From Rhodoferax sp. OV413 (GTDB lineage Bacteria > Pseudomonadota > Gammaproteobacteria > Burkholderiales > Burkholderiaceae_C), in contig CAMAWD010000007.1 of the NCBI GenBank assembly GCA_945861785.1, forward strand, positions 77,730 through 131,781: 54,052 nucleotides of DNA. Direction: 5' to 3'. Below, one piece after another: positions 1-54,052 of this stretch. A program made the position numbers and the translations under genes. The notes beneath the pieces were generated by a model that did no database searches, was not told where the DNA came from, and was given only the letters and a program-made list of their open reading frames with translations. Within the stretch, counting starts at the first letter, position 1, and each line of letters opens with the position of its first letter.

Positions 1-1
1 A

Positions 2-244
2 GAAGAGTTGATTGAGATGAGTGGGTTGATCACCGAGGTGCTCCCCGACTCGCGCTTTCGCGTTACGCTGGACAACGGGCACCAACTCGTGGCCTATACC
101 GGCGGCAAGATGCGCAAACACCACATCCGCATCATTGCGGGCGACAAGGTGTCTATTGAACTGTCGCCCTACGACCTCAGCAAGGGCCGCATCACCTTCC
201 GGCACATTGCCGGTCGCGGCCCCGGCCCCCAACGCACCCACTGA
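2..244 (+). CDS. infA: Translation initiation factor IF-1, 5' end cut by window
   Basis: IF-1 binds the ribosomal A site during initiation together with IF-2 and IF-3. The reading frame is already open at base 2 (Glu-Glu-Leu-Ile-Glu-Met), matching the conserved IF-1 N-terminus, so only the first few codons are missing and the first in-frame TTG at 8 is not the start. The OB-fold core is complete, including [28 protein letters not shown] and the [13 protein letters not shown] signature. The C-terminus is the slightly extended form seen in the second IF-1 copy of many betaproteobacteria. No neighbour on the left can be seen. Confidence 0.95.
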
Positions 245-248
245 CTCC

Positions 249-264
249 GCCCCGAAACCGGGGC
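249..264. repeat. Short GC-rich inverted repeat after infA
   Basis: A perfect 6-bp stem (GCCCCG / CGGGGC) with a 4-base loop lies 5 bp after the infA stop and upstream of the convergent end of frmA. It could be a weak terminator, but no T-tract follows on either strand. Confidence 0.3.
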
Positions 265-301
265 TCCCCTGCCCGGTGGCGCCGGAGTGCCGGCTCCAGG
301 A

Positions 302-1420
<1,119 letters not shown>

Positions 1421-1572
1421 GGTGTTGCACAAGGTGGAGTGGTGGAGCCGGAACTATATCCGGCGGCGCCGCCCGCCGTGCTGCCTGACGCGATCTGGCG
1501 TGGTGCCTGCAGGGTGTGCCCGGCGAAAGTCCGTGGCTATACTCGCTTGCATCAGCACCGTGCGAGGCATTC

Positions 1573-1923
1573 TTGGAACTCTCTTCCCGTCAACTGGGTT
1601 CGGTCCGTGTCATCGACGTCCAGGGGCGTCTGGACCATGCGCAGGCCAAGGCTTTTGAAGCCGCCCTGGCGCCCCACTTGACGGATTGCCGCAAAGGCGG
1701 AACGCCTCTGGTGCTGGATTTTTCCCAGGTGGTGTATATCAGCAGCGTGGGCCTGCGCGTGCTGCTGCTTGCCGCCAAACAGGCCAAGGCGCAGCAGGGA
1801 AAGATCGTTGTGGCTGCATTGACGCCGATCGTGACCGAGGTGTTCCAGGTCAGTCACTTCAACCTCGTGCTCCAGGTTTTCCCGGATGTCGCTGCAGCAG
1901 TGGCGCATGTGACCACGGATTGA
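1573..1923 (+). CDS. STAS-domain anti-sigma factor antagonist
   Basis: This small cytoplasmic STAS protein (about 116 residues) belongs to the SpoIIAA/RsbV class. Such proteins are phosphorylated by an anti-sigma-type kinase and dephosphorylated by a SpoIIE/RsbU phosphatase. The core is present: VIDVQGRLD near the N-terminus, then VLDFSQVVYISSVGLRVLL, where the serines of YISSVGL mark the phosphorylation site. The start is placed at TTG 1573 because GAGG sits five bases upstream and because the reading frame further upstream (open from ATG 1516) does not resemble the family; the ATG remains an alternative. Only 9 bp separate it from the metallo-hydrolase gene, so the two are probably co-transcribed with the CHASE2-SpoIIE phosphatase. 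Confidence 0.82.
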   Translation: MELSSRQLGSVRVIDVQGRLDHAQAKAFEAALAPHLTDCRKGGTPLVLDFSQVVYISSVGLRVLLLAAKQAKAQQGKIVVAALTPIVTEVFQVSHFNLVLQVFPDVAAAVAHVTTD

Positions 1924-1932
1924 CTTGCGGCC

Positions 1933-2889
1933 ATGAAAGTCCGGTTCTGGGGCACGCGAGGGTCTATTCCGGTGTCACTGACCGCGCCTGACGTCCGGGC
2001 CAAGATACTGTCCGCGCTGCGGGGTGCCCGAGGCCGCAGCCTCGACACCGAGGCGGAGATGGAAACCTACGTCGACAGCCTGGGCTTCGAGGTGGCCGGA
2101 ACCTTCGGCGGCCACTCCAGTTGCGTGCAGCTGGATGTCGGCTCTGCCGAACATGTCATCCTCGATCTCGGCACTGGAGTGCGCCCGCTCGGGCAGCACA
2201 TGCTGGCGCGTTTCGGCCCGGCAAGCCCACAGACCTACCATGTGTTCATGTCCCACCTGCACTGGGACCACATCATGGGCCTGCCATTCTTCACTCCGGT
2301 CTACATTCCGGGCAACCGCATCGTGGTCCACAGTTGTCACCCGCATGCGGAGTTCGCGCTGCGCCGCCAGCAGGCCGAACCCTCGTTCCCGGTGCGTTTC
2401 GAGCAGTTCTCCGCAGCCATCGAGTTCGATGTGATGCGCCCTGGCGAGCCTGTCACCATTGCCGGCGCAACCGTGACTGCCCATGCACAACGGCATTCGG
2501 GCGATTCCTACGGCTGGCGCTTCGAGCGCAACGGCAAGTGCCTGGTCTACACCACCGATTCGGAGCACCGGTTGGAGGACGAGCAGGAGCGGGCGGGGTT
2601 CATCCGCTTTTTTGAACGCGCCGATCTGGTCATCTTCGATGCCATGTATTCCCTGGCCGATGCCATCTCGGTCAAGGCCGACTGGGGTCACTCGAGCAAC
2701 ATAGTGGCAGTCGAACTTTGCCAGGCGGCACGGGTCCGTACGCTGGCGATGTTTCACCATGAGCCGGCATACTCCGACGCGCAGATAACACGCGTGCTCC
2801 AGGAGACCCGCCGCTTCGAGCAGATCACCCGAGACGGGCATGCGCTCGAAGTCCTGTCGGCCTGGGACGGCCTCGAGCTGACTCTGTGA
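1933..2889 (+). CDS. Metallo-beta-lactamase-fold hydrolase
   Basis: The 318-residue product has the metallo-beta-lactamase fold of the Lactamase_B_2/PhnP type, a group containing phosphodiesterases and RNase Z-like enzymes. The metal-binding pattern is complete: HLHWDH near residue 115, a His in AQRHSGDS, the bridging Asp in YTTDSEH and a late His in MFHHEP. The N-terminus (MKVRFWGTRGSIP) is typical of the group. An insertion at residues 30-50 precedes the GGHSSC segment. It lies between a STAS protein and a SpoIIE-type phosphatase, so a regulatory substrate such as a nucleotide second messenger is possible but unproven. No signal peptide is visible. Confidence 0.85.
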   Translation: MKVRFWGTRGSIPVSLTAPDVRAKILSALRGARGRSLDTEAEMETYVDSLGFEVAGTFGGHSSCVQLDVGSAEHVILDLGTGVRPLGQHMLARFGPASPQTYHVFMSHLHWDHIMGLPFFTPVYIPGNRIVVHSCHPHAEFALRRQQAEPSFPVRFEQFSAAIEFDVMRPGEPVTIAGATVTAHAQRHSGDSYGWRFERNGKCLVYTTDSEHRLEDEQERAGFIRFFERADLVIFDAMYSLADAISVKADWGHSSNIVAVELCQAARVRTLAMFHHEPAYSDAQITRVLQETRRFEQITRDGHALEVLSAWDGLELTL

Positions 2890-2921
2890 GCACGCACAGC
2901 GCATCGCGAGAAGGCTAGCCG

Positions 2922-5165
2922 GTGGGCCGCTGGACCACGTTGTTCGGCACGGCGTTCCTGTACCAGCGCGGGCGGGTGGTTGCGTTCGCGTTCCTGCTGC
3001 TGTACGCCGCGGTGGTCGGTATTGCCGAAGTACCCGCGCGTGCATCTGAACAGCGCGAATTGCAGCAACAACTGGCTGGCACGATCGCGGCGCCGGTGCT
3101 TGCCTTGCGCCAGTTTTTGTTCGACACCTACCAGCGAGTCTTTCCGCGGGTGCGGGTGGCGCAGTCGGTGGCAATTGTCGGCATCGACGAAAACAGCCTG
3201 AAGACCGTCGGCCAGTGGCCCTGGCCACGCGACAAGCTGGCCGAACTGGTGAATGCCATCGCGCAGCACCGGCCGGCGGCCATCGGCCTGGACATCTACA
3301 TGCCGGAGCCCGACCAGACCTCGCCCGAGCAGATGGCGCGGCGGCTGGGGCCGGCGCAACTGGCATTGGCCAGCAGCCTGCAGGGGCTGCCAACACACGA
3401 TGACGTCCTGGCGCAGGCCTTGCGAACGGCGCCTTCGGTGCTTGGCGCGGCCGGGTTCCGGTTCGAAACCCTCGCCACCAGTGCCGGCATGCGGACGCGG
3501 GAGGTGGTGCTCCAGGGTGCTGACCCAATGCCCTACCTGTCACGTTATCCGTTTGTCCTGGCCAGCTTGCCTCAGCTGCAGGCGGCCGCACAGGGGCAGG
3601 CGCTGGTGTCGATCGACGAAGGTGCTGTTGTTCGCCGCGTGCCGCTGGTTGCGGCCATAGGTTCGCTGGTCACGCCTTCGCTGGCCATGGAGATGCTGCG
3701 CGTCGGGTACAACCAGGGGCCCATCAGCGTGCATGCCGATGGCCACGGCGTTCGGGCAGTAAGTGTCGCAGACCATACCTTCGCCACCCAGGCGGGGGGC
3801 GACATCTGGCTGCATTTTGCGCCCGAGGCACAAGGCGAAAGCAACCGCAATATCTCAGCGGTCCAGTTGCTGGCTGGCAAGGTGTCGCCCGCGGCGATCA
3901 CGGACAAGCTGGTGCTGATCGGACTGACTGGCTCCGGTCTGAACGACCGTCGCGTGACGCCCTTGCGCGAGAGCGTCGCCGGCATCGAGATCCAGGCCCA
4001 GCTGCTGGAGAGCATGTTTGACGGGCGTTTGTTGCTTCGGCCGTGGTGGATGAAGTGGGTGGAGACGGTCTTGCTGCTCGCGGTGGGCGCGTTGATGGTG
4101 CTGGCCGCGCCCCATGGACTGCGCGGGCCAGTGGCCGCGCAAGGACGCCTGCACTTGCGGCTGGGTTGGTGGGTGAGCATGGTCTGCCTTTTCTTTCTGG
4201 CACTGGGGTTCTGGCTGTTCCAGAGTCGAGGGTGGTTGTTTGACGCTGCAAGCCTGGTGGTGGGGTTCGCCGCCCTGCTGGCCAGCCTGGTGTCGAGTTC
4301 CACGCTGGAGGTCGAGCGAGACAACCGCCGGCTGGCGCTGGAGCAGCAGCAACTGCGCGAGCACGCGGCACGCTTGGCCGGAGAGATGGAGGCCGTGCGC
4401 CGAATCCAGCTCGGGTCGCTGCCCAACGCGACGAGGGCTTTTCCCGGAGAGCGGCGCTTCGCGATCGACGCCCTGATCGAACCCGCGCGCGAGGTGGGGG
4501 GCGACTTGTACGATTTCTTCATGGTCGACAACCGCCACCTGTGTTTTCTGATCGGTGATGTGTCGGGCAAGGGCGTTCCGGCAAGCCTGTTCATGGCCGT
4601 GACAAAGGCGCTTGCGCGCAGTTTCGCCACCCGGCTTTCGGGGGGGCCGGCCGCAATCGTCTGTGCCGCCAACCTTGACCTTTCACGCGAAAACGTCGAA
4701 ACCCTGTTCGTCACGCTCCTGCTTGGGGTGCTGAATGTGGAGACCGGCGAGCTCGAACTGGTCAATGCGGGCCACGACGCCCCCTGGCGACTGGGCGCGG
4801 ACGGCACACTGCGCCAAGTGCTGGCGACGGCGGGTGGCGGTGGCCCGCCCCTGTGCGTGGTGGACGATTTCGAATACCTTGTGCACAAGGTGCAGTTGCT
4901 TGCGGGTGATCGCCTTTGCATGGTCACCGACGGTATCACCGAGGCGACAAACAGCGACAACGACCTGTATGGCAGTGCGCGCTTGCGCCAGGCCTTGGCC
5001 GCCATGCCGCTGGGCCCGACGGCGACAGAAATCACACGCCAAGTGCGTGAGGATGTGGGACAGTTCGTGGCGGGTGCCGAGGCGTCGGACGACCTCGCCA
5101 TTCTGGTAGTGCACTGGATGGGGCCGGCTCCTGCGCCTGCGCCGGAAGTGGTCAGCGCAGGTTGA
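2922..5165 (+). CDS. CHASE2-sensor SpoIIE/PP2C-type serine phosphatase
   Basis: This 747-residue membrane protein should sense an extracytoplasmic signal and dephosphorylate a STAS antagonist. Order: an N-terminal membrane helix (about 20-38), a periplasmic CHASE2 domain (about 45-370, with VGIDENSL and WPWPRDKLAEL), three membrane helices (about 375-455), a short coiled coil rich in Leu, Glu and Gln (about 460-500), then a PP2C/SpoIIE domain. Metal-binding acidic residues lie in GGDLYDFF, IGDVSGKGVPAS, NAGHDAPW, VTDGITEA and SDDLAILV. The start is GTG with GAGAAGG a few bases upstream. The 3' end overlaps the convergent OmpA-like gene by 14 bp. Neighbouring STAS and ATPase genes supply the expected partners. 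Confidence 0.9.
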   Translation: MGRWTTLFGTAFLYQRGRVVAFAFLLLYAAVVGIAEVPARASEQRELQQQLAGTIAAPVLALRQFLFDTYQRVFPRVRVAQSVAIVGIDENSLKTVGQWPWPRDKLAELVNAIAQHRPAAIGLDIYMPEPDQTSPEQMARRLGPAQLALASSLQGLPTHDDVLAQALRTAPSVLGAAGFRFETLATSAGMRTREVVLQGADPMPYLSRYPFVLASLPQLQAAAQGQALVSIDEGAVVRRVPLVAAIGSLVTPSLAMEMLRVGYNQGPISVHADGHGVRAVSVADHTFATQAGGDIWLHFAPEAQGESNRNISAVQLLAGKVSPAAITDKLVLIGLTGSGLNDRRVTPLRESVAGIEIQAQLLESMFDGRLLLRPWWMKWVETVLLLAVGALMVLAAPHGLRGPVAAQGRLHLRLGWWVSMVCLFFLALGFWLFQSRGWLFDAASLVVGFAALLASLVSSSTLEVERDNRRLALEQQQLREHAARLAGEMEAVRRIQLGSLPNATRAFPGERRFAIDALIEPAREVGGDLYDFFMVDNRHLCFLIGDVSGKGVPASLFMAVTKALARSFATRLSGGPAAIVCAANLDLSRENVETLFVTLLLGVLNVETGELELVNAGHDAPWRLGADGTLRQVLATAGGGGPPLCVVDDFEYLVHKVQLLAGDRLCMVTDGITEATNSDNDLYGSARLRQALAAMPLGPTATEITRQVREDVGQFVAGAEASDDLAILVVHWMGPAPAPAPEVVSAG

Positions 5166-5745
5166 TCTCGACCCGGCGGTTTTGCGCCTCAGCGACCTCG
5201 TCGGCGGTGGGCACCAGCGGCTCGCGTTCGCCGCGCCCGGCCACTTCCAGAACGATGGCCTGGATGCCCAACTGTTCGATCAGCTTGCGAACGGTGTCTG
5301 CGCGCTGGAGCGACAACACATCGTTGGATTCAAGTGAGCCGACTCGGTCGGTATGGCCGATGACTGTGATCTCGGCGGCAGGGTACGAGCCAATAACCTC
5401 GCGCAGCTTGTCCAGGGCGGGTTGGAACACCGGCGCGATGTCCACTGCAGATCCGAATTCAAAAAACACCGTGAAGGACAATGGCGCAGGCGGCCGAGCC
5501 GCCAGGGTTGCAGCGTAGCGCTGTGACACCTGCCCCGCGTCGTCGCTGGAAAGGTGGATGGCGCCGAACTTGTTCACGCTGGCCCTGCCATAAGCCGTGG
5601 AAAGCGTTTGCCGATTGCCCTCGGTCTGCACGATGACCGACCCGGATTTGCCATCGGCGTCCGGCAACAGAACCACGCTGCTGGTCGGCTGCGACTGGAT
5701 GATGTACATGCCCAATGCCACAAGGCCGACAACGATCAATGCCAT
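5152..5745 (-). CDS. OmpA-family peptidoglycan-binding protein
   Basis: The 197-residue protein has an N-terminal hydrophobic segment (MALIVVGLVALGMYII) that works as a membrane anchor or uncleaved signal. A short middle region follows, then a C-terminal OmpA domain (about residues 95-197) with the peptidoglycan-binding signature: VIGHTDRVGS, SLQRADTVRKLI, AGRGEREPL and the final NRRVEINLR. It follows the FecR-domain gene by 14 bp and should share its transcript. With FecR and the CHASE2 phosphatase it suggests an envelope-linked signalling module. Its end overlaps the phosphatase gene tail-to-tail. Confidence 0.85.
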   Translation of the reverse strand: MALIVVGLVALGMYIIQSQPTSSVVLLPDADGKSGSVIVQTEGNRQTLSTAYGRASVNKFGAIHLSSDDAGQVSQRYAATLAARPPAPLSFTVFFEFGSAVDIAPVFQPALDKLREVIGSYPAAEITVIGHTDRVGSLESNDVLSLQRADTVRKLIEQLGIQAIVLEVAGRGEREPLVPTADEVAEAQNRRVEINLR

Positions 5746-5759
5746 GGAGGGCTCCTATC

Positions 5760-6203
5760 TTATTGACCGGCGTCGATGACAAAACTGGTGCCACGAACAC
5801 CGAGTGTCATGCCCGGCGCCGAAAAACTCACTGCTTCTGGCGTGGCCTTGGCAATCTTGCCGGACACCACCGACAAGGTCCCCCGTTTGAGCGTTGCGTC
5901 GATGGCCCCGGCGTGCGTCGTGCTGTTGAACGCGAACTTGTTCAGGTCGACCGTGGAGTTGGGGCCGGCTGACAGGATGGTGTTGTCCCGCAGGGTGATC
6001 CCCACCGAGCCGTCCGCCCCGGTTACCACCCGGTCGCTGGCAAAGATCCTGGAGCCGACGGTTGCGGGAAGTTTTTGTCCGGCCCGTTCGACAGACACCT
6101 GGCCTTTGCTGGTCTTGACCATGCCGGCTTCGTCCGCCGCCCAGACCAGAGCTTGCGACATGGCAAGCCCCAACGCCCAAAGAGCAAGTGTGCCGAGCTT
6201 CAT
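5760..6203 (-). CDS. FecR-domain periplasmic protein
   Basis: The 147-residue product starts with a Sec signal peptide (LGTLALWALGLAMSQALVWA) and carries one FecR-type beta-domain: GQVSVERAG, VGSRIFASDRVVTGADGSVGITL, then the repeats ending in TLGVRGTSFVID. Here FecR is a stand-alone periplasmic domain, not the TonB-linked anti-sigma regulator. Such proteins are common beside CHASE2 or OmpA proteins. It is divergent from the ATPase gene at 6240 with only 36 bp between the start codons. Confidence 0.85.
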   Translation of the reverse strand: MKLGTLALWALGLAMSQALVWAADEAGMVKTSKGQVSVERAGQKLPATVGSRIFASDRVVTGADGSVGITLRDNTILSAGPNSTVDLNKFAFNSTTHAGAIDATLKRGTLSVVSGKIAKATPEAVSFSAPGMTLGVRGTSFVIDAGQ

Positions 6204-6239
6204 TGATCTGCCTCCATTGGGCTGTTCTAATTCGTCGCG

Positions 6240-6674
6240 ATGGCGACAAAACCACTATACAGCTTCCCCGCCCAAATGGAATCCCTTCCGGCCATGCTTC
6301 GACATGTCCGAAGCGAAGCAGGGGCCGTATCGGACGCAGTGCTGCTGCGCGTGGAGACAGCCCTGGAAGAACTGTTGACCAACAGCGTGGTCCATGGACA
6401 TGGCGCCGACGTGGCCGGGAGTGTCGTCATGATTTCGGCGACATCGCATGGCGGCGGGATCACCCTGCACTACGAAGACGCATTGGCGGCTTTCGACCCG
6501 CGTGGAAAAATCGATGCGGCCCTGCATCGAACCAGCAATCCGCTCGACCAGCGCCCGCCAGGTGGCCTCGGCCTGTTGATGGTGTACCGCCTGGCCGATG
6601 AATTTCGCTACCTGCGGGAGAACGGCCACAACTGCATGGATCTGGCGTTTCAGGTGCGCCCCGTCATGTCCTGA
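6240..6674 (+). CDS. Anti-sigma-type serine kinase / HATPase domain protein
   Basis: The 144-residue protein has the HATPase_c_2 fold of RsbW/SpoIIAB kinases, which phosphorylate STAS antagonists and often bind a sigma factor. Signatures are the N-box LEELLTNSVVHG (about residues 40-52), a weak G1 segment ALAAFDPRG and the glycine-rich lid PGGLGLLMVYRLADEF near residue 110. It is transcribed away from the fecR-ompA pair. Together with the STAS protein (1573) and the SpoIIE phosphatase (2922) it completes a partner-switching set. No sigma factor gene is adjacent, so the output is unknown. Confidence 0.83.
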   Translation: MATKPLYSFPAQMESLPAMLRHVRSEAGAVSDAVLLRVETALEELLTNSVVHGHGADVAGSVVMISATSHGGGITLHYEDALAAFDPRGKIDAALHRTSNPLDQRPPGGLGLLMVYRLADEFRYLRENGHNCMDLAFQVRPVMS

Positions 6675-6706
6675 CCGCTTGCGGCCAAGGCCGGCGCAGA
6701 AGCTGC

Positions 6707-7696
6707 TCAATCGACCTTGGCGCCCGAGGCCTTGACTGCCTTTTCGTATTTGGACAACTCGCTTGACATCAGGCTGCCGAATTGTTCCGCAGTGGTGGGC
6801 ACTGGTTCAGCCATCAGTGCGCCGAAGCGGCTGCGCGCCTCCGGGCTGTTGAGCGCGGTGACAAATGCCTGGTTCAACTTCGCCACCACATCGCGGGGGG
6901 TTCCTGCTGGTGCGACCAGTCCCCACCAGGTGTCCACGGCGAAACCCTGGAAGGTGTCGCTTACCGGCTCGACATCGGGCAGGGCCGGGCTGCGTTGCGC
7001 GGTCGTGACCGCGAGGGCCTTGAGCTTCCCGGCCTTGATATTTGCGGCTGCGGTGGCGAGATTGTCGAAATTGAAGTCGACCTGGCCAGACAGCAGTGCG
7101 AGCTGTGCCGGGTTGCCGCCGTTGTACGGGATGTGCACGGCAAATATTCCGGCGCGCGCCTTGAACATCTCGCCAGCGAGATGGCCGCCGCTGCCATTGC
7201 CACCCGAGCCGTAGTTCAGCCGCCCCGGGTTGGCCTTGGCGTATTTGATCAGGTCTGCAAGGTTGCCGATACCGAGCCGTGTCGCCGTGTCGGCATTGAT
7301 GACCAGCACATTGGGAACACGCACCATCTGCGTGATGGGTGCGAAGTCGGTGGCCACGTTGAACGGCATTTTGCTGTACAGCCACGGATTGATGGCGTGG
7401 GTGGCGAGCGCCGCGATGCCTATCGTGAGGCCATCTGGCGCAGCCTTGGCGATCGCATCGACGCCGATGTTGCCGCCGCCGCCAGGGCGGTTCTCGATGA
7501 TGACGGTGCCCAGCGTGTCCTTGACGCGCTCGGCCAGCACACGCGCGGTGACGTCGATCGGCCCGCCCGGCGCATAGGGCACGATGAGCCGGATTGGGCG
7601 CGCCTGCGCCATCGACACCGTGGGCATGGCGGTCAGGCCGACAAGCGTCGCAAGCAGGCCGAAGGCAAGTTGCCGAAACAAGGAGTGTGTGGACAT
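6707..7696 (-). CDS. Bug/TctC-family solute-binding protein
   Basis: This 329-residue periplasmic binding protein belongs to the tripartite tricarboxylate transporter family (Bug), greatly expanded in Burkholderiales. It has an N-terminal signal peptide ending near MAQA, then PIRLIVPYAPGGPIDVTARVLAERV, the GGGGN loop, the NYGSGGNGSGGHLAGE ligand-loop segment and VPYNGGNPAQ-like motifs. No TctA or TctB membrane gene is in the window, which is common for orphan Bug genes. The ligand cannot be predicted. It lies downstream of a second Bug gene (7722) in the same direction with a 25-bp gap. Confidence 0.9.
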   Translation of the reverse strand: MSTHSLFRQLAFGLLATLVGLTAMPTVSMAQARPIRLIVPYAPGGPIDVTARVLAERVKDTLGTVIIENRPGGGGNIGVDAIAKAAPDGLTIGIAALATHAINPWLYSKMPFNVATDFAPITQMVRVPNVLVINADTATRLGIGNLADLIKYAKANPGRLNYGSGGNGSGGHLAGEMFKARAGIFAVHIPYNGGNPAQLALLSGQVDFNFDNLATAAANIKAGKLKALAVTTAQRSPALPDVEPVSDTFQGFAVDTWWGLVAPAGTPRDVVAKLNQAFVTALNSPEARSRFGALMAEPVPTTAEQFGSLMSSELSKYEKAVKASGAKVD

Positions 7697-7721
7697 GGGA
7701 CTTTTCGGTAGGGCTGGGGGG

Positions 7722-8717
7722 TCAGTCGAGTTTGGCGCCAGTGCGTTTGATCACCGGCTCCCATTTGGCGGACTCGTCGGCGATGAGCTTGGAAAACTGC
7801 TCCGGGGTGCCGCCGGCTGCATCCAGCCCGGCGGCCTTCAGCCGCTCCTTGACCTGCGGGTCGTTCATCGCGGCGTTGATCGCGCTGTTGATCCGGTCGA
7901 CGATCGGCCGCGGCGTGCCCGCGGCGACCAGCACGCCGTTCCAGGCGATGGCCTCGAAACCCTGCAGTTCCTTGACGCCGCTCTCCGACACTGTGGGCAC
8001 GTTGGGCGTGAGGGCGTAACGTTGTTTACCGGTGACAGCGATGGCCTTCATGCGGCCGGCAGAAATCTGTGGCGTGATGCCGGTGGGCACCGTTGCCAGT
8101 ATCTGGGTGTCGCCACCCGAGGTGGACAGCGCGGCCGGCGGGCCCCCGTTGAACGGGATATGCACCGCGAACGTGCCAGTCAAAGCTTTCACGTATTCCA
8201 TCGTCAAGTGGGACGAACTGCCGTTGCCTACCGACGCAAAGTTGTATTTGCCGGGGTTGGCCTTGAGAACCTGAACCAGCTCCGCCATGTTGTTGGCCGG
8301 AAAGCCGGCATGCACTGCAATCAGGTTGGGTTGGGATGTGGTCAGCACCACAGCCTGCAGATCGCGAGCCGGGTTGTAGGGCAATTTTGCATACAGGAAA
8401 GGTGCATAGGCGAGCGGCCCATTGAAGGACATCACCCAGGTGTGCCCGTCGGGCGCGCTCTTGGCCACCTCGTTGGTGCCCAGTGTGCCACCAGCCCCGG
8501 CGCGGTTGTCGATCACCACCGGCTGGCCGAGCAAGTCCCGCAGCTTGTCCTGCATGGCGCGGGCGATCACGTCGAGCGACGAGCCGGCAGGGGCCACCAC
8601 CACCCAGCGGATCGGTTTGGACGGGAATGCCTGCGACCACGCGCTGCCGGTGACGGCCAGTGCGGTGATGGCGGTGCAGAGAGCCAGAAAATGTCTGCGG
8701 GGAAAGTGTTGCTTCAT
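7722..8717 (-). CDS. Bug/TctC-family solute-binding protein, coupled to reductase gene
   Basis: The 331-residue product is a second Bug-type periplasmic binding protein with a signal peptide (MKQHFPRRHFLALC to WSQA) and family motifs KPIRWVVVAPAGSSLDVIAR, NRAGAGGTLGTNEVAK and VHIPFNGGPPAAL. The ATG at 8717 is chosen because the signal peptide begins there and because it overlaps the TGA of the upstream reductase gene in a TCAT/ATGA arrangement, which suggests translational coupling. It is clearly diverged from the neighbouring Bug protein, so this is an old duplication. Confidence 0.9.
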   Translation of the reverse strand: MKQHFPRRHFLALCTAITALAVTGSAWSQAFPSKPIRWVVVAPAGSSLDVIARAMQDKLRDLLGQPVVIDNRAGAGGTLGTNEVAKSAPDGHTWVMSFNGPLAYAPFLYAKLPYNPARDLQAVVLTTSQPNLIAVHAGFPANNMAELVQVLKANPGKYNFASVGNGSSSHLTMEYVKALTGTFAVHIPFNGGPPAALSTSGGDTQILATVPTGITPQISAGRMKAIAVTGKQRYALTPNVPTVSESGVKELQGFEAIAWNGVLVAAGTPRPIVDRINSAINAAMNDPQVKERLKAAGLDAAGGTPEQFSKLIADESAKWEPVIKRTGAKLD

Positions 8718-9742
8718 GCGATGGCCTTGTCTGCTTCGGTGGTGAACGCGTCGGCGAAGAACTCTTCTTCGGCAAGGCCGGCAAGCTCGCAGTAGTCGTT
8801 GCGCGCGGAGTCCACCACGATCGGTGCCCCGCAGGCATAAACCTGGTAGCCGGACAGGTCGGGCAGGTCTTCGATGACGGCGCGGTGGACGAAACCTGTG
8901 CGCCCGGTCCATTGGTCCTGCGGCAAGGCATCGGAGACCACGGGCACATAGTCCAGGTGCGGCATCTCCAGCAGCTTGGCCCGCACCCATTCGTCCATGT
9001 ACAGGTCTTCAGGCCGGCGCCCGCCCCAATAAAGGGTGGCACGGCGTGTGATGCCCTGGAACTGCATGTGCTCGATCAGCGCCTTGATGGGCGCGAAGCC
9101 GGTCCCGGATGCCAGCATCACGATGGGCTTGGCGGAGTCTTCGCGCAGGAAAAAGCTCCCGAAAGGACCCTCGATGCGCTGGATTTCCTTTTCCTTCATG
9201 GTGCCAAATACATGGTCGGTGAACTTGCCGCCCGGCATATGGCGGACATGCAGTTCGAGACCGGGCCCGTTGTGTGGTGCGTTGGCCATCGAATAACTGC
9301 GCCGTGAACCATCGCGCAGCAGGAACTCGACATACTGGCCGGGGCGGTAGTTGAAGGGGTCGTTGGCCGGCAGTTGCAGGCGCACGATCATCACATCGTG
9401 CGACTTGCGCTCCAGACTGCTGACGCGCGCTGGCATCTTTCGAATCGGAAAGGCCCCCGCCTCTGTGACCTGGCGCGATTCCAGCACCACATCGGATTGC
9501 GCCACGCCACAACATGTCAACACGTAGCCGCTGGTTTCTTCGTCGGCACTCAGGGCCTTGCTCTGGTGCGCGCCGTGAACGACCGTCCCTTCGAGCTTCC
9601 TGCACTTGCAGGAGCCACAGGCGCCATCCTTGCAGCCATACGGGAGGCCGATGCCCTGGCGGATGCCGGCTGCCAGCATGGTTTCGCCGGGCTCTGCGGT
9701 GAAAGTCCGGCCGCTGGGCTGGATGGAAATCTGGAACGTCAT
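8714..9742 (-). CDS. 2Fe-2S ferredoxin/FAD/NAD(P) oxidoreductase (CDP-6-deoxy-glucoseen reductase-like)
   Basis: This 342-residue cytosolic electron-transfer flavoprotein should pass electrons from NAD(P)H via FAD and a plant-type 2Fe-2S centre to a partner oxygenase or dehydrase. The ferredoxin domain is N-terminal (1-90), with cluster cysteines in CKDGACGSC and VLTCCGVA. The FAD domain follows (RRSYSMANAP), then the nucleotide domain (MLASGTGFAPIKALIE and a C-terminal YACGAP motif). This order matches AscD/RfbI and the P5 or naphthalene-dioxygenase reductases. The usual annotation for this Burkholderiales gene comes from AscD similarity; its true partner is not evident. It is divergent from the epimerase-like gene. 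Confidence 0.88.
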   Translation of the reverse strand: MTFQISIQPSGRTFTAEPGETMLAAGIRQGIGLPYGCKDGACGSCKCRKLEGTVVHGAHQSKALSADEETSGYVLTCCGVAQSDVVLESRQVTEAGAFPIRKMPARVSSLERKSHDVMIVRLQLPANDPFNYRPGQYVEFLLRDGSRRSYSMANAPHNGPGLELHVRHMPGGKFTDHVFGTMKEKEIQRIEGPFGSFFLREDSAKPIVMLASGTGFAPIKALIEHMQFQGITRRATLYWGGRRPEDLYMDEWVRAKLLEMPHLDYVPVVSDALPQDQWTGRTGFVHRAVIEDLPDLSGYQVYACGAPIVVDSARNDYCELAGLAEEEFFADAFTTEADKAIA

Positions 9743-9776
9743 CTTTTCGGTATCCTCGGGACAGTCTTTTCTAGCG

Positions 9777-10706
9777 TTGCCCCCGATTTTGCCCTCAAAC
9801 CAAGCTCCCCTCGGCGCTCTGCCCGCCCGTTTTCGCCGTCAACGTGTGTTGCTGGTCGGTTGTGGCGACATCGGATTGCGGGTGGCTGAGCGCCTGCGGG
9901 GCCGGGTGACCCTGATGGCCGTGACCTCCAGCGCCCACCGTCTGGCGGAATTGCGCGGCCACGGGGTGCGCCCGCTGGCCGGCAACCTGGACGCCCCAGA
10001 TTCACTGCGCCGCCTGGCCGGGCTCGCCACCCGCGTGCTGCACCTGGCGCCACCGCAGGGGGAAGGCTGGTCCGACAGGCGCACCCGGAGCTTGCTCGTG
10101 GCGCTGCGCCGCCGGCGCTTGCCCGCGAGTCTCGTCTATGGCTCCACCAGTGGCGTCTACGGGGATTGCCAAGCCGCCCTGGTGAATGAAGTGCGCACAC
10201 CGCGCGCCGACACACCGCGCGCCCGGCGCCGGCTGGACGCCGAACTGTCCGTGCGGTTCACCGGGCGCTCGGCGGGCGTGCGCAGCAGCATCCTGCGTAT
10301 TCCCGGTATTTATGGCGTCGACCGGGAGGGCGGCACGCCGCGCGCGCGCCTGCAGAAGGGCACCCCGGTGCTGCGCCGGGAGGACGACGTCTACACCAAC
10401 CACATCCAGGCCGACGACCTCGCAAGGGCCTGCATTGCCGCACTTTGGCGGGGCCGTTCGCAGCGCGTCTACAACGTCAATGACGACTCGCAGCTGAAGA
10501 TGGGCGACTACTTCGACCTGGCCGCAGACTTGTACGGTTTGCCCCGCCCGCAGCGGGTTGCCCGCAGCACGGCGCAGAACGAGTTGCCCCTGATGCTGTT
10601 GAGCTTCATGTCCGAATCGCGCCGGATGGACAACAGCCGCATGAAAAAGGAACTTCGTCTGCGGCTGTTGTATCCGGACGTGTCCGACGGCTTGCGCGGC
10701 GGCTGA
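9777..10706 (+). CDS. Atypical NAD(P)-dependent epimerase/reductase (extended SDR-like)
   Basis: The product (about 309 residues) has an N-terminal Rossmann motif VLLVGCGDIGLRVAERL, a mid-region LVYGSTSGVYGD and a C-terminal part resembling NAD-dependent epimerase/YeeZ-like proteins (NHIQADDLARACIAAL, YNVNDDSQLKMGDYFD). The classical YxxxK pair is not obvious, as in atypical SDRs. The start is uncertain. TTG 9777 is proposed because protein-like similarity begins just after it; an in-frame ATG at 9723 would overlap the divergent reductase gene, and TTG 9789 is another option. The substrate is unknown. It converges on the PDZ protein gene with a 25-bp gap. Confidence 0.7.
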   Translation: MPPILPSNQAPLGALPARFRRQRVLLVGCGDIGLRVAERLRGRVTLMAVTSSAHRLAELRGHGVRPLAGNLDAPDSLRRLAGLATRVLHLAPPQGEGWSDRRTRSLLVALRRRRLPASLVYGSTSGVYGDCQAALVNEVRTPRADTPRARRRLDAELSVRFTGRSAGVRSSILRIPGIYGVDREGGTPRARLQKGTPVLRREDDVYTNHIQADDLARACIAALWRGRSQRVYNVNDDSQLKMGDYFDLAADLYGLPRPQRVARSTAQNELPLMLLSFMSESRRMDNSRMKKELRLRLLYPDVSDGLRGG

Positions 10707-10731
10707 CGGCCTGCAGGCGCCGGCCCGGCTG

Positions 10732-11778
10732 TCAGATTCCGGCGGGCTTGCGCATGGTGCTCATGCGGTCGACTGGTTTGAGCACGATGGTCTTGATGTC
10801 GGCGCCCTGCAACACGGTGAGGGACACCTCGGCATCCGGGCGGGCACGGTCCCACAACTTCTTGTAGAACTCCTCGAGCGTGGCGACCTTGGCGCCGTCG
10901 ACGGCCAGTACCAGGTCGCCTGGTTGGAGGCCGGCACGTTGCGCGGGCCCCTCCTTGCTGACGCGCACGATCTGCACCCGTCCGCCCTGTTCGGTCGACG
11001 AGATGCCGACCCAGGGCCGGTGGCTCACCTTGGTGCCGCCAGTCTGCTGCATTTCGCCCAGAATGGGCTTGAGCAGGTCGACCGGAACGAACATGTTGCC
11101 TGGCATGCGGCGGTTGCCACCGAGCGCGTCGCTCACAAACAGGCTGCCGATGCCCACCAGTTCGCCCTTCTGGTTGAAAAGCGGCGCCCCCGAGTGGTTG
11201 CCGATCGGCGGGCTGGTGAACGCTGCGGCTTCGATGTGGTACTCCCAATAACCGGAGAACGCGCGTTTGCTGACCAGTTGTGTCATGGCCACGTCGCCGT
11301 CATTGCCGTTGCCCTGGGCACCGGTTGCTGCCATCAGTGGCGTCCCCGGTTGCAGGTCCTTCAGCGTGCCGAGCGCCACCGGTTCGATTCCGCGCAAGGG
11401 CAGCAGTGCCTTGACCAGGCCAAAACCCGTCGCCAGGTCGTAAGCCACAGCCTGCGCGGGAAGGGTTTTGTTGTCCTGGGTGATGATCTGGATCGACTGC
11501 GCCTCCATCATCAGGTAGCCGATCGTGAGGATCAGTCCGTCCGGGCCGATCACCACACCGGACCCTGTGCGTTCCTTGCCCAGGGTCTCGGCGGACGCAG
11601 CGTCGGCGGCCACCCCGACCCGGATGCCCACCACGGCTGCATTGGCTTTGGCGAAAGCCGATATCGCAGCCTGGGCCGTGTCGGGAATGGCAGTCGCCGC
11701 GCCTGCGGGGCGGCCCGTCAGGGACAGCACCATCAAGGCAGAGGCTAACCAGGCATTCCAGCAATTCAAACAACGCAT
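10732..11778 (-). CDS. Secreted trypsin-like/PDZ protein with degenerate catalytic triad
   Basis: The 348-residue product has a signal peptide (ending near GRPAGAA), an S1C (DegP/DegQ-like) chymotrypsin-fold domain and one C-terminal PDZ domain (about 250-340, RAGLQPGDLVLAVDG). The position of the catalytic His (TNNHVV in HtrA) reads TIGYLM, and that of the catalytic Asp (SDIAL) reads TGFGL. The nucleophile region NHSGAPLFN keeps Ser. The protein is therefore probably not an active protease and may act as a binding or chaperone-like factor. The start is the ATG just before the signal peptide; codons further upstream do not look protein-like. This is the last core-type gene before the tRNA scar. 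Confidence 0.85.
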   Translation of the reverse strand: MRCLNCWNAWLASALMVLSLTGRPAGAATAIPDTAQAAISAFAKANAAVVGIRVGVAADAASAETLGKERTGSGVVIGPDGLILTIGYLMMEAQSIQIITQDNKTLPAQAVAYDLATGFGLVKALLPLRGIEPVALGTLKDLQPGTPLMAATGAQGNGNDGDVAMTQLVSKRAFSGYWEYHIEAAAFTSPPIGNHSGAPLFNQKGELVGIGSLFVSDALGGNRRMPGNMFVPVDLLKPILGEMQQTGGTKVSHRPWVGISSTEQGGRVQIVRVSKEGPAQRAGLQPGDLVLAVDGAKVATLEEFYKKLWDRARPDAEVSLTVLQGADIKTIVLKPVDRMSTMRKPAGI

Positions 11779-11871
11779 GACTGACTCCTGTGAGAGTGCG
11801 CAAACCAGTCGCAAGAATGCGCCAATTCGGGAGTCGATGCAAGTAGGGGGCCATTTTCGGGAAGAAAATGC

Positions 11872-11924
11872 TGGTGCCGGAGGCCGGAATCGAACCGGCA
11901 CGGGTGTTACCCCGCGGGATTTTG
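11872..11924 (-). tRNA. 3' half of tRNA-Leu only: integration-site scar
   Basis: Read on the minus strand, 11,924 to 11,872 gives the end of the anticodon loop (CAAAA), the 3' anticodon stem (TCCCG), a long class II variable arm, a T-arm with GCCGG and CCGGC around TTCGATT, then CTCCGGC, A and an encoded CCA. That is the 3' half of a leucine tRNA, probably anticodon CAA. To the right, where the D-arm and 5' acceptor strand should be, the sequence is unrelated. This matches the crossover core of elements that integrate at tRNA 3' ends. It is not a functional tRNA. Confidence 0.85.
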
Positions 11925-12209
11925 CCGGTCAGCCGGTCAGCGTTCACCATCGGCAAGTCGGCAGCGCGAACGGCACGCAGCATTTCGCGAAGAACAGCAT
12001 CGAACGGTGGCAATTGGCGGATCTGGTGTGTGAGACGAGCGGCCCAGAGCCGCCGCAGACGATCTTCCTTGGCCGCAATGGCTTGCTCCATGCCTGCAAC
12101 GACGCGCTGGCGCGGTGCGAGCTTGGCATCAAGTTCGGCGCGCATCTCCGCGACGCGCAATGCAGTGCAACCGACCAGACAGCGGCCGGCCAGGATTGCG
12201 GCGCGCCGT
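11925..12209 (-). other. Unassigned stretch between tRNA scar and fic remnant
   Basis: No recognisable gene was found here. One minus-strand frame stays open from 12,280 through the tRNA fragment and could encode an Ala/Arg/Leu-rich helical peptide (containing LRRLWAARLTHQIRQLPPF), but it has no familiar domain, overlaps the end of the fic reading frame, and runs into the tRNA fragment. It may be the tail of a gene cut when the element inserted. Confidence 0.3.
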
Positions 12210-13557
12210 TCAGCGCCACTCAAGCTGCCACGCTTGAAATTCACTCGGCCGCAGCCGATAGCGCGCAATGTTGCCTTCATGCAGGCTCATCAGTTGCGTC
12301 TCTGTCACCTCGGTGAAACTGGGTTGATCTTCAAGCGGAACCTGGCTTTCGGCCATGCTGCGCACATGACTGATGGCACTGGCCTTGCCCATTCGGGCGC
12401 GAACAACGTGAATGACGGCATCGGCAATCAGAGTTCGATACTGAATTCTGAAAGGGTCAGGCTCGCCAAGCGACTGCCGCACTGCGGAGTAGCGCGCACA
12501 GGAGCGTTTGTAGGCCCACACGAAAACATCGCGCAACAGGTCAATCTTGTTGAGTTCATAAATGCCGATCATGGCGCTGATGTAGCTTTTCTGGGGCACA
12601 TCCACAAATGAAAGCGGGCACAGGTTGCGCTTGATGAGCGGTATGTTGGCTGCCAGGCGGGACACCCGTTTGTTGACGTGTTCAAACGGCTGCAGGTACG
12701 GCAGGTGCACCATTGCAAAAAACGCCTGCTCAAAAGGGTCTTCAATGGCGGTGGCGGTGTCAAGAATTTGCTGGAAGTTTTCTTCAATGCGCTGCGGCCC
12801 TTCCAGCGGGAAAAACACCGTTTGGCCAATGCCGACGGCAATGCGGCGCAGGCGCCCGCTGGCGGTAGGGTCTGCCAGCAGGATGTCGGACAGCAGCGCG
12901 TGAAGATTCAGCAATGTGTAGCGGTTGAAGCCTGTCTCGTCTGCCGAGGCGATCAAGAACTCGATCGCCTCTTCATGGTTGACGATCATCTGCCCTTCTT
13001 TGGCGTCGCGCCCCGTCGCCGCCTCGCCGGCGGCCAGGAGCCGTTCCGTTTCAAGCAATGAATAGGTGTTGCCTTCCAGGCGGCTGGAGTTCCATGACAG
13101 GTCGATCAGCAGTCGGCTCGCAATCTGGCGGGCATAGGTGCCCGCGGGTTGGTGCGGGCAGGTAGAACGTGGCGTTGGGGCGGTAGTTGTCCAGGAATGC
13201 CGGGTTGTAGCCGACTGGCTTGCGTTGTTGCAGGGGCTGGCTGACATGGGCTTCGACGGATCTGGCTTCGGGTGACAGCGGAATGCCGACGGCCAGTGAC
13301 GCGGTAGCCGAAGCTCCGGTCGAACTGTGGCTCGACATAACCACCCCGTCGCCTCGCAAATACCGCGTTGCGCGGCCCACCCCTTATGTGTGCACGCGCT
13401 GTTGGCGGATGAGTTTTGCCAACCTGCGTTGAAGGGTGCGTCTTGGGAGACGCGCAGCCAGAGCAGCCTCGATTTGCTCGATTTTTGCGCCGCCGGGAAA
13501 ATGCGAAATCGCATCCGCGACGGTATTCAAGGCATCGGCGGAGTTTGATTCGACCAC
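12210..13557 (-). pseudogene. fic: Fic-family protein with winged-helix N-terminus, disrupted
   Basis: Three segments in two frames rebuild one Fic protein of a common type. A helix-turn-helix part (EQIEAALAARLPRRTLQRRL) may start at GTG 13557. An in-frame TAA at 13,384-13,386 interrupts it. The same frame continues with the Fic N-terminal part (QQRKPVGYNPAFLDNYRPN). Near 13,150 the frame shifts, with an apparent small deletion, into the Fic core (IDLSWNSSRLEGNTYSLLE, FEQAFFAMVHLPYLQPF, DVFVWAYKRSCARYSAVRQS). The active-site motif HPFxxGNGR reads QPFEHVNKR, so the catalytic His is Gln; my recollection is that this variant is frequent in the subfamily. Active Fic proteins transfer AMP to target proteins. 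Two independent lesions argue against a single sequencing error. Translation from within could still make a core fragment. Confidence 0.75.
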
Positions 13558-13566
13558 TGGATATTT

Positions 13567-13589
13567 GGCGCGCAAATTAGTTACGCGCC
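13567..13589. repeat. Inverted repeat 1 upstream of fic remnant
   Basis: Arms GGCGCG and CGCGCC are perfect complements separated by 11 AT-rich bases. It is the first of three dyads in about 105 bp, just upstream of the presumed start of the winged-helix/Fic gene, and could be an operator. Confidence 0.5.
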
Positions 13590-13602
13590 TTTTAATCATT
13601 TT

Positions 13603-13630
13603 TTGTCGCGTAAAAGAGTTTTCGCGACAA
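13603..13630. repeat. Inverted repeat 2 upstream of fic remnant
   Basis: Arms TTGTCGCG and CGCGACAA are perfect 8-bp complements around a 12-base centre that also contains AAAA and TTTT able to pair. It could be an operator or a hairpin. Confidence 0.55.
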
Positions 13631-13651
13631 TTTGATACGTAGAATACGTCT

Positions 13652-13672
13652 TCGCGCCATATTTTGGCGCGA
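13652..13672. repeat. Inverted repeat 3 upstream of fic remnant
   Basis: Arms TCGCGCCA and TGGCGCGA are perfect 8-bp complements around TATTT. It shares the GCGCC element with repeat 1 and lies next to the broken end of the abiEii remnant. Confidence 0.55.
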
Positions 13673-13691
13673 TTTTCCGATAATCTGCGCA

Positions 13692-13832
13692 TCACATGGC
13701 GGCGCCGAAAGTGCCCCCCTTGAAGGCCAGCACGTCGCGCAGCGGATGCCCGGTCAGACCGGTCAGGAGCCAGGCCAGTACGTAGTCGCGTTCGATGACT
13801 GCTTCGGGGATGCGTCGCCCGCCAGCGGTCAT
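13692..13832 (-). pseudogene. abiEii: AbiEii-type nucleotidyltransferase toxin, N-terminal remnant
   Basis: This 46-codon fragment contains the start of an AbiEii/AbiGii type IV toxin: IPEAVIERDYVLAWLLTGL, then HPLRDVLAFKGGT, where the GGT begins the nucleotidyltransferase motif. After KGGT the similarity stops (FGAAM, then stop), so most of the roughly 300-residue toxin, including its catalytic acidic residues, is gone. Its ATG overlaps the TGA of the abiEi remnant (TGATG), preserving the coupled antitoxin-toxin arrangement of abortive-infection AbiE systems. Confidence 0.7.
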
Positions 13833-13978
13833 CAATGACCGCCGACCGTCTGCGGCCGCACACGCCGCGTGCATGACACGTACACGGTGAAGTTCGGCTG
13901 TGTCACCATGCGATGCAGTTCAAGCGCAGTGCCATGCGACAGGAAGTAGGGCGCGGCACTGTCTTATGGAAACGAACC
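13832..13978 (-). pseudogene. abiEi: AbiEi-type antitoxin, C-terminal-side remnant
   Basis: The minus-strand frame ending in TGA at 13,834-13,832 reads PYFLSHGTALELHRMVTQPN, followed by FTVYVSCTRRVRPQTVGGH. This resembles the internal region of AbiEi antitoxin/transcriptional regulators (SH-ALELH-M, T-P--R-RP). Neither the N-terminal winged helix nor the usual C-terminal DNA-binding part remains. The coordinates of the 5' limit are approximate. It is directly followed by the abiEii remnant, which supports the assignment. Confidence 0.55.
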
Positions 13979-14458
13979 GATCAGTCAACATAACACCAAG
14001 GGTATTTGACGGTAAGTGTGAGCAGCAGTAACCGTTGCGGCTGTTTCCAGATGGCCGGTCGGCAGAGTGATTGCCGCAGCCGTGTCAGCACTGCTGACAG
14101 CGGCACCCTGGCCGTTGAGCCAGCGCCTTCCTCACTGCCGCGGCATTCTTGCGTGAAAGGTGCCCATCGCGAGGTAGTGGATCAGCGCAATCGACGAAAA
14201 ATTTCGCTTTGTGCGAGCGCGAAATCTGCCTGTGTTTGGTGGGATCGAAATGGCGTGTTACATCGCTGCCTTCCACTCTTTGTGAACAAGTTGGGTTTGA
14301 TGTGTCTCGTGATGGTCGGCTTGGTAGCGTCGTCGCATGCAGCGACCCGTTCCGCACCGGCTGCCGCGGTCATTTGCGGCAAACCCGACAGGGGGCCGTG
14401 CAGTTCTCACCCTCCGGCGGATCATGTCCAAGCTGGCAATGGCAATGGCAATAGGGCG
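13979..14458. other. 480-bp stretch with no recognisable gene
   Basis: Several short frames are open on both strands, but none has a convincing start, ribosome-binding site or familiar motif. A plus-strand frame (14,006-14,512) overlaps the 3' end of the SDR gene and looks spurious. The stretch separates the decayed toxin genes from the catabolic region and may be further debris. Confidence 0.4.
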
Positions 14459-15361
14459 TCAACCCACATGGCGCTGTGTCTTTTCCTGTTCGGCGCGTGC
14501 CCGGACCACTGACTTGGCTTGCGCCCAGTCGTCTGGCGTCAATCGCCCCAGCGCCGCAAATGTGCTGGGTGCTGCCAAATGGTGCCCGCCGTCGATCGCA
14601 ATGTTCTGGCCGGTGAGGTATTCGCAGCCGTCGGCCTGCAGAAAAGTCAGCAGATTGCACAACTCGTGCATGCGGCCGAAGCGTTGCATCGGGACTTCGT
14701 CCTTCGAGGCGGCGCCCACGTTCGCCTTCGGGATGGGCGCCAGTTTCTCCCAGGCGCTTTCGGTTGGGAAAGGGCCGGGCGCGACTGCATTGACACGGAT
14801 GTTGTGGGGCCCCCACTCGACGGCCAGGGACATGGTCATCGCGTGCACGGCGGTCTTGGCCATCACCGAGGGCAGCACGTAGGCGGACCCGGTCCAGACC
14901 CAGGTCACCAGCATGCTGACGATCGAACCGGGCAGTCCTTGTGCGATCCAGCGCCGGCCGCAGGCCAGCGTGCAGAACAATGCGCCGTCCATGACCGTGG
15001 AGCGGACGGCCGCGAAACCACGCGGGCTGATGTCCACCGAGGGCGAGATGAAGTTGGCGGCAGCGTTGTTGACCAGCCCGGTCAGCGGGCCGCCTTCCCA
15101 GATGCGCTCGACCATGGCTTCGATCTGGTCGGCTTCGCGCACGTCACACAGGTGGTAGCTGGCGCTGCCACCATGCTGCGCCGCCGTCTGCAGTTCTGCC
15201 ACGGTGCCCTGCAGTATGGCTTCGCGGCGGCCACAGATGAAGACTGCGGCGCCCTGGCTGACAAATTGGCGTGCCAGCTCTTTCCCGAGGCCTGTGCCAC
15301 CACCGGTGATGAGTATCCTTTTGCCGGCCAGCGCGTCCGCGCGAAAACTGGAGGGAGTCAC
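14459..15361 (-). CDS. SDR oxidoreductase, 2,4-dienoyl-CoA reductase-like
   Basis: The 300-residue protein is a classical-length SDR with N-terminal GKRILITGGGTGLGKELARQ, the DVREA segment for cofactor adenine, LVNNAAANF, and a C-terminal GQNIAIDGGHHL. The region AYVLPSVMAKTAVHAMTMSLAVEWG resembles dienoyl-CoA reductase-type SDRs, so a CoA-ester substrate is likely. The start is GTG, 12 bp after the acyl-CoA dehydrogenase stop, with a purine-rich stretch between. It is the last gene of the five-gene badH-badI operon, consistent with a role in alicyclic acyl-CoA degradation. Confidence 0.82.
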   Translation of the reverse strand: MTPSSFRADALAGKRILITGGGTGLGKELARQFVSQGAAVFICGRREAILQGTVAELQTAAQHGGSASYHLCDVREADQIEAMVERIWEGGPLTGLVNNAAANFISPSVDISPRGFAAVRSTVMDGALFCTLACGRRWIAQGLPGSIVSMLVTWVWTGSAYVLPSVMAKTAVHAMTMSLAVEWGPHNIRVNAVAPGPFPTESAWEKLAPIPKANVGAASKDEVPMQRFGRMHELCNLLTFLQADGCEYLTGQNIAIDGGHHLAAPSTFAALGRLTPDDWAQAKSVVRARAEQEKTQRHVG

Positions 15362-15372
15362 ATTGCCGCCTG

Positions 15373-16569
15373 TCAGGTGGGGTTGATGCCGGCAAGGCCG
15401 GGAGTGGCTTCCTTGCGGGGTCGCAGAGCTGAAAACATGTGGCGCCCGATGATGTGTTTCATCACCTCGATCGAGCCACCGGCGATCTTGACGATGCGGG
15501 CGTCGGCGTAGGCGCGCGCGATCGGGTATTCCCACATGTAGCCCCAGCCGCCGAACAACTGCAGGCATTCGTCGACGACCTTGCAGTGCATGTTGCTGAG
15601 CCACATCTTGGCCATGGCCGCATCGATGGCGTCGAGCTCACCGGCCATGAACGCAGCGATGCAGCGGTCGACCATCTGGCGCCCGACAACCGCTTCGGTC
15701 TGCAATTCGGCGAGCTTGAACTGGGTGTTCTGGAAGTCGCCGATGGTCTTGCCGAAGGCCTTGCGTTGCGCTGTGTACTCGACGGTGTAGTCGACGACAG
15801 TCTCGGCGACGGTGGCAGAGCGGATCGCCTGTGCCAGCCGCTCCTGCGCCAGCTTGGTCATCATCAGCTCGAAACCCTTGCCTTCTTCTCCGAGCATTGC
15901 GGTGGCGGGCACCCGCACCTCGTCAAAGAACAGTTCGGAGGTGTCCTGCGCCTTCATGCCCAGCTTTTTCAGGTTCTTGCCGCGCCGAAAACCCGGCAGG
16001 TGGGTGTCTACCAGGAACAGCGTCACGCCCTTGGCGCCCGCGCTGCTGTCGGTCTTGGTGGCCAGCACGATGACATCGCACAACTGGCCGTTGGAGATGA
16101 ACACCTTCTGCCCCGAGATCACGTAGTCGTCGCCATCGCGCACGGCCTTCGTGCGGATCGCCTTCAGATCCGAACCGGCATGCGGCTCGGTCATGCCCAA
16201 TGACCCGATCGCCTCGCCCGTGACCATCTTCGGCAACCAGCGCGCCTTCTGCGCCTCTGTCCCGAAACTGGCGATGTACGTGGCCACGAGATCGCAGTGG
16301 ATCAGGAAGCCCGGGCCGCTGTACCCGGAGCGCGCAATTTCCTCGAACACCACAACGTCGAACAGATAGTCGGCAGCTGCGCCCCCATATTGCTCGGGCA
16401 CGGTGCAGCACAACATGCCGGCGGCACCGGCCTTGAGCCAGAGTTCACGCGGCACGATGCCTGATTCTTCCCAGTCAGCGTGGAAGGGGGCGATCTCCTT
16501 CTCGATGAAGCGCCTCACCATGCTGCGGAATGCTTCGTGGTCTTCGCTGAACAGGACGCGTTTTAGCAC
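15373..16569 (-). CDS. Acyl-CoA dehydrogenase
   Basis: This 398-residue FAD enzyme oxidises an acyl-CoA to the 2-enoyl-CoA and passes electrons to ETF. Signatures include MTEPHAGSDLKAIRT, YVISGQKVFISNG, QRKAFGKTIGDFQNTQF, LQLFGGWGYMWEYPIAR and a C-terminal IAGGSIEVMKHIIGR. The position that is Glu376 in medium-chain dehydrogenase is Gly here, as in the IVD/LCAD-type branch that takes its base from another helix. This separates it from the two other dehydrogenases in the window, which have Asp there. The start is GTG 16569, preceded by AAGGCAAG; the preceding codons are not protein-like. Confidence 0.9.
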   Translation of the reverse strand: MLKRVLFSEDHEAFRSMVRRFIEKEIAPFHADWEESGIVPRELWLKAGAAGMLCCTVPEQYGGAAADYLFDVVVFEEIARSGYSGPGFLIHCDLVATYIASFGTEAQKARWLPKMVTGEAIGSLGMTEPHAGSDLKAIRTKAVRDGDDYVISGQKVFISNGQLCDVIVLATKTDSSAGAKGVTLFLVDTHLPGFRRGKNLKKLGMKAQDTSELFFDEVRVPATAMLGEEGKGFELMMTKLAQERLAQAIRSATVAETVVDYTVEYTAQRKAFGKTIGDFQNTQFKLAELQTEAVVGRQMVDRCIAAFMAGELDAIDAAMAKMWLSNMHCKVVDECLQLFGGWGYMWEYPIARAYADARIVKIAGGSIEVMKHIIGRHMFSALRPRKEATPGLAGINPT

Positions 16570-16592
16570 GGTGCTTGCCTTCTTGTGTGGAA

Positions 16593-18059
16593 TCAGGTTG
16601 GAGAAGAGGAGCTGCGCCAGGTCAGCGGGCCACCGGTCCATGCCGGCGTGATACCTGCCAGACAGGCCGCGACGTCGAGAAATACGGGGTCGCCTGCACT
16701 TGGCAGGGCTGCGCATTCCTGGGCGATCCGAGCCTGCTCGGGAAGGGATTGGCCGTGCAGACGCTGGAGCACGCTGAGTGGGCCCGGGGTTGGCCAGGGC
16801 AGGCACCTCAGACGTTCGGCAAGCGACTGCGCGGCCAACCTGGCCGGGCCCGGGGCTCCCACTATTTCAAGTACCCGGCCGTAGGCACCCGAGGGCGTCA
16901 ATACGGCCAGCAGCGTCCCGGAGGCTGGCGCTGCATGTGGCAACTCGTCGAGCGTGCGCAGGGCCATGCGATGGCATCCGCCCTGCGGGTCGACGATCTC
17001 CAGCGAGTCGGCGGGCAGGCTGTCATCAGTTGCCTGTGGAACCTTGAGTTTGACCAGCGCCTGTGCCCAGAGGCCGCGCATGGCGCTGACAGGGCCGACA
17101 CGCAGGCTTTGCATCTGCGCAGACGGCGGCGGCGCCAACTCGCGGTCGGCGCGCAATCGCTCCAGGAACAGGGTGCGCACCATGCGGCCCGCCACCGGGT
17201 CGAACATCAGGCGAAGGAACTGGTGCATCTCCACTGCGGTGGCTTCAGCCAGGCCAAGCCTTGCGCCCTTGAGTACGCTGTCGGTGATCGCACTGTAGGC
17301 CGGATAGGCCTGGAAGTCGGCGTCATCGATGCCAAACCGGCGTGTGATGTCCCGGGCGGTCTGTGCGCTCCAGGGCGGCACGTCGGCCTGTGCCAGCTGG
17401 GGAAACTTGGTATTGGCATCGTAGGCTTGCCCCCGCAGGGCACGCGCGGTTTTTCGGGCTTCGTCGAGCAGGTGCGCAGCCGGTACCGTGCGCGCGAACA
17501 GGCCCAGTCGCACCGCGTCCGCAGGGGTGATCGAACGCCCGCTGAGCAACAGGTCCATGGCGGCTTCGAAACCGGCCAGACGCGGCAGACGTTGCGTACC
17601 GCCGGCGCCGGGCAGTAGGCCCCAGCGCACCTCCGGGACGCCAAGTTGCGTGCGTGTGTCATCGGTGACGAGGCGGGCGCGGCATGCGAGCGCCAGCTCC
17701 AGGCCGCCGCCGAGTGCGATGCCGTTGACGGCGGCCACCCAGGGCTTGGGTGATGCCTCCAGCCGTACGAACTGCCGGCCCAGGCGGCCGCACATGCGGA
17801 ACATGGTCTCGTGGTTCTCGGTGCGCGCCGCATCGGTATAACCGCGCACCATGACCAGGTCAGCACCGGCCAGGAAGCTGGGCTTGCCGGACGTGAGCAC
17901 CACTCCCAGCACGGCAGGATCACTGTCGACGCGGTCCATCAGCGCGTCCAGCGCATCCATCAGATCGACCGAGAAGACGTTCATCGTCTTGTCGGGCATG
18001 TCGATGGTTGCAAGCAGGATGCCGTCCGGCTCCAGGCTGTTTTGGATCAGTGCGGTCAC
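16593..18059 (-). CDS. FadJ-like enoyl-CoA hydratase with vestigial dehydrogenase half
   Basis: The 488-residue product has a good N-terminal crotonase domain (1-190): FLAGADLVMVRG for the oxyanion hole, NGIALGGGLELALACR, then GVPEVRWGLLPGAGGTQRLPRL carrying the catalytic acidic residues. The linker resembles that of FadB/FadJ. Where the 3-hydroxyacyl-CoA dehydrogenase NAD site (GxGxxG) should be, the sequence reads RVGPVSAMRGLWAQAL, without the glycine pattern, and about 200 residues of the normal 700 are missing. A late segment (VLEIVGAPGPARLAAQSLAERL) still resembles the dehydrogenase fold. It probably works only as a hydratase; BadH or other SDRs would supply dehydrogenase activity. Confidence 0.8.
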   Translation of the reverse strand: MTALIQNSLEPDGILLATIDMPDKTMNVFSVDLMDALDALMDRVDSDPAVLGVVLTSGKPSFLAGADLVMVRGYTDAARTENHETMFRMCGRLGRQFVRLEASPKPWVAAVNGIALGGGLELALACRARLVTDDTRTQLGVPEVRWGLLPGAGGTQRLPRLAGFEAAMDLLLSGRSITPADAVRLGLFARTVPAAHLLDEARKTARALRGQAYDANTKFPQLAQADVPPWSAQTARDITRRFGIDDADFQAYPAYSAITDSVLKGARLGLAEATAVEMHQFLRLMFDPVAGRMVRTLFLERLRADRELAPPPSAQMQSLRVGPVSAMRGLWAQALVKLKVPQATDDSLPADSLEIVDPQGGCHRMALRTLDELPHAAPASGTLLAVLTPSGAYGRVLEIVGAPGPARLAAQSLAERLRCLPWPTPGPLSVLQRLHGQSLPEQARIAQECAALPSAGDPVFLDVAACLAGITPAWTGGPLTWRSSSSPT

Positions 18060-18079
18060 GGTGGAGTCGGTCGGTGGAT

Positions 18080-18877
18080 TCAGGTAGCGAATTTCTTGAA
18101 GTCAGGCTTGCGGCGTTCATTGAACGCGCGCACACCTTCCTTGGATTCTTCGGTCTGGTAGAAATGCTTGACGGTCTGGATACCGAGGAACCCGATGCCG
18201 CGGATTCCCTCGCTGTCGGCATTGAACGAACGTTTGGCGATGGTCAAGGCCGTGGGGCTCATCTCGTTGATCTCCTTGCACCATTGGTCGACTTCGGCGT
18301 CGAGCTGCTCATGCGGCACGACCTTGTTGACCAGGCCCATCGCTTCGGCTTCGGTGGCGCTATATCGTCGGCACAGGAACCACATCTCGCGCGCCTTCTT
18401 TTCGCCCACGATGCGGGCGAGGTAAGCGGTGCCCCAGCCGGGATCGACAGAGCCGACCTTGGGGCCAACCTGGCCGAAGGTGGCTTTCTCGGAGGCGATG
18501 GTCAGGTCGCACATGGTGGCGAATACGTTGCCGCCACCAATGGCGAAACCCTGCACCTTGGCGATTGACACCTTGCGCAGGTCACGCAATGCGGAGTGCA
18601 ACTCCTCGATCGGCATGCCTACTGTTCCGCGCGGCCCGTACAGGCCATCTTCACTCAGATGCACTTTTTGGTCGCCGCCGGTGCAAAAGGCCTTGTCGCC
18701 GGCGCCGGAGAGCACCATCACGTTGGCGGATTTTTCCTCGTCTGCGAGGTGCAGCGCTTCGACCAGTTCCTCGACTGTCTGGGTGCGAAACGCGTTGTAT
18801 ACCTCGGGCCGGTTGATCGTGACGCGGGCGACGCCGTCGCGTACTTCGTAGGTGATGTCCTTGTAGGATTTGCTCAC
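18080..18877 (-). CDS. badI: 2-ketocyclohexanecarboxyl-CoA hydrolase (BadI)
   Basis: BadI opens the six-membered ring of 2-ketocyclohexanecarboxyl-CoA by retro-Dieckmann hydrolysis, giving pimeloyl-CoA. The 265-residue crotonase-family product closely follows the BadI pattern: VTINRPEVYNAFR, SGAGDKAFCTGGDQ, RGTVGMPIEELHSALRDL, VQGFAIGGGNVFATMCDLTI, GQVGPKVGSVDPGWGTAYLA and RKPDFKKF at the end. MenB is the nearest alternative, but the alicyclic context favours BadI. The start is GTG with AGGAG six bases upstream. It lies 14 bp after badH. Confidence 0.88.
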   Translation of the reverse strand: MSKSYKDITYEVRDGVARVTINRPEVYNAFRTQTVEELVEALHLADEEKSANVMVLSGAGDKAFCTGGDQKVHLSEDGLYGPRGTVGMPIEELHSALRDLRKVSIAKVQGFAIGGGNVFATMCDLTIASEKATFGQVGPKVGSVDPGWGTAYLARIVGEKKAREMWFLCRRYSATEAEAMGLVNKVVPHEQLDAEVDQWCKEINEMSPTALTIAKRSFNADSEGIRGIGFLGIQTVKHFYQTEESKEGVRAFNERRKPDFKKFAT

Positions 18878-18891
18878 TGGTTTCTCCTGGA

Positions 18892-19662
18892 TTAGCCGTG
18901 CATGGTGAGACCGCCCGAGACGCTGATGGTCTGGCCGGTGATGAAGGCAGCGTCGTCGCTGGCCAGAAAGGCCACGAGACCGGGGTAATCGTCCGGCACG
19001 CCAATGCGCCCCAGGGGCACGCCGCGCACCATGGCGTCGCGGATCTTCTGCCCCTGTTCTCCGGAGCCGACGAAGGCGTCCATGGCTGGTGTGTCGGTGG
19101 GGCCGGGGCAGATGGTATTGATGGTGATATTGCTGCGCGCGACCTCGCGCGCCAGTGCCTTGCCGAAAGCGATTGTGGCGCCCTTGCAGCCCGAATAGAC
19201 GACCTCGCCGGTCGAGCCGATGCGCCCAGCGTCGGATGCGATGTTGATGATGCGCCCTGCCTTGCGCGCCGACATGCCCTGCCCCACAGCATGTGTCATG
19301 TGCAGGGGCCCAAAGTAGTTGATGGCCACAACCTTCTTCCAGAACGCTTCGTCCGTCTTGAGGAAGGGCATCGGTGTATCCCACCCGGCGTTGTTGACCA
19401 GGATGTCGGTGCCACGCGTGGTGGCGGCCTCGAACTCGGCCACCGCCCGGACCACGGCGCTGTAATCGGTGATGTCACAGACCACGGCGACCGCTTTGCC
19501 ACCGGCGGACTCGACCGCGGCGACCGTCTCCTGGGCGGCCTCACCGCGGATGTCGAATACACCGACGGTCACGCCCTCGCTCCCCAACCGCAAGGCGATG
19601 GCGCGGCCGATGCCGCTGCCGGCGCCGGTCACGATGGCTGTCTTGTCCTGGATGCCTCGCAT
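18892..19662 (-). CDS. badH: 2-hydroxycyclohexanecarboxyl-CoA dehydrogenase-type SDR (BadH)
   Basis: BadH oxidises 2-hydroxycyclohexanecarboxyl-CoA to the 2-keto compound, the substrate of BadI. The 256-residue protein has TGAGSGIGRAIALRLG, CDITD, LVNNAGWD, INIASDAGRIGSTGEVVYSG with Tyr followed four residues later by Lys (YSGCK), PGPTDTPAM and TGQTISVSGGLTMHG, close to known BadH enzymes. It is the promoter-proximal gene of the minus-strand operon and is divergent from the MarR gene, with a conserved motif in the 166-bp gap. Confidence 0.85.
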   Translation of the reverse strand: MRGIQDKTAIVTGAGSGIGRAIALRLGSEGVTVGVFDIRGEAAQETVAAVESAGGKAVAVVCDITDYSAVVRAVAEFEAATTRGTDILVNNAGWDTPMPFLKTDEAFWKKVVAINYFGPLHMTHAVGQGMSARKAGRIINIASDAGRIGSTGEVVYSGCKGATIAFGKALAREVARSNITINTICPGPTDTPAMDAFVGSGEQGQKIRDAMVRGVPLGRIGVPDDYPGLVAFLASDDAAFITGQTISVSGGLTMHG

Positions 19663-19699
19663 CGGATAACTCCTTTAGAATATATTGCTGTGATGCATG

Positions 19700-19716
19700 A
19701 TACGCTAGCGAACTAA
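19700..19716. promoter_or_regulatory. Candidate shared operator between badH and marR
   Basis: The sequence ATACGCTAGCGAACTAA lies between the badH and marR starts and matches the motif seen at five other sites (consensus about GTACnCTAnnGTAtnA). The core is a near-palindrome, TACG-CTAG-CGAA. Confidence 0.45.
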
Positions 19717-19828
19717 ATGTTGACAACCGCTTTCGCCGCGACCGGGCCGAGGGTTTTCCCGATGTGGCTGGAGCGCGGTGGGTAGACTCAGCAAGATAAC
19801 AACAGGCCCGGAAGGGCAAAGGGCACTT

Positions 19829-20293
19829 ATGGCGGTCAAGAAACATGACATCGACTGGGAGTTGCGGCTCGGGTACTTGATCCATGACGTGTCGCGTCTG
19901 CGACGCAGCGCGTTCGACCGGTGTATGAAGCCCCTGAACATCACGCGTTCGCAGTGGTGGGTGCTGGCCTACTTGTCGCGGGAAGACGGCATGACACAGT
20001 CGGAACTGGCAGAGCAACTTGATATTGGCAAGGTGGCCATTGGTGGCCTGATCGATCGGCTTGAGAAATCCGAGTTCCTGCGGCGCGAGCCGGATGCCGC
20101 CGACCGCCGGGTCAACCGGGTCTTCCTTGAGCCCAAGGGCAAGCAGCTCGTGACCGACATGCGCAAGATCAACCACCGCATGAACGCCCGGATCCTGTCC
20201 GGCCTGGATGACGCCAAACTGGAGTCGACGACCGGTGCGCTGGTGGCGATCAAGGCCAACCTGTTGCAGTATCTGCAATCCGATGAGGTCTGA
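19829..20293 (+). CDS. MarR-family transcriptional regulator (BadR-like position)
   Basis: This 154-residue winged-helix regulator has WWVLAYLSREDGMTQSELAEQL, the recognition region KVAIGGLIDRLEKSEFL and the wing DAADRRVNRVFL typical of MarR proteins, flanked by dimerisation helices. MarR regulators of aromatic pathways usually release DNA on binding a CoA-thioester. Its place between badH and the transporter operon suggests local control, analogous to BadR in Rhodopseudomonas. ATG 19829 is chosen because AAAGGG lies just upstream; GTG 19778 would add 17 residues. Confidence 0.87.
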   Translation: MAVKKHDIDWELRLGYLIHDVSRLRRSAFDRCMKPLNITRSQWWVLAYLSREDGMTQSELAEQLDIGKVAIGGLIDRLEKSEFLRREPDAADRRVNRVFLEPKGKQLVTDMRKINHRMNARILSGLDDAKLESTTGALVAIKANLLQYLQSDEV

Positions 20294-20308
20294 CTCCGGC
20301 CGACTGCG

Positions 20309-20977
20309 ATGAACGCTGTGCCACAAAACGCTGCCGGGGCCGCGGCCATGGTTGACGCCGGCCACCCGGCGGTGATTGCCATGGCAAAAGACGCCGTCGG
20401 TGCTGCAACCAACCCTCGCGATCAGGCCGTCAAGCTGTATTACGCGGTTCGGGACGGTTTTCGTTATGACCCCTACCGTATCGACCTCTCGGTGCAGGGT
20501 CTCAAGGCCAGCAAGGTGCTGGCAGACGGTTTTGGCTGGTGTGTGCCCAAGGCCGCGCTTCTCGCGGCGGCCTGCCGGGCGGTGGGAATTCCGGCGCGCG
20601 TGGGGCTGGCCGATGTGCGTAACCACCTGTCGACCGCTCGCCTGCGTGAGGTGATGGGGACCGACATGTTTTATGGCCACGGATACACAGCCATCGAACT
20701 CGATGGCCACTGGATCAAGGCCACGCCGGCATTCAACGTCGAGTTGTGCAACAAGATGAACATGCACACGCTGGAGTTCGATGGCACCAGGGACTCCATC
20801 TACCACCCGTTCGACCGGGCCGGTCAGCGCCACATGGAATACGTGCGGTTTCGCGGTGAGTTCGACGACTTGCCGCGCCAGGAGATCCTGGCGATCTTCG
20901 CGGAGCATTACCCGCGCATGGCCCGACTGGACGATGCCAGTTGGGAGCAGGACGTGGCCGGGGAGGCCCGTGACTGA
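20309..20977 (+). CDS. Transglutaminase-like domain protein
   Basis: The 222-residue cytosolic protein has a transglutaminase/peptidase-like core. The putative nucleophile Cys78 is in GFGWCVPKAALLAAACRAVG and His124 in YGHGYTAIEL. The third triad position, normally Asp in a WvxlDpt segment, reads WIKATPAFN, so Asp is replaced by Ala. Whether it is hydrolytic is unclear. It follows marR by 15 bp and precedes the importer genes; a role with CoA esters or amide-linked substrates is only a guess. Confidence 0.75.
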   Translation: MNAVPQNAAGAAAMVDAGHPAVIAMAKDAVGAATNPRDQAVKLYYAVRDGFRYDPYRIDLSVQGLKASKVLADGFGWCVPKAALLAAACRAVGIPARVGLADVRNHLSTARLREVMGTDMFYGHGYTAIELDGHWIKATPAFNVELCNKMNMHTLEFDGTRDSIYHPFDRAGQRHMEYVRFRGEFDDLPRQEILAIFAEHYPRMARLDDASWEQDVAGEARD

Positions 20978-21049
20978 CATTCGGCGGAACCGGGCTGCCG
21001 GTCCGGTGATCAGGGAAAGCACCGACGTCCACATGTGTATTGTGTGGTA

Positions 21050-21066
21050 GTGTACTAATGTGCCTG
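21050..21066. promoter_or_regulatory. Candidate shared operator at livG start
   Basis: GTGTACTAATGTGCCTG matches the 42,635 site well over the CTAATGT core. It overlaps the annotated GTG start of livG, so either transcription begins very close to the start codon or the true start lies downstream. Confidence 0.4.
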
Positions 21067-21881
21067 ACATCGAATCCATCCACCGTCCATCGACCGCGAC
21101 CGGCCTGTCCCTGGCAGTCGTTGGGGTGGACCTGCGTTTTGGCGGCGTGCACGCGCTGCGCGGTGTTTCTTTCGATGCGCCGGCCGGCCAGATCACAGCG
21201 CTGATCGGCCCCAATGGCGCCGGCAAGACCAGCCTGTTCAACACGATCTCCGGCTTCTACCGTCCGGGGGCCGGGCGCATACTGCTCGGTGGTGAAGACA
21301 TCACCCGTGTGCCGGTGCACGCACGCGCGGCGTGCGGGCTGGCGCGCACTTTCCAGAACATTGCCCTGTTTCGCGGGCTTTCAGTACTGGAGAACGTGAA
21401 ACTCGGTGGGCACCACGCCATGACGGGCGGGATCCTGTCTGCGATGGCCTACAGCCGCGCCAAGGAGCGCGAGGAGATGGCCCTGCGCGACGAGATCGAA
21501 CGCCGCGTGATCGATTTTCTCGAACTCGACCATATCCGCCATCGTTCAGTGGACGTTTTGTCCTACGGCCTGCAAAAGCGCGTCGAACTGGCGCGCGCCC
21601 TGGCCATGCGTCCCAGGGTGCTGATGCTGGACGAACCGGTGGCTGGCATGAACCGCGAAGAGACCGAGGACATGGCGCGTTTCATCCTCGACGTGCAGGA
21701 AGAATGGGGCGTGACGGTGTTGTTGGTTGAACACGACATGGGCATGGTCATGGACATCTCCGGCCACGTGGTGGTGCTCAACTTCGGCGAAGTGATTGCA
21801 AGTGGTACACCTGCCAACGTGCGCGTTCATCCGCAGGTGATCGAGGCCTATCTTGGCGCGGCAACAGCGGAGCAGGCATGA
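21060..21881 (+). CDS. livG: Branched-chain-type ABC importer, ATPase 1
   Basis: This 273-residue ATPase of a Liv-type importer has Walker A GPNGAGKTS, the LivG-specific ACGLARTFQNIALF, signature LSYGLQKRVELARAL, Walker B VLMLDEP and VEHDMGMV. Liv-type systems take up branched-chain amino acids but are often recruited for aromatic or alicyclic acids. No clear Shine-Dalgarno precedes GTG 21060, and about 20 residues precede the usual family start, so initiation may be leaderless or further in. It overlaps livH by four bases. Confidence 0.9.
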   Translation: MPDIESIHRPSTATGLSLAVVGVDLRFGGVHALRGVSFDAPAGQITALIGPNGAGKTSLFNTISGFYRPGAGRILLGGEDITRVPVHARAACGLARTFQNIALFRGLSVLENVKLGGHHAMTGGILSAMAYSRAKEREEMALRDEIERRVIDFLELDHIRHRSVDVLSYGLQKRVELARALAMRPRVLMLDEPVAGMNREETEDMARFILDVQEEWGVTVLLVEHDMGMVMDISGHVVVLNFGEVIASGTPANVRVHPQVIEAYLGAATAEQA

Positions 21882-22750
21882 GCGAATTCCTCGAATACAG
21901 CCTGCTGGGGCTGCTCTCCGGCGGCGTCACGGCCCTGATCGCACTCAGTTTCGTACTGATCTACAAAGGCACCGGGGTGGTGAATTTTGCCGTGGGCGAA
22001 TTCATGATGCTCGGCGCCTACCTGTATTACGTGGGTGCCGTCGTCTATTCCTTCCCGCCCTGGCTGGCGTTTGTGTTGGCGTTGCTGGGCATCGCGGCAC
22101 TTGCGATGGTGCTGGAGCGCGTGGTGTTGCGGCCCTTGTCGGGCCAGCCGCAGGTGTCGGTCATGATGGCCACCATTGGCATGGCCAGTGTCATTCATGG
22201 GACGGTCGAGGCATTTTGGGGTGGCGATACCTACAACCCGCCGACATTGCTGCCCCGCACGCCCTTGAACTTCGGCGAGATCCTGATTCCAGGCACCATG
22301 CTCGGAAATTTCGCTGTGGCGGCGGTATTGATCGCGGCCTTCCTCGCGTTCTTTCGCTACTCTAAGACAGGCATCGCTTTGCGGGCCACTGCCAGTGACC
22401 CGGTGACCGCCGCGACACTGGGCATCAACATCAACTTCTCCCAGATGCTCACCTGGGTGCTCTCGGGTCTGGTGGGCACAGTGGCGGGTGTGCTGATCGC
22501 CAGTTCGGCTGGTTTGTCGCCGCTTCTCGCATCCGCCGCTCTGGGTGTTTTCGCCGCGATCATTCTCGGTGGCCTGGACAGCATCCTGGGGGCCATCGTG
22601 GCGAGTCTGCTGCTCGGCATCATCGAGGCGCTGGGTGCCGGATATCTGGGTGGCAAAAGCCGCGACGTTTTGCCCTTTGTCGTGGTGCTGGCGATCCTGG
22701 TCGTCAAGCCCTATGGCATCTTCGGCACACGAACCATCGAAAGGCTGTAG
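21878..22750 (+). CDS. livH: Branched-chain-type ABC importer, permease 1
   Basis: This 290-residue inner-membrane permease has about eight hydrophobic segments and LivH signatures: NFAVGEFMMLGAY near residue 35, the LRATASDPVTAATLGIN cytoplasmic loop that contacts the ATPase, and ILGGLDSILGAIVASLLLGI. Its ATG overlaps the livG stop (ATGA), indicating coupling. It is followed after 2 bp by livM. Confidence 0.92.
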   Translation: MSEFLEYSLLGLLSGGVTALIALSFVLIYKGTGVVNFAVGEFMMLGAYLYYVGAVVYSFPPWLAFVLALLGIAALAMVLERVVLRPLSGQPQVSVMMATIGMASVIHGTVEAFWGGDTYNPPTLLPRTPLNFGEILIPGTMLGNFAVAAVLIAAFLAFFRYSKTGIALRATASDPVTAATLGININFSQMLTWVLSGLVGTVAGVLIASSAGLSPLLASAALGVFAAIILGGLDSILGAIVASLLLGIIEALGAGYLGGKSRDVLPFVVVLAILVVKPYGIFGTRTIERL

Positions 22751-22752
22751 GC

Positions 22753-23793
22753 ATGCGCACCGCCGTCTTTCATGAAACCTTTGCTTCCGAGGAGCGTCTG
22801 TGGGACTCTTCCACCGCGCGCACCTGGATGCTGGCGTTCATCGTCTGCCTGTTGTCCATGCCCCTGTGGGGCGGCGATTACGTGCTGGCCATGGCCTGCA
22901 TCGTGGGCATCCATGTCATTGCCACCCTGGGCTTGAACCTGACCACCGGCAATGCGGGCCTGATCTCGCTGAGCCATGGCGCATTTCTGGGCGTGGGTTG
23001 TTACACCGTGGCCTGGCTCGCCAAGCAAGGGGTGCCGTTTTTCCTGACACTCCCGGCCGCCGGCTTGATGGCCGCCATGCTCGGTGTGCTGGTGGGCCTG
23101 CCAAGTCTGCGTGTCAAAGGCATCTACCTGGCTATTGCAACACTGGCGGCGCATTTCATTCTGACCTTCCTGTTCCGGGAATGGGATGCGGTGACGGGGG
23201 GCATTCCTGGCACCCGCATTCCGCGCGCCAACCTGTTCGGCTTCGAGTTCCATGGCGACCGCCGCAATTTCTACCTGATCTTCGTCTGTGCATTCTTACT
23301 TGCCGTGGCGGCGCGCAATCTGGCGCGCACACACATCGGGCGTGCCTTTGTCGCGGTGCGCGACCGCGACATCTCGGCAGAAATACTGGGAGTCAATCTG
23401 TTGCGCACCAAGCTGACGGCATTCGCTATCGGTGCGTTCTACGCCGGCGTGGCGGGCGGTTTGCTCGGCTACTTCTACGGCGCCATCACACCTGAGTATT
23501 TTTTGCTCAGCCTGTCGGTGTACTACCTGGCCGCCATCATTGTCGGCGGCTTGGGGACCGTGCTGGGCAGTGTGCTGGGGGCCCTTTTCATGACCTTCGT
23601 TCCGGAAGCGCTGCGCTTGCTCGCGCATGTCAGCTCACAGTGGTTCCCCGGGGTGGCTGGGTTGCTGCTGCCCTTGGGCCAGGTGGTATTCGGCGTGCTG
23701 ATCATCGTATTCCTGATCTTCGAGCCGCATGGCCTTGCAGCCATCTGGACGCGTATGCGCCGGTTCTTCCACCTGTGGCCGTTCAAAACTTGA
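22753..23793 (+). CDS. livM: Branched-chain-type ABC importer, permease 2
   Basis: This 346-residue permease resembles LivM: GLNLTTGNAGLISLSHGAFLG, LRVKGIYLAIATLAAHF, GGIPGTRIPRANLFGF and VRDRDISAEILGVN. An N-terminal cytoplasmic stretch of about 25 residues precedes the first membrane helix. It forms the heterodimeric channel with LivH. Confidence 0.92.
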   Translation: MRTAVFHETFASEERLWDSSTARTWMLAFIVCLLSMPLWGGDYVLAMACIVGIHVIATLGLNLTTGNAGLISLSHGAFLGVGCYTVAWLAKQGVPFFLTLPAAGLMAAMLGVLVGLPSLRVKGIYLAIATLAAHFILTFLFREWDAVTGGIPGTRIPRANLFGFEFHGDRRNFYLIFVCAFLLAVAARNLARTHIGRAFVAVRDRDISAEILGVNLLRTKLTAFAIGAFYAGVAGGLLGYFYGAITPEYFLLSLSVYYLAAIIVGGLGTVLGSVLGALFMTFVPEALRLLAHVSSQWFPGVAGLLLPLGQVVFGVLIIVFLIFEPHGLAAIWTRMRRFFHLWPFKT

Positions 23794-23851
23794 CGGCGGG
23801 TTCGCCCATCGTTTCATTCCCCATCACCATCCACAACCCAAGGAGACAACT

Positions 23852-25057
23852 ATGGCTGATTTTCAGAGACGCAAACTGGTTCAGGCGATTGGTGCTGCGG
23901 GCGCCCTCGGCCCGTTTGCCATTGGCAGGTCGTCGGCGCAGGCGCACAAGGGCGAGATCGTGATCGGCGCGTCGCAGCCGATCACGGGTGTCTTCTCCTT
24001 TGCCGGCAAGGACATGAACTTCGGCTTGAACGACTTTGTGCAATGGAAAAACGCGAACGGCGGCGTGCTGGGTCGCAAGCTGCGCTACGTGTCGGAGGAC
24101 AGTGGCTTCAAGCTCGACCAGGGCGTGGCGATCTTCAAGAAGATCATGGCCGCCGAGAAACCATCGTTCTTCTACGGCGACAGCACGCAGTGGGCCAAGG
24201 CCGTGTCACAGGATGCGGTGGCGTCGAACGCGATCATGACGTCCTCCACCTCGCTGGCTGCCGAGGTGGCCAATCCGGCCACGATGCCGCAGCATGTGGT
24301 GCCGGGGGCTACTTACGGCCGGCTGCACGAGGTGTTGATGGAGTACATCGCCCGAACCTCGCAGGCAGCCGCTGCGAAGCCGAAGATCGCTTATGTCTAC
24401 TCCGACTCGGAGTTCGGGCGTGACGGCATTCCCGCAGCCAAGGCGCGTGCCGAGAAACTGGGCCTGCCCATCGTGGCAGAGATCATCACCAAACAATCCG
24501 GCGTGGATGTTGCCCCCGAGGTGGCCAAGCTGCGCCGGGCCCGCCCGGACATCGTGGTGTTCCAGGGCTACATCGCGGCGCCGATGCCCGAGTTCGTGCG
24601 CCAGTTGGCGGAAGCCGGCATGAACCCCCAGATCATGGGTACGGCGTGGGGCCTGGACCGGCCGGCCTACAGTGCAATGGGCGCGCTCGGGGTGCGCCTG
24701 ACCGGGGTGAGCATGTACCGCTACGGCCATGAGTCCGAATCGACCATGATCAACAACATGCGCGACTACCTGGCCAAGAACCGGGCCGACATGAAGGTGC
24801 CTTCGCCCTTCTACATCTCGTCGTGGCTCAGCGGCATGATCTTTGCCGAGATCGCCGAGCGTTGCATCAAGGCCAACAAACCGCTGCAGCTGCCGCACAT
24901 GAAAGCTGCTCTGGAGTCAATGAAGGGCTGGGACACGGGGGGCATCACCGGCTTGCTGGCCGACCTGAGCGAGCACCAGATCCCGGTCGGCCGGATGTAC
25001 CAGTACGACCCGGACAAAAAGACCATGGAGCCGGCCAGCGGCTGGATCAAAGTCTGA
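23852..25057 (+). CDS. livK: Branched-chain-type ABC importer, periplasmic binding protein
   Basis: This 401-residue type I periplasmic binding protein has a signal peptide with an Arg-Arg-Lys start (MADFQRRKLVQAIG to SSAQA). It then follows the LivK fold: IVIGASQPITGVFSFAGKDM, YGDSTQWAKAVSQDA, YVYSDSEFGRDG and VFQGYIAAPMPEFVRQL. AAGG and AGGAG-type bases precede the ATG. The ligand is probably the acid degraded by the adjacent enzymes, but this cannot be read from sequence. Confidence 0.9.
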   Translation: MADFQRRKLVQAIGAAGALGPFAIGRSSAQAHKGEIVIGASQPITGVFSFAGKDMNFGLNDFVQWKNANGGVLGRKLRYVSEDSGFKLDQGVAIFKKIMAAEKPSFFYGDSTQWAKAVSQDAVASNAIMTSSTSLAAEVANPATMPQHVVPGATYGRLHEVLMEYIARTSQAAAAKPKIAYVYSDSEFGRDGIPAAKARAEKLGLPIVAEIITKQSGVDVAPEVAKLRRARPDIVVFQGYIAAPMPEFVRQLAEAGMNPQIMGTAWGLDRPAYSAMGALGVRLTGVSMYRYGHESESTMINNMRDYLAKNRADMKVPSPFYISSWLSGMIFAEIAERCIKANKPLQLPHMKAALESMKGWDTGGITGLLADLSEHQIPVGRMYQYDPDKKTMEPASGWIKV

Positions 25058-25059
25058 CC

Positions 25060-25869
25060 ATGGACGCTGCGGCGCTGACCCTGGAGAACATCGAGGTTGT
25101 CTACAACCACAGCGTGCAAGCGCTGCGGGGTTTGTCTATCACGGTGCCCAGGGGTCAGATCGTCGCCTTGCTGGGCTCCAACGGCGCAGGCAAGACGACC
25201 GCGCTCAAGGCAGCCTCCGGTATCCTGCCGTTCGAAAAAGGCCACGTCGTTTCCGGTCACATCCGCTACTTCGGTGATGACGTCAAGGGCCGCGCGGCCT
25301 ACCAGCTGGCGCGTGCCGGGTTGGCCCATGTGCGTGAAGGGCGGCATATCTTTGCCGACCTCACGATCGAGGAAAACCTGGTCGCCGCGGAAAACGCGAT
25401 GGCCGGCCGGCGGCGCGGGGATGTCGACAGGGACAAGGTGTTCAGCTATTTCCCGGTGCTGCGCGACAGGCGCAAGCATGTGGCGGGCTACCTGTCGGGT
25501 GGCGAGCAGCAGATGTTGGCGATCGGGCGGGCCATCGTCGGTCAGCCGCGGCTGATCCTGCTCGACGAGCCTTCACTGGGGTTGGCACCGCTGGTGGTGG
25601 CGGACATCTTTTCGATCATCGAGCGCATCAACCGGGAACAGGGCGTTGCCATGCTGCTGGTCGAGCAGAACGCCCATGTTGCGCTGGGTGTGGCGCATTA
25701 CGGCTACATCATGGAAAGCGGCCGCATCGTGATCAATGGGCCGACCGACAAGCTGCTGGGTGATCCCGATGTGCAGCGTTTCTACCTTGGGGGTGGTGAT
25801 GCCGGCGAAGACCATGTGAGTTTTCGCGATGTCAAGCACTACAAACGGCGCAAGCGGTGGCTCTCGTGA
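25060..25869 (+). CDS. livF: Branched-chain-type ABC importer, ATPase 2
   Basis: This 269-residue ATPase has Walker A GSNGAGKTT, GLAHVREGRHIFADLTIEEN, signature YLSGGEQQMLAIGRA and Walker B LILLDEPSLGLAP. A basic C-terminal tail (DVKHYKRRKRWL) extends beyond normal LivF; I recall this tail from LivF proteins encoded beside acyl-CoA ligases. The last base of its stop is shared with the ligase ATG (TGATG). Confidence 0.9.
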   Translation: MDAAALTLENIEVVYNHSVQALRGLSITVPRGQIVALLGSNGAGKTTALKAASGILPFEKGHVVSGHIRYFGDDVKGRAAYQLARAGLAHVREGRHIFADLTIEENLVAAENAMAGRRRGDVDRDKVFSYFPVLRDRRKHVAGYLSGGEQQMLAIGRAIVGQPRLILLDEPSLGLAPLVVADIFSIIERINREQGVAMLLVEQNAHVALGVAHYGYIMESGRIVINGPTDKLLGDPDVQRFYLGGGDAGEDHVSFRDVKHYKRRKRWLS

Positions 25870-27719
25870 TGGACGCAAGTCACACTGTGGCGGGCGCGCG
25901 CTCTACCGAAGATCTGAAGTCGTTGCCGCTGCCGCAGCAGTTGCTGCACTGGGCGCGCACGCGACCCAATGCCGTTGCGCTGCGCCAGAAAGAGTTTGGT
26001 GTCTGGCAGCCGGTCACCTGGGCCGAGTACGCGGACCAGTCGCGCTGGTTGGGCCTGGGGCTGTTGCAACTGGGCCTTTTACGGGGCCAGAGTGTGGCGG
26101 TGCTGAGCGAAAACTGCCGCGAGTGGGTGTTTGCCGAACTGGGCGTGGCCATGGTGGGGGGCATTACCGCAGGGGTTTACCCGACCTCGCCCGCGTCCGA
26201 GGTGGAGTACCTGCTGGCACTGTCGGATGCACCGATCATCGTCTGCGAGGACCAGGAGCAGCTGGACAAGGTTTTGTCGGTGCGCGAGCGTCTGCCGCAA
26301 TTGCGTGCCATCGTGGTGATCGACCCGCGCGGCCTGCGGCGCTACGAACGTGAAGGCCTGCATGATTTCTCCGACGTGGTGGCGCTTGGCAAGGCTTTTG
26401 AAGCCGACGATCCGGCGGGTGCCGGTGCCGCATGCGCCGCACCAACGCTCGACGACATCGGCCTGATGGTGTTCACTTCCGGGTCCACCGGCCGGCCCAA
26501 GGCCGCGATGATGAGTTGGCGCGGGCTGGGCACGGCAGCGCGGGGCCTCAACACCGTGCTGGGTTGCAGCGAGCGGGATTCGCTGGTTTCCTACCTGCCG
26601 CTGTGCCATGTGGCTGAGCAGATGTTTTCAATCCATATCCCCCTGGCGACCGGCGCGGTGGTCAACTTTGCCGAAAGCCTGCGCACGGTGCAGGAGGACC
26701 TGCGCGAGTTGTCGCCCCAGGTGTTCTTCGGGGTGCCGCGGATCTGGGAGAAGTTCCACGCATCGATCCAGACCAAGTTGCGCGAGGCCGCCGGCCCGCG
26801 TTTGTGGCTGTACCAGCGGGCCATGGATTCCCTGCAAGGCAACGCCGCCACTGCACGCGCCAGATGGAGCCTCGGCCAGCGGGTGTTGTGGGCGTTTTGG
26901 TATGTGTTGATCCTGCGCGCACTGCTGAATTTTGTCGGGTTGCGGCGCTGCCGTGTGGCGATCTCTTCGGGTGCGCCGATCGCGCCGGAGATCCTGAGTT
27001 TCTTTCGCTTGCTCGGCGTGCCGATCCGCGAGGCCTACGGGCTGACAGAAGCGTCCGGCGCCACCACCATGCAGCGCAGCGACGCCTCGCCCGTGGGGTC
27101 GGTGGGTGTGCCATACCCGGGTATCGAAGTCCGCCTGGCCGACGACGGCGAAATCCTGATCCACGGCGACGTCGTGTTTCGTGGCTATTTCAAGAACGAA
27201 GAAGCCACGCGTGAATCGATCGACGACCAGGGCTGGCTGCACACCGGCGACGTGGCGTGCTGGGTGGACGGCCCGGATGGGCCCGAACTGCGCATCATTG
27301 ACCGCAAGAAGGACATCATGATCACCGCTGGAGGCAAGAACATCACACCGTCGGAAATCGAAAACGGCCTGCGGTTTTCCCCCTACATCAAGGAGGCGAT
27401 CGTGATCGCAGACCGTCGGCGTTTCGTCTCGGCGCTGGTCCAGATCGATTTCGAGAGCACCAGTGCATGGGCCGAGCAGCTGGGCCTGGTCTACACCAAC
27501 TTTCGCAGTCTGGTCGACCTGCCGGCAGTGCGCGATCTGGTGCAGCGCGAGGTGGACCAGGTCAACGCCCGCATGCCGCAGGTCCAGCAGGTGCGCAAGT
27601 TCCACCTGCTGACCAAGGAACTCGACCATGACGACGGCGAGGTGACTGCCACGATGAAGGTCCGGCGCAAGAGCATCGCCGAGAAGTACGCGCAGACGAT
27701 CGAAGATATCTACGCCTGA
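25869..27719 (+). CDS. Long-chain-type AMP-forming acyl-CoA ligase
   Basis: The 616-residue product is an ANL-family ligase that activates a carboxylic acid with ATP and CoA. Motifs: P-loop FTSGSTGRPKAAM (about residue 200), YGLTEASGATT, WLHTGDVACW, and DRKKDIMITAGGKNITPSEIE near the end. Its length and the middle region after FGVPRIWEKFH place it with long-chain/bile-acid-type synthetases rather than benzoate ligases. It is coupled to livF, suggesting that imported acid is activated at once. It lies 27 bp before an acyl-CoA dehydrogenase. Confidence 0.88.
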   Translation: MDASHTVAGARSTEDLKSLPLPQQLLHWARTRPNAVALRQKEFGVWQPVTWAEYADQSRWLGLGLLQLGLLRGQSVAVLSENCREWVFAELGVAMVGGITAGVYPTSPASEVEYLLALSDAPIIVCEDQEQLDKVLSVRERLPQLRAIVVIDPRGLRRYEREGLHDFSDVVALGKAFEADDPAGAGAACAAPTLDDIGLMVFTSGSTGRPKAAMMSWRGLGTAARGLNTVLGCSERDSLVSYLPLCHVAEQMFSIHIPLATGAVVNFAESLRTVQEDLRELSPQVFFGVPRIWEKFHASIQTKLREAAGPRLWLYQRAMDSLQGNAATARARWSLGQRVLWAFWYVLILRALLNFVGLRRCRVAISSGAPIAPEILSFFRLLGVPIREAYGLTEASGATTMQRSDASPVGSVGVPYPGIEVRLADDGEILIHGDVVFRGYFKNEEATRESIDDQGWLHTGDVACWVDGPDGPELRIIDRKKDIMITAGGKNITPSEIENGLRFSPYIKEAIVIADRRRFVSALVQIDFESTSAWAEQLGLVYTNFRSLVDLPAVRDLVQREVDQVNARMPQVQQVRKFHLLTKELDHDDGEVTATMKVRRKSIAEKYAQTIEDIYA

Positions 27720-27746
27720 ACCGGGCACCCAGAGGAAATCAACAAC

Positions 27747-28895
27747 ATGGTACTGACCGACGACCAGAAGGCACTGCAGGACACAGCGCGGCGTTACGCA
27801 CGAGAGCGGCTGCTGCCCGACTACCAGAAACGAGAAAAGCTGGGGGTGCTTGATCGTGGGTTGATTGCCGAGATGGGGCAACTGGGCCTGATCGGCGCCG
27901 ACCTGCCGGAGGAACTCGGCGGCCTGGGGGTCGATGCTGTGACCACCGGCCTGATCGCCGAGGAACTGGCCTATGGCGATTTCAACGTGAGTGCGGTGCC
28001 GGTAGGGATATCCCTGAACGCGGCCATCCTGATCCGCCACGCCGACGCGGCCATCGTTCAGGAGTGGGTGCCACGCATGACGCGCGGTGAGGCGGTGGTG
28101 GCGATCTGCCTCACCGAGCCGCGTGGCGGGTCGGATGCCAGTAATCTCCAACTCAAAGCCCGGCGGGATGGCGACCACTACGTCATCAATGGCGAAAAGA
28201 CCTCGATCACGTTTGCGGACCGGGCCGATGCCTACCTGATCTTCGCGCGCACCGGCAGGGCCGACGAAGGTGCGAAGGGCGTCTCAGCCTTCTTCATCCC
28301 CGGCACATCCCCAGGCATCAGCCGGACCCACTTCGACGACGTGGGCAGCGCCATCATCGGCCGTGGCTCGGTATTCTTCGACGACGTGCGAATTCCCGCG
28401 CAATACCGTCTCGGCGCCGAGGGCAAGGGCTTCTCGCAGGTGATGCAGGGATTCGATTACAGCCGTGCACTGATCGGCCTGCAGTGTTGCGGTGCCGCGC
28501 AGGCCTCACTGGACGAAGCCTGGGCCTATTCCAAAGAGCGCGAGGCCTTTGGGCGGCCGATCGGCCAATTCCAGGGCGTCAGTTTTCCGCTGGCCGAGGG
28601 TGAGTCGCAGATCGCCGCAGTGCGCCAGCTGTGTTACCACACGCTGGCGTTGCGCGACGCGGGCCTGCCCCATACCGCAGAAGCAGCGATGTGCAAATGG
28701 ATGGGCCCGCGCAATGCGTTCGACGTGATCCACCAATGCCTCCTGACCTTTGGCCACTATGGCTGGAGCAAGGACCTGCCGCACCAGCAGCGCATGCGCG
28801 ACGTGATGGGGCTGGAGATTGGGGACGGTACGGCGCAGGTGATGAAGCTGATCATCGCGCGCGAACGCATTGGCCGTGCGGCGGTGCAATACTGA
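27747..28895 (+). CDS. Acyl-CoA dehydrogenase with Asp at catalytic-base position
   Basis: This 382-residue FAD enzyme has ICLTEPRGGSDASNLQL, YVINGEKTSITFADRAD, EREAFGRPIGQFQGVSFPLA and a C-terminal IGDGTAQVMKLIIARE. The residue equivalent to Glu376 of medium-chain dehydrogenase is Asp360. Characterised cyclohexanecarboxyl-CoA and cyclohexenecarboxyl-CoA dehydrogenases are reported to use Asp here, so an alicyclic substrate is plausible. A good ribosome-binding site (AGAGGAAA) precedes ATG 27747. The dehydrogenase at 32,098 has the same change and is its nearest relative in the window. Confidence 0.9.
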   Translation: MVLTDDQKALQDTARRYARERLLPDYQKREKLGVLDRGLIAEMGQLGLIGADLPEELGGLGVDAVTTGLIAEELAYGDFNVSAVPVGISLNAAILIRHADAAIVQEWVPRMTRGEAVVAICLTEPRGGSDASNLQLKARRDGDHYVINGEKTSITFADRADAYLIFARTGRADEGAKGVSAFFIPGTSPGISRTHFDDVGSAIIGRGSVFFDDVRIPAQYRLGAEGKGFSQVMQGFDYSRALIGLQCCGAAQASLDEAWAYSKEREAFGRPIGQFQGVSFPLAEGESQIAAVRQLCYHTLALRDAGLPHTAEAAMCKWMGPRNAFDVIHQCLLTFGHYGWSKDLPHQQRMRDVMGLEIGDGTAQVMKLIIARERIGRAAVQY

Positions 28896-28921
28896 AGCCT
28901 TGTGCAAAGCGCTGTGACTCC

Positions 28922-29953
28922 ATGAACTCCACCATCGACGAAGTCGTTCTTGCTGACCGGATTCAAACCTACCTTTCACAGCAGGTCGGACATGCCCTCA
29001 AGGTCGGCATCGTGCGGCGTTTCCCCGTGGGGTTTTCGTGGTTGACCTATGCCGTTCCAGTGACTGGCCTGTACGCCAAGGGCCAGACGGAGGAACTGAT
29101 TTTGCGGCTGGGCCCCGACTACGGTTTGTTTGCGCCCTACAGCGCCGTTCCGCAGGTGCTGGCGATGCAGTCTCTCGAAGGTACGACCGTGCCTTTGCCG
29201 CATGTCTATTGGAGCAGTGATGATGCCGGCATCCTGGGCGCGCCCTTCCTTTTCTGCGAGAAGGTTTCCGGTGCCGCCGTGGTGCCCTGGGTGGCTGCAG
29301 GGCAACCCGGATTGGAGGCGGGCTACCGGCAGCGGCTGGCCGAACAGTTTGTCGACACCCTGGCCGCAATCCACTGTGAGCAGTGGCAAGACAGGCCGAT
29401 CGCGGCCTTGGCGCAGGGGATCACCACCGTCAACGCCGCCGTACGCAATGTCGCCTACTGGGAGTCACAGATCCAGCGCTGGGCGATGCGGTCCTATCCC
29501 CTGGCCGAGTGGGGCATCCGCTGGCTGAAGGCGCATGCCCCGGTCGCCCCAAGTGTCGCCATCGTACACGGCGACTACCGGACCGGCAATTTTCTGGAAG
29601 AGGGCGGGCACATCACCTCGATCCTGGACTGGGAACTGGTCCATCTGGGTGATCCGCATGAAGACCTGGGTTGGGCCAGCCTGCCGATGTACATGGGCGG
29701 CAGCAAACTGATCTGCCACCTGGCCGAGCCGGAGTGGTTCTACGCCCGTTATGGCGAGAAGGCAGGGTTCGAGGTGTCGATGGCTTCGCTGCGCTACTAC
29801 CAGGCACTGTCGCTGCTGAAACTCGCTGCCACCCACATGGCTGCTGCGCGCTGTTTCGAGGAAGGGCGCTTCAACGACATGCGCATGCCGGCGATGGGCA
29901 GCCAGATCGCCACCTGCCTGCGCCAGATGGAAAAAACAATCGAGGCCGCATGA
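28922..29953 (+). CDS. APH-like phosphotransferase family protein
   Basis: The 343-residue product has the aminoglycoside phosphotransferase/choline-kinase fold: catalytic loop VHGDYRTGNFL (about residue 216), metal-binding ILDWELVHLGDPHEDLGW and a helical C-terminus. Members in acyl-CoA gene clusters resemble the N-terminal domain of ACAD10/11, which phosphorylates 4-hydroxyacyl-CoAs before dehydration. Because it follows an acyl-CoA dehydrogenase, phosphorylation of a hydroxyacyl-CoA is a reasonable hypothesis rather than antibiotic resistance. It overlaps the next gene by four bases. A second member lies at 52,850. Confidence 0.85.
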   Translation: MNSTIDEVVLADRIQTYLSQQVGHALKVGIVRRFPVGFSWLTYAVPVTGLYAKGQTEELILRLGPDYGLFAPYSAVPQVLAMQSLEGTTVPLPHVYWSSDDAGILGAPFLFCEKVSGAAVVPWVAAGQPGLEAGYRQRLAEQFVDTLAAIHCEQWQDRPIAALAQGITTVNAAVRNVAYWESQIQRWAMRSYPLAEWGIRWLKAHAPVAPSVAIVHGDYRTGNFLEEGGHITSILDWELVHLGDPHEDLGWASLPMYMGGSKLICHLAEPEWFYARYGEKAGFEVSMASLRYYQALSLLKLAATHMAAARCFEEGRFNDMRMPAMGSQIATCLRQMEKTIEAA

Positions 29954-30420
29954 ACAACAGCTTTCCCCGACTGATCGACGGCATGTGCGCCACCTTGCGC
30001 ACCGAAGTGCTGAGCCGCCTGGACGACGAGTTTGCGCGCGGCCAGGTATTCGGCGTGATCAACCTGCTCAACACCTTCAAGGTCCGGGCCGACTGGTCGG
30101 CAGGTTTTCTGCTGCAGCAGATCGAGGCGCAACGCGTGGCGCTGGATGGCGTGGCGGAATTGCTTGGCGATCCACCTTCGTCCGTACACAGGCCTGCTTG
30201 CACACCGATCATCGAACTGCTGGCTTTGCGCGACGAGGGCAACCGATGCATCGCTGCGCGGCTCGCCGAGTTGGGCGAGGGGCGCACCGCGCTGTCACCA
30301 GACCTGGCCACTCAGGCCGAGGGTTTGTTGCGCGAGGCGATGCGGGCCGAGGTGGCGATCGAACTGAAGAACTCCCCGCGACCGCTGTTCGCGGAAATGT
30401 CCAGCGGCTCGGAGCACTGA
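29950..30420 (+). CDS. Small unknown protein coupled to APH-like gene
   Basis: This 156-residue, mostly helical soluble protein has no motif I recognise. It begins with ATG overlapping the phosphotransferase stop (ATGA), so it is probably translated with it. The composition is rich in Ala, Leu and Glu with no signal peptide or membrane segment. It is the last gene of the long plus-strand operon and converges on the AttH-like gene. It may be an accessory subunit. Confidence 0.65.
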   Translation: MNNSFPRLIDGMCATLRTEVLSRLDDEFARGQVFGVINLLNTFKVRADWSAGFLLQQIEAQRVALDGVAELLGDPPSSVHRPACTPIIELLALRDEGNRCIAARLAELGEGRTALSPDLATQAEGLLREAMRAEVAIELKNSPRPLFAEMSSGSEH

Positions 30421-30462
30421 CCCAGGTCCGTAGACCGCGCGTTGCCGTCCATCCGGCAAGCT

Positions 30463-31572
30463 TCAGATCGGCGGGTGGACCTGAACCGGTGCGTAGTCCG
30501 CGTAACCCTTGCCGACGCCATACTCGATGATGCCGTAACCCACTTCGTCGCCGTCGGTGACCTCGATCACTTGGTCGGACAGGGTGCGGGTGCGACGGCG
30601 GGTGGCTGGGTCGGTCAGATCCCAGGTGTCGTGCGCAAGGTGCAATTTTCCACGGTCGTCGCCGTGGAACCATCCGTCCAGGCCGCCGTACAGGCCACCT
30701 TTGAGGAAGAACCGGGTCGGCAACACGCGCACCGAAATCGGTCTTTCGCTGCCGTCGGCAAAGCGCAACTGCAACTTCGCCGATGCCATCGACTGGCCGT
30801 GCGGGTCGTCGTGCCAGACGATCCGGTGCTGTACATCGGCGAGCTGGTTGCGACCCGACACCTTGTTTCCGGCGGTGAATACTTCTTCGCCCGATAGGTA
30901 AATTTTCTCGCCTGGTGCCCGCTCCTTGAAGAACACATGCAGCCCGCGGTTCTTGAACTGCGCGGTGGTCCAGCAATACAAGAATGGCGGGTAGAAGGTC
31001 AGCGGCGGGTGGGTTTCGTCGGTGCGCATTTCGGAGCGTACGCCCCAGGAGTGGTCACGCTGGCCCAGCCACGAGTCCACATCGACGCGTTTGCCGTCGT
31101 ATTCGAGCCAGCCGGTGAAGCGCCCGAGCTGCTGCGCGCGCGCCATGTCTTCAGTGATGCGGCCGTCGCGCCGACGCTGGTGCGCTTTTTCCTCATGCGG
31201 GTTCATCGTGGCATGGAATTCGATGTCGAAACGGATGCCGCTGTCGTTGTCGCCCAGTGCCAGGCGGTGCCGGCGCAACCCCTCGACGACGGTGATCGAC
31301 AGCGGGCCCACGGCTGTGGTCAATGGGTCGGGTCGCAGCCGGCGCGATGCGCGGAAGTTCCATTGCCTCCCGGGCACTGCCACGCCGGCGAAGGCGTCCA
31401 TCACGTTGCGGTTAGGGTGGTAGCCCAGCCCCAGGTCGAAAATCACGCCGCCGCCGGGCGCCGGGTGGCCGGTGTACCACAGGCGCTCCATCCAGGCCGG
31501 GTCGCTGTTGTCGATCTGGTCGAAGGTGGTCGGCAGCTGGTGGCCGATGAGGTCGTCTTGGGGAGTCAGCAT
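30463..31572 (-). CDS. AttH/CrtC-like calycin-fold protein (DUF7064/7065-type)
   Basis: The 369-residue protein lacks a signal peptide and shows a two-lobed beta-rich pattern. A central motif QRDHSWGVRSEM (about residue 175) resembles the D-x-x-W-G signature of AttH and carotenoid hydratase CrtC relatives. Those folds bind lipids or isoprenoids; an enzymatic role here is unknown. A paralogue at 51,848 has GMDHSWGPRP. In both places a phosphotransferase gene is close by. It overlaps the thioesterase gene stop by 7 bp. Confidence 0.6.
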   Translation of the reverse strand: MLTPQDDLIGHQLPTTFDQIDNSDPAWMERLWYTGHPAPGGGVIFDLGLGYHPNRNVMDAFAGVAVPGRQWNFRASRRLRPDPLTTAVGPLSITVVEGLRRHRLALGDNDSGIRFDIEFHATMNPHEEKAHQRRRDGRITEDMARAQQLGRFTGWLEYDGKRVDVDSWLGQRDHSWGVRSEMRTDETHPPLTFYPPFLYCWTTAQFKNRGLHVFFKERAPGEKIYLSGEEVFTAGNKVSGRNQLADVQHRIVWHDDPHGQSMASAKLQLRFADGSERPISVRVLPTRFFLKGGLYGGLDGWFHGDDRGKLHLAHDTWDLTDPATRRRTRTLSDQVIEVTDGDEVGYGIIEYGVGKGYADYAPVQVHPPI

Positions 31573-32063
31573 GGGGTGGGCATTCCTGGCAAGTGCAATC
31601 GGTAGTCGTTATCGGTATCTGGCAGCAGTGGGCCGCGCTTGAATGTTCCACTGGTGCGCAGCACCAGCTGGCCATCGGCGGTGACCAGGCCCTGGGAAAA
31701 GATCAGGTTGCGGGTGACCTTGAGTATGTCGGCCCGCCCCTGTACCCAGCTCCCCAGGGGCGCCGGCGCCAGGAAGTCCAGCTGCAGGCCGATGGTGGGC
31801 AGAAACTGGCGCGGGATGTCGGTCTGGTAATGTGCCGCGGTGGAGATCAGGATGTCGGCAAACAGGGACAACATGCCACCGTGGCAGTTGTTGGCCGGGT
31901 TGACCTGCTGCGCGCCGACGCGAAAGCCGAATTCGATCTGCCCTTCATGCCAACGCGCAAACAGGGGACCGTTGTGGATGGCAAAGGCGCCGCCGATCGA
32001 CACCGGTTCGAAGCCGGTTGGGGGCGAGGGCGATGAAGTCTGCGTTGCGTGTTCTATGGTCAT
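31566..32063 (-). CDS. PaaI-type hotdog-fold acyl-CoA thioesterase
   Basis: The 165-residue protein has the hotdog pattern NPANNCHGGMLSLFADILIS (catalytic helix region), then PTIGLQLDFLAPAPLGSWVQG. PaaI-type thioesterases hydrolyse aromatic or dead-end CoA esters and release trapped CoA. ATG 32063 is used because the family starts there; upstream codons overlap the dehydrogenase gene end. It is the fourth gene of the minus operon. Confidence 0.8.
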   Translation of the reverse strand: MTIEHATQTSSPSPPTGFEPVSIGGAFAIHNGPLFARWHEGQIEFGFRVGAQQVNPANNCHGGMLSLFADILISTAAHYQTDIPRQFLPTIGLQLDFLAPAPLGSWVQGRADILKVTRNLIFSQGLVTADGQLVLRTSGTFKRGPLLPDTDNDYRLHLPGMPTPC

Positions 32064-32097
32064 GTGCCGGGACTGATTGTGATCCACGCGGCCCGCA

Positions 32098-33243
32098 TCA
32101 CACGAACTCGCGCCCGAACAACTCGCGCGCGATGATGAGCTTCTGGATCTGCGGTGTACCGTCGGCGATGATCTGCCCGGCCACGTCGCGCAGGCGCTGC
32201 TCGATGGGCAAGTCCTGCGTCCAGCCATAGTGGCCGTGCAGCACCATGCATTCCTGGATCGCACCCACACACATTTCCGGCACAAAGCCCTTGCAGATTG
32301 CCGCTTCGCTGTTGTGGGGCAGGCCCTGGTCACGCAGCCACAAGGTGCGAAAGCATTGCCACCGCGCCATGGTCAGCCGGGCATGCCATTCGGCGACCGG
32401 GAACGACACCCCCTGGTTTTTCGTGATCGGCTGGCCGAAGGCGATGCGGTTCTTGGTGTAGGTGATGGTTTCTTCGAGCGTGACCTGCGCCGCACCGATA
32501 CACATCAGGCCGATCAACCCGCGGGTGTATTCGAAGGTCTGCATCACGCGCGAGAAGGCACCGTTCTCCGGGCCGATGAGGTTCGCCACCGGTACCCGGA
32601 CGTCGTTGAGAAACATCGACCCGCGCACGATGCCCTTGGAGCCCATGTCCGAATAGGGATGGCGGGTGATTCCGGGTGTGTCGAATGGCACCAGGAACGC
32701 CGAGACGCCGCGTGCACCGGCAGTCGGGTCGGTCTTGGCAAAAACGATGCCGGCGTGGCCTGCCATCAGCAGCGTGACAGCCGACTTTTCGCCGTTCAGG
32801 ATGTAGTGGTCTCCCTGGCGCTCGGCGCGGGTGCGGATCGATGCGGCGTCGGAGCCACCCTGGGGCTCGGTCAGGCACACACAGATCACCTTCTCGCCCG
32901 CGACCATCGGTGGCAGCCAGGTCGCCTTCACCGCCTCGCCCGCGTGTTTGCTGAGCAGGTCGCCGGCGAAGCAGCAGTTGAGGATGCCGTAACAGACGTT
33001 GAAGTCGCCGCGGGCGGTCTCCTCGATGGCCAGCCCGGCCGTGACGCAGTCGAAGTCCTGGCCACCATAGGTTGTGGGCACGCGCATGCCGAACAGGCCC
33101 ATGGCGCCCATTTTTTTCCAGATCTCGGCCGGGAACTGGCCCGTGCGGTCCCAGTGGCTGTAACGGGGCAGCAGTTCCTGGGTGGCGAAGTCGCGCAGCG
33201 ATGCACCGATGATTTTCTGCTCTTCCGAAAAGGCGAAATCCAT
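32098..33243 (-). CDS. Acyl-CoA dehydrogenase with Asp at catalytic-base position
   Basis: This 381-residue FAD enzyme contains MDFAFSEEQK at the start, VCLTEPQGGSDAASIRTR, YILNGEKSAVTLLMAGHAG, NRIAFGQPITKNQGVSFPVAEW and a C-terminal IADGTPQIQKLIIARE. Asp361 occupies the Glu376 site of medium-chain dehydrogenase, as in the 27,747 enzyme. Two Asp-type dehydrogenases could make the first and second double bonds of a ring acyl-CoA. It is encoded between the VOC and thioesterase genes. Confidence 0.9.
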   Translation of the reverse strand: MDFAFSEEQKIIGASLRDFATQELLPRYSHWDRTGQFPAEIWKKMGAMGLFGMRVPTTYGGQDFDCVTAGLAIEETARGDFNVCYGILNCCFAGDLLSKHAGEAVKATWLPPMVAGEKVICVCLTEPQGGSDAASIRTRAERQGDHYILNGEKSAVTLLMAGHAGIVFAKTDPTAGARGVSAFLVPFDTPGITRHPYSDMGSKGIVRGSMFLNDVRVPVANLIGPENGAFSRVMQTFEYTRGLIGLMCIGAAQVTLEETITYTKNRIAFGQPITKNQGVSFPVAEWHARLTMARWQCFRTLWLRDQGLPHNSEAAICKGFVPEMCVGAIQECMVLHGHYGWTQDLPIEQRLRDVAGQIIADGTPQIQKLIIARELFGREFV

Positions 33244-33259
33244 GGGGCCCTTGCGGCGT

Positions 33260-33676
33260 TCAGTCGGGCACCGGGCCGCGCACGAAGCGAGCCACCGCGC
33301 CACGCTGGCACAACTCGATGACGGTGCCATGCCCGTCGCGCTTCAGGACCCAGCCGCGTCGCAGCGGCAGGTTCGGTGTCGGCGGCTGGTCGAACACGCG
33401 CACTCCCTTTGCGCGGAAGTGTGCCAGTGCCGCGTCGAGGTCGTCCACTTCGATCGCGATCACCACGTCACCATGCGCGAGGTCGCCCTTGCCGGAGAAT
33501 TCGACCAGTTCGACGATGGTGCCGCCCACGCCCGGGTCGAAGAAGGCACATCGGATCTGGAGTTCCGGGATGTCGCGCACAACGGGATCACCGAGTCCGA
33601 CGACGGAGCGGTAGAAGTCGATGCCATCTTCGAGCTTGCGCACAAAGATGGCGACGTGGTCGAGTCGGGTGGTCAT
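33260..33676 (-). CDS. VOC-family protein, methylmalonyl-CoA epimerase-like
   Basis: The 138-residue metalloprotein has the vicinal-oxygen-chelate fold: LDHVAIFVRKLEDGIDFY at the start with a metal His, then GTIVELVEFSGKG, and GTVIELCQR with the metal Glu near the end. Relatives include glyoxalase I and methylmalonyl-CoA epimerase; the operon context favours a CoA-ester epimerase or isomerase. Its ATG overlaps the stop of the AliA-like ligase gene (ATGA). Confidence 0.78.
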   Translation of the reverse strand: MTTRLDHVAIFVRKLEDGIDFYRSVVGLGDPVVRDIPELQIRCAFFDPGVGGTIVELVEFSGKGDLAHGDVVIAIEVDDLDAALAHFRAKGVRVFDQPPTPNLPLRRGWVLKRDGHGTVIELCQRGAVARFVRGPVPD

Positions 33677-35349
33677 GGTCCGGGTGCCTTCGTGGTGGTG
33701 GGTGCAAGTGCCTGTTCCTCGCGGATTCGGCTCGCGACGACCGCGCGCAGGATGTCCTTCTTGATCTTGCCGGCTGGCGTCATCGGAAATTCCGCGAAGA
33801 TCTCCAGTCGCTCGGGCAGCTTTTGGCGTGCAATGCCGACCTTGTCCAGGTAGGCCAGGATCTCAGCCAGCGTGGGCGGCTCCGCGCGCGCCACCACGCA
33901 GGCGCAGACGGTTTCGCCCAGCCGTGCATGCGGCATAGCAACCACGGCGACCTCGGCGACTTTCGGATGCCGCAACAGTATGTCCTCGACTTCGCGGGCG
34001 GAAATGTTCTCCCCACCGCGGATGATCAGGTCTTTCTTGCGGCCGGTGATGACCACGGCGCCGTCTGATGTGCGGTACCCCAGGTCACCGGTGTGGAAGT
34101 AGCCCAGTGCATCGAAACTTCGGGCTGTCTCTGCCTGGTCGACGTACCCGACCGATTGTGATGGCCCGCGCGCGATGATCTCGCCCTCGGCGCCGTCGGG
34201 TACGGCGATACCAGCGTCGTCTACAAACAGAACGTCATAACCGCCAATTTTTCCGTCGGTCTCCGCCGCCAGTTCTTCCGTGCCGTTGCCGATGAAACCC
34301 TTGCCTATCATCAGCACCTCGGTTGCGCCATAGACGCGGAATGCCCGGCCATGGGCCAGGTAACTGTTGGCGCGCCGGATCAGGTCTGCAGGAACCGACG
34401 CACCACCGCAGGCAAAGATCCGCAGCGACGGCAGCCTCGTCTGGCGTCTGACCGCAGCGTCGAGCAACTCGGACAGGAAGGGCGTGGCGCTGACGGTCAG
34501 GGCCAATTTGAACCGGTCGATCAACTCGGCCGCCTGATCGGGGTCCCAACGGTCCATCAGTATGGTGGGGGTGCGCCAGGAGAACGGTGATTCCAGGCCC
34601 CACAGGTAACCCGTGACATGGCTGACCGGCGACGGCATCAGGATCGCGCTGCCAGCACCGATCTGCCAGAACTCCATGCACCCTGCCAGAGCGCGGGCCA
34701 GTGTATTGTGGGTGTGCAGCACGCCCTTGGCGCGGCCCGTCGTGCCGGAGGTGTACATCACGAACTTGATCGCATCCGCATCCTGCGCCACCAAAGGCGG
34801 CGGGTGCCCGGTGGGTCGTAGCAGATCTTCATACCGCAGCAGGTCCGCGCCCGCCGCGTCGGCCCGCACCTGCACGACGAATTCGAGCCCCGGCGTGTTT
34901 GCCCGTACCCGCTCGGCCATCGCGGCGTGGTCGAAATTGCGCCACACCGTGGGCACGAACAGCACCCTGGCACCGCAGTCGGCCAGTATTTCGGCGACTT
35001 CCTTGTCGCGGTAGATCGGCACGATGGGGTTCACGACCAGGCCAAGCATCGCAGCGGCGATGTTGACGACCGCTGCTTCGATCCAGTTGGGAAGCTGGAA
35101 GGCGACCACCTGGCCGGGGCGCAAGCCGCGTTCGGCGAGGCCGGCAGCCAGCGCCTGTGCCTCCACCAGGATGTCGCGGTAGCTGATGGCGCGGGCTCCG
35201 TCGCGCAGACAGATTTGATCCGGCACTGCAGCCGCCGCCTCAGTCGCATCGTCAACGATGGTCCGCCCACGCCAGATGCCGGCAGCGCGAAGCCGCGCGG
35301 CCTCCTCATCATTGAACCGGACACTCCATCCGCTCGCGTCTCTGCGCAT
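33673..35349 (-). CDS. AMP-forming CoA ligase, AliA-like
   Basis: This 558-residue ANL ligase resembles cyclohexanecarboxylate-CoA ligase: P-loop MYTSGTTGRAKGVLHTH, GATEVLMIG, YFHTGDLGY, GRKKDLIIRGGENISAREVE and the catalytic Lys in TPAGKIKKD. ATG 35349 is chosen because GAGGAG lies eight bases upstream; the longer frame would cover the divergent promoter. As first gene of an operon with an Asp-type dehydrogenase it likely activates the ring acid. It shares a 115-bp promoter region with the ligase at 35,465. Confidence 0.85.
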   Translation of the reverse strand: MRRDASGWSVRFNDEEAARLRAAGIWRGRTIVDDATEAAAAVPDQICLRDGARAISYRDILVEAQALAAGLAERGLRPGQVVAFQLPNWIEAAVVNIAAAMLGLVVNPIVPIYRDKEVAEILADCGARVLFVPTVWRNFDHAAMAERVRANTPGLEFVVQVRADAAGADLLRYEDLLRPTGHPPPLVAQDADAIKFVMYTSGTTGRAKGVLHTHNTLARALAGCMEFWQIGAGSAILMPSPVSHVTGYLWGLESPFSWRTPTILMDRWDPDQAAELIDRFKLALTVSATPFLSELLDAAVRRQTRLPSLRIFACGGASVPADLIRRANSYLAHGRAFRVYGATEVLMIGKGFIGNGTEELAAETDGKIGGYDVLFVDDAGIAVPDGAEGEIIARGPSQSVGYVDQAETARSFDALGYFHTGDLGYRTSDGAVVITGRKKDLIIRGGENISAREVEDILLRHPKVAEVAVVAMPHARLGETVCACVVARAEPPTLAEILAYLDKVGIARQKLPERLEIFAEFPMTPAGKIKKDILRAVVASRIREEQALAPTTTKAPGP

Positions 35350-35409
35350 CCGTGCATCTCCTCGATAGCGCCACCAGTCGGTTGGATCCGACTGTTGCGC
35401 ACACACATA

Positions 35410-35426
35410 GTACGCTATCGTATCAT
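35410..35426. promoter_or_regulatory. Candidate shared operator between two CoA ligase operons
   Basis: GTACGCTATCGTATCAT lies centrally in the divergent promoter and contains the perfect arms TACG and CGTA around CTAT. It is among the best copies of the six-site motif. Confidence 0.5.
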
Positions 35427-35464
35427 TTATGATGTTCCACGCTCACCAGATCAGGGGATACGCA

Positions 35465-37105
35465 ATGGCAAAAACACAGGCATACCTTTCCACACTATTG
35501 ACAGAGTCCTACTGGCCTGCGGAAACCTCGCGGCAGTTGCTCGACTGGACGTTGGGGCGCGCCTTGCGCGAGGCCGCCACGGTCGCACCAGATCGGCCGG
35601 CGCTGGTGGAGGGGCTTGCCGACGGGCTTGCCGCTCGCCGTTGGTCCTATGCCGAACTCGTCGCCGCATCCGAGCGGGTGGCCTTCGCCTTGCTCGAGCG
35701 GTTCCAGTCGGGTGAACGGGTTGCGGTGTGGGCGCCCAACGTGCCTGAATGGCAACTGCTGTTCTACGGCTGCGCGATGGCCGGCATCGTGATGGTGACG
35801 GTCAATCCGGCCTACAAGGCGCGTGAGTTGCACTATGTGCTGGAGCGCTCCTGCGCGGTTGGTCTGTTTGTGGCGGGTGGGTACCGCGGCTACGACATGC
35901 CGGGCGCGGCGCGCGAGGTGGCGCAGCGGCTGCCGGGTCTGCGCCATATCCTTGCCATCACCGAGGTCGAGGCGCTGGCGCTGAAGGCCGTGCCGCGTGA
36001 CTTGCCGCCGGTCGAGCCGCTGGACGTCTGCGTGATCATGTTCACCTCGGGGACCACAGGCGCGCAAAAAGGGGTGATGTTCCACCACAGGGGCATCGTG
36101 AACATGGCGAATTTCACCCAGGAACGCGGGGGTCTGGGCGAGGGTGGTGTGTTCGTCAATCCGATGCCGATGTTCCATATCGGCGCGCTCGGGCATGCGG
36201 CGGTAGGAGCGGTGATGCGCCGCGCCACGCACGTGCTGGCAGCCGAATGGGCGCCGGAGCTGTACATGTCGCTGGTGGAACGCGAAGGCGGCACCTATTC
36301 CTTGCTTGTCCCCACGATGATCGAGGCCCTGCTGGCGCATCCGGACCGGAGCAAATACCGGCTAGAGACACTCAAGAACCTGGTGTCCGGTGCTGCCGTG
36401 GTCGAAGCTGGCCTGATCCGGCGCACGGATGCGGAACTGGGCTGCTCGATCGCGAACATCTTCGGCCAGACCGAGATGCAGGGTGTCGTGACCGGTGTGT
36501 TTCCCGATGATTCACCGCAGGACCAGGCAGAGACCATCGGGCAGGCGATGCCGCATGTGGCAGTCAAGATTGCCGACCCGGTGACCGGCTCCATCCTGCC
36601 GCTCGGCCAGCCGGGTGAAATCTGCGTGCGAGGTTACCTGACCATGGTCGGGTATTTTGGCATGCCGGAGGAAACCGCCAAGACGCTCAAGCCCGACGGC
36701 TGGCTCCATTCCGGTGACCTGGGCACCATGGACGCGCGCGGTTTTCTGCGCATCACCGGGCGCATCAAGGACCTCATCATCCGGGGCGGCGAAAACATCT
36801 ACCCGCGCGAGATCGAGAACCTGCTGCGGGAATATCCGGGAGTTGCCGACGTGGCCGTGGTCGGTGTGCCAGATCCGTACTGGGGGGAGCAGGTGGCCGC
36901 GGTCATCCTGCCGGCTGCCGCGGCCAACCCGCCCGATCCCGCGCGGCTGCACGCGTTCTGCCGAGAGCAGCTTGCGGGCTACAAGACGCCGCGCCTGTGG
37001 TACTTCGTCGATGCCTTTCCCTGGACCGAGACCGGCAAGCTGCAGAAGTTCAAGCTGGTCGATTCCATTGGCACTGGGGCATACCAGCCTGCGGCCCGCT
37101 TTTAA
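35465..37105 (+). CDS. AMP-forming acyl-CoA ligase
   Basis: This 546-residue ANL ligase has MFTSGTTGAQKGVMFHHRG, a Gly/Gln-rich IFGQTEMQGVV in place of the usual YGxTE, WLHSGDLGTM, GRIKDLIIRGGENIYPREIE and TETGKLQKF with the catalytic Lys. It resembles medium-chain and feruloyl-type ligases. ATG 35465 is preferred over 35429 because GGGGA lies just upstream and the family starts here. It precedes the BCR-like genes by a 217-bp gap. A decayed relative is at 45,287. Confidence 0.87.
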   Translation: MAKTQAYLSTLLTESYWPAETSRQLLDWTLGRALREAATVAPDRPALVEGLADGLAARRWSYAELVAASERVAFALLERFQSGERVAVWAPNVPEWQLLFYGCAMAGIVMVTVNPAYKARELHYVLERSCAVGLFVAGGYRGYDMPGAAREVAQRLPGLRHILAITEVEALALKAVPRDLPPVEPLDVCVIMFTSGTTGAQKGVMFHHRGIVNMANFTQERGGLGEGGVFVNPMPMFHIGALGHAAVGAVMRRATHVLAAEWAPELYMSLVEREGGTYSLLVPTMIEALLAHPDRSKYRLETLKNLVSGAAVVEAGLIRRTDAELGCSIANIFGQTEMQGVVTGVFPDDSPQDQAETIGQAMPHVAVKIADPVTGSILPLGQPGEICVRGYLTMVGYFGMPEETAKTLKPDGWLHSGDLGTMDARGFLRITGRIKDLIIRGGENIYPREIENLLREYPGVADVAVVGVPDPYWGEQVAAVILPAAAANPPDPARLHAFCREQLAGYKTPRLWYFVDAFPWTETGKLQKFKLVDSIGTGAYQPAARF

Positions 37106-37322
37106 CCCAATGTGGGCTGTTCATTGAGTTTCACTTACTATTTCATTTTCACTGAGAATTGCTTTACGAAAAATGGAATTTGGCAAGCTATTGGTCGACA
37201 ATTTAAATTTAGGTGAGTTTGACTTATCAGTCAATATGCCTTAACCTGCGTGGAAGCGGAGCAGCGGTTTTGGCAGTTCTGCGAGTGGCTCGTTGTGTCT
37301 GGCGGTGCTTGGAGAGGGTTCC
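37106..37322 (+). promoter_or_regulatory. AT-rich promoter region before BCR-like genes
   Basis: This 217-bp gap is much more AT-rich than its surroundings. It contains TTGACT at 37,219 followed after about 16-17 bases by TTAACC or TAACCT, a possible sigma-70 promoter. A strong GGAGAGG ribosome-binding site precedes ATG 37323. Confidence 0.4.
37219..37234. promoter_or_regulatory. Perfect inverted repeat TTGACT-TATC-AGTCAA
   Basis: A 16-bp perfect dyad overlaps the proposed -35 element upstream of the BCR-like genes. Spacing is two bases longer than an FNR box (TTGAT-N4-ATCAA), so it is more likely the site of a MarR- or TetR-type regulator. Confidence 0.45.
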
Positions 37323-38501
37323 ATGGAAAACATACTGGCAAGGTTCGCGCAGGTGGCGGCCCGGCCGCTGGATTACGCGAAGCAGTGGAAGCAGGAAACC
37401 GGTGGGCGGGTGATCGGGATCTTCCCGATGCATTTCCCGGGGGAACTTGCCTATGCGGCCGGTGCCTTGCCAATGGTGGTGCAGGAAGATGACGAGCCTG
37501 TCACTATCGGGCAAAGCCAGGTATTCAGTTTCTATTGCGGCTATAACCGCAGCTTGATCGACCAGGCCTTGCGGGGCGAGTTCGATGTGCTGGACGCGAT
37601 CCTTTTCGGCGACCACTGCGTGCAGCTCCTGGGCACGGCCGACGTGATACGTGCCCACCTGCCCACTAAGCCGATCCTGTTCAACCAGTTGTGTTCCATC
37701 CTGGATGCTGACTGGGCGATGGAAGAAACGCGCGGCACCTTCCGGCAGCTCTGGACCGAGCTTGAGACACTCACCGGCACCAAGATCGAGGAGGCGAGTG
37801 TGCACACCTCGATTCGCCTTTTCAACTGCAACCGCAGCCTGATCCGCCGGCTGTACGACCTGCGACGCACGGGCGAGATCGAACTCTCGGCCCGCAACAT
37901 GCAGCACATCGTCAAGTCGTCGATGGTGATGGACAAGGCGCAACACACGGCCCTGCTGGAACAACTCCTGTCCGGCCTTGTCCATGCCGCGCCCAAGGCG
38001 CGCACGGTTCGCGTCTTCCTGTCCGGCCACATGTGCCACGCACCCAAGCCGGCCCTGCTCGATCTCTTCGAGGATTGCGGCTGCACGGTGGTGGACGACG
38101 ACCTCTACACCGGTTTCCGGTTCATCTTTGCCGACATCGACGAAACCGGCTCCCCTGTCGATGCGCTGGCGTCGTGGTACCTCACACGCAGCCAGAAGGT
38201 GCCATGCCCCACCCGCGCCGTGAAGGGGCTCGACTGGGAGCAGTACCTGCTCGATGCCGTTGCGCAGTCGCGTGCCCAGGGCCTGATCATCCTGATGGCC
38301 AAGTTCTGCGAACCGCACATGTTCTTCTATCCGGAGATCAAGGAAGCCTTCGAGAAACACGGTATCCCGCATCTGCTGGTCGAGACCGAACACGAGGGTG
38401 TGGCGCTCGAGTCGCTCAAGACCCGCGTCGATGCATTCGTTGAAGTTGTCGGACGTCGCGCAGCAGCGGCGCCAGTGGCGCGTATTGGCGCGACCGTTTA
38501 A
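37323..38501 (+). CDS. Benzoyl-CoA reductase/2-hydroxyacyl-CoA dehydratase-type subunit, BcrC/HgdB-like (copy 1)
   Basis: The 392-residue protein belongs to the HgdB/FldC/BcrC family whose heterodimers hold a double-cubane or [4Fe-4S] site for low-potential radical reduction or dehydration of CoA esters. Visible family features: VIGIFPMHFPGELAYAAGALP, the Cys-bearing FYCGYNRS, FGDHCVQLLG, SGHMCHAP, VDDDLYTGFRF and MAKFCEPHMFFYPEIKE. Conserved Cys residues are suitable as cluster ligands. It is followed after 13 bp by its BcrB-like partner. Distinguishing reductase from dehydratase function is not possible from sequence alone. Confidence 0.85.
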   Translation: MENILARFAQVAARPLDYAKQWKQETGGRVIGIFPMHFPGELAYAAGALPMVVQEDDEPVTIGQSQVFSFYCGYNRSLIDQALRGEFDVLDAILFGDHCVQLLGTADVIRAHLPTKPILFNQLCSILDADWAMEETRGTFRQLWTELETLTGTKIEEASVHTSIRLFNCNRSLIRRLYDLRRTGEIELSARNMQHIVKSSMVMDKAQHTALLEQLLSGLVHAAPKARTVRVFLSGHMCHAPKPALLDLFEDCGCTVVDDDLYTGFRFIFADIDETGSPVDALASWYLTRSQKVPCPTRAVKGLDWEQYLLDAVAQSRAQGLIILMAKFCEPHMFFYPEIKEAFEKHGIPHLLVETEHEGVALESLKTRVDAFVEVVGRRAAAAPVARIGATV

Positions 38502-38514
38502 CCAGGAGAACCAC

Positions 38515-39891
38515 ATGATGGAATCGACTCTGCAGACGCTTGCAGACAGGCGGCCGGCCAGCCCGGTGTTCGGCAATGGCGAACGCGCCAACCGTCTCAA
38601 GAGCACGCGTTTTGGCAGCAAGCTGGTCAACGAGTACTGGGAAAACCTGTTCCGTGCCAAGGAGCAAGGCAAGAAGGTGGTCTGGTACAACGGCACCTAC
38701 ATTCCGCCGTTCTTCCATTCGCACGACGTGGCCTGGGTGCATGGTGAAGCCTGGTCGGCCAATCTGGCGGCGCGCCATGACGAGATTCCCGCGCAGCAGG
38801 CTGGCGAGGCGCGTGGTTACGACCGCGAACTCTGCTCCTACGCGCGCACCCACATCGGGCAGGCCTTGCTCGACCGCGAAAAACTCGACAACGGCACACT
38901 GGGTATCGACCCGGCCGGCCCGCGGGCCGAACTGATGCGCAAGCTGCCGCTGCCCGACATGATCATCAACGCCTACCCGTATTGCAGCACCGGCCAGCAG
39001 TGGGACGACATCACCTACCGCATGTTCGGCAAGAAGATCCCGATGTTCACGATCCAGATTCCGCTGCTCTGGGGCGGGCGGCCCGACGCGGGCTATATCC
39101 GCGGTTCGGAGTGGCGCCAGCGCTCGAAGTACGTGGCCGACCAGTTGGTGGGGATGACCAAGTTCATGGAAGAACACACCGGGCGCAAGTTCGACTTCGA
39201 CCGGCTCAGTGAAACCATGGGATTTGTCAAGAAGGCGGCCGAGTTGCGGCTCGAAGCCATGGACCTGTGCACAGCGACCCCGTCGCCTGCGAGTTTCTTC
39301 GACTGGATCGTCAGCATTGCGCCGGTGAATTTCCTACCCGGAGATCAGAACCTGGTGACCTATTTCGAGGGTGTCAAGGCCGAAATCCAGCAGCGCATCG
39401 CGAATGGTGAGGGTGCTGTCAAGGACGAAAAATACCGGCTCTTCTTCGACGGCATGATGAACTGGAACAAGGTCGGCTGGCTGGCTGACAAGTTCGCGGC
39501 TGTCAATGCCTGCGTGGTGGCGGGGCGTTACACCCATATGTCGTTCTGGCAGGAGCCGGATCTGATCGACCTGAAGAGCCCGGTGCTGGGCATGGCACAG
39601 AACTACCTGGTGTGCCCGAACAACCATGGGGCTCCGATCATGATCGGCGAGATCGAGAAGATCTGCGACAAGTTCAATATCGACGGCATGGTGATGCATG
39701 CGTCGCGCACCTGCCGGGGCATGTCCAACTCGCAGTTCCTGATTGCCGATTCGGCCAAGAAACACGGGCGTCAGGCGATGTTCTTCGAAGGCGATGTGGC
39801 CGACGAGTCGTTCTACAAGGACGAGTTGCTCAACACCCGGCTCGAGGCCATGATCGAAACCATGGACGCACGCCGCCGCCTCGTTGCCTGA
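38515..39891 (+). CDS. Benzoyl-CoA reductase/2-hydroxyacyl-CoA dehydratase-type subunit, BcrB/HgdA-like (copy 1)
   Basis: This 458-residue partner of the preceding protein resembles BcrB/BadE. Features are WYNGTYIPPFFHSHDVAWVH, ELCSYARTHIGQ with a cluster-type Cys, NAYPYCSTGQQWDDITYRMF, SIAPVNFLPGDQNLV, CPNNHG, MHASRTCRGMSNSQFLIAD and FFEGDVADESFYKDE. All are typical of catalytic, non-ATPase BCR subunits. The ATG pair at 38515 follows an AGGAG site. No BcrA/BcrD-type ATPase gene follows; a second C/B pair comes next. Confidence 0.85.
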   Translation: MMESTLQTLADRRPASPVFGNGERANRLKSTRFGSKLVNEYWENLFRAKEQGKKVVWYNGTYIPPFFHSHDVAWVHGEAWSANLAARHDEIPAQQAGEARGYDRELCSYARTHIGQALLDREKLDNGTLGIDPAGPRAELMRKLPLPDMIINAYPYCSTGQQWDDITYRMFGKKIPMFTIQIPLLWGGRPDAGYIRGSEWRQRSKYVADQLVGMTKFMEEHTGRKFDFDRLSETMGFVKKAAELRLEAMDLCTATPSPASFFDWIVSIAPVNFLPGDQNLVTYFEGVKAEIQQRIANGEGAVKDEKYRLFFDGMMNWNKVGWLADKFAAVNACVVAGRYTHMSFWQEPDLIDLKSPVLGMAQNYLVCPNNHGAPIMIGEIEKICDKFNIDGMVMHASRTCRGMSNSQFLIADSAKKHGRQAMFFEGDVADESFYKDELLNTRLEAMIETMDARRRLVA

Positions 39892-39966
39892 CCGGCAGCC
39901 GGCTGCATCCAGACGAACACCTGATTCCCGAGGGTCGCGCACGACCTTTCCCCGGAGATTTTTGAT

Positions 39967-41136
39967 ATGCCTGAAGCACAAGACGCCATTACCTCGCTGA
40001 CACGCATTGCGGAGGATCCGCACGCATACGCCACTAGCTGGAAGGAAAAGCACCAGCGTAAGGTCATCGGCACATTTCCGATGAACTTCCCGTCCGAGCT
40101 GGTGCACGCTGCCGGCGCCTTGCCGGTGGTGGTGCAGGACGATCGCGCGCCCATCACGCTGGGCCGGACCCTGATGTACGAGTTCTACTGCGGATACGCC
40201 AGGAGCCTCACCGACCAGGCGGCAACCCGCAAGCTCGGCGTTTTCGATGCGTTCTTTCTGGTGGACCATTGTGTCGCCTTGTTGGGCGCGGTCGATGCCA
40301 TGCGCTTCGAACTGCCGGAGCAGCCGGTGTTCCTCGCCCAATACACAGCGTCGATGGACGAGGAGTGGACACCTCCGGAGGTTCGCAAGAAAGTGGAATC
40401 TCTGCAAACGCAACTGGAGGAACTGTGTGGTGCGACCATCTCGCAAGAGGCGCTGGCCCACAGCATTCGCCTGTTCAACCGCAACCGCCAACTGCTGCGC
40501 GAAGTCTATGACCTGCGGCGGTCCGGCCGTACCCGCATCACATCGGCGCAGATGCAGATGCTGGTCAAGTCCAGCATGGTGATGGACATCGAAGAGCACA
40601 CCGCGATTCTTTCCGGCCTGCTGCGATCGTTGCAGGAGGAGCGCGCGACCAGCCCGAATCTCGTTCGCCTCCATCTGTCGGGTCATTTTTGCCACGGACC
40701 GCGGCCCGAATTGCTGGACATCATCGAGTCCTGCGGTGCGGTGGTGGTCGACGACGATCTCTACACCGGTTTCCGGTACATCTCCACCGACGTTCCCGAG
40801 ACTGGCGACCCGGTCGATGCACTCACCCGCTGGTACTTCGACCGCAACACCAACGTGCCATGTGCGACGCGGGCCCAGAAGAACGTGGACTGGGAGAGTT
40901 ACCTGCTGCAGTCGCTCAAGCACAGCGGCGCGGCAGGGGTGGTCATCCTTATGGCCAAGTTCTGCGAGCCGCACATGTTGTACTACCCTGAATTGCGCAA
41001 GGCGCTGCTTCGCAGCCAGGTGCCACACCTGCTGATCGAGACCGAGCACGAGGGCCTGCCGGCTGAGTCGATCCGGGTCCGGATGGAGGCATTCCTCGAG
41101 CAAATCCGACGCCCGGCCGCGACGGCCGCGGCATAA
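39967..41136 (+). CDS. Benzoyl-CoA reductase/2-hydroxyacyl-CoA dehydratase-type subunit, BcrC/HgdB-like (copy 2)
   Basis: The 389-residue paralogue of the 37,323 product shares long blocks: VIGTFPMNFPSELVHAAGALP, EFYCGYARSLTDQAA, VDHCVALLGAVDAM, LSGHFCHGPRPELLD, VDDDLYTGFRYIS and MAKFCEPHMLYYPEL. By eye roughly half of the residues agree. The putative cluster Cys residues are conserved, so both copies should be competent. GGAG precedes the ATG. The 75-bp gap to the previous gene shows no obvious promoter. Confidence 0.85.
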   Translation: MPEAQDAITSLTRIAEDPHAYATSWKEKHQRKVIGTFPMNFPSELVHAAGALPVVVQDDRAPITLGRTLMYEFYCGYARSLTDQAATRKLGVFDAFFLVDHCVALLGAVDAMRFELPEQPVFLAQYTASMDEEWTPPEVRKKVESLQTQLEELCGATISQEALAHSIRLFNRNRQLLREVYDLRRSGRTRITSAQMQMLVKSSMVMDIEEHTAILSGLLRSLQEERATSPNLVRLHLSGHFCHGPRPELLDIIESCGAVVVDDDLYTGFRYISTDVPETGDPVDALTRWYFDRNTNVPCATRAQKNVDWESYLLQSLKHSGAAGVVILMAKFCEPHMLYYPELRKALLRSQVPHLLIETEHEGLPAESIRVRMEAFLEQIRRPAATAAA

Positions 41137-41168
41137 CTTCCACCCGCCGACACCAGGAGCACCAGCCC

Positions 41169-42530
41169 ATGTCACTCACAGTTGAACAAACTATCCCGAA
41201 GCCTGCGACAACCGCAGGGACCGCCGCACTGTCGAACCGCCTCTCCAGCACCAAGGATGGTGGCAAGATGGTCAAAGACTACTGGGACCGCATCTTCTCG
41301 GCGCGCGAGCGTGGAGCGCAGGTCGTCTGGTACAACGGTGCCGCGTTGAACCCGCTGTTCCAGGCCGCCGGCATCGAGTGGTGCCATGGCGAGGCGTTCG
41401 GCGCTCGGCTGGCTGCGATGCACCTGGAGGGGCCTGCACAGTTGGCCGGGGAGGAGTACGGCTACATCAACGAGTTGTGTTCCTATGCCCGCACGACGCT
41501 GGGCTGCGCAGTGTTGACGCAGCGGGGGGTCGAGTATGAAGAGGAGGGGGGTGTGGTCGACCGCGACACGCTGGCGGGCCGCCTTCCGCCGCCGGACTTC
41601 TTCGTCAACGCCTATGCGGGCTGCAGCACGGGCCAGCAATGGGACGAGATCTCCTACCGCCTGTTCAAGAAACAGTTGCCCTTCTTCAAGGTCTCGTATC
41701 CCCTGCTGTGGGGCAACAAGCCCGATGCGGGTTACCTGCGCGGCCAGGAATGGGAGAGTGCGTCACGTTATGTGGCAAGCCAGTTGCACAAGTTGATCGA
41801 GTTCCTGGAGGTGCAGACCGGTCGCAAGTTCAACTGGGAGCTGTTGCGCGAGTCGATGCATTACATCAAGCGCGCCGCCGAGTTGCGGCTGGAAGGGATG
41901 GCGCTGTGCAGGGCGCGGAACTCGCCGGCCACCTACTGGGACTGGATCGCGTGTATTGCCCCGATCAACTTCCTGCCCGGCAACCAGGCGTTGGTGGACT
42001 ATTTCGCGGGAGTCAAGAAAGAGATCGAGCAGCGTCTGAAGGACGGCGTCACCGCGCTGCCCAACGAGCGCTACCGGCTAGCCTTCGATGGCATCATGAA
42101 CTGGAACAAGGTGGGCTGGCTGGCGAACAAGTTCGCGCAGCATGACGCCGCGGTGATGGTCGGGCGGTATACCCACAACTCGTTCTGGCACGAGCCCCAG
42201 CTGATCGACGTGGACGATCCGATCCTGGGCATGGCACAGCACTATCTGCTCTGCCCGTCGAACCACAGCGCCAAAACCATGGGTGAATTGTTGCTCCGGG
42301 ATTGCGAGAGCCATGGGATCGACGGGATCGTCTTCCATGCCACCCGGACCTGCCGCTCGTTCACCAACGGCCAGATGGTCATGTCGCAGATGGCGCAACG
42401 CGCGGGTATCCAGACCATGTTCTTCGAGGGCGATGTCGCAGACGCAGCCTTCTACAAGGACGCCATGCTCGAGAGCCGCCTGGAGGCCATGCTCGAGACC
42501 ATCGACGTTCGGCGCGATCAGCGGCGATGA
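41169..42530 (+). CDS. Benzoyl-CoA reductase/2-hydroxyacyl-CoA dehydratase-type subunit, BcrB/HgdA-like (copy 2)
   Basis: The 453-residue paralogue of the 38,515 product keeps VVWYNGAALNPLFQAAGIEWCHGE, ELCSYARTTLGCAV, NAYAGCSTGQQWDEISYRLF, CIAPINFLPGNQALVDYFAG, FHATRTCRSFTNGQMVMSQ and FFEGDVADAAFYKDAM. Differences concentrate in the N-terminal third near the substrate-binding part, which suggests a different substrate or a specialised second heterodimer. It ends the C-B-C-B block; the next genes have their own motif-bearing promoter. Confidence 0.85.
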   Translation: MSLTVEQTIPKPATTAGTAALSNRLSSTKDGGKMVKDYWDRIFSARERGAQVVWYNGAALNPLFQAAGIEWCHGEAFGARLAAMHLEGPAQLAGEEYGYINELCSYARTTLGCAVLTQRGVEYEEEGGVVDRDTLAGRLPPPDFFVNAYAGCSTGQQWDEISYRLFKKQLPFFKVSYPLLWGNKPDAGYLRGQEWESASRYVASQLHKLIEFLEVQTGRKFNWELLRESMHYIKRAAELRLEGMALCRARNSPATYWDWIACIAPINFLPGNQALVDYFAGVKKEIEQRLKDGVTALPNERYRLAFDGIMNWNKVGWLANKFAQHDAAVMVGRYTHNSFWHEPQLIDVDDPILGMAQHYLLCPSNHSAKTMGELLLRDCESHGIDGIVFHATRTCRSFTNGQMVMSQMAQRAGIQTMFFEGDVADAAFYKDAMLESRLEAMLETIDVRRDQRR

Positions 42531-42634
42531 GCGGCCTGATGCGGTTGGCCGTGCGGGATGCGCGCCCGACCGGTTTGGTGCGCTCCCGGAGTGCTGCCAC
42601 GGCATCTGGCGGCAAACCTAATCGCTTGTGTATC

Positions 42635-42651
42635 GTACACTAATGTATTAA
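42635..42651. promoter_or_regulatory. Candidate shared operator before SDR genes
   Basis: GTACACTAATGTATTAA has perfect arms TACA and TGTA around CTAA and lies 34 bp before the SDR start. It is the clearest copy of the shared motif. Confidence 0.5.
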
Positions 42652-42684
42652 AGTCCAGCCCTCCATCCAACAAGGAAGAAGAAC

Positions 42685-43482
42685 ATGAACCAAGCGGTGT
42701 CACGCCAGGTGTTGCGACTCGAAGAAGCGAGCGTGCTGATCACTGGCGGAACCTCGGGCGTTGGCCTGGCAACAGCGATCGAATTTGCACGTGCAGGTGT
42801 GCCGCGCATTGGTATCAATGGCCGCGACGCGGCACGCGGTGAGCGCGCACGGGCCGCGGTGCTGGCCCAGGTCCCTGCGGCACGGGTCGAGTTCTTCGCG
42901 GGCGACTGCAACGATGCGGGCCAGGCGCGCGGCGTCTGCGAGGGGGCGCGGGCAGCGTTCGGAAGTGTCGACGTGCTGGTGAACTCCACCGTCGGCCCGT
43001 ACGGCCCCAAGCTGTTTCACAACATCGACTTTGAAGAGCTTCAGACGATCGTTCTCAAGCAGTTGATGGCACCCATATTGACAAGCCGGCTCGTGTGGCC
43101 GTGGATGCGCGAGCGCAAGATGGGCGTGATCGTCAATATCGCGTCTGACGCCGGCAAGGTCGCCACACCTGGAGAGTCGGTGCTCGGCGCCGCAATGGCC
43201 GGGATCATCATGTTCTCCCGTGGGCTTGCCATCGAAGGCAAGCGCGACGGCATCCGTGTCAACTGCCTGACGCCCTCGATCATCGAGGGCACGATCACCT
43301 ATGGCAACGTCATGGCAGACGAGTTCTCCGGCAAGCTCTTCGGCAAGGCGGTCAAGATGGCCCAGCTCGGTCTGGTGCAGCCCGAGGACCTGGCGGCGAT
43401 GATCGTGTTTCTGGCCGGGCCGCACGGAGCCAGGGTCACCGGCCAGGCGATCAGCGTGAACGGTGGCATTTCCGCCGCCTGA
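42685..43482 (+). CDS. SDR-fold protein lacking catalytic Tyr and Lys
   Basis: The 265-residue protein has a normal SDR cofactor motif (TGGTSGVGLATAIEFAR) and the conserved Ser in NIASDAG (Ser154). The active-site segment, YxxxK in true SDRs, reads ESVLGAAMAG: Tyr is Leu167 and Lys is Met171. NNAG is also changed (VNSTVG). The closest relatives in this window are BadH-like enzymes. It should bind a nucleotide but probably cannot perform the usual hydride chemistry; a structural or regulatory role is possible. GGAAGAAG precedes the ATG. Confidence 0.85.
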   Translation: MNQAVSRQVLRLEEASVLITGGTSGVGLATAIEFARAGVPRIGINGRDAARGERARAAVLAQVPAARVEFFAGDCNDAGQARGVCEGARAAFGSVDVLVNSTVGPYGPKLFHNIDFEELQTIVLKQLMAPILTSRLVWPWMRERKMGVIVNIASDAGKVATPGESVLGAAMAGIIMFSRGLAIEGKRDGIRVNCLTPSIIEGTITYGNVMADEFSGKLFGKAVKMAQLGLVQPEDLAAMIVFLAGPHGARVTGQAISVNGGISAA

Positions 43483-43520
43483 GGGCGATTCGTTGTGGTC
43501 CAGCAAACGGGGGAATTCAC

Positions 43521-44309
43521 GTGAGGCGACTTGAAGGACGGCGGGCTTTGATCACGGGCGCGGGCAGTGGCATCGGGCGCGCGAGTGCATTGCGTTTTGC
43601 GAGCGAGGGTGCGCATGTGCTGGCGGTTGGGCGCACGCGCGAGAACCTCGAGGAGACGGTTCAGTTGGTGCGCGACGCCGGTGGCCGCGCGGCTTTCTTT
43701 GTCGCCGACGCGAGCAAGGAGGACGAGGTCGCGGCGGCGGTGGCGTACTGCGTGCAGGAACTCGGCGGCCTGGAGATCCTGTTTGCGAATGCTGGCAACA
43801 CCGATCGCGTGGTGCCCTTGCTGGAGCAAACGGTCGAGGCCTGGGAGGGGCAGTTCCGCGACAACGTGTTGACCTCCTTTCTCGCCGTCAAATACGCTGG
43901 CCGCCACATGGTGCCGCTGGGCGTGGGCTCGATCATCCTGAACTCGTCCACCGGTTCCTTGCGTGCCAATGGTGGCACCGTGGCCTATGGCGCGATGAAG
44001 GCCGCCGTCAACAGCCTCACCATGGGGGCCGCCAACGCGTTTGCCGGTACCAATGTGCGCGTCAACGCTGTCTTGCCAGGGTTGGTCGAGACCAAACTGA
44101 CCAAGGCCACCTTCGACTACGCCCGTGCCAAGGGCTCGGAGTCGAAAATGGGCGCGCTCACACCGCTGCGGCGTACTGGGCGTGCCGAGGAAATCGCCGC
44201 GGTGGCGGCCTTTCTGGCCAGCGATGACAGTGCCTACATCGATGGGCAACTGATCGCGGCCGATGGCGGCATCAGCAGCACCCATCCCTTCGGCCGATTT
44301 GTTCTTTGA
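43521..44309 (+). CDS. SDR oxidoreductase
   Basis: This 262-residue classical SDR has RALITGAGSGIGRASALRF, FANAGNTDR replacing NNAG, ILNSSTGS with the catalytic Ser, VAYGAMKAA with Tyr and Lys four residues apart, and YIDGQLIAADGG. It is therefore expected to be active, probably on a hydroxyacyl-CoA or ring alcohol. The start is GTG at 43521, preceded by GGGGGAA. It lies 38 bp after the residue-deficient SDR. Confidence 0.85.
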   Translation: MRRLEGRRALITGAGSGIGRASALRFASEGAHVLAVGRTRENLEETVQLVRDAGGRAAFFVADASKEDEVAAAVAYCVQELGGLEILFANAGNTDRVVPLLEQTVEAWEGQFRDNVLTSFLAVKYAGRHMVPLGVGSIILNSSTGSLRANGGTVAYGAMKAAVNSLTMGAANAFAGTNVRVNAVLPGLVETKLTKATFDYARAKGSESKMGALTPLRRTGRAEEIAAVAAFLASDDSAYIDGQLIAADGGISSTHPFGRFVL

Positions 44310-44342
44310 TTCGCGCCACCTCATCTCGTCAAGGACCCCCAC

Positions 44343-45230
44343 ATGCCGTACCAGTCGGTCTTCAAATCCGGTTTGTTCACCGGGCAGACCATCATCGTCA
44401 CCGGTGGCGGTAGCGGCATCAGTCGTTGCACGGCGCACGAACTCGCCGCCTTGGGCGCGACGGTCGTGCTGATGGGGCGCAATGCCGAGAAACTGGCACT
44501 GGTCGAGGCTGAGATCCGCGAGGACGGCGGTGTTGCCTTGTCGCAGGTCTGTGACATCCGTGAAGAAGCCATGGTGGTCAACGCGATCGATGCCGTGCTT
44601 CAAAAGCAGGGCCGCATCGACGCGCTGGTCAACAACGCCGGTGGCCAGTACCGCACCCCGATGAAGACCATCAGCACCAAGGGCTTCGAGGCCGTGGTGC
44701 GCAACAACCTCACCGGTGGGTTCATCTTCATGCGCGAGGTCTACAACCGCTGGATGGAAGCCAATGGCGGTGCAATCGTGAACATCATCGCCGACATTTG
44801 GCATGGCTGGCCCGAGTTTGCGCATTCCGGCGCAGCACGTGGTGGCATGCTGACCTTGACCGAGACGGCCGCCTGTGAATGGTCGGCCGCCGGAGTGCGA
44901 GTGAACTCCGTCGCGCCAGGTGGTATTGCGTCCAGCGGTTTCGATACCTATGCACCCGAGATCCAGGACCGCCTGTTCGAATACGCCGAGCGCGTGCCAA
45001 TGCAGCGTTTCGGGACGGAGGCCGAGGTCGCCGCCGCGATCGTGTACCTGCTGTCGCCAGCAGCGGCCTACATCACGGGCACTTGCCTGCGCGTGGATGG
45101 CGGTGCACCGAATGCACGCACCACCTGGAATCTGCAGGCGCACAAGAACAGCCCGCCCTTCGAGGGCTTCCACCGTTCCCGCATGCCCGAGGTCTTGGTG
45201 AGAGGTCGTCGGGGTGCCACATCCGGCTGA
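44343..45230 (+). CDS. SDR, trans-2-enoyl-CoA/dienoyl-CoA reductase-like
   Basis: The 295-residue protein has IIVTGGGSGISRCTAHELAALG, CDIREE, LVNNAGGQYRTPMKTIS and a catalytic region WPEFAHSGAARGGMLTLTETAACEW, characteristic of PECR/DECR-type reductases, which lack the normal YxxxK and act on enoyl-CoA esters. The C-terminus extends about 35 residues past the usual TGTCLRVDGG. It likely works on unsaturated acyl-CoA intermediates of the pathway. Confidence 0.83.
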   Translation: MPYQSVFKSGLFTGQTIIVTGGGSGISRCTAHELAALGATVVLMGRNAEKLALVEAEIREDGGVALSQVCDIREEAMVVNAIDAVLQKQGRIDALVNNAGGQYRTPMKTISTKGFEAVVRNNLTGGFIFMREVYNRWMEANGGAIVNIIADIWHGWPEFAHSGAARGGMLTLTETAACEWSAAGVRVNSVAPGGIASSGFDTYAPEIQDRLFEYAERVPMQRFGTEAEVAAAIVYLLSPAAAYITGTCLRVDGGAPNARTTWNLQAHKNSPPFEGFHRSRMPEVLVRGRRGATSG

Positions 45231-45286
45231 GTTTCCGGGGTGCCGATGACCAAAGTGACGCGTCAACAGCCCGAGCTTGGAACTCC

Positions 45287-45822
45287 GTGAACACGTCTTC
45301 CCACCTCGACGTTTCCCATCTGCAGGCTGACACATCGCAGCGTCTGCTGGACTGCAGCCTCGGGGACTTGTTGCGTCGCAATGCTGCGGAAGTGCCCGAT
45401 CGCATCGCTCTGGTGGAGGGTATTGCCGATGCAACGCGATGCCGATGTTTCATATTGCTGGCGACGTGGTGGCGGAGATCGGCGCGTATTCCAGGCGGGG
45501 CACCTTTGTATTGATGCCCGAGTTCAATCCCGGATTGATGCTGGAACCGATAGAGACCGAGCGCTGCATGGCCACGTTGATCGTGGCTGCGGTGATTCTT
45601 CCCAAGGACGTGCGCAATCCGCCTTCGGTCGACCACCTGTTCCAGCATTGCCGCGAGAACCTCTCACCACAGAAGACGCCCGCACTCTGGTTCTTCGTGG
45701 ACCAGTATCCGATGGCGTCCACTGGCAAGATCCAGAAGGCTGAACGCATGACGCTGATTGCCGACAAGAAGATCCTGCCAGTTGAATGGGCCCGCTCACA
45801 GGCGCGGTCCTCCCATGCTTGA
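45287..45822 (+). pseudogene. Acyl-CoA ligase remnant with two internal deletions
   Basis: Three pieces match the 546-residue ligase at 35,465. The N-terminal piece (from GTG 45287, RLLDCSLGDLLRR, VPDRIALVEGIAD) lies in one frame. The next piece begins MPMFHIAG in another frame, then PGLMLEPIE. The C-terminal piece reads AAVILPKDVRNPPS, TPALWFFVDQYPMASTGKIQK. About 180 residues are missing at the first junction and about 190 at the second. The ATP-binding P-loop and hinge motifs are gone, so it cannot be an active ligase. Confidence 0.8.
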
Positions 45823-45843
45823 GCCCTTGACCGAGGTCCGTAT

Positions 45844-46638
45844 ATGACGCCCAGCCACTCCGAACGCCGTGTTGCCCTGATCACTGGAGCCGCCGGGGGG
45901 CTGGGAGGCGCCATCGCCCAGGAACTTGGAGACAAGGGTTTCGATCTGGTACTGCACGATCTGGTGGTCAACGACACGCTGCGCCAACTCTGCGCCACCC
46001 TGGAGTCTGGCGGCATCCGTGCCCGAGCGCTCGCGCAGGATATTGCCCAGGTGGATGAATTGCCGGCCTTTGTCGACGAAGCACATGGCGTTTTCGGGCG
46101 GCTCGATTGCCTCGTCAACAACGCCGGTGTGTCGGTGCTGTCGCGCGGTGACATTCTCGATGTATCGCCTGAAAGCTTCGACCGCTGCATCGCGGTCAAT
46201 CTGCGCGCCCAGTTCTTTCTGACCCAGGCCGCAGCCCGACGCATGGTGGCTGAACCAGCCACCGTAACGCCCGACAAGCGGCGTTCCATCATCACGATCA
46301 CCACGGTCGCGTTGGACCACATGGTGGCAACGGAATTGGCGGAATACTGCATCTCCAAGGCCGGCTTGTCCCATATGGTCAAGCATTTCGCCACCCGCCT
46401 GGTGACCGAAGGCATTGACTGCTACGAGGTTCGGCCCGGAATGATGTCGACCACCATGACCCGTTCATCGAGCGCCAAGTACCAGGCGCTGATTGAGTCC
46501 GGGTTTGTGCCGGCGCGGCGCTGGGGCGAACTGTCGGATGTCGGGCGCGCCATCGCGGCATTGGCCGACGGCTGTTTCAACTATGCCGTGGGCCAGACGA
46601 TCTCCATCGACGGCGGGATGGCCCTCAAGGCGTTCTGA
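45844..46638 (+). CDS. SDR oxidoreductase
   Basis: This 264-residue SDR of the 3-ketoacyl-ACP reductase type has ALITGAAGGLGGAIAQELG, LVNNAGVSVLSRGDI, AEYCISKAGLS with Tyr and Lys four residues apart, RPGMMSTTMTR and GQTISIDGGMAL. It is expected to be catalytically active on a ketoacyl or ring ketone substrate. It is the last gene of the plus-strand block and converges on the second Liv transporter. Confidence 0.85.
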   Translation: MTPSHSERRVALITGAAGGLGGAIAQELGDKGFDLVLHDLVVNDTLRQLCATLESGGIRARALAQDIAQVDELPAFVDEAHGVFGRLDCLVNNAGVSVLSRGDILDVSPESFDRCIAVNLRAQFFLTQAAARRMVAEPATVTPDKRRSIITITTVALDHMVATELAEYCISKAGLSHMVKHFATRLVTEGIDCYEVRPGMMSTTMTRSSSAKYQALIESGFVPARRWGELSDVGRAIAALADGCFNYAVGQTISIDGGMALKAF

Positions 46639-46689
46639 GATTGTTCCGCCTGCCCGTCCGAACTGGCGTGTACGTTGGCGACGCGGCGG

Positions 46690-47433
46690 TCAGTGTGCCG
46701 GCTTGCTGGATTCGGTGGGCCGCCCGAGGTACGAGTGTTGCAAGGTCGCATCGCCGCGCAGGCTGTTGCCAGGGCCTTCTGCGCGCACATGGCCGACCGC
46801 CATGACGTAGCCGTAATCGGCGATCTGCAATGCCTCGTCGGCATGTTGTTCCACCAGCAGGATCGTCAGGCCGTCCCGCCGCAGCGTTTGCAGCACCTCG
46901 AAAATGCGTTCCACGACCATCGGCGCAAGGCCCAGCGACGGCTCGTCGAGCAGCAGCAATTTTGGGTCGGCCATCAGGGCACGCCCGATGGCCAGCATCT
47001 GCTGTTCGCCGCCACTCATGGTTCCGGCGCGCTGGTTGACGCGGTCTTTCAGGATCGGAAACAGCGCGTAGACGTAATCGAGTCGGCGTTTGTAATGGGC
47101 CTTGGCGTCGCTGCCGCGCGCCAGGCGGTGAAATCCGAGGTCCAGGTTTTCGCCGACAGTCAGCGGTGCAAACACCTGCCGGCCTTCTGGCACCTGCACG
47201 ATGCCCAGTTCGACCACTGCCGGTGGTGCCAGCGCAATGATGTCCTTGTCCTCAAAGCGGATCGAGCCAGAGTTGGCTACCACCAGGCGCGAGATGGTGT
47301 TGATCAGGGTGCTTTTCCCGGCGCCGTTTGCGCCGACCACCGCAACGATCGCGCCTCGCGGCACGTGGATCGACAGGGAGTGCAGCGCGTCGGAGCCCTT
47401 GTACCCGGCAAACAGTTTTTCAGTGCGTAGCAT
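46690..47433 (-). CDS. livF: Second Liv-type ABC importer, ATPase LivF
   Basis: The 247-residue ATPase has Walker A GANGAGKST, VPEGRQVFAPLTVGENL, signature TMSGGEQQMLAIGRAL and Walker B LLLLDEPSLGLAP. It overlaps the livG stop by 14 bp and lacks the basic tail of the first LivF. It is the last gene of the four-gene livHMGF set. Confidence 0.9.
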   Translation of the reverse strand: MLRTEKLFAGYKGSDALHSLSIHVPRGAIVAVVGANGAGKSTLINTISRLVVANSGSIRFEDKDIIALAPPAVVELGIVQVPEGRQVFAPLTVGENLDLGFHRLARGSDAKAHYKRRLDYVYALFPILKDRVNQRAGTMSGGEQQMLAIGRALMADPKLLLLDEPSLGLAPMVVERIFEVLQTLRRDGLTILLVEQHADEALQIADYGYVMAVGHVRAEGPGNSLRGDATLQHSYLGRPTESSKPAH

Positions 47434-48220
47434 GGGTGGCTTTCCGGCCTATGTAGGCGGCAATCACTTTTTCGTCGTTGCGAACCGCGTCCGGCGTACC
47501 GTCGGCGATTTTGGCGCCTCGGTCCATCACGACGATGCGGTCACATGCAGTCATGATGAAGTCGATGTCGTGTTCTACCACCAGCATCGCCATTCCGCGC
47601 ATCTTGAGCGCAAGGATCATGTTCAGGAGGTTGCCTGTTTCAGCATCGTTCAGCCCGGCGGCCGGCTCGTCCATCATGAGCAGGGCGGGGTCGCTGGCGA
47701 GTGCGCGGGCAATGTCGACCAAGCGCAACTGGCCCAGCGTGAGGTGACCGATGGCGTCTGCGGCACGGCTGGCCAGGCCGACAAATTCGAGCAACTCCAT
47801 CGCACGGTCTCGCGCCTTGCGCTCCTGTGCTGCCAACGCGCGGCTGGAAAACAGTGCGCGTAGTATGCCGTCCGGAAACTTCGGATGCAGTCCGAGCAGC
47901 ACATTCTCCAGAACGGTCATTCCGTGGAAGAGCCGCACAATCTGGAAGGTGCGGGCCATTCCCATCGGGCTGCGGGTGTGGGGCGGCGCATCGGTGACGC
48001 GCTGGTCCCGGAAGTAGATGTCGCCGGACGTCACCGGCCGCACGCCGGTGATCAGGTCGAACATGGTGGATTTGCCCGCGCCGTTGGGGCCGATCAGCCC
48101 CGTGACCTGGCCGGTGAGCGCCTCGAAGGAGACCTCGTTCACGGCGACGAGCCCGCCAAACCGCCGTACCGCCTTGTCGATCTTGAGGATGGCCCGCTGG
48201 CCGTTGGTTGCAACTGTCAT
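47420..48220 (-). CDS. livG: Second Liv-type ABC importer, ATPase LivG
   Basis: The 266-residue ATPase has Walker [45 protein letters not shown] and [13 protein letters not shown] 48220 is used because the family begins there (MTVATNGQ); a longer frame would overlap livM. Confidence 0.9.
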
Positions 48221-48233
48221 GTGCCGGCCTCCG

Positions 48234-49217
48234 TCAGCGTTCGACCGTGCCGCGTGCACCGGTGCCGAACAACCTGCGCCAGCGCAGGTTTTCCAGCAGG
48301 CCTGACAGACCGTGCGGCAGGAAGATCAGGAAGAGCAGGATGAAGGCGCCGTAGACCAGTGTCTCCAGTTCCCCGAACGAGACCAGCACCTGCGGTAGCA
48401 GTACAACAACGATCGAACCCAGAACCGGGCCAAAACGTGTGCCAAGGCCGCCCACCACGGCGATGGTCAGGACGCTCACCAGGATGCGGAAATCACTCAT
48501 ACTGGGGTCGACGCGCAGGCTCATCATCGAAAAACACATGCCGGCGATACCTGCTATCACCGCAGCGAGAACGAACATGCGCAACTTGTAGTTGGTGACA
48601 GGAACGCCCAGTGCGGAGGCGGCCGTCTCATCGTCACGGATGGCTTGCAACGCGCGCCCTATGTGGCTGCGGATGATGAAGTCGTGCAACAGCAGGACCA
48701 ATCCCAGTAAGACCAGGATCACGTAATAGATGGCCACCTTGCTCAGTGGCGCGTCGCCGAACACCAGTGGCGGCACCGCCAGACCAGTGGATCCCCCGGT
48801 GAAGTCGATCCAGCGGATCACCACGCCATAAAAGATGAGTCCGAAGGCGAGGGTGGCCATGGCCAGGTAGTGGGTTCGCAAGCGTAGCAGCGGAATGCCG
48901 ATCACCAGTGCCACGGTGGCGCACAGGCCGATGCTTGCCAGCATGGCCCAGACGGGGGACCACTGCGCTTTCAATTGCAACAGCGAAAAGGCATACGCGC
49001 CGATCGCGAAGAAGGCCTGCTGACCGAGTGATATCTGGCCGGTATACCCATAGAGCAGATTGAATCCCATGGACAGGATGGCGTAGATCCCGATCAGCAT
49101 CACCAGTCGCAGCTGGAAACCGCTGGTGATGAAAGTTGGCAGCACTGCGGCTATCGCCAGCACCACGAATACCGGTGTGATGGATTTGCGTTGCGGTGCG
49201 GTCGACATGGTGCTCAT
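48234..49217 (-). CDS. livM: Second Liv-type ABC importer, permease LivM
   Basis: This 327-residue permease has [73 protein letters not shown] and a C-terminal [13 protein letters not shown]. Its ATG overlaps the livH stop (ATGA). Confidence 0.92.
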
Positions 49218-50095
49218 CGCTTTTCCGCCTCGTAGTCGCCGAGCAGGCCATAAGGACGCACAAACAACACCAGCAGGATCAACAGGAAGATGGCTGGCTC
49301 GGCATACAGGCTGGTGCCGTAACCTGCCATGAGCGACTCCATCATACCGATGGCAATGCCGCCGGCCGCCGCTGCGAACGGGCTGCCGAGGCCGCCCAGG
49401 ATAGCGGCCATGAATCCCTTGACCGTCAGGATCAGACCCATGCCGATCTGGCCACCCAGGATGGGCCCAACCAGGATGCCCGACATGCTGCTGACCAGCG
49501 CGCTGAAAAGAAAGCTGAACTGCACGATGCGCTCGGAGCGGATGCCCATCAGCAGGGCAACCCGCGGGTTGACGCCGGTGGCTCGGACCGACAAGCCGAA
49601 GCGCGTGCGGTAGAGGATGAACCAGGTCACTGCCAGGCAGGCCGCGAACAGGGCGATGATCGCGAGTTGCTGGGAATTGGTGATCAGGACCCCCAGTTTC
49701 ATCGGCTCGAGCGAAAACAGGGTAGGCACGAACTGCTGGTCCGGACCCCAGATCTGCAGCGCTGCACCGAAAATGACGATCGCAGCACCCAAGGTCCCCA
49801 TCATGATGGTCAGCGGGGGCGCGCCACGGCGCACCAAGGGCCGGTACACCCCGTAATCCAACCCCAGGGCGACCAGCATCACCGCCACCAGCACCAAGGG
49901 CACGGCAAGCCCCAGCGGGACCGCGGCGGTCACAGAAAACAGGATGGCGCACATGGCGCCCAGCATCACGAAGTCGCCCTGCGCAAAGTTGATGACGCGG
50001 CTGGAACCGTAAATGATTGACAGCGACAGCCCGATCAGGCCATAGACGCTGCCATTCGTGATTCCGGCAAGCAGAAGATAACCAAGTTTTTCCAT
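49214..50095 (-). CDS. livH: Second Liv-type ABC importer, permease LivH
   Basis: This 293-residue permease has VINFAQGDFVMLGAM, VRATGVNPRVALLMGI, GFMAAILGGLGSPFAAAAGG and about eight hydrophobic segments. It is the first of livHMGF. A 170-bp gap to the binding-protein gene shows no strong terminator, so transcription from upstream may continue into it. Confidence 0.92.
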   Translation of the reverse strand: MEKLGYLLLAGITNGSVYGLIGLSLSIIYGSSRVINFAQGDFVMLGAMCAILFSVTAAVPLGLAVPLVLVAVMLVALGLDYGVYRPLVRRGAPPLTIMMGTLGAAIVIFGAALQIWGPDQQFVPTLFSLEPMKLGVLITNSQQLAIIALFAACLAVTWFILYRTRFGLSVRATGVNPRVALLMGIRSERIVQFSFLFSALVSSMSGILVGPILGGQIGMGLILTVKGFMAAILGGLGSPFAAAAGGIAIGMMESLMAGYGTSLYAEPAIFLLILLVLFVRPYGLLGDYEAEKR

Positions 50096-50265
50096 TTGGC
50101 AGACTCAAGTGTCAACGCGGCTGATGCACGCAGCAATGTCGCGCGCGCCGGGTTCCGATCTAACAGACATGCGACAGCGACAGGCCACAGCTCGAATGGC
50201 GGCGGGCTGGTCACCGCCTGGCACCGGCCGCGCCACAGGGTGGGCAACCGGCGCATCTCCGACAC

Positions 50266-51504
50266 TCAGTTCTTGGGCTTGAGCTTGCTCATGTCTGGAA
50301 CGACCAGCTTCTCCCCTTTGTTGGCCACTTCGGTGAAGACGAAGAATTGGCGGTCCGGTACGCCATGGTGCTGGGCTCCGGGGCCGAACTGGTAACCCAC
50401 GCCTTTTTGACCTTGCATGCCTTCAAATTTCCCGACGCGTTCGGTTGCATCACGGATCGCCTTGCGCGCAGCGACCAGATTTCCGCTGTTGATGGCTTTT
50501 TGCACCTCGGCGTCAGATAACATCCTGACCGCCAGGGTAGCGGCGTCGTACCCCATCGCCGGGGACGGCGAAGGCTGGATGGGCTTGAACTTGGCGTTGT
50601 AGTCGGCATACAGCTTCGCGACTTCCGGGCGCGTCATGTCCACCGACGTCGGCACAAGGATGCCATCGGCAGACTCACCGGCCAGCTTGAGGAAGGCCCC
50701 CATGATGCCGACGCGGGGCATCACGATCGGGCTCTTGATGCCGAGTTGGCGCATCGTGCGCGCGACGCGGGCGCCGTCGGCCGGGTAGGGAAACACCAGC
50801 ACCACATCCGGCTCCGTCTGACGCAGGTTGATCACCTGCGGCGACACGTCGGTGGCGGCCATGTCGTAGGTCTGCTGGGTCAGCACCTTGATTCCCTTGG
50901 CCTCGAGCGACTGGATCGTGGAGCGCGCACCGTCGGCGCCAAAGGGCGTCGAGTTGTTGATGACGGCGACCTTCTTGATGCCCATCTCGGCGAAGGCGTC
51001 GGCGACGGCGATTCCGTCCTGTGCGGCCTTCGGACCGAAGCGGAAATGCCATACGGCGTTGTCGGTCAGGTTGTTCGCGGACGCCGCCAACATGTAGTAG
51101 GGGATCGAATTCTGGGCGGCGACAGGAATCATCGCGGCGGCGGGGGCGGACGGACTGCCGCCGATGATCATCAGGGCCTTGTCGTCTTCGGCGCAACGGC
51201 TGGCGAAGGTCGCGGTGAGTTGGGGATCCGTCTTGCCGTCATACGCGATGACTTCGATCTTGCGCCCGTTGATGCCGCCCTTGGCGTTCAAGGGCTCGAT
51301 CACCATGTTGATGCCGTTCAGGCTCTCGATGCCGGTGTCGGCGGCCGCGCCAGAGCGGTCGTCGACCACGCAGATCTTCAGCGGCAACGGGGTCTGTGCG
51401 GATGCACTGCTGGCGCATGCGCCAACGATCGCGCCGACCATGGCGCCAGCGAAAACGCCGTGGCGTGCTGGGGCAAGAAACTGGTGGATCCTGGTGAGTT
51501 GCAT
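50266..51504 (-). CDS. livK: Second Liv-type ABC importer, periplasmic binding protein
   Basis: The 412-residue type I binding protein has a signal peptide ending near ASSASAQT, then LKICVVDDRSGAAADTGIESL, AYDGKTDPQLTATFASRCAEDDKAL, NNSTPFGADGARSTI and VMPRVGIMGAFLKLA. It is clearly different from the first binding protein, so the two importers should prefer different ligands. GAGGAGAC precedes the ATG. It is the promoter-proximal gene of the set. Confidence 0.9.
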   Translation of the reverse strand: MQLTRIHQFLAPARHGVFAGAMVGAIVGACASSASAQTPLPLKICVVDDRSGAAADTGIESLNGINMVIEPLNAKGGINGRKIEVIAYDGKTDPQLTATFASRCAEDDKALMIIGGSPSAPAAAMIPVAAQNSIPYYMLAASANNLTDNAVWHFRFGPKAAQDGIAVADAFAEMGIKKVAVINNSTPFGADGARSTIQSLEAKGIKVLTQQTYDMAATDVSPQVINLRQTEPDVVLVFPYPADGARVARTMRQLGIKSPIVMPRVGIMGAFLKLAGESADGILVPTSVDMTRPEVAKLYADYNAKFKPIQPSPSPAMGYDAATLAVRMLSDAEVQKAINSGNLVAARKAIRDATERVGKFEGMQGQKGVGYQFGPGAQHHGVPDRQFFVFTEVANKGEKLVVPDMSKLKPKN

Positions 51505-51587
51505 GTTGTCTCCTCGGGGCGAAAATGCCCGCTAGATCGAATGAATGGGATGCTGTCGCAGCGACAGAATTTGTACCTTTATTTATC

Positions 51588-51604
51588 GTACTCTACCTTA
51601 CTGT
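51588..51604. promoter_or_regulatory. Candidate shared operator near second livK
   Basis: GTACTCTACCTTACTGT matches the left half and the CTA core of the motif found at five other sites. It lies about 85 bp upstream of livK. Confidence 0.35.
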
Positions 51605-51753
51605 ACACCGCTTAACTTGAATCCTACCCTACGAAAGTTCTTTGCGCAAGCGCTCAAACCCGCCCCCACGAGCAGATCGTCTCGTGCCGCCGGTTGCTGC
51701 CGGCGTGGGCACCCCAATTGCTTAGGGTATTCCCGAGTGCGTCCATCAATATC

Positions 51754-51770
51754 GTACGGTATATTATTAG
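51754..51770. promoter_or_regulatory. Candidate shared operator near AttH-like gene
   Basis: GTACGGTATATTATTAG keeps the GTAC, TA and TATTA parts of the motif and lies about 80 bp upstream of ATG 51848. It is a weaker match than the 35,410 and 42,635 sites. Confidence 0.3.
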
Positions 51771-51847
51771 TTGCTTGCGTACCGTCTGTTGTGCGATTCT
51801 GGTTCAACCTCGGTGCCGACGCACCACCCCCTGTGAGGGCGTATTCA

Positions 51848-52839
51848 TGATCACCGCGAAAGATGCGGATTTCCACCCTTGCAATCCGGCTGATCTCAGC
51901 TGGACCGAAACCACCTTTCTTCCGTTTGGCGTTCCGGAGGCCGGCATATTTGGCAACGCCTATGTGCTTGCCCGCCCGAACCTCGGCGTCGTCAGTGCCG
52001 CAATCATCGTGAGCCAGGGTTTTTGCCGGCAGCCGTATGAGATCGATTTCACCGACCCGCAGATGCATCTGCCGTGCCCCGCTTCGTTTTCGAAGTACAC
52101 CCTGGACAACGGCCTGAGCGTGGAGGCGATCAATGGCGCGCGGGACTACCACCTGACCTACCGCAATGCGCTGGGTGCCTGTAGTTTCGACCTGCATTTC
52201 CGCGGGCTGCATCGCCCGTTCGATCCGCATGATCCGACCGAGAATCCGCTGCTGGAGGCAGCCAAGGGTGACCCGCACGATCCGCGCATTGGAATCGAAT
52301 GGACCAACGGCCATTTCGAGGTCAAGGGTCATATCACTGGTGAACTCGAGTTGCGAGGCCGTCGCTACGAAGTCGATTATTACGACGGGATGGACCACAG
52401 CTGGGGACCCCGGCCACAGGTTGGCACGCGGGCAGTTTCCTGGATTTCCGTGAACTTCGGGGATGACCTTGCATTTCACCTGGCCGTGCCGATGAACATC
52501 GAACGCGGGGAGGTGACCTATGACGCATTGAGATTCGGTTTTGTGATGGACCACGGGCAGACCTTCGGATTGGTCGAGGCAAGTGTTCGGGCCACGCGGG
52601 TCGACCTGCTGGCAACCACGAACCATATTCGCTGCAAGGACGTGCGTGGCCGGGAGTGGGAATTCTTCGGCAGTGTCGTTGGCGGGCACCCGTGGCACTC
52701 CTTCAATCCGTGCCACGTGTGTTACCAGTCGCTGATGCGTTACCACTGGGGCGATCGGGTCGGCTACGGCGAGTTCGGAGACATCTTCGGCCTGGACTAC
52801 CTGGCCGAGCGGATGTCGCGCAGCGGTCGTCACCGTTGA
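51848..52839 (+). CDS. AttH/CrtC-like calycin-fold protein (DUF7064-type), second copy
   Basis: The 330-residue soluble protein is beta-rich with the motif YYDGMDHSWGPRP (about residue 183), followed by WISVNFGDDLAFHLAVPM. It resembles the 30,463 product in motif and layout but is clearly diverged. Relatives of this fold bind or modify lipophilic molecules; the activity is unknown. It is followed after 10 bp by a phosphotransferase gene, repeating the association seen at 28.9-31.6 kb. Confidence 0.6.
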
Positions 52840-52849
52840 GGGCCAGGGC

Positions 52850-54052
52850 ATGACAATCATCACAGGGGCTCCAGTTGGCTTCGATGCGCTCGACAACCCG
52901 TCGGAAGAGTTCATTGCGGAGATGCGCAGGCGCTACCCGACCGAACGCGAAACCGAGGAATTGCTGGCGCGCAAGCTGCGCAAACGCAGCGGGCCGCCCT
53001 ATCGGCGCGCGACACTGGAAGAATTGTCGGGCTACCTGCACAAGATGCTGCACGAAAAGATCACCGGTGCATTCGAGGTGTCTGAGCAGGGCTGGTTCAC
53101 CGGTGGGGTGTCCAAAATCCAGATGGGTTTTACGCTGGACTGGACGGACCCTGTTCGCGGTCCATTTCGTGACCACCTGGTATTGCGCATGGACCCGTCG
53201 GAGTCATCCAACACCACCAGCAGGGTGCGGGAGTTCGAGTTGCTTGGTGCCTTCGATGGCGTGGTCCCGGTTCCGCGGGTGTTCTGGCTCGACCCGGATG
53301 GCCGTTGGTTTCCAGAGCCAGCCCTGATCTATTCCTTCGTCCCGGGTGTGACCAAACCAAAGACCACCAGGACTGGCAAGGTCAGTGGTCTGGGAACCGT
53401 GTTCGGGCCCGAACTCCGCAAGCTGCTGGCCCCGCAGTTCCTGCGCCATCTTGCCGCGATCCACACGCTGGATGTTTCCAAGCATTCCTTTGCCAGCATG
53501 GACATGCCGCAGGTCGGGTCGACCCAAAGCGCGTCATGGCAGCTCAATCGGGCGCGCCGCGTGTGGGAGGAAGACCGCGGGGAGGACTTCGCACTGCTGG
53601 AGGTGGCGGCCAATTGGCTCGGCCGCAATCTGCCGGTGCTCGATCGCGCCAGCGTGGTGCACGGCGACTACCGCAGCGGAAACTTCCTGTTCGACGAGGC
53701 CAGTGGCAACATCAATGCCTGGCTCGACTGGGAGCGCGGGCACATCGGTGACCGCCACCGCGATCTGGCCTGGACCACCCAACTCACAATGGGCCACTAC
53801 AGCGAAGACCGTAAGACCTATTACGTCTGCGGGCTGATCCCGCTCGACGAGTTCTATGCGCAGTATGAGAAGGCTTCTGGCCTGAGCGTCGACCCTAAGC
53901 GGGTGGCTTTCTACCAGATCCTCAATTGCTACCAGATCCTGGGTTCGGTGATGGCCACCGGGTACCGCGTCGCCCGGCTGGGCAAGTCGCACCAGGATGT
54001 GTTGTTGACCCGGGTCAAGGGGATGGCGCCGTCAGTGTGTCTGGACCTGGCA
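52850..54052 (+). CDS. APH-like phosphotransferase family protein, 3' end beyond window
   Basis: The frame is open from ATG 52850 (with CCAGGG upstream) to the last base of the window, so at least 401 residues are encoded and the stop is not seen. The kinase-like core has RVREFELLGAF, VPVPRVFWLD, catalytic loop VVHGDYRSGNFLFD and metal site AWLDWERGHIGDRHRDLAW. An N-terminal extension of about 80 residues precedes the fold. It is longer than the 28,922 protein. ACAD10/11-type hydroxyacyl-CoA phosphorylation is a plausible role. Confidence 0.83.
   Translation, partial: MTIITGAPVGFDALDNPSEEFIAEMRRRYPTERETEELLARKLRKRSGPPYRRATLEELSGYLHKMLHEKITGAFEVSEQGWFTGGVSKIQMGFTLDWTDPVRGPFRDHLVLRMDPSESSNTTSRVREFELLGAFDGVVPVPRVFWLDPDGRWFPEPALIYSFVPGVTKPKTTRTGKVSGLGTVFGPELRKLLAPQFLRHLAAIHTLDVSKHSFASMDMPQVGSTQSASWQLNRARRVWEEDRGEDFALLEVAANWLGRNLPVLDRASVVHGDYRSGNFLFDEASGNINAWLDWERGHIGDRHRDLAWTTQLTMGHYSEDRKTYYVCGLIPLDEFYAQYEKASGLSVDPKRVAFYQILNCYQILGSVMATGYRVARLGKSHQDVLLTRVKGMAPSVCLDLA

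Follow-up and report, generated by a model that had tools for sequence, protein, structure and literature searches.

A single HadI-like activase and three predicted radical acyl-CoA enzyme pairs in Rhodoferax sp. OV413

Four consecutive plus-strand genes of Rhodoferax sp. OV413 (C1-B1-C2-B2; intergenic gaps of 13, 75, and 32 bases) resemble two tandem heterodimers of the benzoyl-CoA reductase/2-hydroxyacyl-CoA dehydratase (BCR/HAD) radical superfamily, and the locus raises the question of how such enzymes would be activated, as an earlier sequence-only reading had found no ATPase nearby. The window analyzed here is the whole stretch of 54,052 nucleotides containing these genes (Table 1). The C-B-C-B order of four PF06050 genes at 37323-42530, which that reading had proposed, was confirmed by coordinates, by profile scores (168-234 bits for the four proteins; curated cut-off, 28.4 bits), and by best alignments to HadC/BzdN/MbdN for C1/C2/C3 and to HadB/MbdO/BzdO for B1/B2/B3; Foldseek searches with the B2 and C2 models likewise place them in the superfamily. 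Public annotation labels such proteins '2-hydroxyacyl-CoA dehydratase family'.

Table 1. Features of the window and of contig C18. Paired bit values are score/cut-off; locus counts are homologs at at least 40% identity among 73 related loci (27 proteobacterial, 46 actinobacterial set).
Feature	Position	Strand	Evidence
C1, C-type (HadC/BcrC-like) subunit, pair 1	37323..38501	+	PF06050 234.2 bits; cluster Cys 72, 99, 295, 329 conserved
B1, B-type (HadB/BcrB-like) catalytic subunit (predicted), pair 1	38515..39891	+	PF06050 170.0 bits; Cys107, 157, 400 and Glu78 conserved; 94% identity to MAG ortholog
C2, C-type subunit, pair 2	39967..41136	+	PF06050 224.3 bits; AlphaFold pLDDT 90.2; Foldseek best BzdN ~ HadC
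B2, B-type catalytic subunit (predicted), pair 2	41169..42530	+	PF06050 168.3 bits; model pLDDT 84.5; Foldseek best HadB, small margin
SDR oxidoreductase, most constant family neighbour	42685..43482	+	homolog in 60/73 loci
Acyl-CoA ligase upstream of C1	35429..37105	+	homolog in 55/73 loci; no equivalog cut-off reached
Second acyl-CoA ligase (fatty-acid/cyclohexanecarboxylate ligase-like)	33673..35406	-	PRK06087 407.9/736 bits; TIGR03208 397.0/792.3 bits; 1/73 loci
Acyl-CoA dehydrogenase, AliB-like	32098..33249	-	TIGR03207 391.0/575.35 bits; 22/73 loci
Acyl-CoA dehydrogenase, close to AliB (cyclohexanecarboxyl-CoA dehydrogenase)	27747..28895	+	TIGR03207 547.7/575.35 bits
BadH-like SDR (2-hydroxycyclohexanecarboxyl-CoA dehydrogenase family)	18892..19662	-	best family TIGR03206, 330.3/431.2 bits
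BadI-like ring hydrolase (2-ketocyclohexanecarboxyl-CoA hydrolase family)	18080..18922	-	TIGR03210 413.7/467.6 bits > menB TIGR01929 323.6/342.7
Liv-type ABC transporter genes	46690..51504	-	LivF-like 249.7/441 bits; permeases, binding protein recognised by eye
Exact 149-base overlap with start of contig C18	53904..54052	.	sequence identity; MAG loci L011/L025 collinear
Pair 3 C and B	L008 about 7070-8230 and 8268-9605 (contig C18)		
Activase, sole in genome	L008 9634-10590 (contig C18)		PF01869 match, TIGR00241

The conservation of cluster-type cysteines in all four proteins, also claimed earlier, is borne out by the family alignment. Cys72, Cys99, Cys295, and Cys329 of the C subunit are present in 82/82 rows, and Cys107, Cys157, Cys400, and Glu78 (B1 numbering) in 83, 84, 84, and 83 of 84 B rows, the exceptions being gaps. 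The ligand set predicted for the catalytic cluster, three Cys and the acid/base Glu of B, is complete in the family; its BzdO counterparts are given as Cys95, Cys128, Cys380, and Glu65 in PMC11971306. Compared with a related MAG, the four genes showed dN/dS values of 0.027-0.056 at a dS of 1.15-1.90, which is near saturation. In passing, no ferredoxin gene was noticed beside the pairs.

Contig C18 continues the window, whose end is the end of contig C7: the first 149 bases of C18 are identical to that end, and, indels aside, the join runs collinear with a contig of a related MAG. On the joined sequence, a third C-B pair lies 18 kb after B2 and is followed by an activase gene, 9.5 kb beyond the window end and 21 kb downstream of pair 2. 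This is the only match to BadF-type ATPases (PF01869) genome-wide (E 0.001; genome 97.9% complete), and the genome has three C-B pairs to one activase. The earlier statement that no ATPase is nearby is thus correct for the window; it fails on the chromosome, of which C18 is the next part. A bcrA/bcrD pair just outside the window had been set as a refutation of that reading, and this is half borne out: one lone activase lies there instead of BcrA and BcrD together. The activase passes the TIGR00241 cut-off and scores highest with HadI (221.1 bits), followed by MbdQ (202.5), HgdC (200.9), DCCP-R (154.6), and MbdP (129.4). The Cys of its RCAAGTG and MCATFAE stretches, invariant in 63/63 rows, are presumably the ligands bridging the cluster. 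The activases of the clade have a C-terminal tail with two conserved Cys, spaced CxxxC or CxxC, that are not seen in the solved activators compared. A divergent gene for a CaiB-type CoA transferase, a family III enzyme like HadA and FldA, adjoins C3 and has homologs in 27/73 loci. An AliA-like ligase on C18 has no counterpart at that place in the MAG and no homolog at at least 40% in the 73 loci.

Across 12 proteobacterial genomes there are 28 pairs and 11 activases, the latter forming one group whichever pair adjoins; nine actinobacterial genomes have 12 pairs and 12 activases, and three of the nine carry a lower-scoring extra PF06050 pair without an adjoining activase. The three-to-one ratio in this genome, the many-to-one ratio in proteobacteria, and the single proteobacterial activase group support, at the level of sequence, one activator common to the three pairs. 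Of the two possibilities raised earlier, heterodimers sharing an activator encoded elsewhere is therefore the one supported, and a distinct arrangement without an activator is not. By gene content the system consists of a two-subunit enzyme and one type of activase, as in 2-hydroxyacyl-CoA dehydratases, and each pair would form a heterodimer. It is very improbable that the activase serves pair 3 only and that pairs 1 and 2 act unactivated, say as lyases or in sulfur transfer: no activase adjoins these two pairs in this genome, and the one-domain relative TudS transfers sulfur (PMC11971306), but pair 2 is followed by the activase in actinobacteria and in Paracoccus solventivorans, and the cluster ligands are kept equally in all three pair types.

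Trees were built from 84 B and 82 C rows with HadB/HadC, MbdO/MbdN, BzdO/BzdN, and Bcr as outgroups, on very long branches and with HgdAB, FldBC, and LcdAB left out. All pairs form one deep clade apart from the sampled Had, Bzd, Mbd, and Bcr enzymes, within which B2 clusters with actinobacterial B proteins; with these outgroups, neither window pair lies inside a known enzyme clade. As judged from sequence comparisons and models, HAD and BCR are not clearly separated. HadB is the nearest of three solved relatives in 74/84 B rows (BzdO being partial), and the 82 C rows are nearest to HadC (33), MbdN (26), or BzdN (23). The B-family profile gives 130-148 bits for 10 BcrB and 141 for HadB, and the C-family profile 200-222 bits for nine BcrC and 202 for HadC; in single-sequence searches, B2 matches MbdO at 81 bits versus HadB at 78, C2 matches MbdN at 129 versus HadC at 124, and the BcrC score slightly exceeds the HadC score for both C1 and C2. 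By Foldseek, HadB is the first match of B2 by E-value and target-length TM (0.88-0.89 vs 0.78-0.81), with HadB and MbdO equal by query-length TM (0.78-0.79). None of the window proteins reaches a HAD or BCR equivalog cut-off: the four score 74-165 bits with the class I BCR models TIGR02260/02263 and TIGR03190/03191 (cut-offs 421-487) and 111-160 bits with the HadB/HadC models NF052455 and NF052456 (cut-offs 700-750), and since the latter represent one substrate, the miss excludes that enzyme only.

The cluster residues speak against a BZD-type reductase. The C set is HAD-like: two of the six double-cubane Cys of BzdN, assigned from sequence, have no Cys counterpart here (one aligns with Pro35 in some alignments and Met36 in others, the second with position 75, occupied by N/T/A/S/P), which rules against a BZD-type class I BCR with a six-Cys [8Fe-9S] C-subunit cluster. 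BzdO His131 aligns with Gly in 84/84 B rows and with Phe in BcrB (10/10), and the Gly therefore speaks only against a BZD-type enzyme. It is nevertheless conceivable, though unlikely, that the pairs are class-I-BCR-like reductases of aryl-CoA or conjugated (di)enoyl-CoA esters, in which the homodimeric activase replaces BcrA/BcrD and the output passes to the AliB-BadH-BadI-like set. Bad/ali-type genes are part of the route that benzoyl-CoA breakdown joins in Rhodopseudomonas (PMC9795900). BcrB/BcrC are as close as HadB/HadC by profile, and Cys238 of C is common to BcrC (9/9) and MbdN and not found in HadC or BzdN. The P450 gene beside 9/46 actinobacterial-set loci (P450tol/P450-terp-like in the one PDB-compared case) could begin a route in which a methyl group on the ring is oxidised to the carboxylic acid. 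However, the class I layout with two different ATPase subunits is at odds with the single PF01869 match genome-wide, and aerobes use oxygenases for aromatic acids.

The (R)-2-hydroxyisocaproyl-CoA dehydratase HadBC with its activator HadI (3O3M, 4EHT) likewise has two subunits, three cluster Cys and a Glu in B, and a single activase; it is the nearest solved sequence for the activase and most B rows and the best Foldseek match of B2 by a small margin, and some loci here include a CaiB-type CoA transferase. Identity is only 22-24%, however, and the present family is a separate deep clade found in aerobes, with the extra conserved Cys238 in C, a Cys-bearing activase tail, and more than one pair for each activase in proteobacteria. 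Class I BCRs (BcrCBAD, BzdNOPQ, MbdONPQ) share the superfamily, comparable profile scores, and bad/ali-type genes in the region, but need two unlike ATPase subunits, against one here, and the window proteins fall far short of their equivalog cut-offs (e.g., B1, 105.4/486.55 bits). DCCP with DCCP-R shares the fold and a single activase partner, whereas DCCP is described as a homodimer with double-cubane clusters (PMC11971306) and the pairs here have two unlike subunits and an incomplete Cys set. The bad/ali cyclohexanecarboxylate pathway shares AliB-, BadH-, and BadI-like genes with the window, but its five enzymes, AliA, AliB, BadK, BadH, and BadI, include no BCR/HAD enzyme, and 'dehydratase' is absent from the main text of PMC9795900.

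That an alicyclic acyl-CoA is handled by this region, as had been suggested, gains support from the AliB-, BadH-, and BadI-like genes, each of which is under its equivalog cut-off. No MenB/BadI-like gene at at least 40% to the R. ruber query was found in the flanks of 27/27 proteobacterial loci. The Liv-type transporter (livF homologs in 14/73 loci, binding-protein homologs in 8/73) possibly serves acid uptake, and a 2-oxoacid:ferredoxin oxidoreductase, whose alpha subunit is above cut-off in this genome and in only 6/13 tested carriers, is a possible electron source.

Altogether, we propose, with a probability of about one half, that these are ATP-primed, HAD-like radical enzymes acting on alicyclic acyl-CoAs, three pairs being served by one HadI-like activase. 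Against this count the lack of a clear HAD/BCR separation, the missed equivalog cut-offs, the AliA-like ligase without counterparts, the proteobacterial flanks without MenB/BadI-like genes, the ferredoxin oxidoreductase of only 6/13 carriers, and the extra actinobacterial pairs with no activase beside them. Each C-B pair would be an iron-sulfur heterodimer from a separate, deep lineage. Reduced ferredoxin would pass an electron to the activase, a predicted homodimer with a bridging [4Fe-4S] cluster, which would use ATP to deliver it through the C-subunit cluster to an open-site [4Fe-4S] cluster of B, where an acyl-CoA ester supplied by the linked ligases or CoA transferase would form a ketyl radical and lose its alpha-hydroxyl to give an enoyl-CoA. 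A radical mechanism with electron recycling is described for known dehydratases (PMC8473912), and because a dehydratase recycles its electron, one activase could serve several enzymes. The enoyl-CoA products would enter the AliB-BadH-BadI-like ring-cleavage set of the same region, and the likely substrates would therefore be hydroxylated alicyclic acids.

Family members occur in records of Rhodococcus, Nocardia, Gordonia, Amycolatopsis, and Pseudonocardia, generally held to be aerobic, and in Mesorhizobium; a home in such bacteria is a surprise, as the characterised relatives are extremely oxygen-sensitive. A normal anaerobic system, switched on only during nitrate respiration or where oxygen is absent and used microaerobically by aerobes, is possible, though we lean away from it, and it is compatible with the other readings. 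About 19 kb upstream of the window, the same contig carries a full-length narG, NarK- and NarX/NarQ-like genes are present below cut-offs, and the Paracoccus carriers are known denitrifiers; however, the family is conserved in those five aerobic genera, and oxic use of bad/ali-type genes is described for Rhodococcus and Aromatoleum (PMC5906575, PMC9795900).

A literature search of limited reach turned up no description of this clade. We tentatively suggest that the family is a widespread clade, so far uncharacterised, whose ATP-primed radical acyl-CoA enzymes serve alicyclic or terpenoid acid breakdown in aerobic or facultative bacteria, in which two to three specialised proteobacterial heterodimers share one activase whose Cys-pair tail may help it to cope with oxygen. 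Enzymes of this kind are known mainly from oxygen-free habitats; the conservation of the clade, cluster ligands included, in Rhodococcus, Nocardia, Gordonia, and Mesorhizobium challenges that picture and makes it testable. The system would also offer a natural example of several radical enzymes with one activator, and a candidate for a missing step of aerobic alicyclic acid catabolism.

The sequence-only reading had described four consecutive genes in the order C-B-C-B, and this observation was confirmed, as all four genes (C1 and B1, or pair 1; C2 and B2, or pair 2) matched the HGD-D family PF06050. Profile searches left all four well short of the cut-offs set for the BcrB/C, BzdN/O, HadB/C and double-cubane families. 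B1 and B2 share 53% identity and C1 and C2 share 50%, while both members of pair 1 are nearer to pair 3 (60% and 55% identity), a C-B pair encoded on contig C18. These were the only PF06050 matches (six in total) in the whole genome (7.1 Mb in 202 contigs; 97.87% complete, 4.55% contamination), and PF01869, the family of BadF-type ATPases, had one match, directly after pair 3; this gene is referred to as the activase. When all six PF06050 genes, together with the activase, were compared with a related Burkholderiales MAG, dN/dS was 0.014-0.056, with dS (1.15-1.90) near saturation; decaying copies were rejected on dN/dS values of 0.027-0.056, at the same near-saturated dS. No stretch of the window fitted an exact sigma-70 pattern, for which the expected number was also 0.

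The window reaches the end of its contig, C7, and the first 149 bases of C18 are the last 149 bases of C7. Contig CAIMVC010000051.1 of the MAG, compared over its loci L011 and L025 without the 931-base stretch between them, carries the same order and orientation across the join: pair 1, pair 2, matches to window positions 45647-49719 and 50660-54045, then the beginning of C18, followed by pair 3 and, last, the activase. An SDR gene (positions 44343-45230 of the window) and a C18 stretch (approximately 682-2453 of L008, the C18 locus) containing an AliA-like ligase had no match in the MAG contig. Chance adjacency of C7 and C18 was rejected on the exact 149-base overlap together with the collinearity of the MAG. 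The earlier claim that no activator is encoded nearby holds for the window itself, but fails beyond it, because the sole PF01869 match lies 9.5 kb past the window end; an activator seems to be lacking only because the window stops short of it. A two-ATPase benzoyl-CoA reductase (BCR) was rejected on the single ATPase in the genome, and the idea that pairs 1 and 2 work without an activator was rejected because the activase comes after pair 2 in other genomes. At the window edge (51694-54052), a DUF7064/DUF7065 protein is encoded next to an APH-type phosphotransferase, and both have homologs in L025 and L037.

Coordinates of the pair genes, the activase and selected metabolic genes
Feature	Location	Strand	Remarks
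C1	window 37323-38501	+	PF06050 match
B1	window 38515-39891	+	PF06050 match
C2	window 39967-41136	+	PF06050 match
B2	window 41169-42530	+	PF06050 match
Activase	window coordinates 63537-64493 on the join (L008 9634-10590)		21 kb after B2, 9.5 kb past window end
AliA-like ligase (cyclohexanecarboxylate-CoA ligase)	L008:731-2413		735.2/792.3 bits
narG, NarK-like, NarX/NarQ-like	G000:C7:55075-58989 and L010:1297-7084		last two below cut-offs

A contig scan gave 128 matched stretches, of which 92 were relatives, and the best 80 of these 92, representing 71 loci, were kept. Among the matches listed, the proteobacterial carriers by record title were Paracoccus, Mesorhizobium, Novosphingobium, Sphingopyxis and others, and the actinobacterial carriers, with pair type 2 only, were Rhodococcus, Nocardia, Gordonia, Amycolatopsis, Pseudonocardia, Nocardioides and others; Zhongshania and Hydrocarboniphaga fall with the actinobacterial kind. 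The carrier records comprise several MAGs and many isolates. The pair family is rare in the sampled class of the organism itself, none of the 368 others having a match at E 1e-60, and the BcrB cut-off was reached in 10 of the 369 genomes of this sample. In a sample of 150 genomes from its own family, nine others had weak matches only (23-28% identity).

Pairs and activases were counted in 22 chosen carrier genomes, reached via 22 of the 71 loci. The 12 proteobacteria (G150-G161) encode 28 pairs of the clade versus 11 activases over the cut-off, the exception being Paracoccus alkenifer, which has no activase and whose pair 2 lies near a contig end. The nine actinobacteria encode 12 pairs and 12 activases and Zhongshania one of each, in counts that leave out seven PF06050 matches of 75-144 bits (G154, G166, G167 and G171), lower-scoring relatives on other contigs that would give G166, G167 and G171 each one extra pair without an adjoining activase. 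Such lower-scoring actinobacterial pairs are located on G166:C23, G167:C137 and G171:C12, with no activase over the cut-off on the same contig. The typed loci contain the pair-type combinations {1,2,3}, {1,2}, {1,3} and {2}, and the QY30 plasmid carries the full set of three pairs and one activase inside about 40 kb. Furthermore, the 15 proteobacterial activases in the activase tree formed one group (SH-aLRT 90) that includes both those next to pair 2 and those next to pair 3, as a shared activator predicts. The activases of the clade also have a C-terminal tail that extends past the family model TIGR00241 (ending at residue 254 of 318) and the match to HadI (to residue 265), with two Cys conserved in 62/63 and 61/63 aligned activase rows. 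Their spacing is CxxxC in 14 of the 60 rows at least 285 aa long and CxxC in the actinobacterial rows viewed; CxxxC was present at this place in 0 of 9 BCR ATPase rows, two of which were viewed and end before it.

Phylogenetic trees were built from 84 B rows and 82 C rows (2 of 93 C rows were removed for length, and some rows represent one gene in two loci). All B and C rows were placed apart from HadB/C, MbdO/N, BzdO/N and 10 BcrB or 9 BcrC sequences (SH-aLRT 99 and 96), in trees with very long outgroup branches, a partial BzdO, support by SH-aLRT only, and HgdAB and FldBC outside the sampling. In the B tree, the B1 type, the B2 type and the nine B3 rows each form a supported group, with the Azoarcus KH32C pair outside. 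The order of the types is not settled in the C tree, because the C2 type has no group support (0) and one C3-labelled row stands beside C1 rows. This Azoarcus pair belongs to a divergent C-B-activase set on the Azoarcus sp. KH32C plasmid (L100, 13744-17248), 48% identical to B2, that branches off outside the three types and has DUF1302, DUF1329 and MMPL genes nearby. Conserved C107, C157, C400 and E78 of B match the cluster Cys and Glu of BzdO as described in PMC11971306. The position of BzdO His131 is occupied by Gly in 84/84 B rows and by Phe in 10/10 BcrB. Six Cys of BzdN are taken here, by our own assignment, as its double-cubane ligands, and the C subunit retains four of these six, the same four as HadC. 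An extra Cys238 in C (81/82 rows) is common to BcrC (9/9) and MbdN.

The most constant neighbors of the pairs, counted at 40% identity or more with L100 excluded and across loci that include several per genome and many cut by contig ends, were an SDR (60/73 loci) and an acyl-CoA ligase (55/73); a CaiB-type CoA transferase was present in 27/73. In the genome of the organism itself, a homolog of this CoA transferase (49%) is divergently encoded upstream of C3, and no NCBIfam model matched it at 1e-40. Of the 46 actinobacterial-set loci, 33 carry a PaaX-type regulator, 14 a MenB/BadI-like hydrolase and nine a P450 together with a ferredoxin. These P450 and 2Fe-2S ferredoxin genes are found at L032, L036, L037, L040, L045, L055, L061, L072 and L073. 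The one P450 compared with the PDB (L032), with which the other eight share 64-93% identity, is nearest to P450tol, then P450-terp; the P450 with ferredoxin hints at ring-methyl oxidation before the radical step. Steroid, quinate, toluene and terpineol were considered as hypothetical substrates.

Genes resembling AliB (547.7/575.35 bits), BadI (413.7/467.6) and BadH (330.3/431.2), of the alicyclic acyl-CoA ring-cleavage route, are located in the window at distances from pair 1 of between 8 and 24 kb, and such genes are in use under oxic conditions too, according to PMC9795900 and PMC5906575. The AliA-like ligase was set aside as pathway evidence, as the MAG does not have it there and homologs at 40% identity or more were found in 0/73 loci. 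Contig C7 also has a respiratory narG gene over the cut-off some 19 kb before the window starts, and the NarK-like and NarX/NarQ-like genes likewise lie upstream on C7; from narG, a facultative lifestyle is probable. The genome encodes a 2-oxoacid:ferredoxin oxidoreductase at another place, and no dedicated electron donor was noted near the pairs, as judged without a profile search. Molybdopterin oxidoreductases are encoded near pair 3 (L008:16468-18660) and, according to annotation, beside a Sphingopyxis pair 2 (L099:19445-21607), and such an enzyme is a possible redox partner of the pairs.

In fold searches, the B2 model (pLDDT 84.5) matched HadB first by TM over target length (0.88-0.89, with BzdO and MbdO at 0.78-0.81), and HadB and MbdO were equal over query length (0.78-0.79); the C2 model (pLDDT 90.2) matched BzdN and HadC about equally. 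The activase sequence is nearest HadI. Neither sequence nor fold decides between 2-hydroxyacyl-CoA dehydratase (HAD) and BCR for the pairs. HAD-like working of the pairs is therefore given odds of about one half, with assignment to neither class, because BcrB/C and HadB/C receive similar profile scores and single-sequence searches place B2 slightly nearer MbdO and C2 slightly nearer MbdN. The tie between HadB and MbdO over query length and the same single-sequence searches slightly reduce the weight given to HAD-like working and slightly increase that of the alternative that the pairs are BCR-like reductases, which is still rather unlikely.

The pairs form a widespread subfamily of predicted radical enzymes, of an oxygen-sensitive type, that is carried by organisms not expected to have them, with a probable many-to-one arrangement of pairs and activator in the proteobacteria.
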